Source of the DNA: Sideroxydans sp. CL21
Lineage (GTDB): Bacteria > Pseudomonadota > Gammaproteobacteria > Burkholderiales > Gallionellaceae
Direction: 5' to 3'
NCBI RefSeq assembly: GCF_902459525.1
Contig: NZ_LR699166.1
Location: forward strand, 3,608,501-3,672,500
DNA length: 64,000 nucleotides
The position numbers and the translations under genes are program-made. The stretch's first letter is position 1. The number at the start of each line of letters is the position of its first letter. This document shows positions 1 through 64,000 of the stretch, piece by piece. Under the pieces are notes generated by a model. That model had not been told where the DNA came from and did not search any database. It was given only the letters and a program-made list of their open reading frames with translations.

Positions 1-108
1 ACGCTGGTGATCCCGCCGGAAATGGGCTACGGCAAGCGCGGCGCGGGTGGCGTGATCCCCCCGAATGCGACGCTGGTGTTTGAGGTGGAGTTGCTTGAAA
101 TTAACTAG
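1..108 (+). CDS. FKBP-type peptidyl-prolyl isomerase, C-terminal end (partial)
   Basis: The window opens inside this gene. Thirty-five codons and a TAG stop are readable, ending in the FKBP tail pattern [19 protein letters not shown] followed by EVELLEIN. The tail is almost the same as the end of the complete FKBP gene just downstream, so the two are tandem paralogues. The family catalyses cis-trans isomerisation of prolyl bonds. Only the last beta-strand and active-site flap region can be seen, so localisation and full length are unknown. Confidence 0.85.
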
Positions 109-165
109 AGTTGGCCAGGGTCAGGCACATTGTGCCAACCCTGCAAAATCCGGAGGAGACATTAA

Positions 166-618
166 ATGAATCACTTTAGCTTTTTACCACTGGCCCTGTT
201 GTTGGCAATCGGCACTATTTCAACCAGCGCCTGCTCTGAGCAGGTCTCACCAGCCGCAGGAACTAATAAAGTGACCGAACTCATCAAAACCGACGTCAAA
301 TTGGGCAAAGGCGCAGAAGCCAAGGCAGGACAGCAGGTAACCGTGCATTACACGGGCTGGCTGTACGACGAAGCTGCTCCCGGGCATAAAGGCACCAAGT
401 TCGACAGTTCGCGCGATCGCAACGATCCTTTTGTATTTCAGCTCGGGGCGGGTCAGGTCATCAAGGGCTGGGATGTGGGCGTTGAAGGGATGAAAGTGGG
501 TGGACAACGCACGTTGATCATTCCCGCGAACATGGGTTATGGCGCACGAGGTGCGGGCGGTGTGATTCCGCCGAACGCGACGCTGGTGTTCGATGTCGAG
601 TTGCTTGGCGTCCACTAG
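166..618 (+). CDS. FKBP-type peptidyl-prolyl cis-trans isomerase, lipoprotein form
   Basis: A 150-aa protein with an N-terminal signal ending in a lipobox-like TSAC (Cys23), so probably a lipid-anchored periplasmic or outer-membrane-facing folding helper. The rest is a single FKBP domain: VTVHYTGWL near residue 63, FDSSRDR, the [18 protein letters not shown] core and the [19 protein letters not shown] end. Family knowledge gives prolyl isomerase activity. The start is supported by a strong GGAGGAG ribosome site 7 nt upstream. It lies 57 nt after its truncated tandem paralogue and 30 nt before an SPFH-like gene. Confidence 0.93.
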
Positions 619-648
619 AAGACACACCCCCTTCCTGAGGGCAGCAGC

Positions 649-1134
649 ATGCACAAGATAATGGAATTTATCTTGCCGGTCGTTTTCGCTTCCGCCGAGG
701 CGATATTCTGGGTTTTGCTGATCACTGTTCTGGTTATCTTCGGCAAAGGCAAGCTGTTGCCGTCCGAAAAGCGGCTCGTTATCGAACGCAAGGGGCAATA
801 CCGCATGGTACTGGCGCCGGGCCTTAATCTTGCCCAGCCATTCATAGAGGCCATCGCCAGGCAAGTTTCACTTGGGGAGGCCTGCGAGGATGGCGCGTTG
901 TTGTGCTTTGAAGTGCGCGACAAACATGTCGCCACACGCAAGCGGCCCTCTTATCTGCTGCAGATAAACCAATACGACGGCCTGTTGCACTTCGAGGCCA
1001 GGCCTGTCGAACAACCCGTGCGCACGGCTGGCTCTTCCGGCGCTCACGACATGGCCGGGCAGGTCGAGAAGGCCGTCCATGCCATCGGATCTGCATGGGG
1101 AATCGGTCTGCAAAAAATTGACCACGCCATGTAG
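649..1134 (+). CDS. Short SPFH/stomatin-like membrane protein
   Basis: A 161-aa protein with one transmembrane segment (about residues 5-32) followed by a region resembling the start of an SPFH/band-7 domain: LPSEKRLVIERKGQYRMVL, then APGLNLAQPFIEAIARQVSL. In intact stomatin-like proteins this opens a domain of about 200 residues, and here the similarity fades after about residue 80. It may be a shortened or decayed copy. SPFH proteins organise membrane microdomains and protease complexes, but nothing here shows that this one is functional. A GAGGG ribosome site precedes the start. Confidence 0.6.
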   Translation: MHKIMEFILPVVFASAEAIFWVLLITVLVIFGKGKLLPSEKRLVIERKGQYRMVLAPGLNLAQPFIEAIARQVSLGEACEDGALLCFEVRDKHVATRKRPSYLLQINQYDGLLHFEARPVEQPVRTAGSSGAHDMAGQVEKAVHAIGSAWGIGLQKIDHAM

Positions 1135-1220
1135 CTGGTGCAGCCAACCAGATCCCTTTACCATTCGCCTCTATGTTTTACCTCGAACTCTTCGCCGCGC
1201 TGGACCGCCACAAGATTGCC

Positions 1221-1406
1221 GGAACTACGATCAAGGTCGTTATGAAGCAACCTTTCAACCCCGGCGACCGCACGTACCATGTGAGCGACGAACGATTACG
1301 CGCATTCAAGGCGCTTACACCGGAGCAGCGCCTGGGCTGGGTTGAGGAATTGGCGAATTTCCTGCGCTTGGCCAAAGCCGGCAAACAGAAATCCTCAAGA
1401 GGTTAA
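1221..1406 (+). CDS. Small hypothetical protein (HVSDERLRAF type)
   Basis: Not assigned to a named family. From ATG 1221 it gives about 61 aa: MKQPFNPGDRTYHVSDERLR and then a helical stretch ALTPEQRLGWVEELANFLRL with a basic tail. The start at 1221 has AAGG at a suitable distance. The frame also stays open back to ATG 1173, which would add FYLELFAALDRHKIAG. That piece resembles the opening of DUF6036-type nucleotidyltransferases and may be a remnant read in frame. It sits just before a truncated DUF486 gene at the island edge. Confidence 0.45.
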   Translation, partial: GTTIKVVMKQPFNPGDRTYHVSDERLRAFKALTPEQRLGWVEELANFLRLAKAGKQKSSRG

Positions 1407-1408
1407 CG

Positions 1409-1528
1409 ATGAACCTGATCTCCAACCCGCTGCTGGTGACGGCACTGATGCTCGCGGTGTCCAACTTGTTCATGACCTTCCCCCGTTATATGGAGCGCAA
1501 CACTTGCCGAGTATCCCAAAACGGCTAG
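1409..1528 (+). pseudogene. Truncated DUF486/DMT-like small membrane protein, 5' fragment
   Basis: ATG at 1409, two nt after the previous stop, encodes 39 aa. The first 25 residues (LLVTALMLAVSNLFMTF) resemble the first transmembrane helix of DUF486 proteins, which continue FMTFAWYGHLK for about 110 aa. Here the reading changes to unrelated residues right after FMTF and stops. No remainder of the family is visible in the window. I infer that accessory DNA carrying the retron replaced the rest of the gene. An unrelated 39-aa peptide remains possible. Confidence 0.45.
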
Positions 1529-1563
1529 GTTACGCCGCTTTACGCTAATCAAGTGTCTATGAG

Positions 1564-1600
1564 ACTTGACGGAAACAAATACTAGCATCTTCCGTCAAGT
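1564..1600. repeat. 11-bp inverted repeat (hairpin) at the island edge
   Basis: ACTTGACGGAA at 1564-1574 is perfectly complementary to TTCCGTCAAGT at 1590-1600, with a 15-nt loop. It lies between the truncated DUF486 fragment and the 3' end of the retron reverse transcriptase gene. It could be a terminator for the minus-strand retron transcript or one end of a small element. No poly-T tract follows on either strand, so a terminator role is only tentative. Confidence 0.5.
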
Positions 1601-1703
1601 ACATCAAAACCTCATCTGCATCAATAACCAGGTCAATTTTTCGCAGTCATTGCCCAGAGAGGACTGCTTAGTTTAGTTGCGCACGAAATATGCGAGTAAG
1701 GTG

Positions 1704-3464
1704 CTATGGCGTCTGGCTTATGACAAGATGATTCTTGGTATGCGCATTAATCACCATTTCGATGTTGAACAAGATTGGATTGAAGCCGCTGAAATTAATC
1801 TTGTCTGCGTGCACTCGTACAACCTTCTGCGCAAACACGTGCTTTCCATAGTGCGCATCTGAATCGAAATCATCCTTGAGACTGAATGTTTTTTTGCCAA
1901 CGATTGTTGATTTGATTGCATCGTCAAAAAAATCCTCAATCACTGACTCTTTTTCCCCAGATTTCAGTGGTGTAGCAACTAAATATAGGTTGCCTGTGAT
2001 ATGCACGAATGGTTCTGTGCCAGCTACCACCGCTTTTGTTATTCCTTTTACCGTGTTAAATATACCGCCTTTCCCTTTCGCTCCCGCGTCATTGTCGGCC
2101 AGCAAAATTACGGGTTGTTGCGCTCCTGGAACTTTAAATTTTTTGTGTTCTCGATCGTATAGCCGCATGAAATGTGAAAGGCCCGATACTCCTCCGTTGA
2201 CACCAAGAATTCGACCCGTACTTGTTCCAGAATACTTAAAGATTCTGACTGCCAGTTTGATAACTCCATCTGCGTTCGTTGTTGCAAGTCGCGGATGTGT
2301 TGCAGCTAGGCTCCTAATCGCATGCAGGATGTAGACGTTGTCCGTCTTGCCTTCGCAAATAATGACCGGGGTTTGCGCGGTATAGAATTCCTTGAATAAC
2401 AGGAATCTTCGATACATTGACTCCTTGGTTGTGGCGCTGAATTGATCTTTTGAGTCTTTGTTTTGCGGGTTCAGTTTTTCGTTATAGAGATCAACTCCAT
2501 CAATGAAACCAAGCATGCCGTGAAGTTGATTTGCTGAGCCTGCCACCTTGTTTATGATCATCGCGCCTTTTTCGTCGACCACCTTATGTACGAAATCAAA
2601 ACTGCCTTTGGTAAACAAGTGATGAACCATTGCACGCACTGTGCGCCTGTATTCACTACGAACGTTCACCTTCTTATTAACGATTAACCCTGTCACCTCT
2701 TGTCGTGAATCACGATACTGCATTCGTGTCTTGATGGGATTTATAGCAAAACCACTTTTCTTAATCAGAGTTGCAAGCTCACTGCCCGGGCTCCACTTGT
2801 GTTTATCGCCCGAATCACACTGGGCAATACATGCCGGAAATTCTGGTTTGTTTGTGGAGAACGTCAGGTCGTCTGCGTACCGCGAATAAGTACACCCGTG
2901 ACGTGCAGCCAGCCGAACAAGGTGGATATCAAGCACATGGCCGATTACGTTGGATATAACCGGCGAACACGGACTGCCTTGTGGCAAGGCGTTTTTATGG
3001 CAAACGATTTGAGCTAGCACTGTTGCCACATCCGCATGTAACAAGAAATTCTTGTCCTTCATGAAAAATCCACGAACGCGACCAAAGTTGATGCTGCCAA
3101 AGAAATCCGTCAAATCCACATTGAATACATACTTGCGGTTTCGATGCTCCTTGGCATTCGTGATAATTGACCGCTTTCGCTTGAACCCATGCGAAATCCT
3201 GTCACGCGAGCCGTTGGCCTTGTTTATCTCTTCTACGCAATTTTGAAGAAGATCAGACAGTCGTCGCTGAATTAGCTTTAACTCCGGTACCGGTGCACTG
3301 ATGTTTCGAGTGCCGCCGTGTCGTTTTGGAATATCAAACTGTTTGTACTTGGTAGCGTCATTCTTCTTATACAAGATGAACGAAAGCGCAGACGCCTTAA
3401 ACCCTATTAGGGCTGCCACATCGTGAAGATTTTTCGCTGACTTCAGTTTGATTAGTTGTGTCAT
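1704..3464 (-). CDS. Retron reverse transcriptase fused to a C-terminal TOPRIM domain
   Basis: A 586-aa two-domain protein. Residues about 1-330 form a retron/group II-type reverse transcriptase: FNVDLTDFF (114-122, first catalytic Asp), LPQGSPCSPVISN (160-172), YADD (196-199) and the retron-typical VTG (257-259). Residues about 360-520 form a TOPRIM domain: VIICEGKTDNVYI (367-379, catalytic Glu) and ILLADNDAG (453-461, DxD motif), as in OLD-type nucleases. RT-TOPRIM fusions are described as type I-C retrons, where the RT makes msDNA and the TOPRIM part is thought to be the toxic effector. A candidate msr-msd RNA lies 20 nt upstream on the same strand. The frame is intact. Confidence 0.9.
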   Translation of the reverse strand: MTQLIKLKSAKNLHDVAALIGFKASALSFILYKKNDATKYKQFDIPKRHGGTRNISAPVPELKLIQRRLSDLLQNCVEEINKANGSRDRISHGFKRKRSIITNAKEHRNRKYVFNVDLTDFFGSINFGRVRGFFMKDKNFLLHADVATVLAQIVCHKNALPQGSPCSPVISNVIGHVLDIHLVRLAARHGCTYSRYADDLTFSTNKPEFPACIAQCDSGDKHKWSPGSELATLIKKSGFAINPIKTRMQYRDSRQEVTGLIVNKKVNVRSEYRRTVRAMVHHLFTKGSFDFVHKVVDEKGAMIINKVAGSANQLHGMLGFIDGVDLYNEKLNPQNKDSKDQFSATTKESMYRRFLLFKEFYTAQTPVIICEGKTDNVYILHAIRSLAATHPRLATTNADGVIKLAVRIFKYSGTSTGRILGVNGGVSGLSHFMRLYDREHKKFKVPGAQQPVILLADNDAGAKGKGGIFNTVKGITKAVVAGTEPFVHITGNLYLVATPLKSGEKESVIEDFFDDAIKSTIVGKKTFSLKDDFDSDAHYGKHVFAQKVVRVHADKINFSGFNPILFNIEMVINAHTKNHLVISQTP

Positions 3465-3483
3465 TCAGCGTCCAAGAACGGGT

Positions 3484-3612
3484 GAGTCTACAGACACTCT
3501 TATGCGAGGCAACGTTCACACAGTCACGTCGCGAGAAGGATGGCGGAGAGCAAAGCCCTTGCCGTTTGTTTCACATGCCACGAATCGTAGCAAAAGGTCT
3601 GTCTGTAGACTC
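3484..3612 (-). ncRNA. Candidate retron msr-msd RNA with a1/a2 repeats
   Basis: A perfect 13-bp inverted repeat, GAGTCTACAGACA at 3484-3496 and TGTCTGTAGACTC at 3600-3612, encloses 103 nt just upstream of the reverse transcriptase start (20-nt gap). This is the layout of retron a1/a2 flanking repeats. Read on the minus strand, the inside can fold into a small stem around GGCAAGGGCTTTGC (msr-like). A second hairpin near the 3' side pairs GCGACGT with ACGTTGC around a 10-nt loop (msd-like). The branching guanosine could not be assigned with confidence. Size and placement fit a short retron non-coding RNA. Confidence 0.75.
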
Positions 3613-3796
3613 GTCTGGATTTTAGCATGCTCTCATGCAGTCAAAATATGGAGACATTCGCCAGCGAACACTATAATGCCTGACGCTGTGCACAGATGAG
3701 TTTCGCCAGTGAAAGGTCAGGTAAGATCGGACTATCATGTCAAAACATGCTCGAATATATCTGTCCTATGAATAACGGTGAGGGCGCTTAGGAACC

Positions 3797-4612
3797 ATGG
3801 CACGCATTCCCTGCTTTGATGTTGCTCAGCTGCAAGCTGCATGCAAGGTTTTGGCTGACACGACGAACGGTCTCAGTGGCGGCGAAATTGGCCACATACT
3901 TGCTGACATGGGGTTGGTTGACCCGGATGTTGGGCTCACCAAATGGAAGCGCTTGTTTAACGCCCTGGCGCAAGCCCAAAACAAGAGTCAGGTCGGCAAC
4001 CACCTCATCATGTTCGTCAATCGTGCAATGGCGCCAGCCCGCTACATCTCAACGCCTGAGCTATTTGAATGGCGGCGGGATGGTTTGAACGTCTCTCTTG
4101 CATTTGCAGGATACTCTGTCAGGGATGACGGAAAGGTGGTTCACGCTACTCGTGAGACTACTCTTTCTGGCGCACTCGCGCGAGCTAGCCAATTGCATTC
4201 CCTTTTGGAGTCGCGAGGAACTCATTCTGAGGTGCTCAAGTACTGTCGTGCCGAGTTGCTTCAGGAAAACTATTTTCATGCTGTCCTCGAGGCAGTCAAA
4301 GGTATGGCAGAGCGTATCCGCCAGTTATCCGGTCAAGGCATGGACGGCGCAGAGTTGGTCAATCTAGTCTTTTCAACCAAGGCACCAATTCTTGCCTTTA
4401 ACTCTCTTGAAACTGAAACCGAGATAAGCGAGCAAAAGGGGATCGCCCATCTGCTTGTGGGCGTTTTTGGCGCAATTCGAAATCCAACTGCCCACGCACC
4501 TAAAGTCATGTGGGCAATGCCTGAGCAAGACGCCGCCGATGTTTTTGCTCTTTTATCATTCGTCCACCGGAAACTCGACAATGCAACGAAAGTGCAATCA
4601 CATGAGACCTAG
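3797..4612 (+). CDS. TIGR02391 (Ymh-like) family protein with HEPN-like motif
   Basis: A 271-aa cytoplasmic protein of the TIGR02391 type, recognised by its C-terminal pattern KGIAHLLVGVFGAIRNPTAH. Residues R228-N-P-T-A-H233 match the R-x4-6-H motif of HEPN ribonucleases, and conserved helices precede it. The biochemical role of the family is not known to me. It recurs in phage-related and defence loci. It is transcribed divergently from the retron and shares an intergenic region with it, and an AGGAA ribosome site precedes ATG 3797. An abortive-infection nuclease role is inference from the motif and the neighbours. Confidence 0.75.
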   Translation: MARIPCFDVAQLQAACKVLADTTNGLSGGEIGHILADMGLVDPDVGLTKWKRLFNALAQAQNKSQVGNHLIMFVNRAMAPARYISTPELFEWRRDGLNVSLAFAGYSVRDDGKVVHATRETTLSGALARASQLHSLLESRGTHSEVLKYCRAELLQENYFHAVLEAVKGMAERIRQLSGQGMDGAELVNLVFSTKAPILAFNSLETETEISEQKGIAHLLVGVFGAIRNPTAHAPKVMWAMPEQDAADVFALLSFVHRKLDNATKVQSHET

Positions 4613-4700
4613 CGAGTTATTCCAGGTGTTATTGGATCGTCTAAAAACAACGCTTTTTCCATCCGTTGATTTCGCACTTTAGCCTTCATCACAGGACACC

Positions 4701-5612
4701 ATGGCTACCAAAATATCCGAGCTAACGAGAAGAGACATCTTCGACCTTGTCTTTCTTGAGAAGATAAACCTCTACGGTCGACTGGAAGAAGTCGAGTTTC
4801 TTTCAAGAATATGGGATCTTGAAGCAATGCCTTCGACAGATAGCCGATTCAAAGATGCTATCGGGGATATATGGCAACACACAGTGAACAACGATGACTG
4901 GGATGCCGGTTGGGTGTTCTCTGACCCTCGCTTCAATCTGATGCGTGGCGATGACGAGACCTTTCTTAGAGTCCTTTGCGAATCTATCCACCCAGTAGTT
5001 CGGTCTGATGTGACCGAGTGCGAGCGGCTTTGCCAGCTCTTCAACAATTGTTTGAGTAACGACGGATTCCAGCTAGTTGAAAAGGCGCGTCTTTCAGGTA
5101 AGCCGATATTTGTTGGCAGGTATGTAGGTATCCACGTTTCACCAGGGATTCGTGCGGCGCGAGAAACTCTTTCTGGAACAGACGTCGCCTACGTTTCGCA
5201 GCAAATCACTCGTATGGAAGCGGCCGTGAATCAAGACCCAGAGCTTGCCATTGGCACAGCCAAGGAGTTAGTCGAAACTTGCTGCAAGAGTATCCTGACG
5301 GATGCCGGCGTAGTTTTTACAAAAGGGGACGATCTGCCGAAGCTCGTTAAGAGTACCGTCAATATATTGCAATTGACTCCCGAGGACATACCAGAAGAGG
5401 CAAAAGCGGCTAATACTATAAGACGGCTATTGAGTAATTTGGCATCAATTACTCACGGCGTTGCTGAGTTGAGAAATCAATATGGAACAGGCCACGGAAA
5501 AAGCGGCTCCGATAGGGGGCTGCAACCGCGGCATGCGAAGTTGGCAGTTGGTGCTGCATCGACGCTCGCGGTGTTTTTGGCTGAAACGCACAAGGTGAGG
5601 GGCAGTAAATGA
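4701..5612 (+). CDS. Abi_C-domain abortive infection family protein
   Basis: A 303-aa protein. The C-terminal half carries the Abi_C signature: NTIRRLLSNLASITHGVAEL, then RNQYGTGHGKSG, with R258 and H265 spaced as in HEPN nuclease motifs (R-x6-H), and a closing LAVGAASTLAVFLAETH helix. The N-terminal 100 residues (TRRDIFDLVF...GRLEEVEFLSRIWDLEAMPS) resemble the N-terminal domains of AbiJ-like proteins. Family knowledge suggests RNA cleavage during phage infection. It follows the TIGR02391 gene by 88 nt on the same strand, so the two may be co-transcribed, and an ACAGGA ribosome site precedes the ATG. Confidence 0.8.
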   Translation: MATKISELTRRDIFDLVFLEKINLYGRLEEVEFLSRIWDLEAMPSTDSRFKDAIGDIWQHTVNNDDWDAGWVFSDPRFNLMRGDDETFLRVLCESIHPVVRSDVTECERLCQLFNNCLSNDGFQLVEKARLSGKPIFVGRYVGIHVSPGIRAARETLSGTDVAYVSQQITRMEAAVNQDPELAIGTAKELVETCCKSILTDAGVVFTKGDDLPKLVKSTVNILQLTPEDIPEEAKAANTIRRLLSNLASITHGVAELRNQYGTGHGKSGSDRGLQPRHAKLAVGAASTLAVFLAETHKVRGSK

Positions 5613-5663
5613 GAGCGAATCCTCCGTTGCAGCATGCCCGCAATCTGGACTAAGCAGCGAATA

Positions 5664-6893
5664 TTAGAGAAATAGCCAGTAGACCAATAGATTAACTAGC
5701 GTCAACGGTGCACCAACCGCCAGGAAAATCCAGAAGCCCAAATGTTCACCTTTTCGCTCGGCGGCTTGGGCGATAATTATGTTGCTCGCTGCACCAATTA
5801 AGGTCAGGTTGCCAGCGATAGTGCTACCCGCAGCTAAGGCAAGCATAGCCTCGGAATGCGAACTTGCTGACTGGACGAGCGGCAAAGCCAATGCCACTAA
5901 CGGAACGTTGGAAACCAGCTGGCTCAATAACACACTACCTACCAATAGGTGAGGTACGCTGGCAAACGACGAGTTGATTGGTGGTAGCCATGACTGGATT
6001 GCGCCGCTATCCCAGACAGACTGCATCAGCACAAACAATGCAACGAAGAAGATAAGGGTGTGCCAATCAATGTGCCGCACCACCTCCATCCGGCGCGGGC
6101 TGCGTATCAGTATGGGCGCACAGGCCCCGACCGCCACGATCCACAGCGGCAATTCCATTGGTGTAGGCAGGATTGCCAGGACAATCTTGAGGCAGATGAT
6201 TGCCGTCATACATATCACACCTTGTGCAGCAAGACGTGCGAGGTGCTTGTCATCAAGTTCTGGCACCGAATGAAGCAATGCCTGCCCGTGAAAGTCACGC
6301 CAAAATGCAATGCGCAGCGTACCCCATGCGAGAAACAAGTTGAGAAGAGTCGGCAGAGTCAGGCATTTGAAAAATGTCCAAAATGGATTAGACACCCCGC
6401 CATGGATGGCGATGAGCAGGTTTTGCGGGTTACCAATCGGGCTCATGACGGAGCCGATGGTCACGCCAAAGGCAAGGGCGAGCAGGAGAAGGACTGACGG
6501 CAATCTATGAACACGAGCCAAGGTCAGCATGAGCGGCGTTCCGATTACCGCCACAGTATCGTTCATGAGCAGCGCAGATGCCAGACCGCTACCTAGCAAC
6601 ACGGTCAGAACCAATAGCTCTGCGTTCCCTACTTTTCCTAACAAACGGGTACTGGATCGATACAACAACCCGCTGGAAACAAGTGCCTGCCCTAGTGTAA
6701 ATACGCCGAACAGAAAACCGATGACTTCCCAATCGATTGCTCGCCATGCCTGGGTCAATGTGATCGCACGACATACAAGAACGGTTAGTGCGCCGCCTAG
6801 CATAATCTGCCAGATGGCTAGGCGCAATCCAACAACAAGCCGAAATGCAATGAGCAGGAGAACGATAGCAAGCGTCCAAAGCGACAAATTCAT
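5664..6893 (-). CDS. SLC13/ArsB-type (IT superfamily) anion permease
   Basis: About 409 aa from ATG 6893, with 10-12 hydrophobic segments throughout. It shows the pattern of the ion-transporter superfamily (DASS, CitMHS, ArsB): GFLFGVFTLGQALVSSGL, a re-entrant-loop motif LLMNDTVAVIGTPLML, and VMSPIGNPQNLLIA. A second half repeats the layout with LLSQLVSNVPLVALALP and AGNLTLIGAASNIIIAQAAE. It is probably an inner-membrane transporter for an inorganic or carboxylate anion, but the substrate cannot be read from sequence. The frame extends to a GTG at 6938, but 6893 is closer to the first helix. It is convergent with the Abi_C gene. Confidence 0.85.
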   Translation of the reverse strand: MNLSLWTLAIVLLLIAFRLVVGLRLAIWQIMLGGALTVLVCRAITLTQAWRAIDWEVIGFLFGVFTLGQALVSSGLLYRSSTRLLGKVGNAELLVLTVLLGSGLASALLMNDTVAVIGTPLMLTLARVHRLPSVLLLLALAFGVTIGSVMSPIGNPQNLLIAIHGGVSNPFWTFFKCLTLPTLLNLFLAWGTLRIAFWRDFHGQALLHSVPELDDKHLARLAAQGVICMTAIICLKIVLAILPTPMELPLWIVAVGACAPILIRSPRRMEVVRHIDWHTLIFFVALFVLMQSVWDSGAIQSWLPPINSSFASVPHLLVGSVLLSQLVSNVPLVALALPLVQSASSHSEAMLALAAGSTIAGNLTLIGAASNIIIAQAAERKGEHLGFWIFLAVGAPLTLVNLLVYWLFL

Positions 6894-6991
6894 GATATAC
6901 CGACCACATTGAGCTGCTGTTGATATGGTATCGCCCACTTAAGCGAACGGCTTGACCGACTTGTCATGTGTTTGCTCGCAGCCATAGCCAG

Positions 6992-7477
6992 TCACTGAAA
7001 CCGGAGGAACAAGCCAAGATAGTTCTCATGGATAGCGCTTTTCCAAGGCTTGCCGTATTGCCGAAACCCAAAATTTTCAAGTATTCGAAGCATGGCCGGA
7101 TTAGCAGCTATCTCTGTTGAGGCCATTAGATTTCCTGCGCCATATGCTTCGATTAGAACTCTTGCAATGTTCTTTCCAATGCCCTTGCCAGTATGCGCAG
7201 GCTCCGTAAACAAATAACCCAGCTCCCACTCAAAATCATTGCATAGATCAGGCAAACAGGCTTTCTGTGCCGAAAAATCGGACCCTGTTTTGACTTTTAT
7301 CGCCCCTATGCCAGCCACTTCTGAATCAATTTTTGCAATGCAAAGTAACTTGCATCTGTCGGCCTTTTCCTGAAGATTGCCTTGAACCTTTCCTTGCCGC
7401 TTTAAAGCCTCAGCGAAGGTATTTCGGATCGCATCCGTGATCTGACTCTTCGAAATAACCTCGAACTCGATTTTCAT
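6992..7477 (-). CDS. GNAT-family N-acetyltransferase
   Basis: About 161 aa from ATG 7477 (the frame stays open to 7540). It has the GNAT acetyl-CoA binding segment ELGYLFTEPAHTGKGIGKNI (motif A, Q/RxxGxG variant), followed by ARVLIEAYGAGNLMASTEIA and the late ILENFGFRQYGKP strand typical of the family. The substrate is unknown. It is a cytoplasmic single-domain enzyme. It stands alone between the permease and the TIGR04255 cassette, all on the minus strand, and nothing ties it to a particular pathway. Confidence 0.8.
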   Translation of the reverse strand: MKIEFEVISKSQITDAIRNTFAEALKRQGKVQGNLQEKADRCKLLCIAKIDSEVAGIGAIKVKTGSDFSAQKACLPDLCNDFEWELGYLFTEPAHTGKGIGKNIARVLIEAYGAGNLMASTEIAANPAMLRILENFGFRQYGKPWKSAIHENYLGLFLRFQ

Positions 7478-7644
7478 ATTGGACTCGGATGGACCTGTTT
7501 TTTTACACATAACGTAAAAGTGAGGGGTTAGATGAGCCAACAGCCGGTTTGGAACCGCACTCCAGACGATCAGGCTAACAGGTGTTTACTACTTTGGGGG
7601 CGATTCAGCATTCGCAATGCTGACATAGTCAGTTGATGCTAGTT

Positions 7645-8136
7645 TTATTGCTGTTCTTGCGGAGTAATTATCCAGCCTCTATTTTCGGCAAGGCGCGCCA
7701 GCCTTTCAATGAGGCGCTTAAATGCACTTTTGCCTGTGTAGCCTGGTGAGGATGTAATTAGGGCGTGCGCAGGATTTACTGGGTGAGTGGTTACAGGGTC
7801 AGGAATTACATCAAATGCATGCATGAGCTCTTGCCCATTCTCATCCGTTTTAGGCTTGCCCTTATCGGTGGTTTGCCTGAAGTCTTTGATGTTGCGCACA
7901 TCAATAGTAACTAAGCTGACAATTCCATCTTCAGGAGATTTCTGGGCGCGACATGGGTCGTTATCGAAAAGACGGGCCCTGTCCACTGATGGTTGAAGCG
8001 ATGGATCAGTAAACGACTGAGAACTTAATCTCAAGTTACCATTTGCATCGCGGGCGCATTGATTCCGTTTAAAGGAAATACTCCGATACAAGATTTCTTC
8101 GTCTTCAACGAAAGACAATGCTATGCCCCTAGCCAC
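7645..8136 (-). CDS. Hypothetical protein, third gene of the TIGR04255 cassette
   Basis: A 163-aa soluble protein from a GTG start at 8136. It overlaps the end of the preceding gene by 16 nt, so translation is probably coupled. I recognise no domain. Visible features are a charged middle (RQTTDKGKPKTDENGQE), an AFDVIPDPVTTHPVNPAHAL stretch and a basic helical end, AFKRLIERLARLAENRGWII. Its position downstream of two coupled genes suggests a shared function. The function is unknown. Confidence 0.65.
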   Translation of the reverse strand: MARGIALSFVEDEEILYRSISFKRNQCARDANGNLRLSSQSFTDPSLQPSVDRARLFDNDPCRAQKSPEDGIVSLVTIDVRNIKDFRQTTDKGKPKTDENGQELMHAFDVIPDPVTTHPVNPAHALITSSPGYTGKSAFKRLIERLARLAENRGWIITPQEQQ

Positions 8137-8618
8137 TCAAGTGTAGGCGCAATGGCAGTTTCATCGAGGGGGCCATCAGCCATTTCCGTATCGATGTCGT
8201 CACCCCAAACCTTTACATATTGAGCTTGTTCATTATCAACATAGAGTGTTAGTTTCTTTTCGTGATTCCACCACTCCAAAACAACTTCACCAAGGGAGCT
8301 AGCGGTCACATTGGGAGCATTCCAGTCTATGTTCAGTTGTGTCGCGATTGAATATAGCTGATCAATGAGCGCCATCGCATTTGCAACTGCCTTTGCGCTT
8401 ACTGCCGTTACCTCAACTCCATCCCAGTTTGTTCCCCAGCTTTGCATGCTCCTGATTTTTTGAATTGTGCTGGTGACTGGGATTTCGTTAACAACCGAAG
8501 CTGTGTTCGGCGAAAACATGGAAGCCATAATGTTCCGCAGAGCATCTGTGGCTGTTTGAGTTTCACGCTGGGAAGGTGAGTACATATAAAACTCTCGTGC
8601 TGGTATGGCATAGTTCAT
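8121..8618 (-). CDS. Hypothetical protein, second gene of the TIGR04255 cassette
   Basis: A 165-aa protein whose ATG overlaps the stop of the TIGR04255 gene (TAATG), a coupling arrangement. It has a disordered N-terminus, then WGTNWDGVEVTAVSAKAVANA and helices, followed by a beta-rich part with SLGEVVLEWWNHEKKLTLYV and an acidic end. Proteins with this NWDG...GEVVLEW layout are small conserved hypotheticals that I have no function for. It also overlaps the next gene by 16 nt, so the three genes form one tight unit. Confidence 0.65.
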   Translation of the reverse strand: MNYAIPAREFYMYSPSQRETQTATDALRNIMASMFSPNTASVVNEIPVTSTIQKIRSMQSWGTNWDGVEVTAVSAKAVANAMALIDQLYSIATQLNIDWNAPNVTASSLGEVVLEWWNHEKKLTLYVDNEQAQYVKVWGDDIDTEMADGPLDETAIAPTLEWLGA

Positions 8619-9358
8619 TATCGAATTAGCTCCCGAGTTTTGTTGGAAATAATGCTTTCAAAAATCTTATTCTTTCTGTTGCGAAGCTGCTCTAATAAAT
8701 TCCAGATATCTGGCAGTGCAGTAGTTGAGCTATTAAATACGTCAATATCGACAATTACGGAAAACCCTTTAAGTGTCGCTGGCTCAACTACAGCCTCATT
8801 AATCACAGCCATACTTGCTATGTCAGTTTGTGGCATTTGTAGTTGCAAGTGCATTCCTTGAACATCTTGCGAAATACCATCGGGAATTTGCGGGTATAGA
8901 CTCAAATAATCCTCGATTGCAACCGTTGCAAGCGGGATGTCAATTCGATTGATGTATCGCACCGCAGTTCTTGTTGCAACTTTAGGCTCGCAATATTTAA
9001 CAAATAACTCCCAATATTCTTTTGCCTCTCTGCTATAGGAAGCCCAGTCAGAATAAGGGGGTAAATGGCTGTAGGTTAGCCCCGTTTTTTTTAGCTGAAG
9101 TATTCGGGTGTTCGGTTCATCCACCAACCTGATCCCCATTTCATCAAGCGTCGTGGTTGATTTGTTTTTTGCCGCGTCCTCAGCATTGTGTTCTACCTGC
9201 ATCCGCACAGAATTTAATTTGTTTTGAGATGGGAACCTGTCTTTGAGCGTATCAGCAAGTTCCTTAAGGCGTGCAAGTGGAGCCTCAGATTGAGGAGCAA
9301 TCTGAATATCAATAACGGCCTCAATAATTGGGGCTTTTGAGTAATGCAAATTGCTCAT
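8618..9358 (-). CDS. TIGR04255 family protein
   Basis: A 246-aa protein from ATG 9358, chosen because MSNLHYSKAPIIEAVIDIQI is the usual opening of TIGR04255 proteins. The frame itself extends to 9421. Family hallmarks include the AVRYINRIDIP core strand and a C-terminal VIVDIDVFN strand with a helical end. The molecular function is not established. The family is often found in small accessory operons in defence islands. It is first in a three-gene overlapping set here, next to a type I restriction system on the other strand. Confidence 0.75.
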   Translation of the reverse strand: MSNLHYSKAPIIEAVIDIQIAPQSEAPLARLKELADTLKDRFPSQNKLNSVRMQVEHNAEDAAKNKSTTTLDEMGIRLVDEPNTRILQLKKTGLTYSHLPPYSDWASYSREAKEYWELFVKYCEPKVATRTAVRYINRIDIPLATVAIEDYLSLYPQIPDGISQDVQGMHLQLQMPQTDIASMAVINEAVVEPATLKGFSVIVDIDVFNSSTTALPDIWNLLEQLRNRKNKIFESIISNKTRELIR

Positions 9359-9810
9359 ATGGAGCGGTTTGCTCTGTGCATAAGTAGATTGTATGACGCA
9401 AAGTGGTTCGACGCAATGCATGCGTCGTACCCACTGTGGTCGATAGTCACGCAGTATTCACAAACCATTATGACAGCTATTTTGCACAAAATTCTCGACA
9501 CCTCCGCTGTGCCCATTATCTCCCCACAACTCTAGTGCTGAGTCTGCTTTGGCGTATTGGGCGGAAGTAATTTTGGCTGGCCTAAAGCGTCTGCAATAGC
9601 CGATCATGTCGAGCGCTACACAACGCCGAACGGCAGAAGCCGCCCATCCTAGTGCATGCCAATCAACTGATGACCGCTACGAGGTATACTTTGCACTTCG
9701 CTACTTTGATTTTGTTAGTAGCGACTCATGAACGATTTATTTTGTAAAGAATAGATTACCAATCCACGCCCGTGCACTTGCAGGGCAACAAGAATGGCCA
9801 GGTAAAACCC
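9359..9810 (+). other. Intergenic region before hsdM with a small palindrome
   Basis: About 450 nt without a convincing gene between the divergent TIGR04255 cassette and hsdM, so promoters for both must lie here. The clearest structure is a 7-bp inverted repeat, CGCTACT at 9699-9705 and AGTAGCG at 9717-9723, about 90 nt upstream of hsdM. It could be an operator or a transcript hairpin. I see no strong sigma-70 pair and no RNA gene. Confidence 0.4.
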
Positions 9811-11349
9811 ATGCTCACCGGCGAACTTCGCAGCCAAATAGACTCAATCTGGAACGCCTTCTGGTCTGGCGGCATCTCCAACCCGATGGAGGTGATGGAA
9901 CAAATCACTTATCTCCTTTTCCTGCGCAGGCTGGACGACCTGCACACCCTTGAAGAAAACAAATCCATCCGCCTCGGCAAGCCGATAGAGCGGCGCATTT
10001 TCCCTGTGGGCGCAGATGCCAAAGGTCGGAATTACAACGACCTGCGCTGGTCGCGCTTCAAGCACCTCGCACCTGGCGAGATGTACATCGTGGTGGGCGA
10101 GCATGTGTTTCCTTTCCTGCGCACCATGGGCGGCGATGGCTCCACCTACGCGCACCACATGAAAGATGCGCGCTTCACCATCCCCACCCCGGCGCTGCTC
10201 GCCAAAGTGGTGGACTTGCTCGATCACGTGCCGATGGAAGACCGCGACACCAAGGGCGACCTGTACGAATACATGCTGGGCAAGATCGCCAGCGCCGGGC
10301 AGAACGGCCAGTTCCGCACGCCGCGCCACATCATCCAGCTCATGGTGGAAATGTCCGCGCCCAACCCCAAAGACGTCATCTGCGATCCGGCCAGCGGTAC
10401 CTGCGGTTTTCTGGTGGCGGCGGGCGAATACCTGCGCCAGCATCATCCTGAAATCCTGCGCGATGCCAAAGCCAGCAAGCATTTTCACCACGGTATGTTC
10501 CACGGCTACGACTTCGACAACACCATGTTGCGCATCGGAAGCATGAACATGGCGCTACACGGCGTGGACAACCCCGACATCCGCTACCGCGATTCGCTGG
10601 CGCAAGACCACGCCGGGGACGAAGACAAATATTCGCTCATCCTCGCCAACCCGCCGTTCGCCGGCTCGCTCGATTACGAGAACACTGCCAAAGACCTGCT
10701 CGCCATCGTCAAGACCAAGAAGACCGAGTTGCTCTTCCTGGCACTTTTCCTGCGCCTGCTTAAACCCGGCGGCCGTGCCACCGTCATCGTGCCGGACGGC
10801 GTGCTGTTCGGCTCATCCAACGCGCACAAAGAACTGCGCCGGATGCTGGTCGAAGACCACAAGTTGGAAGCCGTCATCTCGCTACCATCCGGCGCATTCA
10901 AGCCTTACGCGGGCGTTTCTACCGGCATACTGATTTTCACCAAGACCAATTCAGGCGGCACGGATAACGTCTGGTTCTACGACATGCAGGCAGATGGCTG
11001 GAGCCTCGACGACAAACGCCAACCGCTGCTGTCCGAGGACAAGCTGGGTGCTGCCCCTGCACAAGCATTGAGCGAAACTGAACACGCCAAGAACAACCTG
11101 CCGGATGTGTTGGCACGCTGGGAGCAGCGCGAGGGTAAAGAGTTGCAACGCCCACGCACTGCGCAGAGCTTCTGTGTGCCCATCGCCGAGATTGCCGCCA
11201 ACGGCTATGACCTATCGCTTAACCGTTACAAGGAAGTGGTGCATGACGTGGTGGAGCACGAGCCACCCAAGGTGATTATGGCGAGGCTGGACAAGCTGGA
11301 AGCGGAGATTGCTGCTGGTATGAATAAGCTTGCAGGGATGCTAGTGTGA
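9811..11349 (+). CDS. hsdM: Type I restriction-modification system DNA methyltransferase subunit
   Basis: About 512 aa from ATG 9811. A GTG 39 nt earlier is possible but leaves a non-conserved extension. It carries an N-terminal helical HsdM domain and then a gamma-class N6-adenine methyltransferase: SAM-binding DPASGTCGFLVAAG (motif I, about 192) and catalytic NPPF (280-283). It methylates adenine within the bipartite site chosen by HsdS and forms M2S or R2M2S complexes. It overlaps hsdS by 4 nt. The frame is complete with no missing motif, so the subunit should be active. Confidence 0.96.
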   Translation: MLTGELRSQIDSIWNAFWSGGISNPMEVMEQITYLLFLRRLDDLHTLEENKSIRLGKPIERRIFPVGADAKGRNYNDLRWSRFKHLAPGEMYIVVGEHVFPFLRTMGGDGSTYAHHMKDARFTIPTPALLAKVVDLLDHVPMEDRDTKGDLYEYMLGKIASAGQNGQFRTPRHIIQLMVEMSAPNPKDVICDPASGTCGFLVAAGEYLRQHHPEILRDAKASKHFHHGMFHGYDFDNTMLRIGSMNMALHGVDNPDIRYRDSLAQDHAGDEDKYSLILANPPFAGSLDYENTAKDLLAIVKTKKTELLFLALFLRLLKPGGRATVIVPDGVLFGSSNAHKELRRMLVEDHKLEAVISLPSGAFKPYAGVSTGILIFTKTNSGGTDNVWFYDMQADGWSLDDKRQPLLSEDKLGAAPAQALSETEHAKNNLPDVLARWEQREGKELQRPRTAQSFCVPIAEIAANGYDLSLNRYKEVVHDVVEHEPPKVIMARLDKLEAEIAAGMNKLAGMLV

Positions 11350-12563
11350 GTAGCGTTTCCTACGTTCAACTTGGTCAAGTTGCCAAGCTCAACCCCACAT
11401 TGAATTCTGTGGCATCTATATCGGCAGAAGAGCTTGTAGATTTTCTGCCCATGTCGGGAGTGGAAGCAGGGTGCTCAATCGCAACTCCAAATGAAGTGCG
11501 TCAGTTCAGCGATGTGCGGCAAGGTTACACCTACTTTTCCAGTGGGGATGTTCTTTTAGCGAAAATTACGCCCTGTTTTGAAAACGGGAAAATTGCACAA
11601 GCTCTCCTCAAGCGCAAATATGGCTTCGGCTCTACTGAATTCCATGTAATTCGGGCTGACCCCGAGCGGCTTAATGGTAGATACCTTGTTCACTTTCTGA
11701 GGCGCGACAAAATTCGACTTGATGGTGAACGCAAGATGACTGGTAGTGCAGGTCAGCGGCGAGTACCGAAGCACTTTCTTGAATCTCTCTCCATCCCACT
11801 TCTACCTCTCCCCGAACAAATCCGAATCGCTGCCATCCTTGACCATGCCGACGCACTACGGGCTAAGCGCAGGGAAGTTTTGGCACAACTGGATAGCCTC
11901 GCGCAGGCAATTTTTATTGATATGTTTGGTGACCCTGTTAGAGGAAATGGGCTTTATCCCTTAAGCAATATTGAAGAAATTGCTGCTCCTGAAAAATATT
12001 CCATAGTGGATGGACCATTTGGTTCAAGTATGAAACCAGATGACTACCGAGAGTTCGGTATACCCGTTATACGAATTGCGAATATCACTAAGGGAGGCGA
12101 GTTTTCCAAGAAAAATCTCCTGTATATAGATAAGTCGCTATTTGAAAAACTTAAACGCAGCAGTATTAAGCCGTTTGACGTTCTGGTGTCACGAGTTGGG
12201 ACAATTGGAAATACGTGCATATTTCCTGAGGGTATTGGCGACGCGTTGCTCTCCACCACAGGTGTCTGCAAGATAATGCCCGACAGTAAGCAAATGCTGC
12301 CGGAGTTTCTTCATCAGGCGATACAACAGCCAGCATTCCAAGAACAAATCAACAAGAGTGCATCGACCTCGGTTCAGAAATATTTCAACCTCTCGGCACT
12401 CAAAAGATGGAAGATTGTTAAACCACCACTTGAGGACCAACGAGCGTTCACACAGAAATTCTCACAAATTCAAATTCTTAAGCTTGCACATCAGCAATCA
12501 CTCGCTGAACTGGACAACCTGTTCGCCTCCCTCCAACACCGCGCTTTTCGTGGAGAACTCTGA
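11346..12563 (+). CDS. hsdS: Type I restriction-modification system specificity subunit
   Basis: 405 aa from a GTG overlapping the hsdM stop. The two-part layout of HsdS is clear: a first target-recognition domain (about 1-150), a central conserved helix PLLPLPEQIRIAAILDHADA with LRAKRREVLAQLDSL, a second recognition domain (about 200-350: VDGPFGSSMKPDDYREFGIP, VSRVGTIGNTC), then a distal conserved helix ending SLQHRAFRGEL. It sets the DNA sequence recognised by the complex. The target sequence cannot be predicted from the protein alone. The gene is intact, with no inverted repeats suggesting phase-variable shuffling. Confidence 0.95.
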   Translation: MSSVSYVQLGQVAKLNPTLNSVASISAEELVDFLPMSGVEAGCSIATPNEVRQFSDVRQGYTYFSSGDVLLAKITPCFENGKIAQALLKRKYGFGSTEFHVIRADPERLNGRYLVHFLRRDKIRLDGERKMTGSAGQRRVPKHFLESLSIPLLPLPEQIRIAAILDHADALRAKRREVLAQLDSLAQAIFIDMFGDPVRGNGLYPLSNIEEIAAPEKYSIVDGPFGSSMKPDDYREFGIPVIRIANITKGGEFSKKNLLYIDKSLFEKLKRSSIKPFDVLVSRVGTIGNTCIFPEGIGDALLSTTGVCKIMPDSKQMLPEFLHQAIQQPAFQEQINKSASTSVQKYFNLSALKRWKIVKPPLEDQRAFTQKFSQIQILKLAHQQSLAELDNLFASLQHRAFRGEL

Positions 12564-15500
12564 ATGAGCAACTTCGCCTTCCTTCAACCCGAGTGGCCGT
12601 TGCTGTTTGAGGCAGCAACCCAAGCAGAAGGAACGGCGAACACCGATGCCCGCGCATCCTGTTTTTATTCCCGCCGTGCGTTGGAACTGACCGTGGCGTG
12701 GCTCTACACCTACGACAAGACGCTCAAGCTGCCATACCAGGACCACCTGAGTGCGCTCATCCACGAGCCCACGTTCCGCAAGGCAACGGGCGAGGCAGTA
12801 TTCACCAAGACCAAGCTCATCAAAGACCTCGGCAATCTGGCGGTACACAGCACGCGCAAAATTTTGCCTGCCGATGCGCTGACGACGACACGTGAACTGC
12901 TCCATGTGTGCTACTGGCTGGCACGCACCTATGGCAAGAAGTCGCGTCCTGATCCCACGCTGGGTTTTTCGCCTGCCTTGCTGCCGCAGCCTTCCGCCGC
13001 ACCGGCGCAGTCGCTAGGCCAGTTGCAGAAGCTGGAAGCGCAACTGCACGAACGCGACGCAAAACTCACCACGTTGCTGGCCGACAAGACGGCACTGGAT
13101 GAAGAACTCAAAAAGCTGCGCGAGGAAATTGCTGCTTCCAAGAAAACCAACTCCGCACAACCCGACACTCACGATTATTCCGAAGCGCAAACCCGCGACT
13201 ACTTCATTGACCTGTTGCTGAAAGAAGCGGGCTGGCCGCTGGATAAGCCGCAAGACCGCGAGTTTGAAGTGAGCGGCATGCCCAGCGATTCCGGGATCGG
13301 CTTTGTCGATTATGTGCTGTGGGCGGATGACGGCAAACCGTTGGCAGTGATTGAAGCCAAGCGCACCAAGCGCGATGCCAAGGTGGGGCAGCAGCAGGCA
13401 AAGCTGTATGCCGATTGCCTGGAAGCCAAGTATGCACAGCGCCCGGTGATTTTCTACACCAATGGCTGTGAGCATTGGCTGTGGGACGATGCCAGCTACC
13501 CGCCGCGTGCGGTGCAAGGCTTTTTCAAAATGGCCGAGCTGGAGCTGATGATACAGCGCAGAACCACGCGCAAATCGCTGGCAGCCGCGCCGATCAACGA
13601 GGCCATCGTCGAGCGCTATTACCAGACTCGCGCGATCCGTCGCATCGGCGAAGCCATCGAAACCGACTATCAGCGCAAAGCCTTGGTGGTGATGGCGACC
13701 GGGGCGGGCAAGACGCGCACGGTGATTGCGCTGGCCGATGTGTTGATGCGCTGCAACTGGGCCAAGCGCGTGCTGTTTTTGGCCGACCGTGTGGCCTTGG
13801 TGCGGCAGGCGGTCAACGCCTTCAAGACACACTTGCCGGATTCTTCGCCGGTGAATCTTGTTACTGAAAAAGATACCGAGGGGCGTGTTTACCTCTCCAC
13901 TTATCCCACCATGATGGGGTTGATTGATGACGCGAAGGACGGCCAGCGCCGCTTTGGTGTGGGGCACTTCGACCTCATTGTGATCGACGAAGCACATCGC
14001 TCGGTGTATCAAAAATACCGTGCCATCTTCGAGTATTTCGACAGCTTGCTGGTGGGGCTGACTGCGACACCCAAGGACGAAATCGACCACAACACCTATG
14101 GCCTGTTCGACCTTGAAAGCGGCGTGCCGACCGATGCCTACTCGCTCGACGATGCGGTGTCCGATAAGTTTCTGGTTCCGCCCGAGGCGGTTTCCGTACC
14201 GCTCAAGTTTCAGCGCGAGGGCATCAAATTCGATCAGCTATCGGAAGATGAACAGGAACAGTGGGACGCACTGGAGTGGAACGAGGACGGCACTGCGCCC
14301 GATGAAGTGGGCGCCGAGGCGCTCAACAAGTGGCTGTTCAACGCCGACACCGTGGACAAGGTGCTGGCACATGTGATGACGCGCGGGCAGAAGGTGGCGG
14401 GCGGCGACCGGTTGGGCAAGACCATCATTTTCGCCAAGAACAACGACCACGCCGAATTTATCGCTGAGCGTTTTAATATCAACTATCCGCATTACAAAGG
14501 CGAGTTCGCGCGGGTCATCACTTTCAAGACCGAATACGCGCAGAGCCTGATCGATAATTTCTCCGCAAAAGACAAGATGCCGCATATCGCCATCTCGGTG
14601 GATATGCTCGACACCGGCATCGACGTGCCGGAAGTGTTGAACCTGGTGTTCTTCAAGGCGGTGCGCTCCAAGACCAAGTTCTGGCAGATGGTCGGGCGCG
14701 GCACGCGGTTGTGTCCAAATGTGTTTGGGCCGAATGAGGACAAGAAATTCTTTTACATCTTCGACTACTGCCAGAATCTGGAATATTTCGCCCAGAACCC
14801 GGATGTGACCGACGGTGCCGCCAGCGAAGCGCTAGGGACGCGCTTGTTCAAGGCGCGTTTGCAGTTGATCGGCGAGCTGGACAACCAGTTCACCGATGAG
14901 CAGGCAATGCGCCAGGTCGAAGATGCGTATGGCGATACCGGTGACGACAAGACACTGCGCCGCGAGTTGGCCGAGATGCTGCATACGCAGGTGGCGGCGA
15001 TGAACATCGACAATTTTGTGGTGCGGCCACAACGCAGGCTGGTGGAAAAATATGCCCAGACTGAGCCGTGGCAAAAGTTGGGCGTGGCGGAGTTTGGCGA
15101 ACTGGCGCAATACGTGTCGGGTCTGCCCACCGAGATGTCCGATGAAGACGAAGAGGCCAAGCGTTTTGATTTGCTGGTACTGCGCACGCAGCTTTCCATT
15201 TTGCAGGCCAATCCAGGCTTCGCCAGCCTGCGCGAAAAAATCGTCGCCATTGCCAGCGCGCTGGAAGATCAGCAGAGCATCCCGGCCATCAAGGCGCACA
15301 TCGTTTTGATTCAATCGATGATGGGTGAGGAATGGTGGGCGGATGTCACCGTCGCCATGCTGGAGACGGTACGCAAACGGCTGCGCACGTTGATCAAGCT
15401 TATCGAGAAAGGTAAGCGCATCGTCGTTTACACCGACTTTGAAGACGAACTGGGAGAAGGCACCACGATTGAGCTGCCGGAAATGGGTATCGGTATGAAC

Positions 15501-15965
15501 TTCGAGCGCTTCCGCGACAAGGCGCGCCAGTTCCTCAAGGCGCATGAAAGCCACCTGGCACTGCAACGTCTGCGCCGCAATCAGCCGCTCACACCTTCCG
15601 ACCTAGATGAGCTGGAGCGCATGCTGGTGGAAGCGGGCGGTACACAGGCAATCATTGAGCGCGCCAAGGAGCAAAGCCACGGGCTGGGCGTGTTCATCCG
15701 CTCGCTGGTGGGGCTGGACCATGAAACCGCGAAGCAGGCATTCAGCCAGTTCATCTCGGGAACTGCGGTAACGGCCAACCAGATTGAGTTCATCAACCTG
15801 GTCGTCGATTACCTGACCGAGAACGGCGTGATGGAACCGGACCGGCTGTATGAGTCGCCGTTTACCGATATCAATCCGTTGGGGCCGGAGGGGGTGTTTC
15901 CGTCGGCGAAGGTGGATTTGATGGTGCAGGTGTTGGCTGAGATTCGGAAGAGTGCGGTGGCGTAG
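12564..15965 (+). CDS. hsdR: Type I restriction enzyme endonuclease/translocase subunit (EcoEI-like)
   Basis: 1133 aa, with its ATG directly after the hsdS stop. Domains in order: an N-terminal DUF4145-like helical region (about 1-115), a coiled segment (about 145-195), an HSDR_N PD-(D/E)xK nuclease (VDYVLW near 247, AVIEAKRTKRD near 262), a superfamily 2 helicase with Walker A ATGAGKT (about 377) and DEAH (about 474), helicase motif VI (QMVGRGTRL) and an EcoEI_R_C-type end. It translocates and cuts unmodified DNA using ATP. The DUF4145 front end is a common variant of this subfamily. Operon hsdMSR is complete. Confidence 0.96.
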   Translation: MSNFAFLQPEWPLLFEAATQAEGTANTDARASCFYSRRALELTVAWLYTYDKTLKLPYQDHLSALIHEPTFRKATGEAVFTKTKLIKDLGNLAVHSTRKILPADALTTTRELLHVCYWLARTYGKKSRPDPTLGFSPALLPQPSAAPAQSLGQLQKLEAQLHERDAKLTTLLADKTALDEELKKLREEIAASKKTNSAQPDTHDYSEAQTRDYFIDLLLKEAGWPLDKPQDREFEVSGMPSDSGIGFVDYVLWADDGKPLAVIEAKRTKRDAKVGQQQAKLYADCLEAKYAQRPVIFYTNGCEHWLWDDASYPPRAVQGFFKMAELELMIQRRTTRKSLAAAPINEAIVERYYQTRAIRRIGEAIETDYQRKALVVMATGAGKTRTVIALADVLMRCNWAKRVLFLADRVALVRQAVNAFKTHLPDSSPVNLVTEKDTEGRVYLSTYPTMMGLIDDAKDGQRRFGVGHFDLIVIDEAHRSVYQKYRAIFEYFDSLLVGLTATPKDEIDHNTYGLFDLESGVPTDAYSLDDAVSDKFLVPPEAVSVPLKFQREGIKFDQLSEDEQEQWDALEWNEDGTAPDEVGAEALNKWLFNADTVDKVLAHVMTRGQKVAGGDRLGKTIIFAKNNDHAEFIAERFNINYPHYKGEFARVITFKTEYAQSLIDNFSAKDKMPHIAISVDMLDTGIDVPEVLNLVFFKAVRSKTKFWQMVGRGTRLCPNVFGPNEDKKFFYIFDYCQNLEYFAQNPDVTDGAASEALGTRLFKARLQLIGELDNQFTDEQAMRQVEDAYGDTGDDKTLRRELAEMLHTQVAAMNIDNFVVRPQRRLVEKYAQTEPWQKLGVAEFGELAQYVSGLPTEMSDEDEEAKRFDLLVLRTQLSILQANPGFASLREKIVAIASALEDQQSIPAIKAHIVLIQSMMGEEWWADVTVAMLETVRKRLRTLIKLIEKGKRIVVYTDFEDELGEGTTIELPEMGIGMNFERFRDKARQFLKAHESHLALQRLRRNQPLTPSDLDELERMLVEAGGTQAIIERAKEQSHGLGVFIRSLVGLDHETAKQAFSQFISGTAVTANQIEFINLVVDYLTENGVMEPDRLYESPFTDINPLGPEGVFPSAKVDLMVQVLAEIRKSAVA

Positions 15966-16038
15966 GGTACGGTTTGCAGCCTAATTAGCATGAAATCATG
16001 TCGAATATTGAATTTCACAATCAAAGTCAATCACTACT

Positions 16039-16269
16039 CTACATACTCAACAAGACAGTTAGTTCTTGTCTCAGTGCTACCGCAATTGCCTCCATATTAT
16101 CTATAGAGATATTTCGCTCTCCCCGCTCGACAGAACCTATATAGGTTCTGTGTAGCCCACACCAATCCGCCAATTCTTCTTGCGATATCCCGAGCTGTTG
16201 GCGGGCAAATCTCATATTTGCCGCAAATCTAAGCCGCGCAGTTGTCTTTTGGGAGGTTCTCTTTGTCAT
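16039..16269 (-). CDS. XRE-family small transcriptional regulator
   Basis: A 76-aa protein that is essentially one Cro/C1 helix-turn-helix: MRFARQQLGISQEELADWCG with HRTYIGSVERGERNISIDNM. The length and single-domain form resemble restriction-modification controller proteins or prophage-type repressors. It is convergent with hsdR and divergent from a gene at 16351. A short palindrome and a strong promoter lie in the divergent region, which suggests that it regulates that promoter, its own, or both. A link to the neighbouring type I system is possible, though type I systems usually lack C proteins. Confidence 0.85.
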   Translation of the reverse strand: MTKRTSQKTTARLRFAANMRFARQQLGISQEELADWCGLHRTYIGSVERGERNISIDNMEAIAVALRQELTVLLSM

Positions 16270-16289
16270 GATGACAAAAGATTGACATC

Positions 16290-16344
16290 TTGACGACTTT
16301 AAGGCGACAGACTATAAGTAGCACTATTTTACAAGTGAAAATAG
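16290..16344 (+). promoter_or_regulatory. Sigma-70-type promoter with overlapping start-site palindrome
   Basis: TTGACG at 16290-16295 and TATAAG at 16313-16318 are separated by exactly 17 nt, close to consensus on the plus strand. A perfect 7-bp inverted repeat, CTATTTT at 16324-16330 and AAAATAG at 16338-16344, sits where transcription would begin. This suits an operator for the divergently encoded XRE regulator. It would drive the gene at 16351. Confidence 0.6.
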
Positions 16345-16350
16345 CCAATA

Positions 16351-16773
16351 ATGTTCCGTACCTATCCACAAGCGGAGTTGAAACTTCCACCGCCGTTGGC
16401 ACCTGATGGTGAGCGATGCTGGCGTTGGCTTGAGCTTTTCATCCACATTCCAATTTTCTACCTTAGTGTAAACGTGAAGGTCGGCGAAAATGCCACCTGT
16501 GGACGCGAGTTTTTCTTTTGCCATTTAAGGGATATGTTGGGATTAATAAATTCGTCAAGAGATGAATTTCAAGATATAGAAGTTGGACTGATGACAACCG
16601 GTAATATGAATGGCAGTGGCTTCTACCAAATCGGTCGAGTAAGGGAAATATGGGAACGCCGAAGTGATAACAAGAATATGTTCGTTATGTCAGATGGAGC
16701 AAAGCTTTACCATCCGACAGACGAGGATGACGACGTATCGGACAAAGAGATGGAGTTAGTTATTAGTTTGTAA
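16351..16773 (+). CDS. Hypothetical protein controlled by the divergent XRE region
   Basis: A 140-aa reading frame that I do not recognise. It has mixed aromatic content in the first half (LELFIHIPIFYLSVNVKVGE) and a polar acidic end (HPTDEDDDVSDKEMELVISL). There is no signal peptide and no clear ribosome site, but a near-consensus promoter lies 33 nt upstream, which supports expression. The start could be internal (for example the Met of RDMLGLINSSRD). The function is unknown. The downstream neighbour is an IS256 remnant. Confidence 0.45.
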   Translation: MFRTYPQAELKLPPPLAPDGERCWRWLELFIHIPIFYLSVNVKVGENATCGREFFFCHLRDMLGLINSSRDEFQDIEVGLMTTGNMNGSGFYQIGRVREIWERRSDNKNMFVMSDGAKLYHPTDEDDDVSDKEMELVISL

Positions 16774-16786
16774 TTGCAGGTCTTGG

Positions 16787-17300
16787 GGGTGTCCGGAATT
16801 TTGTGTAAACGGGTTTTCGATTAACTCGATGAAATCCGTTCTGCAAAGTGGATGGAGAAGCGGTTCAGCGCAGCTTTCCAGTCCCGGATTGGCATCGTCC
16901 ACTTCTTGCTGATGTTTCTCAGCGCCAGGTAAAACAGCTTGGTCACCGCCTCGTCGGTCGGGAATGAACTGCGAGTCTTGATGACTTTGCGCAGGCTCAT
17001 GTTAATCGATTCGATGGCGTTTGTCGTATAGATTACTTTTCGGATTTCAGGCGGGTAGTCGAAAAATGGGATGATCCGTGCCCAGTTTTTCCGCCAGCTT
17101 AGCCCGATTGATTGGTAATCCTTGTCCCATTTCTTCTCGAATTCAGTCAGCATTTGTTCGGCGAGTTCGACGGTCGACGCGGTGTAAATCAACTTCAGAT
17201 CGGCGGCAACTTCCTTCTGCACTTTCCATGGCACAAAGTTCAGGCTGTTGCGGACCATGTGTACGATGCACAGTTGCACCGCCGCTTTCGGATACGAGAG
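16787..17300 (-). mobile_element. IS256-family remnant (3' part with one terminal repeat)
   Basis: The left edge has an IS256-type terminal sequence, GGTGTCCGGAATTTTGTGTA, followed by the last 165 or so codons of an IS256-family transposase on the minus strand. Similarity stops around 17300, after which the DNA is the former downstream flank of the exonuclease operon. The other end and the N-terminal half of the transposase are missing, so the element is dead. Confidence 0.85.
16821..17300 (-). pseudogene. IS256-family transposase, C-terminal fragment
   Basis: Homology starts at YPKAAVQLCIVHMVRNSLNF and includes the catalytic-domain end with YTTNAIESINMSLRKVIKTR and ALRNISKKWTMPIRDWKAAL. This is the Transposase_mut fold with the final acidic residue in NAIESIN. 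About 240 N-terminal residues, including the first two catalytic acidic residues, are absent. The frame stays open upstream to 17435, but those codons come from flanking DNA and the IS21-like terminus and are not transposase. It is non-functional. Confidence 0.85.
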
Positions 17301-17526
17301 GCGATCTAGGTGGCGACACTTTCTCTCAAATCCTGGTTGAACACTATATTTCTTCTTACACACCGCGCCTGTGTCACTTTTCGGCATTAAGGCGCCACTG
17401 ATTTCCGCCGTAATGGCGCCACTTTGAAGTGCCAAATCAGGGGCTCAAACTGGGGGTAAAGAATGCGTGAAATGAGCTGTTTTTGCAATCGCATTTTCAC
17501 TCTGTTTTGCTGCTGGTGTAGCTGTT

Positions 17527-18330
17527 TCAGGCTTGAGTAGGTTTGCCTCCTTTCCCTGTCGGCGTTTTTGACCTTTCCGGCATTGGCTTCGGGTCGCGGT
17601 AACTCTCTCCATCCAGCACCACGCGATACGCACCGTGGCGCAATCGGTCCAGCGTCGCTGCGCCGATCATTTTATTTGCGGCGAATGCTTCACCCCATTC
17701 ATCAAAGTCGAGATTGCTGGTCAGAATGGTGGCGGCACGCTCGTAGCGTTCGGCGATCAAGTCATGGAAGTCTTCATCTTCAGGCGAACGCAAGGGTTTG
17801 AGTCCGAAATCGTCAATGATCAGCAGGGGCACTTTGACCAGGGATTTAAATCGCCGCGCATAATTGCCAGTCGCCTGAGCTGCGCGCAAGCTGCTCAGGA
17901 GCTGGGTTTGCGTGATGAACAGCACGTCATAGCCCTGGCGTGCAGCCGCATGACCCAGCGACTGCGCCAGGTGACTTTTGCCGGTGCCGCACGGACCCAC
18001 AATCAATACGGCGACTTTCTCTTCAATGAAACGGCAAGTCGCCAGATCATGGACTGCCGAGCGGTTCAGATTGGGAAGTCGGTCGAAATCGAATCCTTCC
18101 AGTGTTTTTTGGTTACGGAAGCTTGCACGTCGTAGTCGCATATCCAGTTTCTTTTGCTCCCGCCGGGCGACTTCGTCATGAATCAGCAAGCTGAGGAAAT
18201 CGGTGTAGGCCAGCTTGCGGTCGATGGCTTCGCGGTTGCGGGCCTCGAGTGAGTCCAGAATGCCGGACAGGCGCAGTTGTTTGAGCAGGGGTGTCAGTTC
18301 GGGAATTGGATGCATGATGGTAGTCCTCAT
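17527..18330 (-). CDS. istB: IS21 family helper ATPase IstB
   Basis: 267 aa with a Walker A GPCGTGKSHLAQSLGHAA (about 112) and a Walker B LLIIDDFG (about 170), the AAA+ pattern of IstB/DnaC-like ATPases. It assembles on DNA and delivers target sites to IstA. Its ATG overlaps the istA stop (ATGA), so the two are coupled. The length is normal for the family and no frameshift is seen. The C-terminal tail is proline-lysine-rich. Confidence 0.93.
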   Translation of the reverse strand: MRTTIMHPIPELTPLLKQLRLSGILDSLEARNREAIDRKLAYTDFLSLLIHDEVARREQKKLDMRLRRASFRNQKTLEGFDFDRLPNLNRSAVHDLATCRFIEEKVAVLIVGPCGTGKSHLAQSLGHAAARQGYDVLFITQTQLLSSLRAAQATGNYARRFKSLVKVPLLIIDDFGLKPLRSPEDEDFHDLIAERYERAATILTSNLDFDEWGEAFAANKMIGAATLDRLRHGAYRVVLDGESYRDPKPMPERSKTPTGKGGKPTQA

Positions 18331-19847
18331 TGAAGAATGGTTTGGGTATCGCGGCAGAATCGGCCGCCTTGGGTGTATGTGGTGGCCAGTGCGTCGAAGG
18401 CTGCCAGCGGCGCGAGCTGATCCAGTCCCTTCTCAAGAATGATCTTGACCACCTTGTAGCCCGGCGTGCCGTAATGGTTGGCGCGCTGGCAGGCCGCTTC
18501 CAATCTGGCTGCGCCGTATTTCTGTTTGAGCCGCAGCACGCCCTGTACAGCACGCATCTTGATCAAGACATGGTCGCCGAACATGGCATGCACCATGGCA
18601 TGGCAGGCCGGACCAATCTGCAAGGCCGATTTCAAACACCACTGTGTGTCCTGCATTTGCCACGCCTGCGCTTCGGGCGGCATATGGTCGGTCACGGTGT
18701 CGCGCAGCCCTTTCCCCGTCAGTCGCACATGGCTGGCAACCGCTTCGTGTTCGCGGTACAGCGTCACCATGGTGCCGGTCGCCTTCAACCACAGGTCGCA
18801 TCCGATCAGCCGGAACGGCACCGAATAGTGGTTGGTCTCGTATTGGACGTGCGCGTCACGGTGGACTTTGACCTTGGCCCAGCTGGCCAACTCAGGTGGA
18901 ACGCTGGGCAAAGCATTGAGCAGGCTTTTCTCCACCTCGGCGAAGCGTTTGAGAGGGGCTTCGCGGGTCGTGCCGTGAATGCGGTTGCCCGCCTCGTTCA
19001 TCACCCACGCCTGCAACTGGCGGTTGGCGTCATCCAGATCGCGGAATTCGCGCAGCGGCAGGAAACTGCCCTTGATATATTTGACGCCTGCCTCAACGAT
19101 TCCTTTTTTTTGTGGATCCCGTGGAGGACAAGGATCGATTTTGAACGCATATCCTTCCGCACATTCGGCATACGCCCGTTGCACATCCGGCTCATAGACG
19201 CAGGCTTTGGTGATGGCGCACTTGGCATTGTCGATGATGACGCGTGAGGGTACGCCCGAGAACGACTCAAACGCACGCCGATGGCAGCCCAGCCATGTCG
19301 CCACGGTCTGGTCGCGGACAAACTCGGCATACTGGTGACGCGACCAGCACAAGGTCATCACGAAGAACCAGGTCTTGAAGATCTCGCCGGTGTACACATC
19401 GGTGATGAGCGGACCAGCACCGAAATCAACCTGAACCGCTTCGCCAGGCTTGAACGTCAGGCGTAGCGGAACATCCGGCTGCTGCAGGGAAACGAGTTGC
19501 CCCAGAAAGCGATACATCGAGGAATAACTGCCGGTAAAACCGTGATTGCGCACCAGCGTGGCGTGGATGGTGGTGCCCTGAATACCGGCCGCATGCCACT
19601 TGGTGATCTGATCACGCCAGGGTTCCAGCGTTGAAATACAGCTGACAGGCAATGCCTCCCTGCGCTCAAACAGCGTGGACAGCACTCCGTCATCGGGCAA
19701 AGGAAACTCGGGGGCAAGCCAGCCACGTTCGCTGGCGATCTCGCGAACCTGTGCGAGTTTTTTGCGTCCCATCGTTTTGGACCGGGCAATATCCCGATCA
19801 GAATCGCCTTGGCGCATGCGCACCAAAACATTTCGGTACTGATACAT
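18327..19847 (-). CDS. istA: IS21 family transposase IstA
   Basis: About 506 aa from ATG 19847, chosen because a GGAGG ribosome site lies 8 nt upstream. A TTG at 19883 keeps the frame open. The N-terminal helix-turn-helix reads YRNVLVRMRQGDSDRDIARS. The DDE integrase core follows: VQVDFGAGPLITD (first Asp), RVIIDNAKCAI (second Asp) and DPQKKGIVEAGVKYIKG (Glu). A C-terminal DNA-binding part shows HYSVPFRLIGCDLWLKATG. It catalyses element transposition together with IstB. Confidence 0.94.
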   Translation of the reverse strand: MYQYRNVLVRMRQGDSDRDIARSKTMGRKKLAQVREIASERGWLAPEFPLPDDGVLSTLFERREALPVSCISTLEPWRDQITKWHAAGIQGTTIHATLVRNHGFTGSYSSMYRFLGQLVSLQQPDVPLRLTFKPGEAVQVDFGAGPLITDVYTGEIFKTWFFVMTLCWSRHQYAEFVRDQTVATWLGCHRRAFESFSGVPSRVIIDNAKCAITKACVYEPDVQRAYAECAEGYAFKIDPCPPRDPQKKGIVEAGVKYIKGSFLPLREFRDLDDANRQLQAWVMNEAGNRIHGTTREAPLKRFAEVEKSLLNALPSVPPELASWAKVKVHRDAHVQYETNHYSVPFRLIGCDLWLKATGTMVTLYREHEAVASHVRLTGKGLRDTVTDHMPPEAQAWQMQDTQWCLKSALQIGPACHAMVHAMFGDHVLIKMRAVQGVLRLKQKYGAARLEAACQRANHYGTPGYKVVKIILEKGLDQLAPLAAFDALATTYTQGGRFCRDTQTILQ

Positions 19848-19939
19848 CTCGAACCTCCGTTTAGTCACAACCTCTCCCGGCAAAATGCCGGAAGTCTAGT
19901 TGCTTAATGAAAGTTCGAGCCCCTGATCAGGGTTCAAAG

Positions 19940-20064
19940 TGGCGCCTTAACGCCGGAAATCCTGTGGCGCCATTACGCCGGAAATAAAGTGGCGCCTTTA
20001 TGCCGACAATCTACTGGCTCCTTAATGCCGGAAATGAAATGGCTCCCTAACGCCGAAAGTTCAC
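19940..20064. repeat. Five tandem 25-bp terminal repeats of the IS21-like element
   Basis: Five consecutive 25-bp units begin at 19940, 19965, 19990, 20015 and 20040. The core is TGGCKCCNTWAYGCCGRMAA followed by a variable spacer. They are transposase-binding sites typical of IS21 ends. The two outermost units are more diverged (GGCTCC instead of GGCGCC). Confidence 0.85.
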
Positions 20065-20570
20065 AGCCTGATCGCAAACTTCCAAGCGTACCTCAGGCTT
20101 CTTGCATCTACCAATGCATGATGCCGCCTTGCGCGATATTCATTCCAATACTCAGTCAGGCCAGCGTCATATCGATTCTGGTGACGTTGAGTCCTGAAAT
20201 AGATCATCCCGCACTTGCGGCGTAGATTCACTGGCCAGCAACCATAGAAATTGAACATCTTAGCTACCCACGGCCAGTCGTATATAGGTGCGTCACTCCT
20301 TAGCACCACCTCATCGCCACCTAATGCTTCAATCCATTCCTTCAGGCGGATCACCGTCTGCTCCTCGGTCAGACGATACTTGCCTCCCTCCAATAGTGGC
20401 AGCACGATATCGATGACGAATGAAGAACACATGTTCGAGTTCCACGTATCGCTGAGCTCAGCGTAAAACTCGCGCCCGTCTTCAGCTACCAGACCAATGC
20501 TGATCAACGCCAGATAACCTTTCACGTCTAGTGTCGTGAACTCTGTATCAAAAAATACTCCGATTGCCAT
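20061..20570 (-). CDS. 3'-5' exoribonuclease, Rv2179c-like DEDDh family (copy 1)
   Basis: 169 aa with the DnaQ-like fold of the Rv2179c group: FFDTEFT near residue 6 (first Asp and Glu), VLRSDAPIYDWPWVAKMFNF in the middle (Asp) and RHHALVDARSLRYAWK at the end (His and Asp). The family trims RNA 3' ends using two metal ions. It is the last gene of the operon, one nt after the HAD phosphatase. The IS21-like insertion lies in its final codons. Joining the flanks across the element restores an end of RRGV instead of RL, matching the KRGGRNV tail of copy 2. The loss is only a few residues, so activity may survive. Confidence 0.85.
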   Translation of the reverse strand: MAIGVFFDTEFTTLDVKGYLALISIGLVAEDGREFYAELSDTWNSNMCSSFVIDIVLPLLEGGKYRLTEEQTVIRLKEWIEALGGDEVVLRSDAPIYDWPWVAKMFNFYGCWPVNLRRKCGMIYFRTQRHQNRYDAGLTEYWNEYRARRHHALVDARSLRYAWKFAIRL

Positions 20571-20571
20571 T

Positions 20572-21057
20572 TCAGTCTTCTTTCAGGCTTTCAAGCCATT
20601 TTGAGAGTTTTTCTTGTGGAGCCCTATCCCCCAAGCCTCCCCACTCGTCGGTATGCACGAGATGATGACGTTGCTCCTCCGGCCAACCAATGTCGTCATC
20701 GTCGACAGCGATCCAATCGCTGAGTCGATGTCGCTTCACGTAGGCATTAATCTCTTGATACCTGGACAAGCTGTTCCACCACTGCTTGTCCATTGCACTA
20801 TGCCAAGTCGAGCCAAATATTCGCGTCCGCAATGCGGCTGGAAGGTACCCCTTCGCTTTCACAAAGCTCAACGTCGGCACCCATGACGTCGACAGAACGA
20901 TCTTGACGCGAGGATGTGGGGCAAGAATCCCGGCCAGTTGTTCTGCATGCTCGAATAGATTGTGTCCGTCCGCATGCAGCACAATTCTTCTCTTGCTGTG
21001 CCTGTAAGCCTCGTTCGGGTGCAGAACACCGTCGAAATCAAGAAATAGAATTGTCAT
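20572..21057 (-). CDS. HAD-fold phosphatase of the Swiss-Army-Knife RNA repair type (copy 1)
   Basis: 161 aa from ATG 21057. HAD motif I is FLDFDGVLHP (nucleophile Asp in DFDG), motif II is VLSTSW, and an acidic motif IV cluster is WIAVDDDDIGW. The small cap-less form matches the HAD domain that occurs in SAK RNA-repair proteins. It probably removes a phosphate from nucleic acid ends or nucleotides, but the substrate is unproven. By eye it is about 60 percent identical to the second copy at 23901. It lies directly upstream of exonuclease copy 1 with a 1-nt gap. Confidence 0.8.
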   Translation of the reverse strand: MTILFLDFDGVLHPNEAYRHSKRRIVLHADGHNLFEHAEQLAGILAPHPRVKIVLSTSWVPTLSFVKAKGYLPAALRTRIFGSTWHSAMDKQWWNSLSRYQEINAYVKRHRLSDWIAVDDDDIGWPEEQRHHLVHTDEWGGLGDRAPQEKLSKWLESLKED

Positions 21058-21079
21058 ATTCAGGTTCCACATTCAATAA

Positions 21080-21225
21080 TCTCAGTGAGACACACTCTTT
21101 TCGAACGCCACGCCGGTTCGGACTTGCACCATGTCGGATCGCTATTTATCGGTAGAATTTGAGCCTGTAACCGAGCGAACTACTTTTTGCCGGTTGTCAG
21201 ACCAGCTGAGTGTGTCTCATTGAGA
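21080..21225. repeat. Long-range 18-bp inverted repeat inside the operon
   Basis: TCTCAGTGAGACACACTC at 21080-21097 pairs with GAGTGTGTCTCATTGAGA at 21208-21225 with one mismatch (a G-U pair in RNA). The arms enclose 110 nt in the 243-nt gap between the cysteine phosphatase and the HAD gene, which is the only long gap in this otherwise tight operon. The inside holds further short stems (for example CGAAC/GTTCG). It could be a structured RNA, a processing site or a small non-autonomous element. Confidence 0.7.
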
Positions 21226-21300
21226 CGACTGCTAAAGCAAAGGACCAGGCAACAACTTTCTGAGTCATGCGCATCTCAAAATCTTACTTACGCCCCCCCC

Positions 21301-21711
21301 TTACAAACTGGCTCTGCACAAGGTCTCGTAAACATGTTTGTTGTACAACATATAGTCCGCCGGAAAGTCGAGGCCGAACCTCTCGGCGATCCATTTAGAC
21401 ACTGCAGCGCTCCGGCTGATGCCGGCGTGACAGTGCACAACAATGCCGACCACTCCGGACTCGTTGCACTTATGCGCAAACTCGATGATCTGCTTCGCAT
21501 GGTCATGACCGAACAGGATGTACGGATCATCAGCTAATAATGCCTTTGGATCTGGATCGATATCGTCGAACTCCAGCCGCAACACCGACTGCCAACCTTC
21601 ACGTAGCCGAGCAGGATCAAGACCAGAGATCGAGATCACCGCCCAGCGCGGATTCACCGAGTTTTCGGCGTCTTTCCTGCTCATAAAGATCACCTGTTCC
21701 AGTGCCATCAT
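21301..21711 (-). CDS. Cysteine-dependent (dual-specificity type) phosphatase (copy 1)
   Basis: 136 aa with the P-loop HCHAGISRSAAVSKWIAERF (C-x5-R, Cys near 93) of the tyrosine/dual-specificity phosphatase superfamily and a general-acid candidate in LEFDDIDPD (about 48-53). The superfamily includes phosphoprotein phosphatases and RNA 5'-triphosphatases. The neighbours (exoribonuclease, SAK-type HAD, metallophosphoesterases) make a nucleic-acid substrate plausible, but that is inference. Copy 2 is at 22789. It is followed by a structured 243-nt gap. Confidence 0.8.
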   Translation of the reverse strand: MMALEQVIFMSRKDAENSVNPRWAVISISGLDPARLREGWQSVLRLEFDDIDPDPKALLADDPYILFGHDHAKQIIEFAHKCNESGVVGIVVHCHAGISRSAAVSKWIAERFGLDFPADYMLYNKHVYETLCRASL

Positions 21712-21721
21712 TCACCCCAAA

Positions 21722-22156
21722 TCAATAAAACACATGCAACACGCCGAAGAACTCGCCCAGGTTGATCGAGTGCAGGAAGTGGCACACATGCAATCGCAGA
21801 TCCAGGTCAGGCTCGCCATCGCCCTTTGTGCCGAGCTTGTACAAGCTGTTTCTGGTGACAACCAGACCTGCCTCCGGGCTGATTGCCACTACAGGCGACG
21901 TACGAAATACCCGACCATTCTTATAACCAAACATAATGTCAGCAATAAACAACTTGGACGGTATGTCCAATCTAACAACGTACCAACCCTCAATCATCCC
22001 TTTGACAGACATCTGGCGATCCATAGCAACATTCGGAATAAATGCGATATGAGCGTCATCCAGCACGCTAAGCGATGCATTTTCACGATGAAGAGTGATG
22101 ATGCTATCGATAGACTCCGGCACTGCTGTCTTGAAAGCTTTGGCAAGTCCGTTCAT
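21722..22156 (-). CDS. Hypothetical protein in the end-processing operon
   Basis: A 144-aa soluble protein that I do not recognise. A helical start (AVPESIDSIITLHRENASLS) is followed by a beta-rich body with WYVVRLDIPSKLFIADIMFG and a C-terminal LRLHVCHFLHSINLGEFFGV. It starts 3 nt after the metallophosphoesterase stop and ends 10 nt before the cysteine phosphatase, so it is part of the same transcript. It is the only gene of the operon body without a partner in the other half of the duplication. Confidence 0.7.
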   Translation of the reverse strand: MNGLAKAFKTAVPESIDSIITLHRENASLSVLDDAHIAFIPNVAMDRQMSVKGMIEGWYVVRLDIPSKLFIADIMFGYKNGRVFRTSPVVAISPEAGLVVTRNSLYKLGTKGDGEPDLDLRLHVCHFLHSINLGEFFGVLHVFY

Positions 22157-22159
22157 GTC

Positions 22160-22792
22160 CTATCCTTTCAACGATTCGAATTTGGCGACGATCTCGGCTT
22201 CTGAGACCGGCTTCAAACTCCACAGATCAACGCCGACATTGACCATCGGCGGCATGCCTCGATATTTGGCGTCTTGCCATTCAGAGTGAACGTGGCCGTG
22301 AATCAGTAAGCTCTCGCCTTTAGCTTTTGGTCGATGCTCCAGATACCGCTTCTCAAATTCCTGCAGATCTCCAAGATTCGGAGGCGCATAAGGAAAGTGA
22401 TTCAACCGAACAAGACCAATGCCTGGAACTGTCAGTTCGAGTTCTGCATGCAGATCGCTGAAGCCAACTTCAATAGCGATGGCGCGCGCCTCTTCTATCC
22501 TGCCGTTCACTGCACGTTTGAAGAACGGATCATGGTTGCCCACGATCAGAATCTTCCGGCCATTCAAAAATGGCAGGATCTCGCGCAAAAGCATCATCTT
22601 CATGCACATGTCACCAATACAAAAGACCTCGTCATTTTCCTTGACGACGCTGTTCCATTGATCAACAAGGAAATCGTCCATCAAGTCAACGTTCTTGAAC
22701 GTGCGACCGTGCTCATTCACCCGATTCTCGGCCTCATACTTCAAAATGTTGGCATGTCCAAAGTGCTGGTCACTCGTAAAAAATCTGCTCAT
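22160..22792 (-). CDS. Calcineurin-like metallophosphoesterase (copy 1)
   Basis: 210 aa with all core motifs: RFFTSDQHFGHANI (DxH, residues about 8-10), CIGDMC (GD), VGNHDPFF (GNHD) and LIHGHVHSEW (GHxH). This short form starting FTSDxHFGH is common in phages and accessory islands. Possible activities include 2',3'-cyclic phosphodiesterase or phosphatase on nucleotides or RNA ends, and the substrate is not defined by the sequence. It overlaps the preceding cysteine phosphatase gene by 4 nt. Confidence 0.88.
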   Translation of the reverse strand: MSRFFTSDQHFGHANILKYEAENRVNEHGRTFKNVDLMDDFLVDQWNSVVKENDEVFCIGDMCMKMMLLREILPFLNGRKILIVGNHDPFFKRAVNGRIEEARAIAIEVGFSDLHAELELTVPGIGLVRLNHFPYAPPNLGDLQEFEKRYLEHRPKAKGESLLIHGHVHSEWQDAKYRGMPPMVNVGVDLWSLKPVSEAEIVAKFESLKG

Positions 22793-23199
22793 ATCAACAA
22801 ACTCTCCTCCCGCAACAGCATGTACACGTGCTGATTGGCATATGCGTAATCTTTCGGAAATGACAACCTATACCGTTCCGAGATCCACTTCGCCACCGCA
22901 GCCGATCTGCTCACGCCGGCCCAACAGTGAACCAGGATGCCTTCGCATCGCTTGTCTTCATTCATCCGTTGCACAAACTCGATGACTGCGCGAGCCTGTA
23001 ATTCACCCATCCGAACGTAGCCATCGTGATTTATCTCAGAAATGTCGTCGAACTTTAGGCGCAGAACATCCTGCCAGCCATGTTGCAGGGGTGCGTCGGC
23101 AAAGTTTATGTCAGTGATGCTAATCACAGACCAATTGCTCCATGCCGCGCGCTCGCAGGCGCTTTGCTGAGATGTAAAAATTACGTGTTTGATAGTCAT
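22789..23199 (-). CDS. Cysteine-dependent (dual-specificity type) phosphatase (copy 2)
   Basis: 136 aa from ATG 23199. A GTG 6 nt earlier is also in frame, but 23199 overlaps the upstream small ORF stop as ATGA. The P-loop reads HCWAGVSRSAAVAKWISERY (C-x5-R), with LKFDDISE upstream as a possible acid loop. It is clearly homologous to copy 1 (shared VISIT/VISIS strand, GWQDVLRLKFDDI and KHVYETL/QHVYMLL end). It also overlaps the metallophosphoesterase start by 4 nt, so three genes are coupled in a row. Confidence 0.82.
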   Translation of the reverse strand: MTIKHVIFTSQQSACERAAWSNWSVISITDINFADAPLQHGWQDVLRLKFDDISEINHDGYVRMGELQARAVIEFVQRMNEDKRCEGILVHCWAGVSRSAAVAKWISERYRLSFPKDYAYANQHVYMLLREESLLI

Positions 23200-23282
23200 T
23201 CCCACCCCGTGGCAATAGGCCCCCTAGTTGCAGGCTTCAAATGCTTCTTTGCATCAATCAAATTCGTCACATCATCAAACAT
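23196..23282 (-). CDS. 28-aa coupled small ORF between exonuclease and phosphatase
   Basis: An ATG at 23282 overlaps the end of exonuclease copy 2 by 8 nt and is preceded by GAGGTGG. The stop overlaps the phosphatase start as ATGA. The peptide begins MFDDVTNLIDAKKHLKPATR and ends GWE. Coupling on both sides is what a genuine small gene or a translational bridge would show. I recognise no motif. It could simply be a relay that keeps ribosomes moving across the junction. Confidence 0.45.
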   Translation of the reverse strand: MFDDVTNLIDAKKHLKPATRGPIATGWE

Positions 23283-23829
23283 TCCGACCACCTCTCTTGA
23301 TCGCATACTTCCATGCAAAACGTAGACTGCGCGCATCCACCAAGGCATGATGTTGCTCGACTGCATACGCTTTCCAGTATTCATAAAGACCTGCGTTGAA
23401 CCGGTGCCACGCGTTCGGATTATCAAATCCGATCACTCCGCATTTTTGGCGCAGGTTCTTTGGCCAGCATCCGTAAAAATTAAACATGTCAGCAACCAAC
23501 GGCCAGTCATAGCCGGGAGCATCACTGCGCAACACAACCTCGCCCTTGCCCAAACTCTCAATAAACTCTTGTAGCTTTGATGCGCATTGAGCCTCAAGCA
23601 TGCTGGCTGAGTGATCTCCGCGTTTCCATTCCAGCAGCGGCAAGACGTTCGTAATCACGAAGTCAGAGCAGTCGACGACCTGGTACGTATCAGTCAGCTC
23701 CGCGTAGAACTCACGACCGTCATCGGACGCCAAGCCGATACTGATCAGCTTCGGCTCCTTCAGCGGATGCAGATCTGTGAACTCCGTATCAAAAAACACG
23801 TTGATTGATCTTTCCTTTTTCATCTTCAA
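23275..23829 (-). CDS. 3'-5' exoribonuclease, Rv2179c-like DEDDh family (copy 2)
   Basis: 184 aa with intact DEDDh residues: NVFFDTEFTDLH (Asp, Glu), VVLRSDAPGYDWPLVADMFN (Asp) and EQHHALVDARSLRFAWKYAI (His, Asp). The alignment with copy 1 is continuous, including FYGCWPKNLRQKCG. The complete C-terminus KRGGRNV shows what copy 1 lost to the IS21-like element. The expected activity is metal-dependent RNA 3' trimming. The ATG may be the third codon (MKKERS). Confidence 0.87.
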   Translation of the reverse strand: MKMKKERSINVFFDTEFTDLHPLKEPKLISIGLASDDGREFYAELTDTYQVVDCSDFVITNVLPLLEWKRGDHSASMLEAQCASKLQEFIESLGKGEVVLRSDAPGYDWPLVADMFNFYGCWPKNLRQKCGVIGFDNPNAWHRFNAGLYEYWKAYAVEQHHALVDARSLRFAWKYAIKRGGRNV

Positions 23830-23900
23830 TTCCCGACCGAGCTAACCCGATTCTTGTATGCTGATAATTTTGCTCCGCAGCGTGTTTCAAATCTCCCGGT

Positions 23901-24395
23901 TCACGCTGGCCAACCTGCTTTCAGGCTGTCAAGCCAGGCAGATAGCATCTGCTGAGCTTTTGTGTCCCCTAACCCGTTCCATTCGTTGGTATGAACAAGA
24001 TGACGGCGCTTATCAGCCGGCCAGCCGATATCGTCGTCTTCGACTGCGATCCAGTTCGTCAGCCGACGGCGTGCCACGTATGCATTGATCTGCTGATACC
24101 TGGTCATACTGTCCCAAGTCAGTTTGATTCGCGCACCTTGCCATGTCGTACCAACCAAACGCCTCTGCAAAGCGTCGGGAAGACATTCCTTGGCCGTTGC
24201 AAAGCCCAGCGTCGGCACCCACGACGTCGACAGAACGATCTCGACGCGAGGATAAGGATCAAGAATCCCGGCCAGCAGTTCTGCATGCTCGAAGAGATCG
24301 TGCCCGTCCGCATCCAGCACGATTCTTCCATTGCTGTGCCTGAAAGCTCCGTTCGGATGCAGGACGCCGTCGAAATCAAGAAATAGAATTGCCAT
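23901..24395 (-). CDS. HAD-fold phosphatase of the Swiss-Army-Knife RNA repair type (copy 2)
   Basis: 164 aa with FLDFDGVLHP (nucleophile), VLSTSWVPTLG (motif II) and WIAVEDDDIGWP (acidic motif). It has the same length and motif spacing as copy 1, with scattered substitutions over the whole protein, so the duplication is not recent. The order metallophosphoesterase, HAD, exonuclease, cysteine phosphatase reads continuously from 25160 to 22789. Confidence 0.8.
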   Translation of the reverse strand: MAILFLDFDGVLHPNGAFRHSNGRIVLDADGHDLFEHAELLAGILDPYPRVEIVLSTSWVPTLGFATAKECLPDALQRRLVGTTWQGARIKLTWDSMTRYQQINAYVARRRLTNWIAVEDDDIGWPADKRRHLVHTNEWNGLGDTKAQQMLSAWLDSLKAGWPA

Positions 24396-24407
24396 ATCCG
24401 GGTTTCC

Positions 24408-25160
24408 TCATATCTCCACAACGAGTGATGGGTTGAAGTCGAAGTTTTCTACGCCTCTACTAGTCACATACCCGCGAGGATTACAAATCACGCGAGTGCC
24501 ATTCACTTCATAGTCCAAGTTGTCGTGGGTATGGCCATGTAGCCAAAGAACGGCTTTGCCAAACAGATGATCCAACTCGGACGCAAAGCACGCCGAAAGC
24601 AGATTGTGCTTGAATCTTTCCACGACTGACCTGGCAGATGGCAGGTGATGCGTGACAACCACGGTCTCGCCGGCATACGCCTCGTCCAACTTTCCGGAGA
24701 GCCAAGCCAAGGACTTTTCGTGAAGCTCGATTGAACGCGCCGGACTGAAGTGTCCGAGCGCTCCCTCGTGAATCACGCGGAAGTCATTCAAGCCATTCTG
24801 ACCTGCCACCATCGCCGCTATCTTGGCTTTCTCGCCAAACAGGCGGAAATCCGTCCATAGCGTCGAGCCTAGAAAGCGAATGCCACCGATCACGACCTCA
24901 TCGTCATCCAGAAAATGGACGTCGCATTCCTTAGCCGCGATTCGCAGCAATGCCAACGTTTCTAGGCGCTGTGTGCCATAGAGCTCGTGATTTCCAGGGA
25001 CGTAGATGATCTCCTTGTCCGGGAATGCACCACGTGCCCATATGAGCCCGTTCGCGGCTTTTCCGATGTCGCCAGCCAGCACGACAACGTCCGCACCCGC
25101 AACGATTGGCTCGAACGTCGAGAACTCCAGATGCAGGTCACTCATGATTTGCAGTTTCAT
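24408..25160 (-). CDS. Calcineurin-like metallophosphoesterase (copy 2, longer type)
   Basis: 250 aa from ATG 25160. Motifs are MKLQIMSDLHLEF (DxH), VVLAGDIGKA (GD), YVPGNHELYG (GNH[DE]), VVTHHLPSARSVVERF and WLHGHTHDNLDYEV (GHxH). This subfamily is broader than copy 1, and the two are homologous mainly at the motifs. Substrates of close relatives are mostly unknown. The frame extends to 25178, where it overlaps the AAA+ gene by 4 nt, so both starts imply coupling with the ATPase upstream. Confidence 0.87.
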   Translation of the reverse strand: MKLQIMSDLHLEFSTFEPIVAGADVVVLAGDIGKAANGLIWARGAFPDKEIIYVPGNHELYGTQRLETLALLRIAAKECDVHFLDDDEVVIGGIRFLGSTLWTDFRLFGEKAKIAAMVAGQNGLNDFRVIHEGALGHFSPARSIELHEKSLAWLSGKLDEAYAGETVVVTHHLPSARSVVERFKHNLLSACFASELDHLFGKAVLWLHGHTHDNLDYEVNGTRVICNPRGYVTSRGVENFDFNPSLVVEI

Positions 25161-25174
25161 ATCTATATTCCTTA

Positions 25175-26443
25175 TCAATCAGCTTTCGCTTCAGTTCTGA
25201 TGAATCCGATCCCCCTCTGGATTGCCTTTTGTTCCGGTTTCTCGGGAACAGAGATCTTGCTGCCAGTGCGCAACGCCCTCGCAAATGCGCTACGTACCGC
25301 CATAATCAACGCCCGGATGTCGATGTCTGCCTCAGACAGTTCTCGAACTGCATAGCAATCCAAATCAATTCGCTTACTGCGAGCCTTACTTTTGAGCTCA
25401 ATATGCACGCGCTTGGCAATCGATATTCTCTGCTCAACCCCAGGCGCCTTGATCATGAACGTACGGCATCTAGACAGAAGTGCTGGATCCATATCATTCA
25501 TCTTGTTCGATGCCATCAGCACAATCAGACGCGATGCGTCGAAATGCATGCCGACACTCTCATCTCTGTATTTCCGGGCAGATTCAGGCTCTAACAAGTC
25601 CAGCAACGCTGGCAAGATTGCGTACTCCTGTCGATTAGACAGCTTGTCAGCCTCGTCGATCAGCAATACCCCGCTCGCCCATTGGCTATGCGAGATCAGG
25701 TTGAACACTTCACCTGCCTGCGCGTTGGCCCAATGCGATGCTGTTCCAGTCAGTATTGATGCATGCTGCATGCCTCCCGCACTCAGTTTGCAGAACGGCA
25801 GTCCAAGCATTGACGCGAACGTCTGCGCGAAGGCGGTTTTACCGACACCGGGATCTCCATCGAACAGAACCGGCGAAATACGGAAATACTCTGCCTTGCT
25901 TGCTCCGGCCAATGTCATTTCTTCTGCGAAATGATCGAGCACGGACCGAAAGTTGCCGAACTGCCCCTCCAGGCGCGTCAGTGTTCGCCCAATGTTTTTG
26001 AACGTAGGTAGCTTGCGATAGCCTTCATGCTCCTCTGCGATCTTTATCGTTGACTCAAACCGCCGCTTTGTATCGCCTGACGTCGCTTTTCCGACGTTTT
26101 TCACCCGTGCGATTTCACTGGGCTCGAAAACGCGCACGCAACGCTTGAACGGACGCAATGGTTTGCGCACGATCTTACTAACCGATTCTGCAGAAGCCAT
26201 GCCGGCGGACGTACCTTCATTGCTGGTGGCAATGGACGCTTTTCCGTTTTTGTCGCAATCAACCCTGTCTTTCTCATCGTCGATTTCGTCATCTTTTCCC
26301 AGCAGACTGGCCGGCACGAAGATTCTGGTTTCAAAGTTATGAACGAGGTCGTATTCGGACATCGTCTTATCAACCATAATTTCCCTCGCGGCCTTTCTCT
26401 GCTCAATGGCAAGAGCACGGGCATTCCGTTGTAAATTTTTCAC
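25175..26443 (-). CDS. Lon-like AAA+ ATPase lacking a protease domain
   Basis: About 422 aa from GTG 26443, chosen for an AAAGGA ribosome site 7 nt upstream. The frame stays open to 26512. A charged N-terminal region of about 190 aa precedes one AAA+ module: Walker A FDGDPGVGKTAFAQTF, Walker B GVLLIDEADKLSN, sensor 1 LIVLMASNKMNDMDPALLSR. The LLEPESARKYRDE segment resembles the Lon ATPase, but the Ser-Lys protease domain is absent. It probably powers remodelling of a protein or RNA-protein target for the enzymes encoded downstream. It is the first large gene of the operon. Confidence 0.85.
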   Translation of the reverse strand: MKNLQRNARALAIEQRKAAREIMVDKTMSEYDLVHNFETRIFVPASLLGKDDEIDDEKDRVDCDKNGKASIATSNEGTSAGMASAESVSKIVRKPLRPFKRCVRVFEPSEIARVKNVGKATSGDTKRRFESTIKIAEEHEGYRKLPTFKNIGRTLTRLEGQFGNFRSVLDHFAEEMTLAGASKAEYFRISPVLFDGDPGVGKTAFAQTFASMLGLPFCKLSAGGMQHASILTGTASHWANAQAGEVFNLISHSQWASGVLLIDEADKLSNRQEYAILPALLDLLEPESARKYRDESVGMHFDASRLIVLMASNKMNDMDPALLSRCRTFMIKAPGVEQRISIAKRVHIELKSKARSKRIDLDCYAVRELSEADIDIRALIMAVRSAFARALRTGSKISVPEKPEQKAIQRGIGFIRTEAKAD

Positions 26444-26489
26444 AGCAGTTTCCTTTGAAAAATATGAGGCACCGCTGCGATAAAGACGC

Positions 26490-26557
26490 GCGATGACGCT
26501 CATACAGGGCACAAGCCCTGTTCAATTTAATAAATTCGGTTAGCCCGGTGTGGGCTG
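26490..26557 (-). promoter_or_regulatory. Two hairpins between leader ORF and AAA+ gene
   Basis: On the minus strand AGCCC-ACACC-GGGCT follows the leader ORF. Then a perfect 7-bp stem ACAGGGC-TTGT-GCCCTGT lies shortly before the AAA+ start. Neither is followed by a U-run, so they look more like attenuator or RNA-processing structures than a strong terminator. Confidence 0.45.
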
Positions 26558-26558
26558 G

Positions 26559-26678
26559 TTAATCAGCCAAGTATCGTTTTGAGGTCGAATAACTTGGCAT
26601 AACGTCTGAAGTGGTTGTGACGCGATTCACCAGATTGGCATTTGCCTGGAGACGGTGGTTGGTATTTTGGTTTTTCAT
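26559..26678 (-). CDS. 39-aa leader ORF of the end-processing operon
   Basis: ATG 26678 is preceded by a strong AAAGGAG ribosome site at 7-8 nt and encodes MKNQNTNHRLQANANLVNRV followed by TTTSDVMPSYSTSKRYLAD and a stop. It is polar, Asn/Thr-rich, without a hydrophobic segment. It lies 120 nt before the AAA+ gene and downstream of a good promoter. It could be a regulatory leader peptide or a small functional protein. The strong translation signals argue that it is made. Confidence 0.6.
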   Translation of the reverse strand: MKNQNTNHRLQANANLVNRVTTTSDVMPSYSTSKRYLAD

Positions 26679-26796
26679 GACCTACTCCTTTCTTTCTCTG
26701 GTTAATCGCAGGTGACAATCGACTCAACTAGATCGCTCCGATGAGCCAATGTTTTTGCTGCATGCTTTATCTCAGGCATCGCTACCCGAGGATTGA

Positions 26797-26825
26797 ATAA
26801 TTCCCGAAACAATTGAGCTTGTCAA
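26797..26825 (-). promoter_or_regulatory. Sigma-70-type promoter of the end-processing operon
   Basis: On the minus strand, TTGACA (26825-26820, perfect -35) is followed after exactly 17 nt by AATTAT (26802-26797, four of six -10 matches). It lies about 120 nt before the leader ORF and about 70 nt inside the edge of the IS1111-type element, so the operon appears to keep its own promoter. Confidence 0.6.
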
Positions 26826-26984
26826 CATATTAATTAAGCAATATCAATGTGTTAAGTGTATGTTCGAGACTTACACAAAATACTGTTAGACATCATGTAT
26901 TGACCTACCGCACCTCAAGCGACGCGGGTTAAGCTTGAGATTGGTTAAACCACAGGCTCAGAGCCGATATTGAGGGGATAGGTC

Positions 26985-28100
26985 ATGAAAGAGTTTAGCA
27001 AATTCGTTGGATTGGATGTACACAAAGAAACGATCGCGGTATCGGTGGCGGAAGCCAATGGTGGAGAGGTTCGCTACGTTGGGGAGATCGCCAATACGGA
27101 GGACGCGTTGGACAAGCTCGTAAAACAGCTTCGTAAGGGCGGCGAGAATCTATCATTTTGTTATGAAGCCGGCCCCTGCGGTTACGGCATCCATCGGCAA
27201 CTGACGGATCTTGGATGGGACTGCCAAGTTGTAGCTCCTTCGCTGATCCCGAAGAAAGCGGGTGACCGGGTCAAGACCGACCGGCGCGACAGCCTGATGC
27301 TGGCAAGGCTGCACCGGGCGGGAGAGCTGACGGCGGTCTGGGTGCCGGATGGAGCGCAGGAAGCGTTGCGCGACCTGACGCGGGCGCGCGAAGACATGAA
27401 GCATCTGCAGCGGCAAGCCAAGCAGCGGTTGTTGGCATTCCTGCTGCGGCATGGAAAACGTTATGACGGCAAGAGCAACTGGACGCTGGCGCACTATCGC
27501 TGGATGGAAGGAGTGAAATTCGATCATCCGGTGCAGCAAATCGTGTTCCAGGAATATATCGATACGGTCAAGGCGATGACCAAGCGCATTGATGCGCTCG
27601 ACAAGCAGGTCGAGAGCGCGGCAGGCGAATCGGTCTTCTGGCCGGTGATCGAAGGTTTGATGGCCTTGCGCGGGGTGAACCTGCTGACGGCAACGACGAT
27701 CGTGGCCGAGATCGGCGACTTGAGGCGCTTCGCCAGCGCGCCGCAACTGATGGCGTATCTGTGTGTTGTGCCCAGTGAACACTCCAGCGGTGGGACAAAG
27801 TCGCGCGGTGGCATTACCAAGACTGGCAACGGCCATGTACGCCGGGTGTTGGTGGAAGCGGCCTGGACCTATCGCCACCCCGCGAGAAAAACAACCGTCT
27901 TGCAGAAACGTGCCGAACAGACCTCGGAGGCGGTGCAAGAGATTGCATGGAAGGCACAAACGCGTTTGTGCGGACGTTACCGGTTATTCGAGGCCCGCGG
28001 CAAGCTGAAGGTGCAGGCGTGCACGGCCATTGCACGAGAACTGGCAGGCTTCATCTGGGCGATCGGGCAGGCACTGCCGCAACCCACGGCCAACGCATAA
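26985..28100 (+). CDS. IS110/IS1111-family transposase (DEDD recombinase)
   Basis: 371 aa. The N-terminal RuvC-like DEDD domain has KFVGLDVHKETIAVSVAEAN (first Asp), FCYEAGPCGYG (Glu) and DRVKTDRRDSLMLARL (Asp pair). The C-terminal Transposase_20 domain has LRGVNLLTATTIVAEIGDLR and SSGGTKSRGGITKTGNGHVR with the catalytic serine region. Family members excise and insert by an RNA-guided recombination. The start is preceded by GAGGGGATAGGTC. Full length with no disruption, so potentially active. Confidence 0.94.
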   Translation: MKEFSKFVGLDVHKETIAVSVAEANGGEVRYVGEIANTEDALDKLVKQLRKGGENLSFCYEAGPCGYGIHRQLTDLGWDCQVVAPSLIPKKAGDRVKTDRRDSLMLARLHRAGELTAVWVPDGAQEALRDLTRAREDMKHLQRQAKQRLLAFLLRHGKRYDGKSNWTLAHYRWMEGVKFDHPVQQIVFQEYIDTVKAMTKRIDALDKQVESAAGESVFWPVIEGLMALRGVNLLTATTIVAEIGDLRRFASAPQLMAYLCVVPSEHSSGGTKSRGGITKTGNGHVRRVLVEAAWTYRHPARKTTVLQKRAEQTSEAVQEIAWKAQTRLCGRYRLFEARGKLKVQACTAIARELAGFIWAIGQALPQPTANA

Positions 28101-28119
28101 GGGAAATCATCATGAGAAT

Positions 28120-28313
28120 GCAGTGTGTCGGTAGCGGAATGGACAACGGTGGGAGAATCCTCGATCCAGCTAGGAGGCGTCCGGTAACGGAATGATCCTC
28201 GAATTTAGAGCGAGGCAGCTCCCCGACGAATCGGTTGTCATGCGGTAACCAACCCGCGCATATCAGACTGATCAACCGTCGGAATGCCGTCCGTTCTGCT
28301 ACCCACACACTGC
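28120..28313 (+). ncRNA. Candidate bridge RNA of the IS1111-type element
   Basis: In the non-coding right end, GCAGTGTGTCGGTAGC (28120-28135) pairs with GCTACCCACACACTGC (28298-28313) with a single mismatch. This closes a domain of about 194 nt with further internal stems, such as CCTCG/CGAGG around AATTTAGAG. IS110 enzymes use structured bridge RNAs encoded in their ends, and in the IS1111 group the RNA is on the 3' side. Position, size and the closing stem fit. Guide loops cannot be assigned without the uninterrupted target. Confidence 0.65.
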
Positions 28314-28508
28314 AAGATGACTTAAGGAATTATTATTGAATTACTTGACGGGTCAATACATATCAGAAGGTTAGTTGAGGGTAAGAAATAGCATGCCGGA
28401 TGTGCGCTGGTTGTCCCGACAAATGGTCCATGGGTAAACTGCCCTATTGCGCATCGACTAAATATAAACAACAATCCTCCTCTTCACCAATAACAAATGG
28501 ACTCTCAC

Positions 28509-28790
28509 ATGAACCGTCAAGAACTGATCGAAGCGCTCGCAACCAAGACAGGAAACACCAAGGCAGATGCTGATCGCTGCATTGCAGCTCTGCTTGAAAT
28601 CGTTACTGCCACACTGAAGAAAGGTGATAACGTTGCCTTGGTTGGCTTCGGCACCTTTGAAGTGCGCAAGCGCGCAGCTCGCGCTGGTCGTAATCCTGCA
28701 ACCGGAGAAGCTATCAAGATCAAAGCAGCGAAAGTACCCGCATTTAAGGCTGGTGCAACACTGAAGGCGGCTGTAAACGGCGGTAAGTGA
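28509..28790 (+). CDS. hup: HU-family histone-like DNA-binding protein
   Basis: 93 aa from ATG 28509, preferred over 28497 because MNRQELIEALATKTGNTKAD is the standard HU opening. The signature VGFGTFEVRKRAARAGRNPA with PATGEAIKIKAAKVPAFKAG gives the DNA-clamping beta arm and the intercalating proline. It bends and compacts DNA as a dimer in the nucleoid. It stands just right of the IS1111-type element with its own upstream region. Whether it is HU-alpha or HU-beta-like cannot be told. Confidence 0.93.
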   Translation: MNRQELIEALATKTGNTKADADRCIAALLEIVTATLKKGDNVALVGFGTFEVRKRAARAGRNPATGEAIKIKAAKVPAFKAGATLKAAVNGGK

Positions 28791-28836
28791 TCTGATTTAT
28801 CCAGGATGGCCGGCGTAAGTCGGCCGTTTCACCAGC

Positions 28837-29091
28837 ATGAATGAAATCCTCCAGTACCTTAAAACCCATGGTGAACGACTCGATGCTGAGATCGCTCAAG
28901 CCGTAGGAATATCCTTGGCCAAGGTTCGAGTTGAGTTGGTTGAGATGACGGCTAATCGCGAAATCATGTCTTACCAGTCCACAAAATTCGAGAACGGCAA
29001 GAAAATCGAAGGGATGCGTTGTCGCATATCAGGATTTGTTCCTCCAGCTGCTCCAGGCAGAAAATCAAAAGTTCAATTGAAGTTGTCCTAA
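28837..29091 (+). CDS. Small winged-helix-like putative regulator
   Basis: 84 aa. The first 60 residues (MNEILQYLKTHGERLDAEIA, then VGISLAKVRVELVEMTANRE) follow the helix-turn-helix plan of small ArsR/MarR-like or FaeA-type winged helices, with a short wing and a basic tail (GRKSKVQLKLS). No sensor domain is present. It lies 46 nt after the HU gene on the same strand and may be co-transcribed. A DNA-binding role is likely but the target is unknown. Confidence 0.65.
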   Translation: MNEILQYLKTHGERLDAEIAQAVGISLAKVRVELVEMTANREIMSYQSTKFENGKKIEGMRCRISGFVPPAAPGRKSKVQLKLS

Positions 29092-29570
29092 CTTAAAACC
29101 CGCAAAGCCAATTTAGTAAATGCATATTCATGAACACGAAGGACGAACATAATCTGTAGTAGTCCAGATTTCGTCGGAAAGGCATTATCCGATATTCGCT
29201 AAGTTGGCTGCGGCGGTTAACTGAAAAGGGTGTCCGTTTGGGCCGCAAAGATATCCGTTTCACCTCCGAAAGCGGCCAAAGAGTGATTACGAAAGTTCGT
29301 ATGATACGGAAAACCGTAACATCAACGGGAGCGCCGACGAGCGCGCCCAGGGGGAACTTAAACGGCTGGTTTTTGCTTGCCCCCTACCTAGGATGAAGGG
29401 GAGCTGGCGGCGGGGGCGTGGCAATGAACGCAGCCAACAGACGAGAGGGGGTCATCCCCTATCTTGGATGGAGTCCTGTCTTACTTTGTTGTGTATGTCC
29501 GTTGTACACCCGGAAAGAGACGCTCAAGACCAACATTTTATTGACATTCGAAGGGCAGGAAGTAACTGCG
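29092..29570. other. Intergenic stretch with degenerate dispersed repeat fragments
   Basis: About 480 nt between the winged-helix gene and IS30 copy 1. No reading frame here looks coding. It contains TCCGTTT-GGGCCG and AAAGCGGCCAAAG fragments of the kind seen in other gaps of this window, and ends at the palindromic CTGC target of IS30. No RNA gene is seen. Confidence 0.4.
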
Positions 29571-30792
29571 GATTCAACCGGTCGATGCAACACATTGGTT
29601 AAACCGTTCAGCCGGTGTTTCGAATTTTAACGTCTTTCGTGGACGTTCATTTAGTCTACGAGCCACCGCATTGAGTTGCGCCTGAGAGTGTGCCGACAAG
29701 TCTGTTCCTTTAGGGAAGTACTGTCTCAGTAATCCATTGGTATTCTCATTCGTTCCGCGTTGCCAAGGATTCTGAGGATCACAGAAATAGACTTTGATGT
29801 CGGTTGCCAACGTGAATCGCTTGTGATCGGCTAACTCACTGCCTCGATCCCAGGTCAGCGATTTATAGAGTTCCTGCGGTAACTTATGAGCATGTTTAAT
29901 CAGCGCATTGATGACAGTCTCGGTATCCTTACTGGGGAGTTTAACTAGCATTACATATCGTGTCTGGCGTTCAACGAGGGTTGCAATCTGACTGTTATCG
30001 CTGCCGCATAGCAGATCCCCTTCCCAGTGACCTGGTACTGCGCGGTCTTCTGCCGTGGCAGGACGTTCACTAATCGATACGGCATCTGTGATCCTGCCGT
30101 GATCGCCCGTCTTCAAAGTATGATGACGTGAACGACGCATGACTCGCGTACGCCGCAAATGATCCAGAAGCTCCTTCTTCAATGCGCCTCTAGCCTGGAT
30201 ATAGAGACTGCGATAGATGGTCTCGTGTGACACTTGGTAACTTTCATCGCTTGGGTAAGTCTGCTTCAGCCATCCGGCAATCTGTTCCGGTGACCACTGC
30301 CATTTGAGCTTATCGGCTACGATGTGTGCCAATGCTCGGTTCTCGACTAGTTTACAAGGTTTGGGACGATGCGCCCGATCCCACGCCGCCTGTTCAGCCT
30401 GACTCGCACGATAGTCCTCTTGGCCTCCATTGCGCTTGAGTTCGCGACTGATGGTCGATGGCGCCCGCCCGAGGGATGCTGCAATCGAGCGAGCTGATTG
30501 ACCTGCAGTTACCGCACGAGATATCTCTTCACGCTCAGCTAGAGTCAGTGACAATTGAGAACGTTTCCGTTGTACGGGTCGTATTCCTCCTGTCTCTGCC
30601 AAAATACGTTGTATTGAAGGATGATGTCTATCGAACAACTGGGCAATTTGATGAAGCGTGTCGCCTTTCTTCCAGCGTTCCCACATCAATGCTTTTTGAC
30701 TTTCAGTATAATAAATCCGAGTTCTCCGCTTCATATTCAACACTCCTTCTGCTTACGCAGATTTTAGAGTGTTGCGTCGACCGGTTGAAATC
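29571..30792 (-). mobile_element. IS30-family element, copy 1
   Basis: 1222 bp with terminal inverted repeats GATTCAACCGGTCGATGCAA at the left and the matching TTGCGTCGACCGGTTGAAAT at the right. One transposase gene fills it. The encoded protein is identical to that of copy 2 at 53188, so one of the two arose recently. It is inserted next to CTGC on the left and GCAA on the right. Confidence 0.93.
29574..30743 (-). CDS. IS30-family transposase (copy 1)
   Basis: 389 aa. The N-terminal helix-turn-helix part reads LMWERWKKGDTLHQIAQLFD and EREEISRAVTAGQSARSIAA. The DDE domain follows with GHWEGDLLCG (first Asp), KSLTWDRGSELADH (second Asp) and NPWQRGTNENTNGLLRQYFP (Glu). Length and motifs are complete. 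It cuts and joins element ends and prefers palindromic targets. The identical product of copy 2 shows recent transposition or strong selection. Confidence 0.96.
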   Translation of the reverse strand: MLNMKRRTRIYYTESQKALMWERWKKGDTLHQIAQLFDRHHPSIQRILAETGGIRPVQRKRSQLSLTLAEREEISRAVTAGQSARSIAASLGRAPSTISRELKRNGGQEDYRASQAEQAAWDRAHRPKPCKLVENRALAHIVADKLKWQWSPEQIAGWLKQTYPSDESYQVSHETIYRSLYIQARGALKKELLDHLRRTRVMRRSRHHTLKTGDHGRITDAVSISERPATAEDRAVPGHWEGDLLCGSDNSQIATLVERQTRYVMLVKLPSKDTETVINALIKHAHKLPQELYKSLTWDRGSELADHKRFTLATDIKVYFCDPQNPWQRGTNENTNGLLRQYFPKGTDLSAHSQAQLNAVARRLNERPRKTLKFETPAERFNQCVASTG

Positions 30793-30904
30793 GCAACCCA
30801 CAACTGCCCTTCGATTGTCGAAATAGGTTGCCTGATAACAGACGCTCACGCAATAGAGTTTTTGACATCTAGCCACCCTAGCAATGAGGTTAACAATTTG
30901 TCGA

Positions 30905-31561
30905 CTATTTGACTTGCACCCGAACGACGATAACTTCTACAGAAGCAACTGGCTTTCCATCACTAAGGGCCGGAATGAATTTCCATGATTTCAGTGACTG
31001 CAAAAGCAGTCTATTGAGACGAGGATTTTGAGTCGGCTTTACCAACTCCACCGTAACACTTCCATCGACGGCTATATGAAAGCGTGCCATAGCCGCTTCA
31101 TTCATCGCATCTTGCCGCAAGTCATCCGGGATGACCGGCAGTGGCTGGGCTGATGGCTGTGCACTGCGATTTGTTTCCGGCACGGCAGTATTGTTGGTAG
31201 TTGCTGAAGTTGCCTGAGTTGCTGCAGGTGGTGGTGCAGTCGGTGCAGGGTTCACGCTTGGCTGATCTTGCTGAGCAGGTGAAATGGCCTGCTGAATTTG
31301 TCTTGGCGGCAAAGCTTGTTTAGGTGCAGGCGCATTCTGACGGGATGGGGCCTTCAGAAGTACAGAAGCGGGAAGCTCTATCAATTCGGCATCAACAGGT
31401 ACCGGTTCCGGTGTGCGGCTAACCGAATGCACCATAGAGTAAACAAACAAGATGGATGCGATTATGCAGGCCAGCAGCGAAATTGGGAGTGTCCAGTACA
31501 GTCGGTGCCATGGAGAACCGACATCCTCCTGCGCCAACCATGTCGAGGCATCAGTCGACAT
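30905..31561 (-). CDS. tonB: TonB-like energy transducer
   Basis: About 218 aa from ATG 31561, overlapping the exbD stop by 11 nt. It has one N-terminal transmembrane anchor (LYWTLPISLLACIIASILFV), a long Pro/Ala/Gln-rich periplasmic spacer (about 60-140) and a C-terminal TonB domain ending SLKSWKFIPALSDGKPVASV. It couples the proton gradient, through ExbB-ExbD, to outer-membrane receptors. It is last of a receptor-exbB-exbD-tonB unit, so it probably serves the receptor encoded first. Confidence 0.85.
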   Translation of the reverse strand: MSTDASTWLAQEDVGSPWHRLYWTLPISLLACIIASILFVYSMVHSVSRTPEPVPVDAELIELPASVLLKAPSRQNAPAPKQALPPRQIQQAISPAQQDQPSVNPAPTAPPPAATQATSATTNNTAVPETNRSAQPSAQPLPVIPDDLRQDAMNEAAMARFHIAVDGSVTVELVKPTQNPRLNRLLLQSLKSWKFIPALSDGKPVASVEVIVVRVQVK

Positions 31562-31955
31562 GCTTGACCGCAATCAGAAAGTGTTGCGCTCCGGCTTCGC
31601 GGGCCTTGAGCATCGCCTGCACGGTGACGCCATTGGGTGCACTACTGTCCGCAGCGACAATAATACTGGCATCCGTGTTGGGCAGCATCGTCTTCAGTGT
31701 GGTTGCCAAGTTATCCAGTGTAACCTGTGTTTTATCCAAAAAAATCTGGCTATCGGATCGAATGGTCAAAGTAACCGGCGTTTTTGCCTGTATCGGTGAA
31801 GCATGTCCCTGCGGCAGATTGACCGGCAGCGAATGGAGATTTTGCATGGACAGCGAAGCCAGCATGAAAGTGGCTAACAGAAAGAACATCACGTCAATCA
31901 TCGGGATGATTTCTATCCGTCCACGCTTGTATTCGCGAGATTTCCTGATCTTCAT
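31551..31955 (-). CDS. exbD: ExbD/TolR-family biopolymer transport protein
   Basis: 134 aa. A basic cytoplasmic N-terminus (MKIRKSREYKRGRIEIIPMI) leads into one transmembrane helix, DVMFFLLATFML, with the conserved proton-channel Asp of the family (IPMIDVMF). A periplasmic domain with LDNLATTLKTMLPN and VQAMLKAREAGAQHFLIAV follows. It forms the ExbB-ExbD motor. It overlaps exbB by 4 nt and tonB by 11 nt. Confidence 0.93.
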   Translation of the reverse strand: MKIRKSREYKRGRIEIIPMIDVMFFLLATFMLASLSMQNLHSLPVNLPQGHASPIQAKTPVTLTIRSDSQIFLDKTQVTLDNLATTLKTMLPNTDASIIVAADSSAPNGVTVQAMLKAREAGAQHFLIAVKHVD

Positions 31956-32596
31956 TTTTCGGCCCCGCCTTCGTGCTGACTCAGCCGGATATTGTCTATC
32001 ATGCGCGTACCGAGACGCTCCATTTCTTCAAGTACCTGCACTTGGCGGCGTGACAGAAAGTTGAAGCCGAACAGGGCGAAGATGGCGATGAAGATACCGA
32101 AAGCGGTGGCAATCAGCGCTTGTGCCACGCCTCCGGTGACCCCGGTGGGATCGACGAGGCCAGCGCCGCCAATCAGATTGAATGAATGCATCATGCCGGT
32201 GATGGTTCCCAGCAGCCCCAGCAGGGGCGCACCTGTGACTATGGTTTCCAGTACCCATAATCCGCGCCCCATCCCTTTTTCGATGAGTTGCGCTTCATCG
32301 CTGGCGCGCGATTCCAGCCACCAGATCGGCTTGTCGCGGTTGTCTATGATGATACGGGAAAACCTTGAGTAGTAATTTCCAGGCGTCAATGCAGACAGTT
32401 CCTGATCCAGCTTTTCCCAAGTGAACCCGAATGTTTCGATCAGGTTGAACAGCGATGACGGCAGTCTGATATAGCGCCAATGCAGATAGAACTTGTCAAT
32501 GATGATCACCAATGCCAAAACTGCCAAAGCCAACAAAGGGTAGATGATTACACCGCCGAATTTGATGGCTTGTAGTGTTTCTTGTATTTCCTGCAT
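31952..32596 (-). CDS. exbB: ExbB/TolQ/MotA-type proton channel protein
   Basis: About 214 aa from ATG 32596, which has an AAGGAG ribosome site. The frame is open further upstream. Three transmembrane segments are visible: GGVIIYPLLALAVLALVIII, VTGAPLLGLLGTITGMMHSF (the conserved GLLGTVxGM helix) and ALIATAFGIFIAIFALFGFN. It is the pentameric partner of ExbD. It follows the receptor stop by about 54 nt. Confidence 0.93.
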   Translation of the reverse strand: MQEIQETLQAIKFGGVIIYPLLALAVLALVIIIDKFYLHWRYIRLPSSLFNLIETFGFTWEKLDQELSALTPGNYYSRFSRIIIDNRDKPIWWLESRASDEAQLIEKGMGRGLWVLETIVTGAPLLGLLGTITGMMHSFNLIGGAGLVDPTGVTGGVAQALIATAFGIFIAIFALFGFNFLSRRQVQVLEEMERLGTRMIDNIRLSQHEGGAEK

Positions 32597-32650
32597 GAGA
32601 GACTCCTTTATATGGTTATGCCCTGCATAACCCGTGCTTGATTGCAAAAA

Positions 32651-35053
32651 TTAGAGCTGCTTGGTCAGGCCGAGAAACAGGCCGAGCCGTGGTCCGTACT
32701 GCGGAGCGAACACGCCTATGCCGGAGCCGTCGCGTATTTCATAGACCTTGTCAAACAAATTGTTGATGACCAGTCTTATTTCCACCGGGCCTGTTGCGTC
32801 AAGATTGATCTTGCGGCTTGCACCGAGATTGACGACGGTATAGGAAGGCAGATTGGTCGTATTGGCAAAGCCGTTGCGCAAACCGCTCTGGAATATCACA
32901 TCACTGCTCAGGCGCGTGCCCGACAATAGATAGGAACCGCCGGTCGAGAAGGTCAATGCTTGCTCATGATCGACATTTACCCAGTTGTTTGCCGCGTAAT
33001 CGAGTGTGGCCTGATTGAACAGATACTGACTGGAGATGATGTCCTTCGCCTGGCTGACGGTGCGAGCCAGATTGGTGTAGCCGGTAAGATTGTCGGACTT
33101 GTAATTGCCGGTCAACTCAACCCCGTATATTCTGCCTTGCGCATAGTTGTACGGAGTCAAGATCAAGGCCGGGCCAAACTGGCCCTCGTCTATGGTATTT
33201 CGGGTCTGCTTGTAGAAACTGTCGAGTCCAAGGCTGGTGGTTGAGGTCAACTGATGCATGACACCCGCATCATAGTAATTGGATCGTTCCGACTTTACCG
33301 AAGAGTTCAATCCTGGAGCCGCGTTGGTTGTATTCTGAAACAAAGCCTGCGTGCTGGTGGAAACCAGTTCGGTCGGCGGCGGCGTGAAGTAGCGTGAATA
33401 TCCGGCATGCAGAGTCGTCTGATCACTGAATTTGTACACCATCCCCAGTCTTGGACTCAGTTGATGCTCATTGACGAAGGCGTTGACCTGGTCAAAGCGT
33501 GCACCATAGTTTATGGTCAGCTTCCCGGTGGCTTTCCATTCGTCCTGTAGATAGACCCCAACCAAGGTATTGCCGTTTTTGGGATTGTTGTCGACGATGT
33601 TATAGGGTGCCCCGGAAACCAAACCTGTTGAAGCATTGACCGGAAATACCATTGCCGTGTTATTGCTCTGGATATTTTCATCGCTCCCGAACAGGCCCAT
33701 GCGTAGCGTGTGTGTCTCGTTCAGGCGATTGCTGGCATCGGCCTGAATGCCGGTGCTGGAACTGCTGCGAAACGCGTCCGATGCTACGCCATTGAATGCC
33801 AGATTGCCGAAGATGTCCGGCATGTAATGGGTGCTGGAATAACGCGTAAACAACGACACCTGGTAGTCAATATTGTCATTCAGCGAGCTTTGTACCGATG
33901 AAACGACAAATCGGTTCACTTCACGCTGTTGATCGTTAAGTGTGCCGGAGTTCGGGGTATATCCGGCAGGTAACTGCCCGAGTATCCCAAGATTGTTGGG
34001 ATCTGGCGTTTGACCTGGATTATTGGGGATCTGAAATTTCCCATCATAGCTTCCGAACATTAAGCTCAGCTTGGTGTCCGGATTCAGTAAATAGGATAAG
34101 AAACCAAATTCCTTACTTTGTTGGGTGGTGTCATGTATCGGATTTCGGCTCGCCGTTGGATTCTCGATACCTACATTGTCTGTCAGATAGGAACCGCTGA
34201 CGAAGTAGGACAGGTTATCTTTTGTGCCTCCATATTCCACGCTTGGATTGAAGGTATTGAAGCTGCCACCGTACATATCGACACGCCCGCCGTTGTCGAA
34301 TTTGGTCTTGGTATCAATCTCAACGACTCCCGCCGTTCGATAGCCGTATTGCGCGGGTAGCGCACCGGTGAGCAAATTGATGTTCTGCGCAAAGCGCGTA
34401 TCGAGAGCCTGACCGAACCCGCTGATGCCTTCGGGGAGAATCACGCCGTTGATGCGATACTGCATGTTGCCGTGATCGCCGCGCACATGTAATTGGCCAT
34501 ATGAATCATTGACCACGCCGGGCGCTTGCAGGAGAACCTGGTTTAGCGGCGTGCTGTCTCCCTGTGGCAAAGTGTCGATATCCTTCTCTTCAAAGCGATA
34601 GACACTCCCGCCGGTTTTGGGCGACAGCCCGTTGCGCGCTTCATTCAGCCTTGCTACCGTGATATTGATCTCCGGTGCTTGAGATGCTGCCAGCGTAATG
34701 GTGGTGTTTACCACCCCGGCTTGAAGCGTGACATTTGACGAGTTGTATTCGTAACCGGCTTTGTCCGATAAAACAACATAAGAGCCAGGTGCAATGGAAG
34801 AAAAGCTGAAATCTCCTTCTGCATTGCTGGTGGTATTCCCTATGACTTCTCCGGTAGCAGATTTGAGCGTGATATTTGCCCCGGCTATAGGCTGCCCAAC
34901 GGCATTACGCAGCTGTCCCTTGATGGCATTTAATTTACTGATTTCAGTCGTTTGTTCAGCTTGTCCGGCTGTAGAACTTGGCCCCTGTTCATTAGCGGCA
35001 TAGGCACATAGCGGCGCGGATAGCGCCGCACACAATAGGGTGCGCTTCAACAT
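32651..35053 (-). CDS. TonB-dependent outer-membrane receptor with carboxypeptidase-regulatory-like front domain
   Basis: 800 aa. Signal peptide MLKRTLLCAALSAPLCAYAA, then a CarboxypepD_reg-like beta-sandwich (about 45-130: GQPIAGANITLKSATGEVIG), a plug domain (VLLQAPGVVNDSYGQLHVRG and NINLLTGALPAQYG) and a 22-strand barrel ending in LGLFLGLTKQL. The substrate is not evident, and no catecholate or vitamin B12 context is present. The downstream exbBD-tonB set is dedicated to it by position. The upstream gene encodes a small cysteine/histidine-bearing periplasmic protein, which hints at a metal. Confidence 0.9.
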   Translation of the reverse strand: MLKRTLLCAALSAPLCAYAANEQGPSSTAGQAEQTTEISKLNAIKGQLRNAVGQPIAGANITLKSATGEVIGNTTSNAEGDFSFSSIAPGSYVVLSDKAGYEYNSSNVTLQAGVVNTTITLAASQAPEINITVARLNEARNGLSPKTGGSVYRFEEKDIDTLPQGDSTPLNQVLLQAPGVVNDSYGQLHVRGDHGNMQYRINGVILPEGISGFGQALDTRFAQNINLLTGALPAQYGYRTAGVVEIDTKTKFDNGGRVDMYGGSFNTFNPSVEYGGTKDNLSYFVSGSYLTDNVGIENPTASRNPIHDTTQQSKEFGFLSYLLNPDTKLSLMFGSYDGKFQIPNNPGQTPDPNNLGILGQLPAGYTPNSGTLNDQQREVNRFVVSSVQSSLNDNIDYQVSLFTRYSSTHYMPDIFGNLAFNGVASDAFRSSSSTGIQADASNRLNETHTLRMGLFGSDENIQSNNTAMVFPVNASTGLVSGAPYNIVDNNPKNGNTLVGVYLQDEWKATGKLTINYGARFDQVNAFVNEHQLSPRLGMVYKFSDQTTLHAGYSRYFTPPPTELVSTSTQALFQNTTNAAPGLNSSVKSERSNYYDAGVMHQLTSTTSLGLDSFYKQTRNTIDEGQFGPALILTPYNYAQGRIYGVELTGNYKSDNLTGYTNLARTVSQAKDIISSQYLFNQATLDYAANNWVNVDHEQALTFSTGGSYLLSGTRLSSDVIFQSGLRNGFANTTNLPSYTVVNLGASRKINLDATGPVEIRLVINNLFDKVYEIRDGSGIGVFAPQYGPRLGLFLGLTKQL

Positions 35054-35087
35054 GGTGTTTCTCCGAAAATATTGCTAGAAGCAGTCC

Positions 35088-35106
35088 CTCATCCGCAAGG
35101 GATGAG
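35088..35106 (-). promoter_or_regulatory. Hairpin between the DUF2946-like gene and the receptor
   Basis: CTCATCC-GCAAG-GGATGAG is a perfect 7-bp stem located 35 nt before the receptor ATG and 11 nt after the upstream stop. It could be an attenuator or an mRNA processing site. A U-run is lacking on the minus strand (GGACTGCTTC follows). Confidence 0.4.
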
Positions 35107-35116
35107 AGACTGGCGT

Positions 35117-35437
35117 TTAGGCGAAATATTGGAGGTGAGCAGGCGGGCCGCGCGCATCGGCGACCAGGTTGTTGAAGTGGTGGAAGGTGGATGTGTAATG
35201 CCGTACAACTTCATCCGATGCCTGTGGCAAGGAGAAATCATAATTGCCAACACTGAGGGCGCTACCAAGCTGTGCGTAGGTGGCACATTTTTCACAGGTA
35301 TTAGAATGCGGTGCTTGCTTGTCTTTCTGCGACTGTTCTTCGAATGCATGGCTCAATGCATGCTCTGCACCGACTTGTTGTGCGGACAGCAAGGCGAATG
35401 CGAACAATACTGGAAGAAAGAATCGGGAGAGCCTCAT
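35117..35437 (-). CDS. DUF2946-like periplasmic protein with CxxC
   Basis: About 106 aa from ATG 35437. Signal peptide MRLSRFFLPVLFAFALLSAQ, then a short mature region with HALSHAFEEQ, NTCEKCATYAQLGSAL and the C-terminal ARGPPAHLQ typical of DUF2946-like proteins. The Cys pair and histidines suggest metal or redox chemistry in the periplasm. It lies 63 nt upstream of the TonB receptor on the same strand. Function by analogy only. Confidence 0.65.
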   Translation of the reverse strand: MRLSRFFLPVLFAFALLSAQQVGAEHALSHAFEEQSQKDKQAPHSNTCEKCATYAQLGSALSVGNYDFSLPQASDEVVRHYTSTFHHFNNLVADARGPPAHLQYFA

Positions 35438-35725
35438 AGCGGCCATCACCTTACCAAAGGGAAGAAGTAATCGCAAGAAAGAGTTTCAAAAAGCAGTAAG
35501 AAGGCCAATATCTTTAATTTGTGAATTTTTATGCGGAGAATTTCTGACAATCATTAAAGTTATCATTCAATTCAGAGTCGTATAGCTTCTATCCATCGAT
35601 AAATGAGAATTCCCCTGCGACAATATGTCGCAGGGCTAGCAACACAAGCGTCCCTATAATGCCTATGCCTCAAAGAATTGGCACAGCAGCAACAATTTTC
35701 AAATAAATAAAAAGGGGACCAAACA

Positions 35726-36757
35726 ATGCAACAATTTCGCGTGACCGCAAAAACAAAATCATTACATAAAATATTTCGTTCGGCACTGTCTATAGCGCTT
35801 GGGCTCTCCAAATTTCGTTCCATGGCTTTCCTTGGAGCTGCGCTCGTACCCGCTCCAGTCTTTGCATGCGCTTGCGGATGCGGAATTTTTGATGTCGGCC
35901 TGCCAGGCTTGCCGGTGTCCGGCATGAACGACCAGGTTTCTTTGCAATACGCATACATGAATCAGAACCAGAACCACAGCGGCTCAAGCAATGCGGCAGG
36001 CGCACTTAACCCGGATCAGCAGATAAAAACCGAATACTACAATCTGTACGGGCAGCATATGTTCAACAGGGATTGGGGAATCATGGCCATGGTGCCTTTC
36101 TGGCAAAGATCCTTTACCACCGACACCAATGGCACGCCGGGCGTCACCGATGCGGCTGCAGGCGTGACCCCCGGCATCGAGAACGCGAATGTCCGCAGAC
36201 TTTCCGATATCCGCGTGATGGGAATGTACACCGGGTTTGATGCAGACATGTCCAGCGGGCTCACCTTCGGCTTGAAATTGCCGACGGGTACCACTACCGC
36301 ATCGCCTTTGCTGGATCGCGATACAGAGCCGGGAACCGGGACCACTGATTTACTGCTCGGCGGCTACAAGATGGGATATATCGGCAAGGAGTTTGGCTGG
36401 TTTTCACAGGGAACTTATCGGCACGCGCTGAACACCTACCAGTCATACAAACCCGGAGACAGCCTCAATGTTACTGCAGGAGTGACCTATAACGGATTGA
36501 CGGGTACAACCAAGGTGATTCCCATGTTGCAGGTGAACGCCCAGTGGCGAGGAAGCGACCAAGGCGGGGGCGACGCCATTTATGGTAACGTGAATAGCGG
36601 CTACAGGAATTTGTACATTGCACCCGGTGTGATGGTGAACTTGACCAGACACTTGCAGGCCAACGCTTCAATTTATATTCCGGCATACCGATTTTCTAAC
36701 GGTAACCAGTTGGTGCCTCAGTGGCTGGGCAATGCAGGCATTACCTACATGTTCTGA
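35726..36757 (+). CDS. Outer-membrane beta-barrel protein with N-terminal CACGCG motif
   Basis: 343 aa. A long signal region ends near VPAPVFA, and the mature protein begins CACGCGIFDVGLPGLPVSG, a cysteine cluster that could bind a metal. The remainder consists of amphipathic strands (YYNLYGQHMFNRDWGIMAMV, LTFGLKLPTGTTTASPL) ending in NAGITYMF with a terminal Phe, as in barrel proteins of the MetA-pathway (phenol degradation) type. It probably lies in the outer membrane. It is divergent from the receptor operon. Confidence 0.75.
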   Translation: MQQFRVTAKTKSLHKIFRSALSIALGLSKFRSMAFLGAALVPAPVFACACGCGIFDVGLPGLPVSGMNDQVSLQYAYMNQNQNHSGSSNAAGALNPDQQIKTEYYNLYGQHMFNRDWGIMAMVPFWQRSFTTDTNGTPGVTDAAAGVTPGIENANVRRLSDIRVMGMYTGFDADMSSGLTFGLKLPTGTTTASPLLDRDTEPGTGTTDLLLGGYKMGYIGKEFGWFSQGTYRHALNTYQSYKPGDSLNVTAGVTYNGLTGTTKVIPMLQVNAQWRGSDQGGGDAIYGNVNSGYRNLYIAPGVMVNLTRHLQANASIYIPAYRFSNGNQLVPQWLGNAGITYMF

Positions 36758-37389
36758 CGAGTGTAATGACCGAATTTAAGTTCACTCAAGATGACATCAT
36801 CTCACTATCGTAAATACACACCCGCATCGTTGTCACCTACCGGAATGGTTTTGCGGCGGAGTGAAGATTGTACTTATTTTATCTGGCACTTCGAATGGCG
36901 GTTCCCCACAGTTGCATTTCAAATAAAGTACCCCGCAGCAAGCTGCGGGGTATTCTGCGCTCTTTAATCTGCTGGCTCTCGGCCAGCCTATGCCTCTAGG
37001 AAAGGGGAAATTGTACCCGCAGAGATTAAATAAATTTGTTGAAAACAAACACTCACCAAACTTGGCTTATGCCTGGTATCGCAGATCGGAAATGTTCTTT
37101 AAAGTGGTTAGTTCTTTTCCACTGAATGTTCTTTAAATTAGAGCCATTTTTACTTTTTCGTCATGGCGACATGGACTAGCAAACTTCGTTGCACTTAAAT
37201 TAACTATTGATATTTAGCAGGTTACTGGATATTCCATCATAACGTTCGGTCATGACGTAAGCTTTTTTGCTTCTGGCACAGTTCTTGTAAGAGGAATGTA
37301 GGAAACTTCTTACATCCTGGAATTGCTAATTAATTCGATAGTTGTAATTCGCCAAACTAAATCGTGATGGTATTTGCATTAATGTGTCC
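36758..37389. other. Long leader region before the second TonB receptor
   Basis: About 630 nt without a gene. It holds a strong hairpin (36929-36952), a second stem around GCTGG-CTCTCG-GCCAGC (about 36970-36986), an exact 13-bp direct repeat AATGTTCTTTAAA at 37091-37103 and 37125-37137, and AT-rich DNA up to the receptor start. This is long enough for complex control, but I could not match a known riboswitch. Confidence 0.5.
36929..36952. terminator. Strong GC-rich hairpin, likely terminator
   Basis: TACCCCGCAGC-AA-GCTGCGGGGTA forms an 11-bp stem about 170 nt after the barrel-protein gene. There is no long U-run on the plus strand. On the minus strand CTTTATTT follows. It probably ends transcription or stabilises the mRNA end. 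Confidence 0.6.
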
Positions 37390-39573
37390 ATGAAATTTAA
37401 AGCATATCAATTAATTTCGGTTGCAGTAATAGCGACTATTTTTACAGCTGGCTTGCATGTCAACGTAGCATTGGCTGATACAGCAGTGAATGCGCAGTCA
37501 GATAACGAGCAGTCGTTATCCAATTCTGAAACGATAAACACATTGCCCGAGGTGACGGTCACCGGGCATTACGACAATGCAGTCGGAACCTCCGATGCAG
37601 CTTCCCAAGGGGTCGTCCGCGGTAAGTTATTGCAGGACATCCCTCTGCTCAGGCCGGGCGAGGTGCTGGAGACCGTGCCCGGTATGGTGGTCACCCAGCA
37701 CTCCGGCGACGGCAAGGCCAATCAGTATTTTTTGCGCGGATATAACCTGGACCATGGCTCCGATTTCGCCACCAACGTGGACGGTGTGCCGACGAACATG
37801 CCCACCAATGCCCATGGTCAGGGCTATTCCGACGTGAATTTCCTGATCCCGGAGCTGGTGGAACGCATCGATTACCGCAAAGGCCCGTATTTCGCCGACA
37901 ACAGCGATTTTTCGTCAGCCGGTTCCGCAGACATCAAATACCGGAACAGTCTTGATCACAATTTTGCGGACATGACTCTCGGAGCCTATGGCTACCGGCG
38001 CGTGCTTATGGCGGGGTCGACGGTGTTGGCGCCACAAGGTCAGTATTCCCAGAATACATCTTCACTCAACAAAACCGGCCCGACCCTGCTCGGCGCAGTG
38101 GAGCTCATGAGCAACAACGGTCCGTGGGCGGTCAACGAGGATCTGCACAAGACCAATGCTCTGTTGCGTCTCAGCGATGGCGGTGCCACAAACGGATGGT
38201 CGCTCGATGCGATCCATTACGATGCGAAGTGGAATTCGACAGACCAGGTGCCGCTGGAGTTGATCGCTTCGGGGCAGCTGGGACGCTTTTCGGCATTGGA
38301 TCCCACCGACGGCGGAAATTCCAGCCGGGATATCGTTTCCGGGGAATGGCGCAGCAGCGATTCCGCGGGGTATACGAAGTTGTCCACTTTCATCGAACAT
38401 TACCATCTGCAGCTTTGGTCGAACTTCACTTTCTTCGAATTGCGTCCGGCGACCGGCGACCAGTTCGAACAGGCGGAAGACCGGAACATCGTTGGCGGGC
38501 AGGCGGTCAGGGGATGGAACCATGGTCTGCTGGAACACGATTCGTTTACAGAGCTGGGCCTGCAGTTGCGCCACGACAACATAAACGTCAGCCTGCAGAA
38601 CACGCAGGCGCGCATACCTTTTGCAGCAGTAAGCAACAACCGGGTTGGAGAGACCCTGACCGGCCTGTATCTGCAAAACACGACCTATTGGGCCAGCTGG
38701 ATACGCACCCTGGTTGGATTTCGCGAAGATACCGTTTCCATGGACATGACTTCGTATGTGCAACCGCAGAATTCGGGCTCAGCCGGGGGCACCCGTCCTT
38801 CGCCCAAGTTCTCGGCGATCTTTGGCCCCTGGCAGCGGACGGAATTGTTCCTCAATGCTGGCAAGGGATTTCATAGCAACGATGCGCGTGGCGTGATCGA
38901 CAGGGTTGACCCGACTACCGGCGTGCCCGCGACTGCGGTGCCGGCTCTGGTTGGCAGTACAGGCAAGGAAATCGGGGTGCGCACGGAAATGATCAAGGGT
39001 ATACAAAGTTCGGTTGCGTTCTGGAGTCTGGATAGCGATTCGGAGATCGTCTATGCGGCCGACTCTGCGATCGGCAGCACGACACCGAACGGCGCAAGCA
39101 AGCGCACCGGGGTGGAGTGGAACAATCACTGGAATGCCAATCGCTGGCTGCTGGTCGATGCGGATCTGGCCTGGACGCATGCGCGCTATGCAAACATGAA
39201 CGACAACGGCGCAACCGGGGACCTGATCCCCAATGCGGTGGGCAAGGTTGCGCTGCTCAGGGCCGCGATCCGCGATGAAGGTGCCTGGCTGGCGGGGATT
39301 GAAACCCGGTATATCGGTCAATATCCCCTTTCCCAGGACGGCAGCCTGAGCGCACCCTCGGCAATCGTGACCAATGTGCGGGTGCGGCGCGAGATATCTT
39401 CGCGCATGGCAGTCTCGCTGGACGCACTCAATCTGTTCAACCGCCAGTATTACGATATCGCCTATCAGCAGGATTACCGGGTATCACCGACGAGTCCAGT
39501 GGTGCCGAGCGGGATCACGGTGCATCCGGGAGAGCCGCGTCAATTGCGGGTGACTTTGGGGATCAAGTTCTGA
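37390..39573 (+). CDS. TonB-dependent outer-membrane receptor
   Basis: About 727 aa from ATG 37390. Signal peptide, then a TonB-box-like TLPEVTVTG (about 50), a plug domain with LRPGEVLETVPGMVVTQHSG and YFLRGYNLDHGSDFATNVDG, NAHGQGYSDVNFLIPELVER and a barrel ending LFNRQYYDIAYQ with the final aromatic GIKF. This GYSDVNFLIPE subgroup is widespread in proteobacteria. The substrate is not proven. It stands alone after a long structured leader. It relies on a TonB system such as the one at 30905-32596. Confidence 0.9.
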   Translation: MKFKAYQLISVAVIATIFTAGLHVNVALADTAVNAQSDNEQSLSNSETINTLPEVTVTGHYDNAVGTSDAASQGVVRGKLLQDIPLLRPGEVLETVPGMVVTQHSGDGKANQYFLRGYNLDHGSDFATNVDGVPTNMPTNAHGQGYSDVNFLIPELVERIDYRKGPYFADNSDFSSAGSADIKYRNSLDHNFADMTLGAYGYRRVLMAGSTVLAPQGQYSQNTSSLNKTGPTLLGAVELMSNNGPWAVNEDLHKTNALLRLSDGGATNGWSLDAIHYDAKWNSTDQVPLELIASGQLGRFSALDPTDGGNSSRDIVSGEWRSSDSAGYTKLSTFIEHYHLQLWSNFTFFELRPATGDQFEQAEDRNIVGGQAVRGWNHGLLEHDSFTELGLQLRHDNINVSLQNTQARIPFAAVSNNRVGETLTGLYLQNTTYWASWIRTLVGFREDTVSMDMTSYVQPQNSGSAGGTRPSPKFSAIFGPWQRTELFLNAGKGFHSNDARGVIDRVDPTTGVPATAVPALVGSTGKEIGVRTEMIKGIQSSVAFWSLDSDSEIVYAADSAIGSTTPNGASKRTGVEWNNHWNANRWLLVDADLAWTHARYANMNDNGATGDLIPNAVGKVALLRAAIRDEGAWLAGIETRYIGQYPLSQDGSLSAPSAIVTNVRVRREISSRMAVSLDALNLFNRQYYDIAYQQDYRVSPTSPVVPSGITVHPGEPRQLRVTLGIKF

Positions 39574-39759
39574 TATTGAATGCCTATTCGAATATATTTC
39601 GATTTAGGCAGAGAAGTTAGATGGGCTTACTACTAATTGTAGTGATAACGAACTCGATTGACGGTTCTGCAGTGCCCGCGATCGGGTAACTTGTATGACT
39701 ATACTTGTCGGGTAACCGCGCATGGCTACCCGACTTCAGACGTTCAGACCTCTACCTGC

Positions 39760-39792
39760 TTTACGAAATATTTACGCCCGCCCCCCTATGTT
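39760..39792 (+). promoter_or_regulatory. KdpE-box-like promoter A (small membrane protein and EIIA-like gene)
   Basis: TTTACG (39760-39765), 5 nt, TTTACG (39771-39776), then exactly 10 nt to TATGTT (39787-39792), a likely -10. The direct repeat resembles the E. coli kdp box (TTTATA-N5-TTTACA). The following TATGTTTTAGAAAATCTTTA is shared with promoter B. Confidence 0.7.
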
Positions 39793-39873
39793 TTAGAAAA
39801 TCTTTATGCGGCTTTCCCTATTCTTATAAAGGGCTCGATTATGTCGAGTAGCATTATAGGAAGGAGAAATGTC

Positions 39874-40071
39874 ATGAATGATCCTGCAGAAATATTTATC
39901 AAGCTGGTGGTCTTCTTGATGGCTTTTTTAGGCATTGTCGGATTGGCGCACGTGACTTCTTGGATGTTCAACGAATCCAAACCGCATGGCTCGAATAGAA
40001 CTTTCGCAAAAAGAAGCCTGACAGAGAAAGCAGATCGGGTAGGTATCAACTCTGACGATAATTTGATTTGA
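39874..40071 (+). CDS. Small membrane protein, kdp satellite (copy 1)
   Basis: 65 aa from ATG 39874, preceded by AAGGAGAAATGTC. It opens MNDPAEIFIKLVVFLMAFLG with one hydrophobic helix (about 8-30), then a basic tail (SKPHGSNRTFAKRSLTEKAD). It is a paralogue of the 44-aa protein at 51317, with the same MND-AE-F-I start, helix and KP-G-NR-F end, and both share promoter sequence. I infer a K+-stress accessory peptide. It lies directly before the EIIA-like gene. Confidence 0.7.
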   Translation: MNDPAEIFIKLVVFLMAFLGIVGLAHVTSWMFNESKPHGSNRTFAKRSLTEKADRVGINSDDNLI

Positions 40072-40091
40072 TTGATCCCACGGAGAAAATA

Positions 40092-40547
40092 TTGAGCCAC
40101 ATTTCAAAATACCTTTGGCCCGAAGACATTCTTCTCGATGTCGATGTGGCCAACAAGACCCAGCTTTTTAATGATATTGGTCGACATATGGAGAGGGAGC
40201 ATGGCATGTCACATGAGTGGCTGATTGCAGGTCTTTCCCGTAGGGAACAACTTGGATCGACTGGTTTGGGAGAGGGGGTTGCCATCCCCCACGCCAGAAT
40301 CGAAGGTCTTTCCCAAATACATATTGCCTATTTGCGACTCAAAACCCCGATTCCTTTCGATGCTCCAGATGGGAAACCCGTATCCGACATCATCGTCATA
40401 CTGGTCCCCAAACAAGCTACTGAAGAACATCTTCAAATTCTGGCCGAAACTACCCAGATATTCGCTGATAGTAAGTTTCGTGAGAACCTGCATTCGTGTC
40501 AACATGCGATTGAGGTCAAATCAATGATCGAGTCATTTGCTTGGTGA
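40092..40547 (+). CDS. ptsN: PTS EIIA-Ntr/fructose-type domain protein
   Basis: About 152 aa from TTG 40092 (GGAG upstream). A TTG at 40068, overlapping the previous gene by 4 nt, is the alternative. It is a PTS_EIIA_2 domain with the phosphorylated histidine in GEGVAIPHARIEGL and the usual VPKQATEEHLQILAETTQIF. EIIA-Ntr proteins bind KdpD and TrkA in enterobacteria and so regulate potassium uptake. Placement beside kdpDE under a kdp-box-like promoter fits that. It is a second, dedicated ptsN-like gene by inference, since the usual one sits near rpoN. Confidence 0.85.
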   Translation: MSHISKYLWPEDILLDVDVANKTQLFNDIGRHMEREHGMSHEWLIAGLSRREQLGSTGLGEGVAIPHARIEGLSQIHIAYLRLKTPIPFDAPDGKPVSDIIVILVPKQATEEHLQILAETTQIFADSKFRENLHSCQHAIEVKSMIESFAW

Positions 40548-40770
40548 ATAGCGCTGGCGTATTAATTCATGCATCAAAAGCAAGGCGCCAGACTTTTATA
40601 TTAGCATCGTCGCAAACAATGACTCATTTGAAGTAGCTACATTGTTACCTGGCACATCTGCAATAGCGACCAACATCCTCCACCAAAAAGGACCTACTTC
40701 AATTTAAGAGCAAAGTTTTACAGTACATCGGCGTAATTTTGAATGGGCTTAATAAATGCTAGATGGGCAT

Positions 40771-41466
40771 TCAAATCGCAGCCAGTCTGTAACCCACACC
40801 GCTTTCCGTCAGCAGGAAACGCGGTCGTGCAGGATCTTTCTCCAGTTTGTGGCGCAGGATACCCATATAGATACGCAGATAGTGAGCTCGCTCCACGTAG
40901 TTCGGCCCCCAGACTTCCCTGAGCAACAACTGGTGCGTCAGCACCTTGCCCGCGTGCTTGACTAACACGGTCAGCAGACGGTACTCGAGTGGAGTGAGAT
41001 GCACTTCCGCACCGCTGACTGTGACATTGCGATGCGTCATGTCCACCCTTAACTCGTCCACTGAGAAAACGCCTTCTTCCACTCCAGTCGAAATCGAAGT
41101 CACATGACGCAATGCCACGCGTATCCTTGCCAGCAACTCACCGACGCCAAAAGGCTTGACCAGATAATCATCCGCCCCCGCATCCAGCGCGGAAACCTTG
41201 TCGCTTTCCTGCGAGCGAGCGGACAGGATGATGACGGGAACGGTAGACCACGTACGTATTCCTCTGACAACCTCCACTCCGTCCATATCGGGCAGGCCGA
41301 GATCGAGAATGACCAGGTCCGGTTTGCGTGTTGCGGCCTCGGTCAAGCCCTGCTTGCCGGTTTCAGCTTCGATCACCTGATAGCCTTCCGATACCAGCGT
41401 AGTGCGCAGGAAGCGGCGTATCTGCGCTTCATCCTCGATAACAATAATGGTGGCGGAATTATTCAT
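40771..41466 (-). CDS. kdpE: KDP operon response regulator
   Basis: 231 aa from ATG 41466, which overlaps the kdpD stop by 8 nt. The receiver domain has DE (VIEDEAQI), phospho-acceptor Asp in LVILDLGLPDMDG and Lys in DYLVKPFGVGEL. The OmpR-type winged helix has LTPLEYRLLTVLVKHAGKVL and YLRIYMGILRHKLEKDPARP. It activates kdp genes when phosphorylated by KdpD. The locally repeated TTTA-type boxes are its probable sites. Confidence 0.95.
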   Translation of the reverse strand: MNNSATIIVIEDEAQIRRFLRTTLVSEGYQVIEAETGKQGLTEAATRKPDLVILDLGLPDMDGVEVVRGIRTWSTVPVIILSARSQESDKVSALDAGADDYLVKPFGVGELLARIRVALRHVTSISTGVEEGVFSVDELRVDMTHRNVTVSGAEVHLTPLEYRLLTVLVKHAGKVLTHQLLLREVWGPNYVERAHYLRIYMGILRHKLEKDPARPRFLLTESGVGYRLAAI

Positions 41467-44206
41467 GATTGGCGGTTTCTTCGTTTTCAATAGAAGGTGG
41501 CTCCGACAACGGCAAGGCAAAATGGAATGCGGCGCCCCCGGAAGGCAAATTATCCGCCCACATCCTTCCGCCATGTGCCTCCACGATGGCACGGCAGATC
41601 GTCAGGCCAAGACCTGCCCCGCCTTGGTTACCCTCCTTGGCGACACGGTGGAATTTTTCAAAAATGCGTTCTTCTTCACCCGCCGGGATCCCGGGACCGT
41701 GATCGGAGATGGTCACCACCAATTCGTTCTGGTCAGTTCCGGCAGATATTTCAATAGCCGTGCCGGGTGGGGTGTATTTCACGGCATTTTCCAGCAGGTT
41801 CGCAAATACCCGCTCCATCATCATGCTGTCGATCTCGACCAAGGGTAGATCGTGCGGCAACCTGACGTTGACCGGATGGTTGGCCATGCGTGCGCTCATT
41901 CCTGCCAGCGCCCCGCCGACCACTTCTTCCAAAGGTTGCCATTGCCGGTTCAGCACGACGGCACCGGCCTCCAGCCGTGCCATGTCCAGCAGGTTGTTGG
42001 CCAGTCCGGCCATGCGTATCGCCTCTTCATAAATGGACTGGCCGAGCTCACGGCGTGCATGATCGTCGAGCTTGTCGCTATCCCGCAGCAGACTGCTGGA
42101 GGCACCGATGATCGCCGCCAGCGGGGTGCGCAAATCATGCGAGATCGCCGACAGCAAAGTATTGCGCAACTGTTCCGTCTCCATTTTTAACTGGGTGCGT
42201 TGCGCTTCGACCGCCATCTTGACCCGCTCCAAGGCCAGCGCGATCTGGCTGACAAACGTTTCCAGAAGCCGCTGTTGCTCGGGCAGAGCGATCCGCGCCG
42301 GGTTCAGCGGCAACAAGGCCAATACGCCTATCATTCCGGACGATGCCTGTAGCGGCAGATAGACCATCTCCCCGCCCGGCAGGGTATCCGTTCCCAGTCC
42401 TGCCATCTGCCCGTGGTCGAAGACCCATTGCGCCACGCTCAGGTCGCTGCCATGACAGGATTGCGGTTCGCCCTCACCTCCAGGATAAACGATGCGCCCC
42501 GTTGCGTTGGGCAGTAACACGGCTACCTGTGCTTCAAATACATCCGCCACATGCCTGACCGCAATGCGCAGAATATTTTCCTCGCCGCGCGTCGCCGCCA
42601 GTTCGCGGCTCAAGCCAAATAACGATGCTATGCGGCGCTCGCGGTGACCCGCGATCCTGGCCTGGTGACGGGTACTCACGGTCATGCTGCTGATCACCAG
42701 TGCAACCATCAACATGACAGCAAATGTCATCAGGTATTGGCTGTCCGAAACCGCAAAACTGAATCGCGGCGGAACAAAAAAGAAATCGAATGCCACCACG
42801 CCCAGGAATGAACTCAATACCGACGGGCCGCGTCCGTAACGCGCAGCGACTATCACCACGCCCAACAGGTAAACCATGATCAGGTTGGCCAGGTCGAAAT
42901 GGTCGAATATGACCCAGGATATGCCGGTGCTGATGGCCGTCGCGACAAATGCCCACAAATAGCCTGCGCGCCACTTGAACATCGGCTGCTGCTCCTCGGA
43001 AGCAAGCCCGAGATACAAGCGGCTGCGCGCGAAATAAGGGTTTTCCCGCGATTGCGACAGGAAATTGGATTCCTTTCCCACCACGTGGATATCGATGTCC
43101 TTGGCTTGCCGGATGATCGTGTCGACCAGCGACCCGAACAGCCAACGCTTCCATTCCGACCGTGTCGGTTTTCCAAGCACGATACGGGTGGCGTTACGGG
43201 TGCGGGCATAGGTGATCACTTCCTCGGCCAGTTTATAACCGCTCAGCGTCGCAGTCTCCGCCCCCAACTCTTCCGCCAGCTTCAGCGTGCGCAAAATGTC
43301 ATCACGTTGCTCTTTGGAAAGATGTTGTAGCTTCGCAGTCTCGATATAGACCACGACCCATTCCGCCCGCAGCAGTTGCGCCAGTCGGTATGCCGCGCGA
43401 ACCAGGTTTTCAGCCGTGCCACCCGGCCCGATACAAACCAGCAGGCGCTCTTTGACCTGCCATACGTTCTGGATCGCGTGATCGTCACGGTAGTCGCGCA
43501 TCTGCGCGTCCACCCGGTCCGCCGTGCGCCGCAATGCAAGCTCGCGCAAGGCGATCAGGTTGCCCTTGCGGAAGAAATTCTTAGCGGCACGTTCTGCCTG
43601 CTGCGGCAGATAAACCTTCCCTTCTTTCAGACGCTGCAGCAACTCGTCCGGCGGAAGATCAATCAGCTCGATTTCAGTCGCCTCCTCCAGCACAGAGTCC
43701 GGGACGGTCTCCCATACAGGGATGCCGGTGATTTGCGAAATAACGTCGTTGAGGCTTTCGATATGCTGGACATTGATCGCGGTATAGACGTCTATCCCCG
43801 CATCCAGCAATTCCTCCACATCCTGCCAGCGCTTGGCATGGCGCGAACCCGGTGCATTGGTGTGCGCCAGTTCGTCCACCAGGATCAGCGCAGGATGACG
43901 CTTGAGCGCAGCATCCAGATCAAACTCGCGCAGTTGCGTGTTCTGGTAATCCACCATACGCATCGGCAAAACTTCCAGTCCTTCCAGCAACTGCTCTGTC
44001 TCGACACGTTTGTGCGTTTCCACATAGCCCGCCACCACGTCCAGACCTTCAGCGCGGCGTTCGCGCGCTGCCAGCAACATGCCGAAGGTCTTGCCGACAC
44101 CGGCGGACGCGCCGAAAAATATCTTCAGGCGGCCGCGTCTGCGCTTCGCTTCTGCGCGCTGTACACGCTCTAACAAAGAATCGGGATCAGGACGTTGTTC
44201 GTTCAT
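41459..44206 (-). CDS. kdpD: Osmosensitive K+ channel histidine kinase
   Basis: About 915 aa from ATG 44206. An N-terminal KdpD domain with Walker A GASAGVGKT (about 34) and Walker B ALILVDELAHTNAPGSRH, a USP-like domain (about 240-370), four transmembrane helices of the DUF4118 type (about 400-490), a GAF region, HisKA with SHDLRTPLAAIIGASSSLL (His near 688) and HATPase_c (NLLENAVKYTPPG, DHGPGIP, GGAGLGLTI). It senses K+ limitation or ionic stress and phosphorylates KdpE. It is coupled to a small ORF upstream. Confidence 0.96.
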   Translation of the reverse strand: MNEQRPDPDSLLERVQRAEAKRRRGRLKIFFGASAGVGKTFGMLLAARERRAEGLDVVAGYVETHKRVETEQLLEGLEVLPMRMVDYQNTQLREFDLDAALKRHPALILVDELAHTNAPGSRHAKRWQDVEELLDAGIDVYTAINVQHIESLNDVISQITGIPVWETVPDSVLEEATEIELIDLPPDELLQRLKEGKVYLPQQAERAAKNFFRKGNLIALRELALRRTADRVDAQMRDYRDDHAIQNVWQVKERLLVCIGPGGTAENLVRAAYRLAQLLRAEWVVVYIETAKLQHLSKEQRDDILRTLKLAEELGAETATLSGYKLAEEVITYARTRNATRIVLGKPTRSEWKRWLFGSLVDTIIRQAKDIDIHVVGKESNFLSQSRENPYFARSRLYLGLASEEQQPMFKWRAGYLWAFVATAISTGISWVIFDHFDLANLIMVYLLGVVIVAARYGRGPSVLSSFLGVVAFDFFFVPPRFSFAVSDSQYLMTFAVMLMVALVISSMTVSTRHQARIAGHRERRIASLFGLSRELAATRGEENILRIAVRHVADVFEAQVAVLLPNATGRIVYPGGEGEPQSCHGSDLSVAQWVFDHGQMAGLGTDTLPGGEMVYLPLQASSGMIGVLALLPLNPARIALPEQQRLLETFVSQIALALERVKMAVEAQRTQLKMETEQLRNTLLSAISHDLRTPLAAIIGASSSLLRDSDKLDDHARRELGQSIYEEAIRMAGLANNLLDMARLEAGAVVLNRQWQPLEEVVGGALAGMSARMANHPVNVRLPHDLPLVEIDSMMMERVFANLLENAVKYTPPGTAIEISAGTDQNELVVTISDHGPGIPAGEEERIFEKFHRVAKEGNQGGAGLGLTICRAIVEAHGGRMWADNLPSGGAAFHFALPLSEPPSIENEETANHE

Positions 44207-44334
44207 GACTTTCTTTCGTCGTACTGCGCCTGCAATTCGCACTGCTCTTTACCGCCGTCCGCAAGCGGCATCAATTGCACCGCCCCGAAAAGGACTTTGC
44301 GGAAATGGCGGACGGTATGGTCGGGGGCAGTCAT
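44203..44334 (-). CDS. 43-aa small ORF coupled to kdpD
   Basis: ATG 44334 opens a frame starting MTAPDHTVRHFRKVLFGAVQ and ending ELQAQYDERKS. Its TGA overlaps the kdpD ATG as ATGA. Codon use resembles kdpD. There is no clear hydrophobic helix. The ribosome site (GGAA) is weak. I recognise no family. It may be a regulatory uORF that sets KdpD synthesis. Confidence 0.5.
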   Translation of the reverse strand: MTAPDHTVRHFRKVLFGAVQLMPLADGGKEQCELQAQYDERKS

Positions 44335-44700
44335 TATGGGTTCCAGTTTATAACAAGTTGTGACTATCCAACTCTAATGTGCACCGACTACTGACAACTT
44401 GGTCACGTTGTTCGCAGTCCCTGTCAATCAAGATCGTGATATAAATTATTGTGTTTGTTGTGCAATGTTTAACATCGTGGATCACGATGTAGCAAATCCC
44501 CATGCAACCTCCATCCCTGACTGATGCGAATTTCTATTTCACTGACTTGCTCGAAAGAAGTCTCTCAGGTTCTCTGTGATCCATATAGGAATGGCAGAAA
44601 ATACAAGAAAGGAACGTTTTGTATAGGCTGAACATCCGTATTCATTACAAGACTCCTAATCGAGAAAGCAATAACTCAAATCAAGGTAGGCAGAGCAAGA
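44335..44700. other. Gap between small membrane protein and kdpD
   Basis: About 365 nt, AT-rich, with no supported gene. Transcription of kdpDE could start here. I see an interrupted symmetric ATCGTG-GATCACGAT motif (about 44475-44490) of the kind bound by regulators, but no promoter that I would defend. Confidence 0.35.
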
Positions 44701-44895
44701 TTATGGTTCAGCGCGATTTTCCTCGGCACTGGATTCTTCCGTCCTTTCCTGTAGCAATTCATTGCATGCAGATGCTGAAGTTTTCAGGTGGTCGCTGCAC
44801 GGCTTGCGCGATTGCAACAACAAGATGACATACGCAACCCCAATTGGAATGGCAATGCCGATAAGGCCCAGAAATGGATCTATAGCATTGCTCAT
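44701..44895 (-). CDS. Small membrane protein downstream of PII-like gene
   Basis: 64 aa from ATG 44895, with GGAG 9-10 nt upstream. ATG 44910 is also in frame. One transmembrane helix covers about residues 7-28 (DPFLGLIGIAIPIGVAYVIL), followed by a polar cytoplasmic-type tail rich in Glu and Ser. It sits 17 nt after the PII-like gene on the same strand, so it may be the membrane partner of that protein. No family recognised. Confidence 0.6.
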   Translation of the reverse strand: MSNAIDPFLGLIGIAIPIGVAYVILLLQSRKPCSDHLKTSASACNELLQERTEESSAEENRAEP

Positions 44896-44912
44896 GAGAA
44901 CAGTCTCCATTG

Positions 44913-45212
44913 CTAAGCGGCACGCTTAGGTGTGCAATGTTGAAAAGAGGCAAGATCAATCCTTCCGGCTTGCGCGATTCTACGGATAACTTCAATAACG
45001 CTGCCAGCCATACTGTCTTCGGCCGTCACATCGAACCGTACCTGCTTGCATGACTCGTGAATTGTCCTTTTAGCGCGTATTTCCGCCATATCAACCGCGC
45101 GCACCCGATATGGAATCGGGGTAATGACAACATGCTCACCTCCTGCGACGCAGACAGCTTTGCGCACAATCATCGCTTCAGATTCTCTTAATACTGTAGT
45201 GATTCGTTTCAT
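44913..45212 (-). CDS. PII-like signalling protein (copy 1)
   Basis: 99 aa. MKRITTVLRESEAMIVRKAV opens with the beta1-alpha1 pattern of PII-fold proteins. The later FDVTAEDSMAGSVIEVIRRI with AQAGRIDLASF matches the second beta-alpha-beta half. The T-loop is short and the GKGxG ATP-binding motif of true PII is absent, so it belongs to the divergent PII-like group that often partners transporters. A paralogue is at 52493. Both are preceded by kdp-box-like repeats, implying a role in potassium homeostasis. Confidence 0.7.
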   Translation of the reverse strand: MKRITTVLRESEAMIVRKAVCVAGGEHVVITPIPYRVRAVDMAEIRAKRTIHESCKQVRFDVTAEDSMAGSVIEVIRRIAQAGRIDLASFQHCTPKRAA

Positions 45213-45271
45213 ACAAACCTCCTTCCTTGAATAGGGAGCATGCTATGAGAAACAGTATAAAAATAGGGTAA

Positions 45272-45304
45272 ATTGTTAGTCTTCGGGTGTAAAAAACTCA
45301 TTAA
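45272..45304 (-). promoter_or_regulatory. KdpE-box-like promoter E (PII-like copy 1)
   Basis: Minus strand TTAATG (45304-45299), 5 nt, TTTACA (45293-45288), then 10 nt to AACAAT (45277-45272). It is the weakest of the five boxes, with two deviations in the first half-site, but the spacing is the same. It would give the PII-like gene its own start inside the kdp cluster. Confidence 0.55.
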
Positions 45305-45357
45305 GAATTCGCACCGCGATCTGGGTTGATCCGTACCATCAACGTTCGCCAAAATAG

Positions 45358-45391
45358 ATGCGCTTGGCGAAGAACAATTCACCAAGCGCAT
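45358..45391 (-). terminator. Hairpin after the TorF porin gene
   Basis: ATGCGCTTGG (45358-45367) and CCAAGCGCAT (45382-45391) form a perfect 10-bp stem about 40 nt past the porin stop. It probably ends or attenuates the kdpFABC-porin transcript. On the minus strand it is followed by CTATTTTGG, a weak T-tract. Confidence 0.6.
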
Positions 45392-45432
45392 TTGGTAACG
45401 GTTTAGCGTAACAATACAAGCTAACGCATTTA

Positions 45433-46233
45433 TCAGAACGTACGGCTCAGAGCCAATACGGCAATGCCCTTTCCCAGTTCGTTACCTGCGACGGTATAGA
45501 ATGTACCTGCGCCTGTTGCAGCGTTTGTTTTGCTGTAAGCCAAGCTCACACCGTAACCAGATCCCATGTCTTTGCTGACGCTTAACTTGTAGTCAGCGTA
45601 GGATGGATCAGCGCCATTGGCTTTGAGTTGATCAGCAGTGCTGCCTTTGTAGGCTTGCTTGCCCCAATGTGCACCCAGGGTATAGCCGCTGTCACCGATC
45701 GGATAGTTCGCGCTCAAATCGAGGTAAGTAGAACCTTGGGCGTTAGAAACGCCAAACAGGTCACCCAGGCTATACGACAACTTGGCCGTCACAATGGAGT
45801 AGGTCACCGCTCCATAGACTTCGTTGGTATCAGCCTTGGTTGCACCTGGAGCGTAATTGCCGGGATAGTTATAGCGTAGAAAGCCAACATCATAAGAAAC
45901 TACACCTGCTGTTCCCTTGTAGCCCCCATAGGTGTCGAGTTCCAGTCCAGCATCTCGCGCGCCTGCCGGATTTGCACCGGTAGTATATTCATCCCCCAAC
46001 CAGCTGATGCTTGAACCCCATGTACCGATATACAGGCCATTGGCGTTTGCATAGTCAAAACCACCCTGAATGGCTGGTTTGGCGCCGGATTGCGAAATGC
46101 CGCGATACAGGTAATTGGTCGTCAACGCCACGTTAGCAGAGAACGGTGAAGCGGGAGCTGTGTCAGCCAATGCCAACCCAGGTGCGCTCAGTGCGGTGAG
46201 TATCAAAATATTCAATAATTTGCTTTTAAACAT
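45433..46233 (-). CDS. TorF-family putative porin
   Basis: 266 aa with signal peptide (MFKSKLLNILILTALSAPGL, cut after LADT region) and the TorF/Gcw_chp opening FSANVALTTNYLYRGISQSG. The remainder is amphipathic strand pairs (VSYDVGFLRYNYPGNY, STYLDLSANYPIGDSGYTLG) ending in the aromatic ALSRTF. It is an outer-membrane barrel. Position 47 nt after kdpC suggests that it supplies a diffusion route across the outer membrane for potassium uptake. That is inference. Confidence 0.85.
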   Translation of the reverse strand: MFKSKLLNILILTALSAPGLALADTAPASPFSANVALTTNYLYRGISQSGAKPAIQGGFDYANANGLYIGTWGSSISWLGDEYTTGANPAGARDAGLELDTYGGYKGTAGVVSYDVGFLRYNYPGNYAPGATKADTNEVYGAVTYSIVTAKLSYSLGDLFGVSNAQGSTYLDLSANYPIGDSGYTLGAHWGKQAYKGSTADQLKANGADPSYADYKLSVSKDMGSGYGVSLAYSKTNAATGAGTFYTVAGNELGKGIAVLALSRTF

Positions 46234-46280
46234 TGCCAGTACTTTCTATTCAGTTAATTAAAATATGTTTTCGGTCGGAT

Positions 46281-46853
46281 TTAGCGCGCTGCGTCCAGCG
46301 CCAGATTGAGTTCCAGCACATTCACCCGCGGCTCGCCCAGAATGCCGAACTGACGGCCTTCAGTGTGATCTGCTACCAGCTTGCGCAAGGTTTCCGGGTT
46401 GAGGTTGCGCACCCGTGCCACTCGCGCAAGCTGGTATTCCGCTGCCGCAGGGCTGATGTGCGGATCAAGCCCGCTGGCGGATGTAGTCACCAAGTCGACA
46501 GGGATAGGCTGCGTATTACCCGGATCGGCATCGCGCAGGGCTTGCACTCTGCCTTTGATCGCATCCATCAAGGCCGGGTTGGTTGGTCCCAGATTCGAGC
46601 CGCCAGAAGCAGTTGGATTGTTGGGCATCGGGCCGATCGCCGAAGGACGGCTCCAGAAATACTTCGGATCCGAGAAGGACTGGCCGATGAGGCTGGAGCC
46701 AACCGGCTTGCCGTCTTTCATGATCATGCTGCCGTTGGCCTTGGCGGGCATGGCCACCTGCGAGATTCCTGTCACCAGCAACGGGTATGCGATGCCGGTA
46801 AGCAGGGTCAGCAACAGGAAACTGACTACAGCGGGACGAATTTCTTTCAACAT
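46281..46853 (-). CDS. kdpC: Potassium-transporting ATPase C chain
   Basis: 190 aa. One N-terminal transmembrane helix ([20 protein letters not shown]), then a periplasmic domain with [31 protein letters not shown] and [20 protein letters not shown], all KdpC signatures. It stabilises the KdpFABC complex. It follows kdpB by 13 nt. Confidence 0.97.
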
Positions 46854-46866
46854 GATTATTCCTTTC

Positions 46867-48939
46867 TCAAACTAAATGCAGAGCGACTAGCAACAGGTCG
46901 ATCAGCTTGATGCCAACGAAGGGGACGATGACGCCACCCAGCCCGTAGATCAGCAGGTTGTTACGCAACAGCACATTCGCCCCGATGGCGCGGTATTTCA
47001 CACCTTTCAGCGCCAACGGCACCAGCGCGATGATGATCAGCGCGTTGAATATCACGGCGGACAGGATGGCGCTGGACGGCGTCGCCAGATGCATCACATT
47101 GAGCGCGCCGAGTGCCGGATAAGTGGTCACAAATGCTGCCGGAATGATGGCGAAGTACTTGGCCACGTCGTTGGCAATACTGAACGTAGTCAGAGAACCG
47201 CGGGTCATCAGCATCTGCTTGCCGGTCTCGACGATCTCGATCAGTTTGGTTGGGTTGGAATCCAGGTCCACCATGTTGCCTGCTTCCTTCGCCGCCTGCG
47301 TACCGGTGTTCATAGCCACCGCCACATCGGCCTGCGCCAGTGCAGGGGCGTCGTTGGTGCCGTCGCCGGTCATCGCCACCAGCCTGCCCTGCGCCTGATG
47401 TTCGCGGATCAGTTTCAGTTTAGCTTCTGGCGTGGCTTCAGCAAGGAAGTCATCCACGCCCGCTTCGGCGGCAATAGCGGCGGCGGTGAGGCGGTTGTCG
47501 CCGGTGATCATGATGGTCTTGATGCCCATGCGACGCAGTTCGGCGAAACGTTCCTTGATGCCGCCCTTGACGACGTCCTTGAGCTCGATCACGCCCAGCA
47601 CTTTGATTCCGTCCGCCACCACCAGCGGCGTGCTGCCGCGGCGCGCGACAGTCTCCACAATGGTATTGACATCGGCAGGAAAAATACCGCCAAGACCGAC
47701 GACATGGTCGCGTATAGCATCGGTCGCACCCTTGCGAATCTGGCGACTTTCCAGATTAACCCCGCTCATGCGCGTATGTGCGCTGAAGGGCACGAAGGTC
47801 GCACCCATCTCATGGATGTTTCGTTCGCGCAGGCCGAATTTCTCCTTGGCCAGCACAACAATGCTGCGGCCTTCCGGCGTTTCGTCGGCCAGCGAGGCGA
47901 GTTGAGCCACATCGGCCAGTTCGGCCTCGGTCACACCACTGGCATGCAGGAAACTGCTGGCCTGGCGATTGCCCAACGTGATAGTGCCGGTTTTGTCCAG
48001 CAGCAACACATCCACATCGCCTGCCGCTTCCACTGCACGACCGCTCGTTGCAATCACGTTCTTTTGCAACATGCGCCCCATACCGGCTACACCGATGGCG
48101 GAAAGCAGGCCGCCGATCGTTGTCGGGATCAGGCATACCAGCAGCGCCACCAGCACAGTAATGCTGATCGGTTGCCCGGCACCAGCCACTTCGACGCTGT
48201 AGATGGAGAACGGCAACAGGGTGACAATGACAAACAGGAAAATCAGCGTCATCGCCACCAGTAATATGGTGAGCGCGATCTCGTTCGGCGTCTTTTGGCG
48301 CTTTGCGCTTTCCACCATCGCGATCATACGATCCAGGAATGTCTCGCCCGGATTGGTGGTGATGCGCACCACCAGCCAGTCGGACAGCACGCGCGTACCG
48401 CCGGTCACCGCGTTGAAGTCGCCGCCGGAAGCGCGTATCACCGGTGCGCTTTCACCGGTGATGGCGCTTTCATCCACCGAGGCAACGCCCTCGATTACCT
48501 CGCCGTCGCCGGGAATGAAATCACCTGTTTCTACCAGCACGACATCATCTTTGCGTAAGCTGGAGCCCGGAACCTCAGCAAACTTTTCGCCATAGTTCGG
48601 ACGAACAAGTTTCTTTGCCACGATGTCGCGCTTGGCACTGCGCATGGCGTTGGCCTGGGCGCGGCTGCGGCCTTCCGCCACAGCTTCAGCGAAATTGGCG
48701 AACAGCACGGTGAACCACAGCCATAGTGTGATGGCCAGAATGAAACCGGCAGGTGCTTCGCCGTGTCCGCCCAGAGCCTGAAAGAACAGTGCAGTGGTCA
48801 GTAAGCTGCCCACCCACACCACGAACATCACGGGGTTCTTCATTTGCTGGTGTGGACTCAGTTTTTTGAACGAGTCCACCACGGCCTGTTTGACGATATC
48901 GCGCTCAAACAGGGAAAACGGAACAGTCTTGGTTGTCAT
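46867..48939 (-). CDS. kdpB: Potassium-transporting P-type ATPase B chain
   Basis: 690 aa from ATG 48939. P-type ATPase motifs: TGESAPV in the actuator domain, phosphorylation site [12 protein letters not shown] (Asp near 314), KGATDAI in the nucleotide domain, and [20 protein letters not shown] in the hinge. It hydrolyses ATP to drive K+ import through KdpA. The ATG lies inside the last codons of kdpA (frame overlap), with AGGAG upstream. Confidence 0.97.
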
Positions 48940-48949
48940 GCAAATCTCC

Positions 48950-50758
48950 TTAATGAACACTAATCATGTTCAGGTGTTCGATCACCGGGCCGAGCGCCAA
49001 TGCTGGTACAAAGTTCAGCGCACCTACCAGTAGTACCGTACCGATCAGCAGCCAGACGAACATTTGTGTATGCGTCGCCATACTGCCTATGCTGGCGGGG
49101 ATGCGTTTTTTGGCCGCCAGCGAACCGGCCAGCGCCAGCACCGGAATCATCAGCCAGATGCGGCCGAAGAACATCTCGAAGCCCAGCGCAGTGTTATAAA
49201 ATGGCGTATTGGCCGATAGACCTGCGAAAGCACTGCCGTTGTTGCCGACAGCTGATGAGAACGCATACAGGATCTCGCTGAAGCCGTGTGCACCGGGATT
49301 CGCGACGCCGGCTTTACCCGCGGCCAGCATGACGGCCAAGGCGGCCCCGCCGAGAATAATCATGGGCGGAATCAAAATCACCAGCGAAGCCATCTTGATG
49401 TCGAAAGCCTCGATCTTCTTGCCCAGATATTCCGGGGTGCGCCCGATCATCAGCCCGGCCAGAAACACAGCGATCACGGCGTATACCAACATCGCGTACA
49501 AGCCAGAACCAACACCGCCGAAGATCACTTCGCCCAACTGGATCTGCGCCAGCGGAACCAGCCCGCCCAGCGGCGTGAAGGAGTCATGCATGGAATTCAC
49601 TGCACCACAGGAAGCTCCTGTGGTAATCGTGGCGAACAAGGCTGAATTGACGATGCCGAAGCGCGTTTCTTTGCCTTCCATATTGCCACCGGATTGTGTG
49701 ATGGAAGCGTTTTGATCCACACCCAAGGCAGTAAAGGCAGGGTTGCCCTTCAGTTCGGCGTATTCAGCCACTGCAAGGAAACCGACGAACAAAATTGTCA
49801 TGGCTACGAGGATCGCCCAACCCTGACGTGTATCGCCCACCATGCTGCCGAAGGTGTAGCACAGGGCAGCAGGAATCAAGAACATCGCAATCATCGCCAG
49901 GAAATTGGAGAATGGCGTGGGATTCTCGTACGGGTGAGCCGAGTTGGCGTTGAAGAAGCCGCCGCCGTTGGTGCCGAGTTGCTTGATCGCCTCTTGCGAT
50001 GCGACCGGACCCAGCGCAATGACCTGCTCCTTAGTGGTTGCCTTTTCAGTGACCGGGTTGCCTGCGGCGTCTTTCACCGGATTACCGGCGGCATCCATTT
50101 TCGGATTGTCGTAGGTGATTGTTTCCACTGTGGGCACAGTTTGATAGGCAGACAGGTTCTGCACCACACCCTGGCTGACCAGCACCAGCGCCAGCACGAC
50201 GGAAAGCGGCAGCAGTATATAGATCGTGCTACGCGTCATATCCACCCAAAAGTTGCCGATGGTTTCCGTGGTATGGCGTGCAAAGCCGCGTATCAATGCC
50301 ACCAGCACGGCCATACCGGCAGCGGCAGAAAGGAAGTTCTGCACCGCCAAGGCTGCCATCTGGACGAGGTAGCTCATGGTGGATTCGCCGCTATAACCTT
50401 GCCAGTTGGTGTTGGTCAGGAAACTGACTGCCGTATTGAAAGACGAATCGGGACTCACTGCGCCGAAACCCTGGGGATTCAGCGGCAGCATACCTTGCAG
50501 GCGCTGCATGGCATACACTGCCAGCATGCTGAGCAGCGCAAACCACAACATCGCCAGCGCATAACGGGTCCAGCGCATTTCCTGCTTGCTGTCCACACCG
50601 CACAGGCGGTAAAAAAGATTTTCGGCAGGAGCTACCCAGCGCACAAACGCCGGCAGCTTTCCCTCGTAAACTTGTGCCATGTACCAGCCGAGCGGCTTCG
50701 CCAGGGCGATAAGCACACCGAGGAACAAGGCAATTTGCAGCAATCCATTGGTACTCAT
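48950..50758 (-). CDS. kdpA: Potassium-transporting ATPase A chain
   Basis: 602 aa, about ten transmembrane helices, SKT-type selectivity filter repeats such as [11 protein letters not shown] and [20 protein letters not shown]. It is the K+-conducting subunit of KdpFABC. Its ATG overlaps the kdpF stop (ATGA). An insertion-like charged loop [20 protein letters not shown] near residue 220 contains a short repeat (DAAGNPV twice) that is frequent in this family. Confidence 0.97.
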
Positions 50759-50847
50759 GAGAACAACTCCGGTTTAAGTAAGGCAATGACGAGATAAACC
50801 ATCAACAACAATGCCGCGATGGCAGCCACGATATAGAAGAAGCTCAT
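50755..50847 (-). CDS. kdpF: KdpF small membrane subunit
   Basis: 30 aa: MSFFYIVAAIAALLLMVYLV then [10 protein letters not shown], the classical KdpF single-helix peptide ending in KPE. GGGGAGG ribosome site upstream. The stop overlaps kdpA (ATGA), and the start overlaps the stop of the preceding small gene (ATGA). It stabilises the KdpABC complex. Confidence 0.92.
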   Translation of the reverse strand: MSFFYIVAAIAALLLMVYLVIALLKPELFS

Positions 50848-50936
50848 GACGGCCTCCCCAGTTTTTCGATGCCGTAGGTCAGCAGCACGCTCAGGCCAAA
50901 GAAGGCCAGAATCAACAATAGATAGAACCAGTCCAT
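50844..50936 (-). CDS. Small membrane peptide ahead of kdpF
   Basis: 30 aa from ATG 50936 (AGGAG at 8-9 nt): MDWFYLLLILAFFGLSVLLT then YGIEKLGRPS. It is one hydrophobic helix with a short basic tail, with the stop overlapping kdpF by 4 nt. It resembles KdpF in size and topology but not in sequence. It is the first gene after the kdp promoter, so it is expected to be made with the pump. No family name is known to me. Confidence 0.7.
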   Translation of the reverse strand: MDWFYLLLILAFFGLSVLLTYGIEKLGRPS

Positions 50937-51001
50937 TTCATTTACTCCTGTTGGAAAAACACGGGGAGCATGGTAGGGAATGGCGAATAAAAACGGTGTA
51001 A

Positions 51002-51034
51002 ATAAGAGGCTCGTGTGTGTAAAGAAGTTATAAA
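51002..51034 (-). promoter_or_regulatory. kdpFp: KdpE-box-like promoter C (kdpFABC)
   Basis: Minus strand TTTATA (51034-51029), 5 nt, TTTACA (51023-51018). This matches the E. coli kdp box in both half-sites. After 10 nt comes TCTTAT (51007-51002) as a possible -10. It lies about 80 nt upstream of the first kdp operon gene. Confidence 0.75.
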
Positions 51035-51203
51035 GATTCACTCGGCTGCGCGAGCTGATTAGTGGAGAAATTGACTAAGGTCAAGATAGTCTGAAGGGAA
51101 ATTTCCCTAAGTCCACCCGGCATTCAACCAGTACGACTGAATAGTGAGGCGTTATACCCGACAAATATTGTTGGAAGCCGATAACAAATCTTCTTTGCCT
51201 GGC

Positions 51204-51236
51204 TTTACGGATTATTTACGTCTTGCCGTCTATGTT
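51204..51236 (+). promoter_or_regulatory. KdpE-box-like promoter B (small membrane protein copy 2)
   Basis: TTTACG (51204-51209), 5 nt, TTTACG (51215-51220), 10 nt, TATGTT (51231-51236). Box sequence, spacing and downstream TATGTTTTAGAAAATCTTTA are the same as in promoter A. It is divergent from promoter C with about 170 nt between the boxes. Confidence 0.7.
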
Positions 51237-51316
51237 TTAGAAAATCTTTACGCAGTTTTCCTTAATCTAACGAATCGCTCAGTTGTGTCGAGTGACATTG
51301 TGATAAGGAAAATGGA

Positions 51317-51451
51317 ATGAATGATCTTGCAGAAATGTTCATCAATCTGGTGTTAGCACTGATGGGCTTTATATGCCTACTCTGGTTAGCACAAGTCATG
51401 TTCGAGAATCTCTTAAAATCCAAACCGTTCGGCAAAAATAGAATTTTTTAA
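51317..51451 (+). CDS. Small membrane protein, kdp satellite (copy 2)
   Basis: 44 aa: MNDLAEMFINLVLALMGFIC, LLWLAQVMFENLLKSKPFGK, NRIF. It is paralogous to the 65-aa protein at 39874, including the upstream promoter sequence, but lacks its C-terminal extension. A single transmembrane helix. The ribosome site is AAGGAAAATGGA. It is divergent from the kdp operon. Function unknown, with a K+-response role inferred from the shared box. Confidence 0.65.
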   Translation: MNDLAEMFINLVLALMGFICLLWLAQVMFENLLKSKPFGKNRIF

Positions 51452-51591
51452 ACAGAACCTTGACTGTACGGGCATGCCGAGTCGGCATTATCACTGTCGA
51501 TGAATTGATTTGAAATGGAAATGAAACGAATATATCAAAAGCTGGTATATGACTCTAAGCATGTTCGATTTGGTGAATCGGCAGGTACGTT

Positions 51592-51795
51592 ATGCTGAAT
51601 GTGTCATCTAAAACCGTCATGGTGTCTCACACATGTCCAGTTTGCGGGAAAGGACATGAAGTTCATCCCATCCTGGATCGTTTGGCCTGTGGCCGCCATT
51701 TGACCTGCTCTCCCAGTTGCAAGGTACGCTATCCATCGCTTGTGCGAAGCCGGATACTGTCCGAAATGACGAATGAAGCTCAGACTGACTGCTAG
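51592..51795 (+). CDS. Small zinc-ribbon-like protein
   Basis: 67 aa with HTCPVCGKGHEVHPILDR and CGRHLTCSPSCKVRYPSLVR: a CxxC pair and a later C-x6-C-x3-C group that could hold zinc. No membrane segment. Function unknown. It overlaps the end of the convergent GNAT-like gene by 4 nt. Confidence 0.55.
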   Translation: MLNVSSKTVMVSHTCPVCGKGHEVHPILDRLACGRHLTCSPSCKVRYPSLVRSRILSEMTNEAQTDC

Positions 51796-52118
51796 TTCAA
51801 TTGCTGAATTGGAGCGATCCTTAATTGTTGCGCATAATCATTCAATACTTCTTTCAATGCCGTTTCGATTTGCGCCCGTTGTTCAAGCGGCAGTGCCACA
51901 ATGCGATCTATATGGCCGTTAGGAGTAAGACGAGCACAGCCGAGGGCCCTGCCATTTTTGCTTAACGCAAGAGCATGTCTATATTGATTGTCCAGGTTGT
52001 CAGTAAGCGTATCGCCTTTGCCCATGAGTCCCATCTCACTAGCGGCCACTCGAATTTCTTGCAATAAAGGAGCTCCTGCTTTCCAAGGGATGCAATGTAC
52101 AGTGAACGCGTTTTGCAT
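51792..52118 (-). CDS. Short GNAT-like protein
   Basis: 108 aa from ATG 52118 (GGAG upstream). It opens MQNAFTVHCIPWKAGAPLLQ, then NQYRHALALSKNGRALGCAR with LTPNGHIDRIVALPLEQRAQ, which resembles the first half of a GNAT acetyltransferase. The acetyl-CoA loop QxxGxG and the last strands are missing. It may be a degenerate or minimal family member. Neighbour of the PII-like copy 2 group on the same strand. Confidence 0.55.
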   Translation of the reverse strand: MQNAFTVHCIPWKAGAPLLQEIRVAASEMGLMGKGDTLTDNLDNQYRHALALSKNGRALGCARLTPNGHIDRIVALPLEQRAQIETALKEVLNDYAQQLRIAPIQQLN

Positions 52119-52257
52119 GATGATCTCCAATTTCTGATTAAGTTAACTCAGGCGAATATACAAATAATCGTACTACTCCAGCCGTAGCAATCAGTAAACA
52201 GTATGGATAGCCTTGTGGCGTATTGATTGACACATCCGATCTAATTCGCGATTTGAA

Positions 52258-52443
52258 TTAGCGATTGTGCGCGTCATCGGTTGAAACCAACAGTCCATAC
52301 ATGCCGACATTATGGCTTCCTTGATATTGGCGATCGATGACAACTACTTTGCTGGATTTATTTTGCTTAGCAAAAAGCCTGCCGAAGGTTGGACGGCCTA
52401 TTTCATTAACAATGGCTGTTACTTTAGTGAAATTGAAATTCAC
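52258..52443 (-). CDS. Small protein coupled to PII-like copy 2
   Basis: 61 aa from GTG 52443 with a strong GGAGG ribosome site 7 nt upstream: MNFNFTKVTAIVNEIGRPTF, GRLFAKQNKSSKVVVIDRQY. It is basic and soluble, with no family recognised. It lies 49 nt after the PII-like gene and is probably on its transcript, paralleling the small membrane gene that follows PII-like copy 1, though the two small proteins are not alike. Confidence 0.55.
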   Translation of the reverse strand: MNFNFTKVTAIVNEIGRPTFGRLFAKQNKSSKVVVIDRQYQGSHNVGMYGLLVSTDDAHNR

Positions 52444-52492
52444 GATTACACCTCCAAAATATATCCATCACAAAGCACAAACAAGCGATACG

Positions 52493-52795
52493 TTATGCTG
52501 CCAACTCGCTGAAGCTGAACAAGGCATGTTTTGCATTGATCGAGCTTATTTTTTCGATCTTACCGAAATGTGCAGTCGTAAGGATTGTGGAAACAACTTC
52601 ATCAAAATGACTATCGACAACCATCACGTCAAGCTTAACAAGTTCGTCTTCTGGTGAGACATGCTGGATTGGAACCAAGGCATATTCTCGATGAGACATG
52701 GTGTGAACAACAATATGGTTCGCGCCCGCAATGCATGCGGCTTTACGAACTGGCAGAACTTCCGATGTTTTCAATATAAGGGTGATGCGCTTCAT
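52493..52795 (-). CDS. PII-like signalling protein (copy 2)
   Basis: 100 aa from ATG 52795, with AAAGGAGGACCA upstream. MKRITLILKTSEVLPVRKAA then CIAGANHIVVHTMSHREYAL and VKLDVMVVDSHFDEVVSTIL parallel copy 1 at 44913 over the full length (KRIT-L--SE---VRKA-C-AG--H-V). A short T-loop and no GKGxG motif again. Controlled by a kdp-box-like promoter. The pair suggests heteromeric or condition-specific PII-like sensors for the Kdp system. Confidence 0.7.
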   Translation of the reverse strand: MKRITLILKTSEVLPVRKAACIAGANHIVVHTMSHREYALVPIQHVSPEDELVKLDVMVVDSHFDEVVSTILTTAHFGKIEKISSINAKHALFSFSELAA

Positions 52796-52874
52796 TGGTC
52801 CTCCTTTACGAATTATTTTTCCAAACAATTTAACTGATTCGTATCTTAGAAAAAGTCTGATAAAGACTTTCTAA

Positions 52875-52907
52875 AATATGACCTTCAAAGTGTAAATAAT
52901 TCGTAAA
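52875..52907 (-). promoter_or_regulatory. KdpE-box-like promoter D (PII-like copy 2)
   Basis: Minus strand TTTACG (52907-52902), 5 nt, TTTACA (52896-52891), 10 nt, CATATT (52880-52875). The sequence after it, CATATTTTAGAAAGTCTTTA, aligns with TATGTTTTAGAAAATCTTTA of promoters A and B, so the core promoters share ancestry. Confidence 0.7.
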
Positions 52908-53187
52908 GAAAGGTGATTGTGTGTTTTTTTCCTAGTGGACTTAAACCGAAAGGTCAAAAGAATTTGGTGAACGACCATCACGTGGCATTCTTACTTAAAG
53001 TGGACATTCCGGCACTTTACACAAACAGTTTACCCAGTAAGTCTTCAGCGTCGGCATCGGCATTAGCCGAGTTCCGGGAGGTCATTGCAATCCAACTGAT
53101 GGTCTGTTCCTGGCATGAAACCGAACTAGAAGTTATCAAATTGCTTGCCGGAAAGCAGCCGGTCGTGAAGGACGGCTTATGGCTGCG
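52908..53187. other. Gap between promoter D and IS30 copy 2
   Basis: About 280 nt. An open frame from 52913 runs into the IS30 end and shows no family resemblance, so I do not call it. The right side contains CAGCCGGTCGTGAAGGACGG and GGCTGC, a palindrome-prone repeat into which IS30 inserted. Confidence 0.4.
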
Positions 53188-54409
53188 GATTCAACCGGTC
53201 GATGCAACACATTGGTTAAACCGTTCAGCCGGTGTTTCGAATTTTAACGTCTTTCGTGGACGTTCATTTAGTCTACGAGCCACCGCATTGAGTTGCGCCT
53301 GAGAGTGTGCCGACAAGTCTGTTCCTTTAGGGAAGTACTGTCTCAGTAATCCATTGGTATTCTCATTCGTTCCGCGTTGCCAAGGATTCTGAGGATCACA
53401 GAAATAGACTTTGATGTCGGTTGCCAACGTGAATCGCTTGTGATCGGCTAACTCACTGCCTCGATCCCAGGTCAGCGATTTATAGAGTTCCTGCGGTAAC
53501 TTATGAGCATGTTTAATCAGCGCATTGATGACAGTCTCGGTATCCTTACTGGGGAGTTTAACTAGCATTACATATCGTGTCTGGCGTTCAACGAGGGTTG
53601 CAATCTGACTGTTATCGCTGCCGCATAGCAGATCCCCTTCCCAGTGACCTGGTACTGCGCGGTCTTCTGCCGTGGCAGGACGTTCACTAATCGATACGGC
53701 ATCTGTGATCCTGCCGTGATCGCCCGTCTTCAAAGTATGATGACGTGAACGACGCATGACTCGCGTACGCCGCAAATGATCCAGAAGCTCCTTCTTCAAT
53801 GCGCCTCTAGCCTGGATATAGAGACTGCGATAGATGGTCTCGTGTGACACTTGGTAACTTTCATCGCTTGGGTAAGTCTGCTTCAGCCATCCGGCAATCT
53901 GTTCCGGTGACCACTGCCATTTGAGCTTATCGGCTACGATGTGTGCCAATGCTCGGTTCTCGACTAGTTTACAAGGTTTGGGACGATGCGCCCGATCCCA
54001 CGCCGCCTGTTCAGCCTGACTCGCACGATAGTCCTCTTGGCCTCCATTGCGCTTGAGTTCGCGACTGATGGTCGATGGCGCCCGCCCGAGGGATGCTGCA
54101 ATCGAGCGAGCTGATTGACCTGCAGTTACCGCACGAGATATCTCTTCACGCTCAGCTAGAGTCAGTGACAATTGAGAACGTTTCCGTTGTACGGGTCGTA
54201 TTCCTCCTGTCTCTGCCAAAATACGTTGTATTGAAGGATGATGTCTATCGAACAACTGGGCAATTTGATGAAGCGTGTCGCCTTTCTTCCAGCGTTCCCA
54301 CATCAATGCTTTTTGACTTTCAGTATAATAAATCCGAGTTCTCCGCTTCATATTCAACACTCCTTCTGCTTACGCAGATTTTAGAGTGTTGCGTCGACCG
54401 GTTGAAATC
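53188..54409 (-). mobile_element. IS30-family element, copy 2
   Basis: 1222 bp, same terminal repeats and same encoded protein as copy 1. The flanks GGCTGC on the left and GCAGCC on the right are inverted copies of each other, so the insertion lies at the centre of a palindrome, the known preference of IS30. Confidence 0.93.
53191..54360 (-). CDS. IS30-family transposase (copy 2)
   Basis: 389 aa, residue for residue the same as the transposase at 29574, including both helix-turn-helix segments and the DDE residues in GHWEGDLLCG, LTWDRGSELADH and QRGTNENTNG. Intact and presumably active. The identity of two copies 23.6 kb apart makes them a substrate for homologous recombination. Both lie in the same orientation. 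Confidence 0.96.
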   Translation of the reverse strand: MLNMKRRTRIYYTESQKALMWERWKKGDTLHQIAQLFDRHHPSIQRILAETGGIRPVQRKRSQLSLTLAEREEISRAVTAGQSARSIAASLGRAPSTISRELKRNGGQEDYRASQAEQAAWDRAHRPKPCKLVENRALAHIVADKLKWQWSPEQIAGWLKQTYPSDESYQVSHETIYRSLYIQARGALKKELLDHLRRTRVMRRSRHHTLKTGDHGRITDAVSISERPATAEDRAVPGHWEGDLLCGSDNSQIATLVERQTRYVMLVKLPSKDTETVINALIKHAHKLPQELYKSLTWDRGSELADHKRFTLATDIKVYFCDPQNPWQRGTNENTNGLLRQYFPKGTDLSAHSQAQLNAVARRLNERPRKTLKFETPAERFNQCVASTG

Positions 54410-54482
54410 GCAGCCGGTTTCTGTCCCATGTTGATCGTCATACCCAACGGTCGCTCCCCCTTGAAAGCGGACACTTTTGTTT

Positions 54483-55028
54483 CTATCTATTTATAGGCTT
54501 TGGAGTCACATGCCAAGCAAAGCAACTTGCCAGTTTATTTGGAATGCCTGGAACGTTCTTTAGCGTCCACTCTTTTATAGCACTCTCTTCATAGATTGTG
54601 GCGGCACCACTCCACGCAGCAACTGGCTTAGAAGTCATCGGATCATCTGAATAGAATAGATAGGGCTCATCTGAAACATAGTTTTCAATGTAGATAATTT
54701 GCCACTTTTCGTACCTGAATAATTTTAGAACATCAACTTTATGCACTTTTTCTTCGCTGGCAATAATCGGGGCAAGCTTGACCTTTTGTTCTTCTGTTAA
54801 GTTGCGATCTACACCACCACATGGATTATTCGATGCCTCTATAATGCCTGATGCGGAAGAAGTTGATTCATTTGCCGCAATCCGATCTTTTGATGATAAA
54901 ACTGGCTCAATTGTGAAAGGCAATGTGCCGGACCAAAGCGCCGCAAAGAACCATACCAAACCAAGAAGTAACGCCAATCCAAGCATGTCAGCCAGTCGAG
55001 GCGTTATCCATTTAGATATTTTTGCCAT
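54483..55028 (-). CDS. Membrane-anchored hypothetical protein
   Basis: 181 aa. One N-terminal transmembrane segment (MLGLALLLGLVWFFAALWSG, about 14-33) and a periplasmic domain with NPCGGVDRNLTEEQKVKLAP, YEKWQIIYIENYVSDEPYLF and a second Cys near the end (LASCFAWHV) that could form a disulfide with the first. No family recognised. It stands alone next to IS30 copy 2. Confidence 0.65.
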   Translation of the reverse strand: MAKISKWITPRLADMLGLALLLGLVWFFAALWSGTLPFTIEPVLSSKDRIAANESTSSASGIIEASNNPCGGVDRNLTEEQKVKLAPIIASEEKVHKVDVLKLFRYEKWQIIYIENYVSDEPYLFYSDDPMTSKPVAAWSGAATIYEESAIKEWTLKNVPGIPNKLASCFAWHVTPKPINR

Positions 55029-55283
55029 AGTTCTTCAAAGATTCACGACAGTCCGTTGTTGGCCGGTTTACGACCTTCAATCATCTTACCTGTGAAACGT
55101 CCGCTTCCAGCTTGCACAGCTGCCGTTCGATTTTCATTTCTTCATTTGTCTCACGTTAACCCGAAGGGGGTTGACGAAATATTCAGGCAGTGTGTCTGCT
55201 TAGCATCGCTTAGTTGTTTCCAAGTTCGGGCTGATCGTTGCCGGTCATTCAGAGAAGTGAACGCGATTGGCCCATGTATTCCG

Positions 55284-57686
55284 TTATTGATAAGCGCCTA
55301 CCGTTACAATGGCGGCAGGATTGGACGGCACCGAAACTGTGGGAATCGTCATTGGCGATAACATGCCGCCGACACCCATGGTGTATTGCGAGATGTTTTT
55401 GCCGTAATAGTTAACCACGTAGACGTTCGCTCCAGCGGGGTCAATCGCAATATCCCAGCTCCCCACCCCACCCGTCAAAACTGTGGCTGTGGCCATTGGA
55501 GTTAATCCACCATTTGCGCCAATGGTGTATTGTGAAATATTGGTGCTGGCATTATTCGTGACATATGCGTATTTACCGGAAGGGTCCACAGCCATAGACC
55601 ACGGTTGATTGCCCGTTGCAACTGTCGGTGTAGCCATCGGTGTCAATGTACCGTTCGCACCGACGGTATATTGCGAGACTGAATTGCCGCCAGTACCATT
55701 AAAATTATTCACCACGTAGGCATATTGCCCAGAAGGGTCGACGGCAACGAAAGATGGGTCTGTCCCGGCGGACACTGTGGGCGTGGCCATTGCCGTTAAT
55801 GCGCCATTCGTGCCTATAGTGAACTGCGCAACATTGTTGTAGTTGGCTACATATGCGTACTGCCCTGTTGGATCAATGATAATGGAAAGAGGAATTGTTC
55901 CACCTGCAGCAACTGCGGCGGTAGCCATCGGTGTCAGCGCACCACTTGCCCCGATGGTGTACTGCGAAATGTTTGCGCTGGTCCGGTTCGTCACATAGGC
56001 ATACCTACCAGACGGCTCGATCGTGATGGACGAGGGTTGCGTTCCTGCAGCGACCGCAGGGACGGACATCGGCGTTAGCATCCCGTTCGCACCGATGGTG
56101 TACTGATACACAGTATTGGTTGTAGCATCGGGTACGTAGACATAGCGACCGGTTGGATCAGCCGAAATTGATATTGGATTCCCGCCTCCCGCGACGGATG
56201 GGGTAGTCATCGCAGCCAATTCCCCGTTTGTACCTATGTTGTATTGCAGGATTTGCACGGCGCCCACATAAGCGAATTTCGGCACCGCCTGCACCGGCGC
56301 TACTCCGGATGTGATGACGATGGAATTGGGGCCAGGCGTGGCTAGCGTGGCTGGCGCCAGAGGCGTCAACGCACCACCCGCGCCAATAGAGTATTGGGAA
56401 ACGCTGTTGCCGCCAGCGCCAGTGAAATTGTTCGTCGCATAGGCATATTTGCCCGATGGGTCGACGGTTACGCAGGTTGGGGCTATACCTGCTGCAACCG
56501 TCGCCGTAGCCATCGGCGTCAACGCGCCGCCCGCACCGATGGTGTATTGGGATACATTGTTACCGGCGTTGTTTGCGACATAGACGTACTTGCCAGAAGG
56601 ATCAACGGTGACAAAGTAAGGATTAGCAGCGGATGCGACTGTAGCGAAGGCCATGGGCGTGAGCGCGCCGTTTGCGCCGATCGTATATTGTGAGATATTG
56701 GCGCTGCCGGAATTCGCCGCATAGGCATACCGGCCGGAAGGGTCGACTGTCACGGAATTTGGGGAACCGCCCGCCGCAACCGTTGCCGGGGTCATCGGCA
56801 TCAACGCCCCGTTCGCGCCTATGATGTATTGGGAGATACTATTGCCGGCCGTGCCGGAATAGCTGTTTACCACGTAGGCATATTTGCCGGAAGGATCGAC
56901 GCTGACGTTTCTCGGGTATGAGCCCGACGCGACGGTGGCCGGTGTCATCGGCGTGAGCGTGCCATTGGCGGCTATGGTGAATTGCGAGACGTAGTTGCCC
57001 AGGAAATCTGCCACAAAGGCGTACCTGCCGGAGGGATCGATGGTGACGTTTTGCGGCATCGACCCTGTGGCAACGCTTGCTGGAATCATGGGGGTGAGTA
57101 CGCCATCGGCGCCGATGGTGAATTGCGCCACGCCGCTACCATCTGCCACATAGGCGTACCTGCTCGAAGGGTCAACCGTGACAGACGTTGGGCTTGAACC
57201 CAGCGCAACCTTGCCGATGAACTTGAGTCGTCCGGTTGTAATATCCACCACGTAAGTCGATACACTACTGCTGGTGGTGTTGGCGACGAAGGCGTAGCGC
57301 GGAATGGTGTTCTTGGCGCAATTCACCGCTACGCTGCTCACGTTGGCCGACACCGTGCCGCTGCCCCCCGTTACGGAGCAGGTCTGCCCAATGGGTTGAG
57401 CCCACACGGTGACGTTGTACGTGCCGCCGTTGGTAATTTTGGTGGCGAAGGTGAAGATGCCATTGGCAGCAAGAGTCAGGCTGTCGCCACCGTTATCCTG
57501 CAACACAAGGCCGGTTCCGGTCAGACCGCTGACCGTACCGCCGATCGTATAGGTTGCAGTGCCGCCCCCTGAAGGGCTTCCGCTGGTTGCGCCATCTGTG
57601 ACAGCGCCTCCGCCACAGCCAGCGATCATCGCAACGAACACAAACAATATTACTCTTGCAGACAGCGACCAAAGACCCAGATTCAT
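55284..57686 (-). CDS. Secreted YVTN-type beta-propeller lipoprotein (about 14 blades)
   Basis: 800 aa. A lipobox signal (FVAMIAGCGGG), a Gly/Ser linker, one small beta-sandwich (about 45-125: GTVSGLTGTGLVLQDNGGDS, typical of proteins with this front end), then about 14 repeats of roughly 45 residues with VDPSGKYAYVTNN, ISQYTIGANGALTPM and VAAGxxP. Fourteen repeats would fold as two seven-bladed propellers. Such YVTN/lactonase-like proteins are surface or periplasmic binding scaffolds, and enzymatic residues are not evident. The repetitive DNA could recombine. Confidence 0.82.
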   Translation of the reverse strand: MNLGLWSLSARVILFVFVAMIAGCGGGAVTDGATSGSPSGGGTATYTIGGTVSGLTGTGLVLQDNGGDSLTLAANGIFTFATKITNGGTYNVTVWAQPIGQTCSVTGGSGTVSANVSSVAVNCAKNTIPRYAFVANTTSSSVSTYVVDITTGRLKFIGKVALGSSPTSVTVDPSSRYAYVADGSGVAQFTIGADGVLTPMIPASVATGSMPQNVTIDPSGRYAFVADFLGNYVSQFTIAANGTLTPMTPATVASGSYPRNVSVDPSGKYAYVVNSYSGTAGNSISQYIIGANGALMPMTPATVAAGGSPNSVTVDPSGRYAYAANSGSANISQYTIGANGALTPMAFATVASAANPYFVTVDPSGKYVYVANNAGNNVSQYTIGAGGALTPMATATVAAGIAPTCVTVDPSGKYAYATNNFTGAGGNSVSQYSIGAGGALTPLAPATLATPGPNSIVITSGVAPVQAVPKFAYVGAVQILQYNIGTNGELAAMTTPSVAGGGNPISISADPTGRYVYVPDATTNTVYQYTIGANGMLTPMSVPAVAAGTQPSSITIEPSGRYAYVTNRTSANISQYTIGASGALTPMATAAVAAGGTIPLSIIIDPTGQYAYVANYNNVAQFTIGTNGALTAMATPTVSAGTDPSFVAVDPSGQYAYVVNNFNGTGGNSVSQYTVGANGTLTPMATPTVATGNQPWSMAVDPSGKYAYVTNNASTNISQYTIGANGGLTPMATATVLTGGVGSWDIAIDPAGANVYVVNYYGKNISQYTMGVGGMLSPMTIPTVSVPSNPAAIVTVGAYQ

Positions 57687-57924
57687 AGACTACATCTCCG
57701 TTTGTGCTTATTGTTCATTTATCCGTTCCGGCAGCTGGGCAAATATCATCAGAGCCAGCCATCCCAGAACGATCCGCTTGATATGTTTCATGTTGCCATT
57801 TTTCATTGCTGAAACTAATTATTGGAGGACACTTGCGGCCGGCGGCTCTTGGCCGAGAGGCGACCATTGTCAATCAATGTAATCATGTCCGCTCACTTGC
57901 GGTCATTCAACCGCCCAGCTAGCT
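57687..57924. other. Gap with dispersed repeat fragment
   Basis: About 240 nt holding TTGGAGGACACTTGCGGCCG and CATGTCCGCTCACTTGCGGT, variants of short sequences seen in several gaps of this end of the window. No gene. Confidence 0.4.
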
Positions 57925-59103
57925 TTAAAATGTAACCGACCAAGGTGCGTATAACTGAGTTGCGGTAAACGGACTGCTTGGTAGGGGTGTAAGCGCACCA
58001 GTAGTTATATTGATGCTGTAACTCGAGATGCTGTTACCGTTCGCATTGGAGACATAAGCGTAACTGCCACTGGGATCAATACTTGCTGAAGTAGGATACG
58101 TACCAGTAGCAAAAGGACTGCCGGGTATTTGGGACATCACTCCTGTTAGAGAGTTTATTGTATAGACGGAAACTGTATTAGACAGCGCATTTGGAACATA
58201 AGCGAACTTGCCAGTCGGGTCGATTGTGACGGACGTCGCGTAACTACCTGCGGCAACGGGACTACCAACTATCTGCGTCAATACACCTGTGATGGCATTA
58301 ATGCTATACGCGTAGACGTTATTTACTGTCGCGCTGTTTCCGTCCGCAACGTACGCAATATTTCCAGACGCGTTAATCGTTATTCCTCCAGCACTTGCCG
58401 ATCCAGAACCATTTGCAAATGGACTCCCTGCTACAAGAGACAATGCACCAGTCGTTGAGTTAATGGAATATGCCGAGATGCCGTAGTTGATAATCACGAC
58501 ATAGAGAAATCTTCCATTTGGATCAACCGCGACATATGAAGGATATGTGGACGGTACTGAGGAAACGCTAAATGGACTCCCGGTTATCTGGGTTAGTGCG
58601 CCCGTCGATGTATCAATGGTATAAGCTGAAACATTGTGCGAATTATAGTTTGCTACATATAAATACTTTCCCGTCGGGTCAATCGCAATCGAATTGGGGG
58701 TCGAAGTCACAAAAGGACTTCCAGCTATTTGAGATAGCGCGCCAGTAGACGAATTGATAGCGTAAGCAGAGATGTTGTTGCTCGAATTACTGGGGACATA
58801 AGCGAATCTACACGTTGGGTCAATCACAACTGACACGGGATTTACGGCTGATGTATACGGACTAAATGTACCGCTTGTTGTTGTAGTCAAAGCACCGGTC
58901 GCGGAATTGAAGTTAAGAACCGAGATATTATTGGATCCGGAATTGCTAACATAAGCGAACTTTGATGTTGCACTGCAAGCGGATGGATTATTTGCAGAGG
59001 GAGTGCTGTTGCTAGATGCGCTCCCGGTTGAAGTCGCCCCCCCTCCACAAGCCGTCACAAAAACCGTAACCAGAACAACAGCGCAATATCTCAGCAAAAT
59101 CAT
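57925..59103 (-). CDS. Secreted YVTN-type beta-propeller lipoprotein (7 blades)
   Basis: 392 aa. Lipobox VTVFVTACGGG, Ser/Thr-rich linker, then seven repeats: KFAYVSNSGSNNISVL, IDPTCRFAYVPSNSSNNI, IDPTGKYLYVANYNSHNV, VDPNGRFLYVVIINYG, INASGNIAYVADG, IDPTGKFAYVPN and IDPSGSYAYVSN. This gives one seven-bladed propeller. Related to the 800-aa neighbour but with longer blades containing TGALTQITGSPF. Probably a surface-exposed binding protein. Each gene has its own leader, and they are not coupled. Confidence 0.82.
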   Translation of the reverse strand: MILLRYCAVVLVTVFVTACGGGATSTGSASSNSTPSANNPSACSATSKFAYVSNSGSNNISVLNFNSATGALTTTTSGTFSPYTSAVNPVSVVIDPTCRFAYVPSNSSNNISAYAINSSTGALSQIAGSPFVTSTPNSIAIDPTGKYLYVANYNSHNVSAYTIDTSTGALTQITGSPFSVSSVPSTYPSYVAVDPNGRFLYVVIINYGISAYSINSTTGALSLVAGSPFANGSGSASAGGITINASGNIAYVADGNSATVNNVYAYSINAITGVLTQIVGSPVAAGSYATSVTIDPTGKFAYVPNALSNTVSVYTINSLTGVMSQIPGSPFATGTYPTSASIDPSGSYAYVSNANGNSISSYSINITTGALTPLPSSPFTATQLYAPWSVTF

Positions 59104-59533
59104 TTAGTCTCCAAAAGTTATTCCATAAGCAGAGAGAGCATACAAATACACTATTAGAAGGAGCTCGGACACTACATGACTTCTTAGCGCAGAACAATAT
59201 GCCATTTGGCCTATTACTTTCGACGACTGACCGTTATCCAAAACAGATATCCTTGAATTGGGAGACTACCGCGAATAACCATTGCTGGTCGATTATTGCC
59301 AGGTGTTTGGTCATCGCAATTTCTCCGAAGTGAACTTTCGGATTTCAACTCAATTCTGTACATGGAATGATGCTAGTTTGGCGGATTGTGGGTACGTATT
59401 CGCACCGTTTGTTTCATGCCGCCCCTTTTTCAGTGCCGAAACTCTTAATTGGAGGGCTCCCTCGAATGACTGGTTCTGGCCGAAATTAGCCCCCTTCTTC
59501 ATGTTAACTGCGAATGACTGCTTCTCGCCTGCG
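59104..59533. other. Gap before IS30 copy 3
   Basis: About 430 nt without a credible gene. It contains GACTGACCGTTAT and TTCTGGCCGAAATTAG fragments of the dispersed intergenic repeat, and ends in GCCTGC beside IS30. Confidence 0.4.
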
Positions 59534-60755
59534 ATTTCAACCGGTCGATGCAACACATTGGTTAAACCGTTCTGCTGGTGTTTCGAAGTTTAACGTCTTT
59601 CGTGGACGTTCATTTAACTGACGAGCAACTGCATTGAGTTTCGATTGAGAGTGTACCGACAAGTCTGTTCCTTTGGGGAAGTACTGTCTCAATAAGCCGT
59701 TGGTATTCTCATTCGTTCCACGTTGCCAAGGATTCTGCGGATCACAGAAATAGACTTTGATGTCGGTTGCCAGCGTGAATCGCTTGTGGTCGGACAGTTC
59801 CGTGCCACGATCCCAGGTCAGCGATTTGTAGAGTTCCTGCGGTAACTTATGAGCATGCTTAATCAGTGCGTTGATGACGATCTCGGTATCTTTGCTGGGA
59901 ATCCTCACCAACATCACATAACGCGTCTGGCGTTCAACGAGGGTCGCAATCTGACTGCTACCACTGCCGCATAACAGATCTCCTTCCCAGTGTCCCGGTA
60001 CCGCGCGATCTTCAACCGAGGCAGGACGCTCACTGATCGATACGGCGTCGATAATCCTGCCGTGATCTTCTGTCTTCTGAGTATGATGACGTGAACGACG
60101 CATGACGCGAGTCCGCCGCAAGTGCGCCAGAAGCTCCTTCTTCAATGCGCCTCTGGCCTGGATATAGAGGCTGCGGTAGATGGTCTCGTGTGACACTTGG
60201 TAACTTTCGTCGCTTGGGTATGTCTGCTTCAGCCATCCGGCAATCTGTTCCGGTGACCACAGCCCTTGGAGCTTAGCGGCCACGATGTGCGCCAACGCTC
60301 GATTCTCAACCAGTTTACAGGTCTTGGGGCGAAGTGTCCGATCCCAAGCAGCCTGGTCAGCTTTACTGGCCCGATAGCATTCCTGACCACCGTTGCGCTT
60401 GATCTCGCGACTGATGGTGGATGGAGCACGCCCGAGGGAGGTTGCAATCGCGCGAGCCGACTGGCCAGCTACCACCGCACGCGATATTTCCTCTCGCTCA
60501 GGAAGCGTCAGCGCCAGTCTGGAACGGCGTCGTTGTGCCGGCCGTATTCCTCCAGTCTTGGCTAGAATCCCTTCGACCGATGAATGGTTTCGATCGAACA
60601 GTTGGGCAATGTGCTGGAGAGAGTCACCTTTCTGCCAGCGCTCCCACATTAACGCTATTTGACTTTCAGTATAATAAATCCGGGTTCTTCGTTTCATCTG
60701 CAACACTCCTTCTGCTTACGCAGATTCTAGTGTGTTGCATCGACCGGTTGAAATC
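59534..60755 (-). mobile_element. IS30-family element, copy 3 (diverged)
   Basis: Terminal repeats GATTTCAACCGGTCGATGCA on the left and TGCATCGACCGGTTGAAATC on the right match perfectly, better than in copies 1 and 2. About 1.22 kb. The protein differs from the other copies at many scattered positions, so it is an older or separately acquired relative. The right flank is again GCAGCC. Confidence 0.92.
59537..60706 (-). CDS. IS30-family transposase (copy 3, diverged)
   Basis: 389 aa with complete helix-turn-helix (LMWERWQKGDSLQHIAQLFD) and DDE motifs (GHWEGDLLCG, LTWDRGTELSDH, QRGTNENTNG). Differences from copies 1 and 2 are conservative and spread over the protein, most of them in the N-terminal DNA-binding half (for example NHSSVEGILAKTGGIRPAQR). 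Intact, so possibly active. Confidence 0.95.
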   Translation of the reverse strand: MLQMKRRTRIYYTESQIALMWERWQKGDSLQHIAQLFDRNHSSVEGILAKTGGIRPAQRRRSRLALTLPEREEISRAVVAGQSARAIATSLGRAPSTISREIKRNGGQECYRASKADQAAWDRTLRPKTCKLVENRALAHIVAAKLQGLWSPEQIAGWLKQTYPSDESYQVSHETIYRSLYIQARGALKKELLAHLRRTRVMRRSRHHTQKTEDHGRIIDAVSISERPASVEDRAVPGHWEGDLLCGSGSSQIATLVERQTRYVMLVRIPSKDTEIVINALIKHAHKLPQELYKSLTWDRGTELSDHKRFTLATDIKVYFCDPQNPWQRGTNENTNGLLRQYFPKGTDLSVHSQSKLNAVARQLNERPRKTLNFETPAERFNQCVASTG

Positions 60756-60785
60756 GCAGCCAGTTTTCTGCCGTTCAACCGTAGA

Positions 60786-61784
60786 CTAATTCTTTCTGAA
60801 ATCGCCTAATGTCTTTTGTAATTTCGGCTGTAGCCCGTGATAGGTGACAGGACATATCCACTCTGACTGTCCTTTGCACGATATTGCTATCCTATTCGTT
60901 TCCTCATCCAACCATTTAAAGAAGGCATCTTTACCGCCAAATGCTTTGGCATGCCGGACAAGATAGTCTTCAAAAACGCCTGTGACCTCCTCATCGGTTA
61001 GGATTGGCTTTACCGGCTCATGGGTATAAGAATTTACTTTTTGGTTAACACTATGTATCGGGAAGTTGGTCGTATCGCAATCACCATTTCTAAGTACAAC
61101 AAGTTTTATGTTATCCCCGATGCCAGCAATATAGATTGCCGTCGATCCTCTTGTATAAGAAGAATAGAGTGTTAGGTCTTCTGGTAAAGGATTTATGTCG
61201 GAGAAGAACTTTTGGCAACTAGGCAAAAACGTTTGTGTTTTGATCATCTCAAAGTGCACACTTCCTTGATCGTAAGACGCATCAAATAACGAATCTACAA
61301 TAGTCGTAGGTTCTGGAACATCTAATAACGTCACAAGTGAACCATACGGACTCTTCATATCCTTGATTCGCCACCCCGCAGGTGTTTCCCTTAAGTAATA
61401 GGTCAACCTAGATGTACCATTGAAGTAAATCACATCTACAGTTACTACGTCAGCGCGAGCGGTACTTTTAATGGTCACAGAAACGCCATCTGGATCCTGG
61501 CTGTTCCACATAGGGCTGTAATCGAGACCACACATTTGGTAATTACAGTTTCTGCGCTTTGTTACCAGATCAACAAGCGTCTTGTCGAAATATTTGCTTA
61601 ATACTTCTGGAGGGGAGTCGAATAGGGTTACCTTGCCAGTAACTCCCGGCTCTGTTTCCCATTTGAAATCTTTATACATCTGAGCAACAACTGCTGAAGC
61701 AGGAATTTTTGGTTGTTCGGCTGCAACAGACACGGCGAACAGTGTTGCAGCAGCAAATGCCATTAATCGAAATTTACCCATCAC
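60786..61784 (-). CDS. Exported hypothetical protein (DUF3828-like)
   Basis: About 331 aa with a signal peptide (FRLMAFAAATLFAVSVAAEQ). The first half resembles DUF3828-type lipocalin-like proteins (VVAQMYKDFKWE, DSPPEVLSKYFDKTLVDLV, YYLRETPAGWRIKDMKSPYG). The second half has two Cys and a terminal helix, HAKAFGGKDAFFKWLDEETN. Role unknown and probably periplasmic. ATG at 61781 (MGKFRLM) is also possible. Confidence 0.65.
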   Translation of the reverse strand: MMGKFRLMAFAAATLFAVSVAAEQPKIPASAVVAQMYKDFKWETEPGVTGKVTLFDSPPEVLSKYFDKTLVDLVTKRRNCNYQMCGLDYSPMWNSQDPDGVSVTIKSTARADVVTVDVIYFNGTSRLTYYLRETPAGWRIKDMKSPYGSLVTLLDVPEPTTIVDSLFDASYDQGSVHFEMIKTQTFLPSCQKFFSDINPLPEDLTLYSSYTRGSTAIYIAGIGDNIKLVVLRNGDCDTTNFPIHSVNQKVNSYTHEPVKPILTDEEVTGVFEDYLVRHAKAFGGKDAFFKWLDEETNRIAISCKGQSEWICPVTYHGLQPKLQKTLGDFRKN

Positions 61785-61922
61785 TTACCCTATTGGAGGA
61801 TCGCTGCAAATGTCCGTTGTTGGCCGATTTTTGTCCCAAGTTCATCATACCCGCATACGTCTGTTTCTCTCCCCACAAGGGACATAGCGCATTCCCGAAC
61901 GCTCATGAACAGACTTCACTCG

Positions 61923-62987
61923 CTATGGAGTTTTATCTGTCTCAGTCAGCTGCGTATTGCGCCGCTCAGTCAGCATAGCTTTCCATGCATGCGCAGGCAC
62001 TGAAGGGTAGCGTAAGTGTCCGTATTCCACCCAGGCATCGCGGTATTTCAGCCAGAGCCTCTGGGTCTTTTTAACCCCATCTTTGGTAAGAGCCGAATCG
62101 ATAGGTGATGGACCTTTCGCTTCTGGCGTCGCGCGCAGGTAAGTCTGATAAGCCTGGTTGAGTCGCTTATCGAGTTCAGCGAATTCCGATTGGGTGTAGC
62201 TTGGAAGCTTGCCCTTTTCGGCTTGCTCGATACTCCTCTGGAAGAAACCCTTCTCATCCATTTGGGCAGATATAGCGGCCTGGTTCCTGATAGACCCGCC
62301 GATGTTTTCCATATACGCATCAGTTCCGCATGCATCGGCGAAATCCTTAGCCGTCTGCTGCAACTTGGCAAGCGCCGCTTTCTGCTCCGCACTCATGTTG
62401 ATGCTCATTTCATCCTGTTCGCGCTTCGCAGCCTTGTCAGCTTGCCTTTCTGCTATGCCTTGGCAATAATTTATCTCAAGCGTGTTAGCTGCGTATTTGC
62501 ACGTATCGAATGCTTCCCGTGGTGGCCCACCTGCATTCTTTATATCTGTGATGTCCGGCACAAGAATACTGGAGTCTCCAATTCCCTCATCTTCGATACA
62601 TGCGTACTTGATAGCGAGGTCCGGATTGAATTTCACACCTAGTGCATTGACGTACAGCATCAACAGCACGTCACGATCATCTCTGGTAAATGCGCATGCC
62701 CGCACGTTGTCCCAATTGTTTTGGGTTGTCTTGGGATCATTTTCAGTATCGTAATAAAGTTGACTCGCATCGCACTTCACAAGTTTGTCCCGCTGATTTT
62801 GGGAAGGTAGATCGGCTTTGGGCGGCTGCAGGTCTTTTAATTGCGCGCATGTCTTTTCCATTTCCACTTCAGCGTTTGTCTGATCATCAGGCACGGCAGT
62901 ATCCGCAGCGAAAATCTGGGTTGCCATTAACAACCCCGCTAGCAGTAGGATGGAAGTTAGAATTTTTTCAATCATACGGTGTTTCAT
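61923..62987 (-). CDS. Exported LprI/DUF1311-domain protein
   Basis: About 354 aa from ATG 62987. Signal peptide (KILTSILLLAGLLMATQIFA), a Cys-containing region (about 30-190), a charged helical stretch with ERQADKAAKREQDEMSINMS, and a C-terminal DUF1311 domain: LDKRLNQAYQTYLRATPEAK with TQRLWLKYRDAWVEYGHLRY. LprI-like domains include lysozyme inhibitors, so a cell-envelope protective role is possible, though not shown. Same strand as both neighbours but with gaps of 140-200 nt. Confidence 0.72.
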   Translation of the reverse strand: MKHRMIEKILTSILLLAGLLMATQIFAADTAVPDDQTNAEVEMEKTCAQLKDLQPPKADLPSQNQRDKLVKCDASQLYYDTENDPKTTQNNWDNVRACAFTRDDRDVLLMLYVNALGVKFNPDLAIKYACIEDEGIGDSSILVPDITDIKNAGGPPREAFDTCKYAANTLEINYCQGIAERQADKAAKREQDEMSINMSAEQKAALAKLQQTAKDFADACGTDAYMENIGGSIRNQAAISAQMDEKGFFQRSIEQAEKGKLPSYTQSEFAELDKRLNQAYQTYLRATPEAKGPSPIDSALTKDGVKKTQRLWLKYRDAWVEYGHLRYPSVPAHAWKAMLTERRNTQLTETDKTP

Positions 62988-63185
62988 GGTATCCCCATAA
63001 CTCTTGTTAAATGCTGCCCCCATATGATTACAGGAAAACTGGACAACGACCTGAAAAGACTGCTAGTGGCCGCATTCTGACGGGTTGCATTCGGTAACGC
63101 CACCGTCTGTTGCTTGCTCGAAAGCAGACTTAGAAGATTTCCGATAGCTGGCCATCTATTTTCCCACTAAATTTGTGATCCCAAT

Positions 63186-63875
63186 TTAGTGGGATCCCGT
63201 AACGCTCATAATAACGACGGTCATCCCCCACATCACGCCGGCAACTACTACTAGTGGTGCGGTAACGATAGTAGTAGCAACTGTTTTTATCTTGGAAAAA
63301 ACCGATGGCGGACTTACTTCGGAATTGTAAAAATCAAGGTCCCGACTGATTTTGAGTTGTTGTTTCTGGTCACCGGTCATAGCTACCGGTTCAAAAGCTA
63401 TTCCCTTTACATTGACTAGCTTGGAATAACCTCGAAAATAATCTCCAGAACGAAGTTTTTCGAAGCCTCTTTTTTCGAGTATGGATTTCTCTTCAGCACT
63501 AACATCTACGTCTCCTTTGTAATATACCAAAAGCAATCTTCCCCAAACCTGGTTATCTTTAATAAACAACCCTTGGTATATATTACGAACTATGAAATAG
63601 TTACCATCAAGCTCTTGACCAACATTCTGCAATTCATCACCACCTTCAAACAGCATATAGGTTTTTTTATTTCCCAAAAATGCCACAACATTTGGATAAT
63701 CTAAACCTAGTCCCCTTGCATCAGATTGGCTAATTTTAGCCATTGCAAAGACGCTGTCTCTAAATAATGGTGCTTCGTTGCCGTCACTTCTTGCTATACA
63801 AGATGAAGATATAAACACAAAAGCAAAACTTGCGATCAAGCTAACCAGCAATGAAGCATTGGATTCGTTGCCCAT
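63186..63875 (-). CDS. Exported hypothetical protein with C-terminal glycine-rich hydrophobic segment
   Basis: 229 aa. N-terminal signal with SSSCIARS (possible lipobox-like Cys26). The middle carries FLGNKKTYMLFEGGDELQNV and LLLVYYKGDVDVSAEEKSIL. The C-terminal 35 residues are hydrophobic (ATTIVTAPLVVVAGVMWGMT) and may insert in a membrane. The family is unknown to me. It could be part of an envelope stress set with the two upstream exported proteins. Confidence 0.6.
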   Translation of the reverse strand: MGNESNASLLVSLIASFAFVFISSSCIARSDGNEAPLFRDSVFAMAKISQSDARGLGLDYPNVVAFLGNKKTYMLFEGGDELQNVGQELDGNYFIVRNIYQGLFIKDNQVWGRLLLVYYKGDVDVSAEEKSILEKRGFEKLRSGDYFRGYSKLVNVKGIAFEPVAMTGDQKQQLKISRDLDFYNSEVSPPSVFSKIKTVATTIVTAPLVVVAGVMWGMTVVIMSVTGSH

Positions 63876-64000
63876 TAATCATTCCTTTGACTGAAGTACT
63901 GAATGAACTAGATGTTCATTGCGTGTGACCGTTATTGGCCGAATTTTGCCTGTTTGCCTTTGCTAACACCACCGTCCGTAGCTAACCCGACACCGGACCT

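Follow-up and report, generated by a model that had tools for sequence, protein, structure and literature searches.

A family of mobile, often AAA-led hydrolase gene arrays, represented by an operon of Sideroxydans sp. CL21, and its possible role in clearing RNA or oligonucleotide ends

An operon of Sideroxydans sp. CL21 belongs to a family of mobile gene arrays, often headed by an AAA gene, in which a hydrolase repertoire of about ten families is reshuffled. The families are HAD_SAK phosphatases, three metallophosphoesterase subfamilies, two kinds of DEDDh 3'-5' exonucleases and DSP-type phosphatases, together with a HAD-IA hydrolase (in some arrays), a Cys-rich small protein and a protein of unassigned fold. 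The reading we prefer, which we hold tentatively, is that these arrays are mobile conflict modules that clear, rather than reseal, the ends of RNA or oligonucleotides.

Results

The window (the whole stretch of DNA analyzed, 64,000 nucleotides) has ten protein genes on the minus strand between 20061 and 26512 in the order AAA-MPE1-HAD-EXO-DSP-MPE2-unknown-DSP-HAD-EXO, and all of the genes claimed in the initial annotation are present with the order and strand it gave. The lead gene, AAA (25175..26512), encodes a Lon-like AAA+ ATPase from which the protease domain is absent. It is followed by MPE1 (24408..25178), a calcineurin-like metallophosphoesterase of a first subfamily, HAD1 (23901..24395), a HAD_SAK_2 phosphatase (PF18143), EXO1 (23275..23829), a DEDDh 3'-5' exonuclease resembling RNase AS (Rv2179c), and DSP1 (22789..23205), a cysteine phosphatase having an HCxAGxSRS motif. 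Next are MPE2 (22160..22792), a metallophosphoesterase of a second subfamily with 1xm7 as its top solved-structure match, and UNK (21722..22156), a recurrent 144-residue protein with homologues in other loci, which gave no Pfam match and no significant solved-structure match (best E 0.68). The operon closes with a second cysteine phosphatase, DSP2 (21301..21711), a second HAD_SAK_2 phosphatase, HAD2 (20572..21072), and a second DEDDh exonuclease, EXO2 (20061..20570). Two putative small ORFs lie on the same strand: a 39-codon leader (26559..26678) read upstream of AAA, and a 28-codon ORF (23196..23282; a longer frame spans 23196-23426) that overlaps EXO1 at its end and DSP1 at its start.

The genes are closely spaced, with five intergenic gaps of at most 14 nt and two larger ones of 77 and 228 nt, and probably form a single transcription unit. 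The earlier description of starts and stops overlapping through much of the operon was right as to the packing but overstated the overlap, which occurs outright at just three junctions (EXO1/small ORF, small ORF/DSP1 and DSP1/MPE2), AAA/MPE1 being a fourth if the MPE1 start is TTG. Promoter-like sites showed no excess, with five found versus 7.0 expected from shuffled sequence. The 228-nt gap between DSP2 and HAD2 (21073..21300, minus strand) contains a perfect inverted repeat of 12 bp with arms at 21086-21097 and 21208-21219. An RNA element in this gap was considered and set aside, as the gap gave no Rfam match at E <= 5, a fold z of -0.9 and no tRNA.

Linkage among these classes extends to other genomes. 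Within 3.5 kb of 80 named EXO loci were 69 genes of other classes, 67 of them on the same strand as EXO, versus five in the band from 5.5 to 9 kb. The corresponding values for 59 HAD loci were 37 near genes (36 same-strand) and two in the far band. This decay of linkage with distance and the strand bias rule out a chance neighborhood. The initial annotation had proposed such a linkage test, and its outcome was positive: the classes co-occur in other genomes and on plasmids. The independent occurrence that would have spoken against a system is also seen in part, since in 46 of the 80 EXO loci and 42 of the 59 HAD loci no gene of another class lies within 3.5 kb. The 159 loci examined gave 46 clusters with at least two classes; AAA is present in 18 of these clusters and is the first gene in 16 of the 18. 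Among the clusters of at least three genes (n = 26) a single gene order recurs. For several AAA relatives, no gene for these enzymes lies in the neighborhood.

The AAA protein matches the Pfam AAA family at 2.5e-17. Its match to the NCBIfam lon model (7.4e-24) scores 84 bits versus a cut-off of 608 and is confined to the ATPase part (residues 215-371); no protease family is among its family matches and the C-terminal serine-lysine protease domain of Lon is absent. The description of the protein as a Lon-like AAA+ ATPase without protease holds. It has the AAA+ core in common with Lon protease and the Lon-like AAA+ proteins, whereas it lacks the protease domain, differs in its N-terminal region and heads an enzyme array. 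The ATPase motif residues are invariant among its relatives. An AAA profile search of the order matched 387 of 399 genomes, largely in Lon-length frames, and is informative at the top of the list only. A search of viral contigs with the AAA protein returned nothing useful, a single-protein query reaching close relatives only.

The catalytic motifs of the enzymes are intact. HAD1 and HAD2 match PF18143 with 93.1 and 102.2 bits, both above the cut-off of 27.5, and the DxD, Ser and DD positions are conserved in the alignment, which places both proteins in HAD_SAK_2; no solved-structure match was found for HAD. The metal-binding motifs of MPE1 are invariant across 13 alignment rows. Against PF16473 EXO1 scores 19.4 bits, below the cut-off of 27, and EXO2 27.6 bits. 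Both EXO proteins align with RNase AS (Rv2179c; 4oke/4hec/6s0m) over nearly the whole domain and share its catalytic D, E, D, H, D set, but their scores of 40.3 and 43.5 bits against the RNase AS equivalog NF033638 fall far below its cut-off of 200, and they sit in multi-enzyme arrays having up to four EXO genes each.

The initial annotation had four enzyme classes occurring twice as diverged paralogues. This is true of three, with identities of 68% for HAD1/HAD2, 60% for EXO1/EXO2 and 49% for DSP1/DSP2. MPE1 and MPE2 lack significant similarity (E = 0.21) and thus represent two subfamilies rather than a recognizable duplication. A second copy of the operon, missing only the HAD1-EXO1 pair, is present elsewhere on the same chromosome. 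The seven genes that could be compared between the two copies have dN/dS values of 0.12-0.32, indicating purifying selection, and MPE2 is identical. Given that the set recurs in other genomes and that these seven genes are under purifying selection, the operon is more than a chance assembly. The two copies diverge patchily, for which recombination is the probable cause. Simple tandem duplication of a half-operon was rejected, because the second copy differs by HAD1-EXO1 alone and no similarity between MPE1 and MPE2 is detectable.

The arrays are also carried on plasmids, and in those of Comamonas and Chitinibacter plasmids a RelB/YafQ toxin-antitoxin pair follows directly after the array. The HAD protein matches 589 of 72,556 plasmid records; the whole operon, searched as DNA against plasmids, gave no match. 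Restriction genes, Avs2 and candidate defense genes are among the neighbors in a set of ten chosen by eye, and a random sample of array flanks contained matches to restriction, reverse-transcriptase and DISARM models. Relaxases, LPD7 and integrases also occur in array flanks. PADLOC matched 110 families in the flanks versus 62 in a random control, a coarse comparison that counts families rather than proteins and in which the control also has matches. In the window a complete type I restriction-modification system (hsdM, hsdS and hsdR, 9772..15965, plus strand) lies 4 kb from the operon. The defense or mobility genes found near several arrays are consistent with the defense module that the initial annotation put forward as one hypothesis.

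The operon proteins themselves gave no strong match to a described anti-phage system in PADLOC-DB 2.0.0, their best match being that of MPE1 to the candidate PDC-S10 (2.7e-11). The AAA protein showed distant similarity to IetA (3.7e-7) and TRIP13 (3.5e-7) in the same database. RADAR and IetAS are AAA-plus-effector defense systems in which an AAA+ protein is paired with an enzyme. The arrays likewise pair an AAA+ protein with enzymes, but theirs is distantly similar to the PADLOC models and has many interchangeable partners.

Discussion

If the arrays are conflict modules that clear ends, which we think quite possible, the small hydrolases would work one after another at the ends of the RNA fragments or signaling oligonucleotides that conflict with a phage, toxin or rival element generates. 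The phosphoesterases would open cyclic ends and strip terminal phosphates, and the exonucleases would afterwards digest the 3' ends thus freed into mononucleotides, such that the module would clear rather than reseal. The AAA ring may remodel or extract the RNA-protein complexes that hold the substrate. By their family membership the HAD_SAK_2 and metallophosphoesterase proteins of the operon are candidate RNA-end phosphatases and phosphoesterases, and section 21 of Iyer et al. 2021 (PMC7824862) predicts that the HAD_SAK family (PF18143) removes 3' phosphates from RNA. We regard as possible, though rather doubtful, a more specific version in which a Lon-derived AAA+ ring is the common platform on which interchangeable hydrolases of RNA or oligonucleotide ends are mounted, the cassettes being reshuffled and duplicated to match the lesions or signals of rivals, and the substrates being destroyed, not repaired. 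The clearing model draws on the linkage and the AAA-first order, the alignment of EXO with RNase AS, the predicted activity of the HAD family, the purifying selection, the defense, mobility and toxin-antitoxin genes near arrays, two ZNR-HAD fusions and the failure to find RtcB or a PF09414 ligase in the genome of the window. The EXO and HAD loci and AAA genes that stand alone, together with the coarseness of the PADLOC comparison, weigh against the clearing model.

The enzymes could instead degrade nucleotide messengers, cyclic or linear, on which host immunity relies (CBASS, type III CRISPR, Pycsar and similar systems), and thereby allow a plasmid or phage-like element to persist in hosts that carry such defenses. 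The variety of enzymes would parallel the variety of signals, and the plasmid and relaxase context is consistent with such a role. MPE1 has a weak match to the 3',5'-cAMP phosphodiesterase model (1.2e-8; 34.8 bits versus a cut-off of 225), which suggests that some array members may act on small nucleotides and counts against the clearing model; calcineurin-like phosphodiesterases are predicted to destroy such messengers in jumbo phages in a passage of PMC7824862. However, some arrays, including that of the window, are chromosomal and near cellular defense genes, and an AAA ring is not evidently needed for messenger destruction. Viral contigs contain many relatives of EXO (298), but among the best 80 of these none was linked to another class, a finding that also speaks against the clearing model. 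Overall, we consider destruction of immune messengers unlikely.

RNA repair, one of the hypotheses of the initial annotation, would in its usual sense have the enzymes heal the ends of cleaved tRNA or mRNA, which a host ligase would then join. The HAD_SAK family takes its name from RNA repair proteins (Pfam description; PMC7824862), and one array encodes a protein with a match to Pol-beta-like nucleotidyltransferases (5.2e-5) that falls short of the curated cut-off. RtcB (PF01139) and the RNA ligase family PF09414 are present in 9/14 and 6/14 genomes, respectively, but neither was found in the genome of the window. Of the 11 genomes having arrays or AAA-enzyme pairs, five have RtcB and six lack both families. 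The PF09511 ligase had no match in any genome searched and hence is uninformative. The ten operon proteins gave no ligase family above cut-off and no 5' kinase, and ten further array proteins scanned gave no ligase or 5' kinase family. Moreover, many arrays have at least two 3'-5' exonucleases, from which destruction rather than mending is expected. Repair by resealing is thus improbable.

We assign a similarly low probability to simple accretion, in which plasmids and islands gather, at shared insertion sites, small hydrolases that are useful, so that the genes share a place without sharing a pathway. Such gathering would fit the strong variation in gene order and content and the solitary occurrence of HAD, EXO and AAA genes, but it does not fit the sharp drop of linkage with distance, the same-strand placement of 103 of 106 near partners (EXO and HAD sets combined, some loci being shared), the AAA-first order or the two ZNR-HAD fusions found.

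The cysteine phosphatases count against the clearing model. The DSP profile matched 32 chains of solved structures, nearly all named protein phosphatases, the matches covering the C-terminal half, in which the CX5R motif lies. No chain carries the name of an RNA triphosphatase, and one is a viral PTP-2 (2.5e-4). Viral PTPs include RNA phosphatases. The 5'-triphosphate removal that the initial annotation considered for these classes finds no clear support in these matches. A DSP profile search of 398 genomes of the phylum found matches in four genomes, the three others being weak and having no other class in their stretches. A network of phosphatases signaling via phosphoproteins, sugar phosphates or similar metabolites would account for these DSP relatives and for the HAD-IA hydrolase of some arrays, but is very improbable, as the ten operon proteins include no protein kinase family and the exonucleases would go unexplained.

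Burroughs and Aravind reportedly described in 2016 Swiss-army-knife (SAK) HAD phosphatases in modular RNA repair systems, the syntax of which is said to be a ligase, end-processing enzymes and a nucleotidyltransferase. The arrays resemble those systems in the HAD family, in mixing phosphatases, phosphoesterases and end-processing enzymes and in being mobile and conflict-linked. The operon of the window differs in that it has no ligase, kinase or methylase, and in having an AAA lead, RNase AS-like exonucleases and duplicated members. In the literature searched we came across no account of these arrays, which agrees with the earlier view that no described system has this set, but a role for the HAD family at RNA ends had already been predicted (PMC7824862, section 21).

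If the clearing model is correct, the arrays would add to the biology of bacterial conflict a mobile and strongly modular system of which we know no earlier account, one that joins the processing of RNA or oligonucleotide ends to an ATPase ring. They would also give a likely context to the isolated annotations, on plasmids, of genes for HAD_SAK, RNase AS-like and orphan phosphoesterase proteins.

Genes and catalytic motifs of the operon

The enzyme set described in the initial annotation was confirmed as ten protein genes on the minus strand (window 20061-26512) in the order AAA-MPE1-HAD1-EXO1-DSP1-MPE2-UNK-DSP2-HAD2-EXO2. AAA is a Lon-like AAA+ ATPase without a protease domain, MPE1 and MPE2 are metallophosphoesterase subfamilies, HAD is a HAD_SAK_2 phosphatase (PF18143), EXO is a DEDDh 3'-5' exonuclease of the RNase AS kind, DSP is a cysteine phosphatase and UNK is a recurrent 144-residue protein. 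A 39-codon leader ORF lies upstream of the ten genes and a 28-codon ORF lies between EXO1 and DSP1. Alignment with relatives showed invariant DEDDh residues in EXO (13 rows) and invariant metal-site motifs in MPE1 (13 rows), MPE2 (7 rows) and MPE3 (9 rows), a third metallophosphoesterase subfamily absent from the window. The HAD motif positions were invariant or nearly so (16 rows), and five DSP rows had HCxAGxSRS in common. Judged by these alignments, the catalytic motifs of the operon enzymes are intact.

The gap between DSP2 and HAD2 contains a 12-bp perfect inverted repeat (TGAGACACACTC; window 21086-21097 and 21208-21219), possibly the remnant of a small mobile element. Within the window this sequence had two matches at ≤1 mismatch (0.23 expected), both in this gap.

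Linkage of the enzyme genes in other genomes

PF18143 was found in 53 of 399 genomes sampled from the order. Linkage was assessed with profiles seeded from the window proteins (MPE3 from a Rhodoferax plasmid) and iterated on loci anchored on HAD or EXO. The HAD anchor comprised 60 stretches fetched around a subset of all PF18143 matches, 59 of which gave a HAD match, and the EXO anchor comprised 80 named loci from a species-level genome collection, found with the EXO profile. Around these EXO loci, the best 80 of at least 119 confirmed relatives, 69 genes of other classes lay no more than 3.5 kb away, 67 of them on the same strand (531,611 bases examined), versus five at 5.5-9 kb (436,755 bases). 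Around the 59 HAD loci the figures were 37 (36 on the same strand; 391,973 bases) versus two (248,960 bases). No fewer than five loci belong to both sets, and both counts retain weak AAA matches. It is almost certain that the enzyme genes form a linked module. The linkage across genomes for which the initial annotation had proposed a test was borne out near versus far but was not general, as 46 of the best 80 EXO loci and 42 of the 59 HAD loci had no other class within 3.5 kb. These many partnerless loci indicate that the families also exist by themselves; none of the best 80 viral EXO loci (of 298 relatives) had another class within 3.5 kb. EXO and HAD therefore occur alone too, and where grouped they are grouped tightly.

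Composition and order of the arrays

Array composition was surveyed in 159 loci after removal of viral loci and five recognised duplicates, with AAA matches weaker than 1e-40 excluded. There were 46 clusters with two or more classes, 26 of which had three or more genes, counts that are not natural frequencies given that the loci were chosen for holding EXO, HAD, AAA or DSP and that a few genes were counted as fragments. AAA was present in 18 clusters and headed 16 of them, against about five expected from random placing (sum of 1/n). The only gene order repeated among the 26 larger clusters was HAD-EXO-EXO, seen twice (loci L075 and L150). The arrays include AAA-EXO-EXO-EXO-DSP-EXO-HAD-MPE2-HAD-MPE1-MPE3-HAD in Ca. 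Ferrigenium altingense, MPE1-MPE3-HAD-DSP-UNK-HAD-EXO-EXO in a Moraxellaceae MAG and AAA-HAD-EXO-MPE3 on a Rhodoferax antarcticus plasmid, where a relaxase gene lies about 1.3 kb away. Three additional families recurred: ZNR, a small Cys-rich protein (14 matches, 12 after dropping a duplicate locus; two fused to HAD), another type of DEDDh exonuclease (PF00929) and HADIA, a HAD-IA hydrolase. The literature searched, which covered part of published work, yielded no account of arrays of this kind.

Six Herbaspirillum loci (L187, L191, L195, L199, L162 and L163) have EXO adjoining a PF00929-type DEDDh exonuclease, with the other array genes absent save one HAD in L162. Many genomes of the order also encode another AAA group (e.g., G038:C7, G177:C1 and G318:C1), with open frames of about 320-480 residues, in which the profile match repeatedly includes one in-frame stop (TAG, TGA or TAA). 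This may reflect overlap with a next gene, or something odder.

A second copy on the same chromosome

The three HAD_SAK_2 and three EXO matches of the 3.77-Mb chromosome are confined to two places, each having its own AAA (96% identical to one another). The second place, L004, reads AAA-MPE1-DSP-MPE2-UNK-DSP-HAD-EXO and is collinear with the window copy at 93-95% identity, apart from the HAD1-EXO1 block (window about 24405-23216), for which L004 has nothing corresponding between its MPE1 and DSP. Synonymous distances between the copies were 0 for MPE2, 0.06-0.16 for UNK, AAA, DSP1 and EXO2, 0.33-0.40 for MPE1 and DSP2 and 0.89 for window HAD2 against the L004 HAD, which is nearer to window HAD1 (0.15). 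Such patchiness from gene to gene suggests gene-by-gene recombination between arrays, and we read it so. The dN/dS ratios were 0.12-0.32 (seven genes where computable).

Downstream of both copies is a 79-bp match at 98.7% identity (window 17293-17371, L004 9775-9853), which may mark the terminus of an insertion element present at both sites. A 275-bp stretch at 96% identity (window 28355-28629, L004 15481-15754) extends into an upstream HU-like gene, and in the window a 1.1-kb ORF, IS110 transposase-like by eye, lies between that stretch and the operon. Elsewhere in the window are three ORFs of 389 residues (29574-30743, 53191-54360 and 59537-60706) and two of 800 residues (32651-35053, TonB-receptor-like, and 55284-57686), probably repeated insertion elements plus a duplicated stretch.

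Mobility and defence genes near the arrays

The arrays likely belong to a setting of mobility and conflict. Small Comamonas and Chitinibacter plasmids carry HADIA-(ZNR)-HAD-exonuclease followed directly by a RelB/YafQ toxin-antitoxin pair, and on a Variovorax plasmid MPE1 and MPE3-HAD lie close to a HipA-domain gene. In the window, complete type I restriction-modification genes (hsdM, hsdS and hsdR; 9772-15965) lie 4 kb from the operon, with apparent IS elements (by eye) in between. A Rhodocyclaceae MAG (L138 4755-10939) has EXO-MPE1 and then an Avs2 defence gene (2923.6 bits). Ten array or AAA neighbours, this Avs2 included, were picked by eye for defence-family matching and nine matched; among them, type III restriction genes precede an AAA-EXO-UNK-HAD array, type I restriction genes lie near two AAA genes without accompanying enzymes, and candidate defence genes also occur.

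In a random sample of 110 of the 126 proteins flanking 27 array loci, 110 PADLOC families were matched (E ≤ 1e-15). At the top of the 25 families listed stand models for restriction, reverse transcriptase and DISARM (DrmMI) as well as candidate models. As a control, 108 proteins were taken from 20 stretches placed arbitrarily, 19 of which came from genomes where arrays or HAD loci had been analysed. These gave 62 families, and most of the 25 listed were models of kinases, regulators and helicases, with a few defence names among them. Pfam placed LPD7 in five, integrase in four and relaxase in three of the 110 flank proteins, and none of these was among the 25 families listed, of 186, for the control. 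Being counts of families, these figures lean towards defence and mobility genes rather than measure an enrichment.

HAD_SAK_2 relatives occur on 589 of 72,556 plasmid records (535 named Klebsiella), all <60% identical to the window protein. Two Polaromonas glacier plasmids (L013 6710-9637 and L014 9581-12656) have IS3-type transposase genes that are either joined to AAA in one fused gene or come after it, and the enzyme classes were not seen beside AAA at these two loci.

Possible functions of the arrays

EXO is the best-placed clue to array function. Its profile aligned with RNase AS along almost the entire domain (2.7e-18), catalytic residues included, although the score fell under the RNase AS equivalog cut-off. 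Other members have other likenesses: MPE1 weakly matches a cyclic-nucleotide phosphodiesterase model, MPE2 resembles aq_1665 and DSP resembles protein phosphatases, so that counter-signalling or other substrates may apply. RNA repair, one of the functions put forward in the initial annotation, was not supported in its ordinary sense. HAD_SAK phosphatases are predicted, in section 21 of PMC7824862, to remove phosphate from RNA ends, generally alongside ligases, whereas neither RtcB nor a PF09414 ligase was found in the window genome (RtcB was present in five and PF09414 in none of 11 array genomes). The lack of both in the window genome, together with the two to four 3'-5' exonucleases per array in a number of arrays, favours clearing over repair. 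We tentatively take the clearing of RNA or oligonucleotides to be the best of several readings of these arrays.
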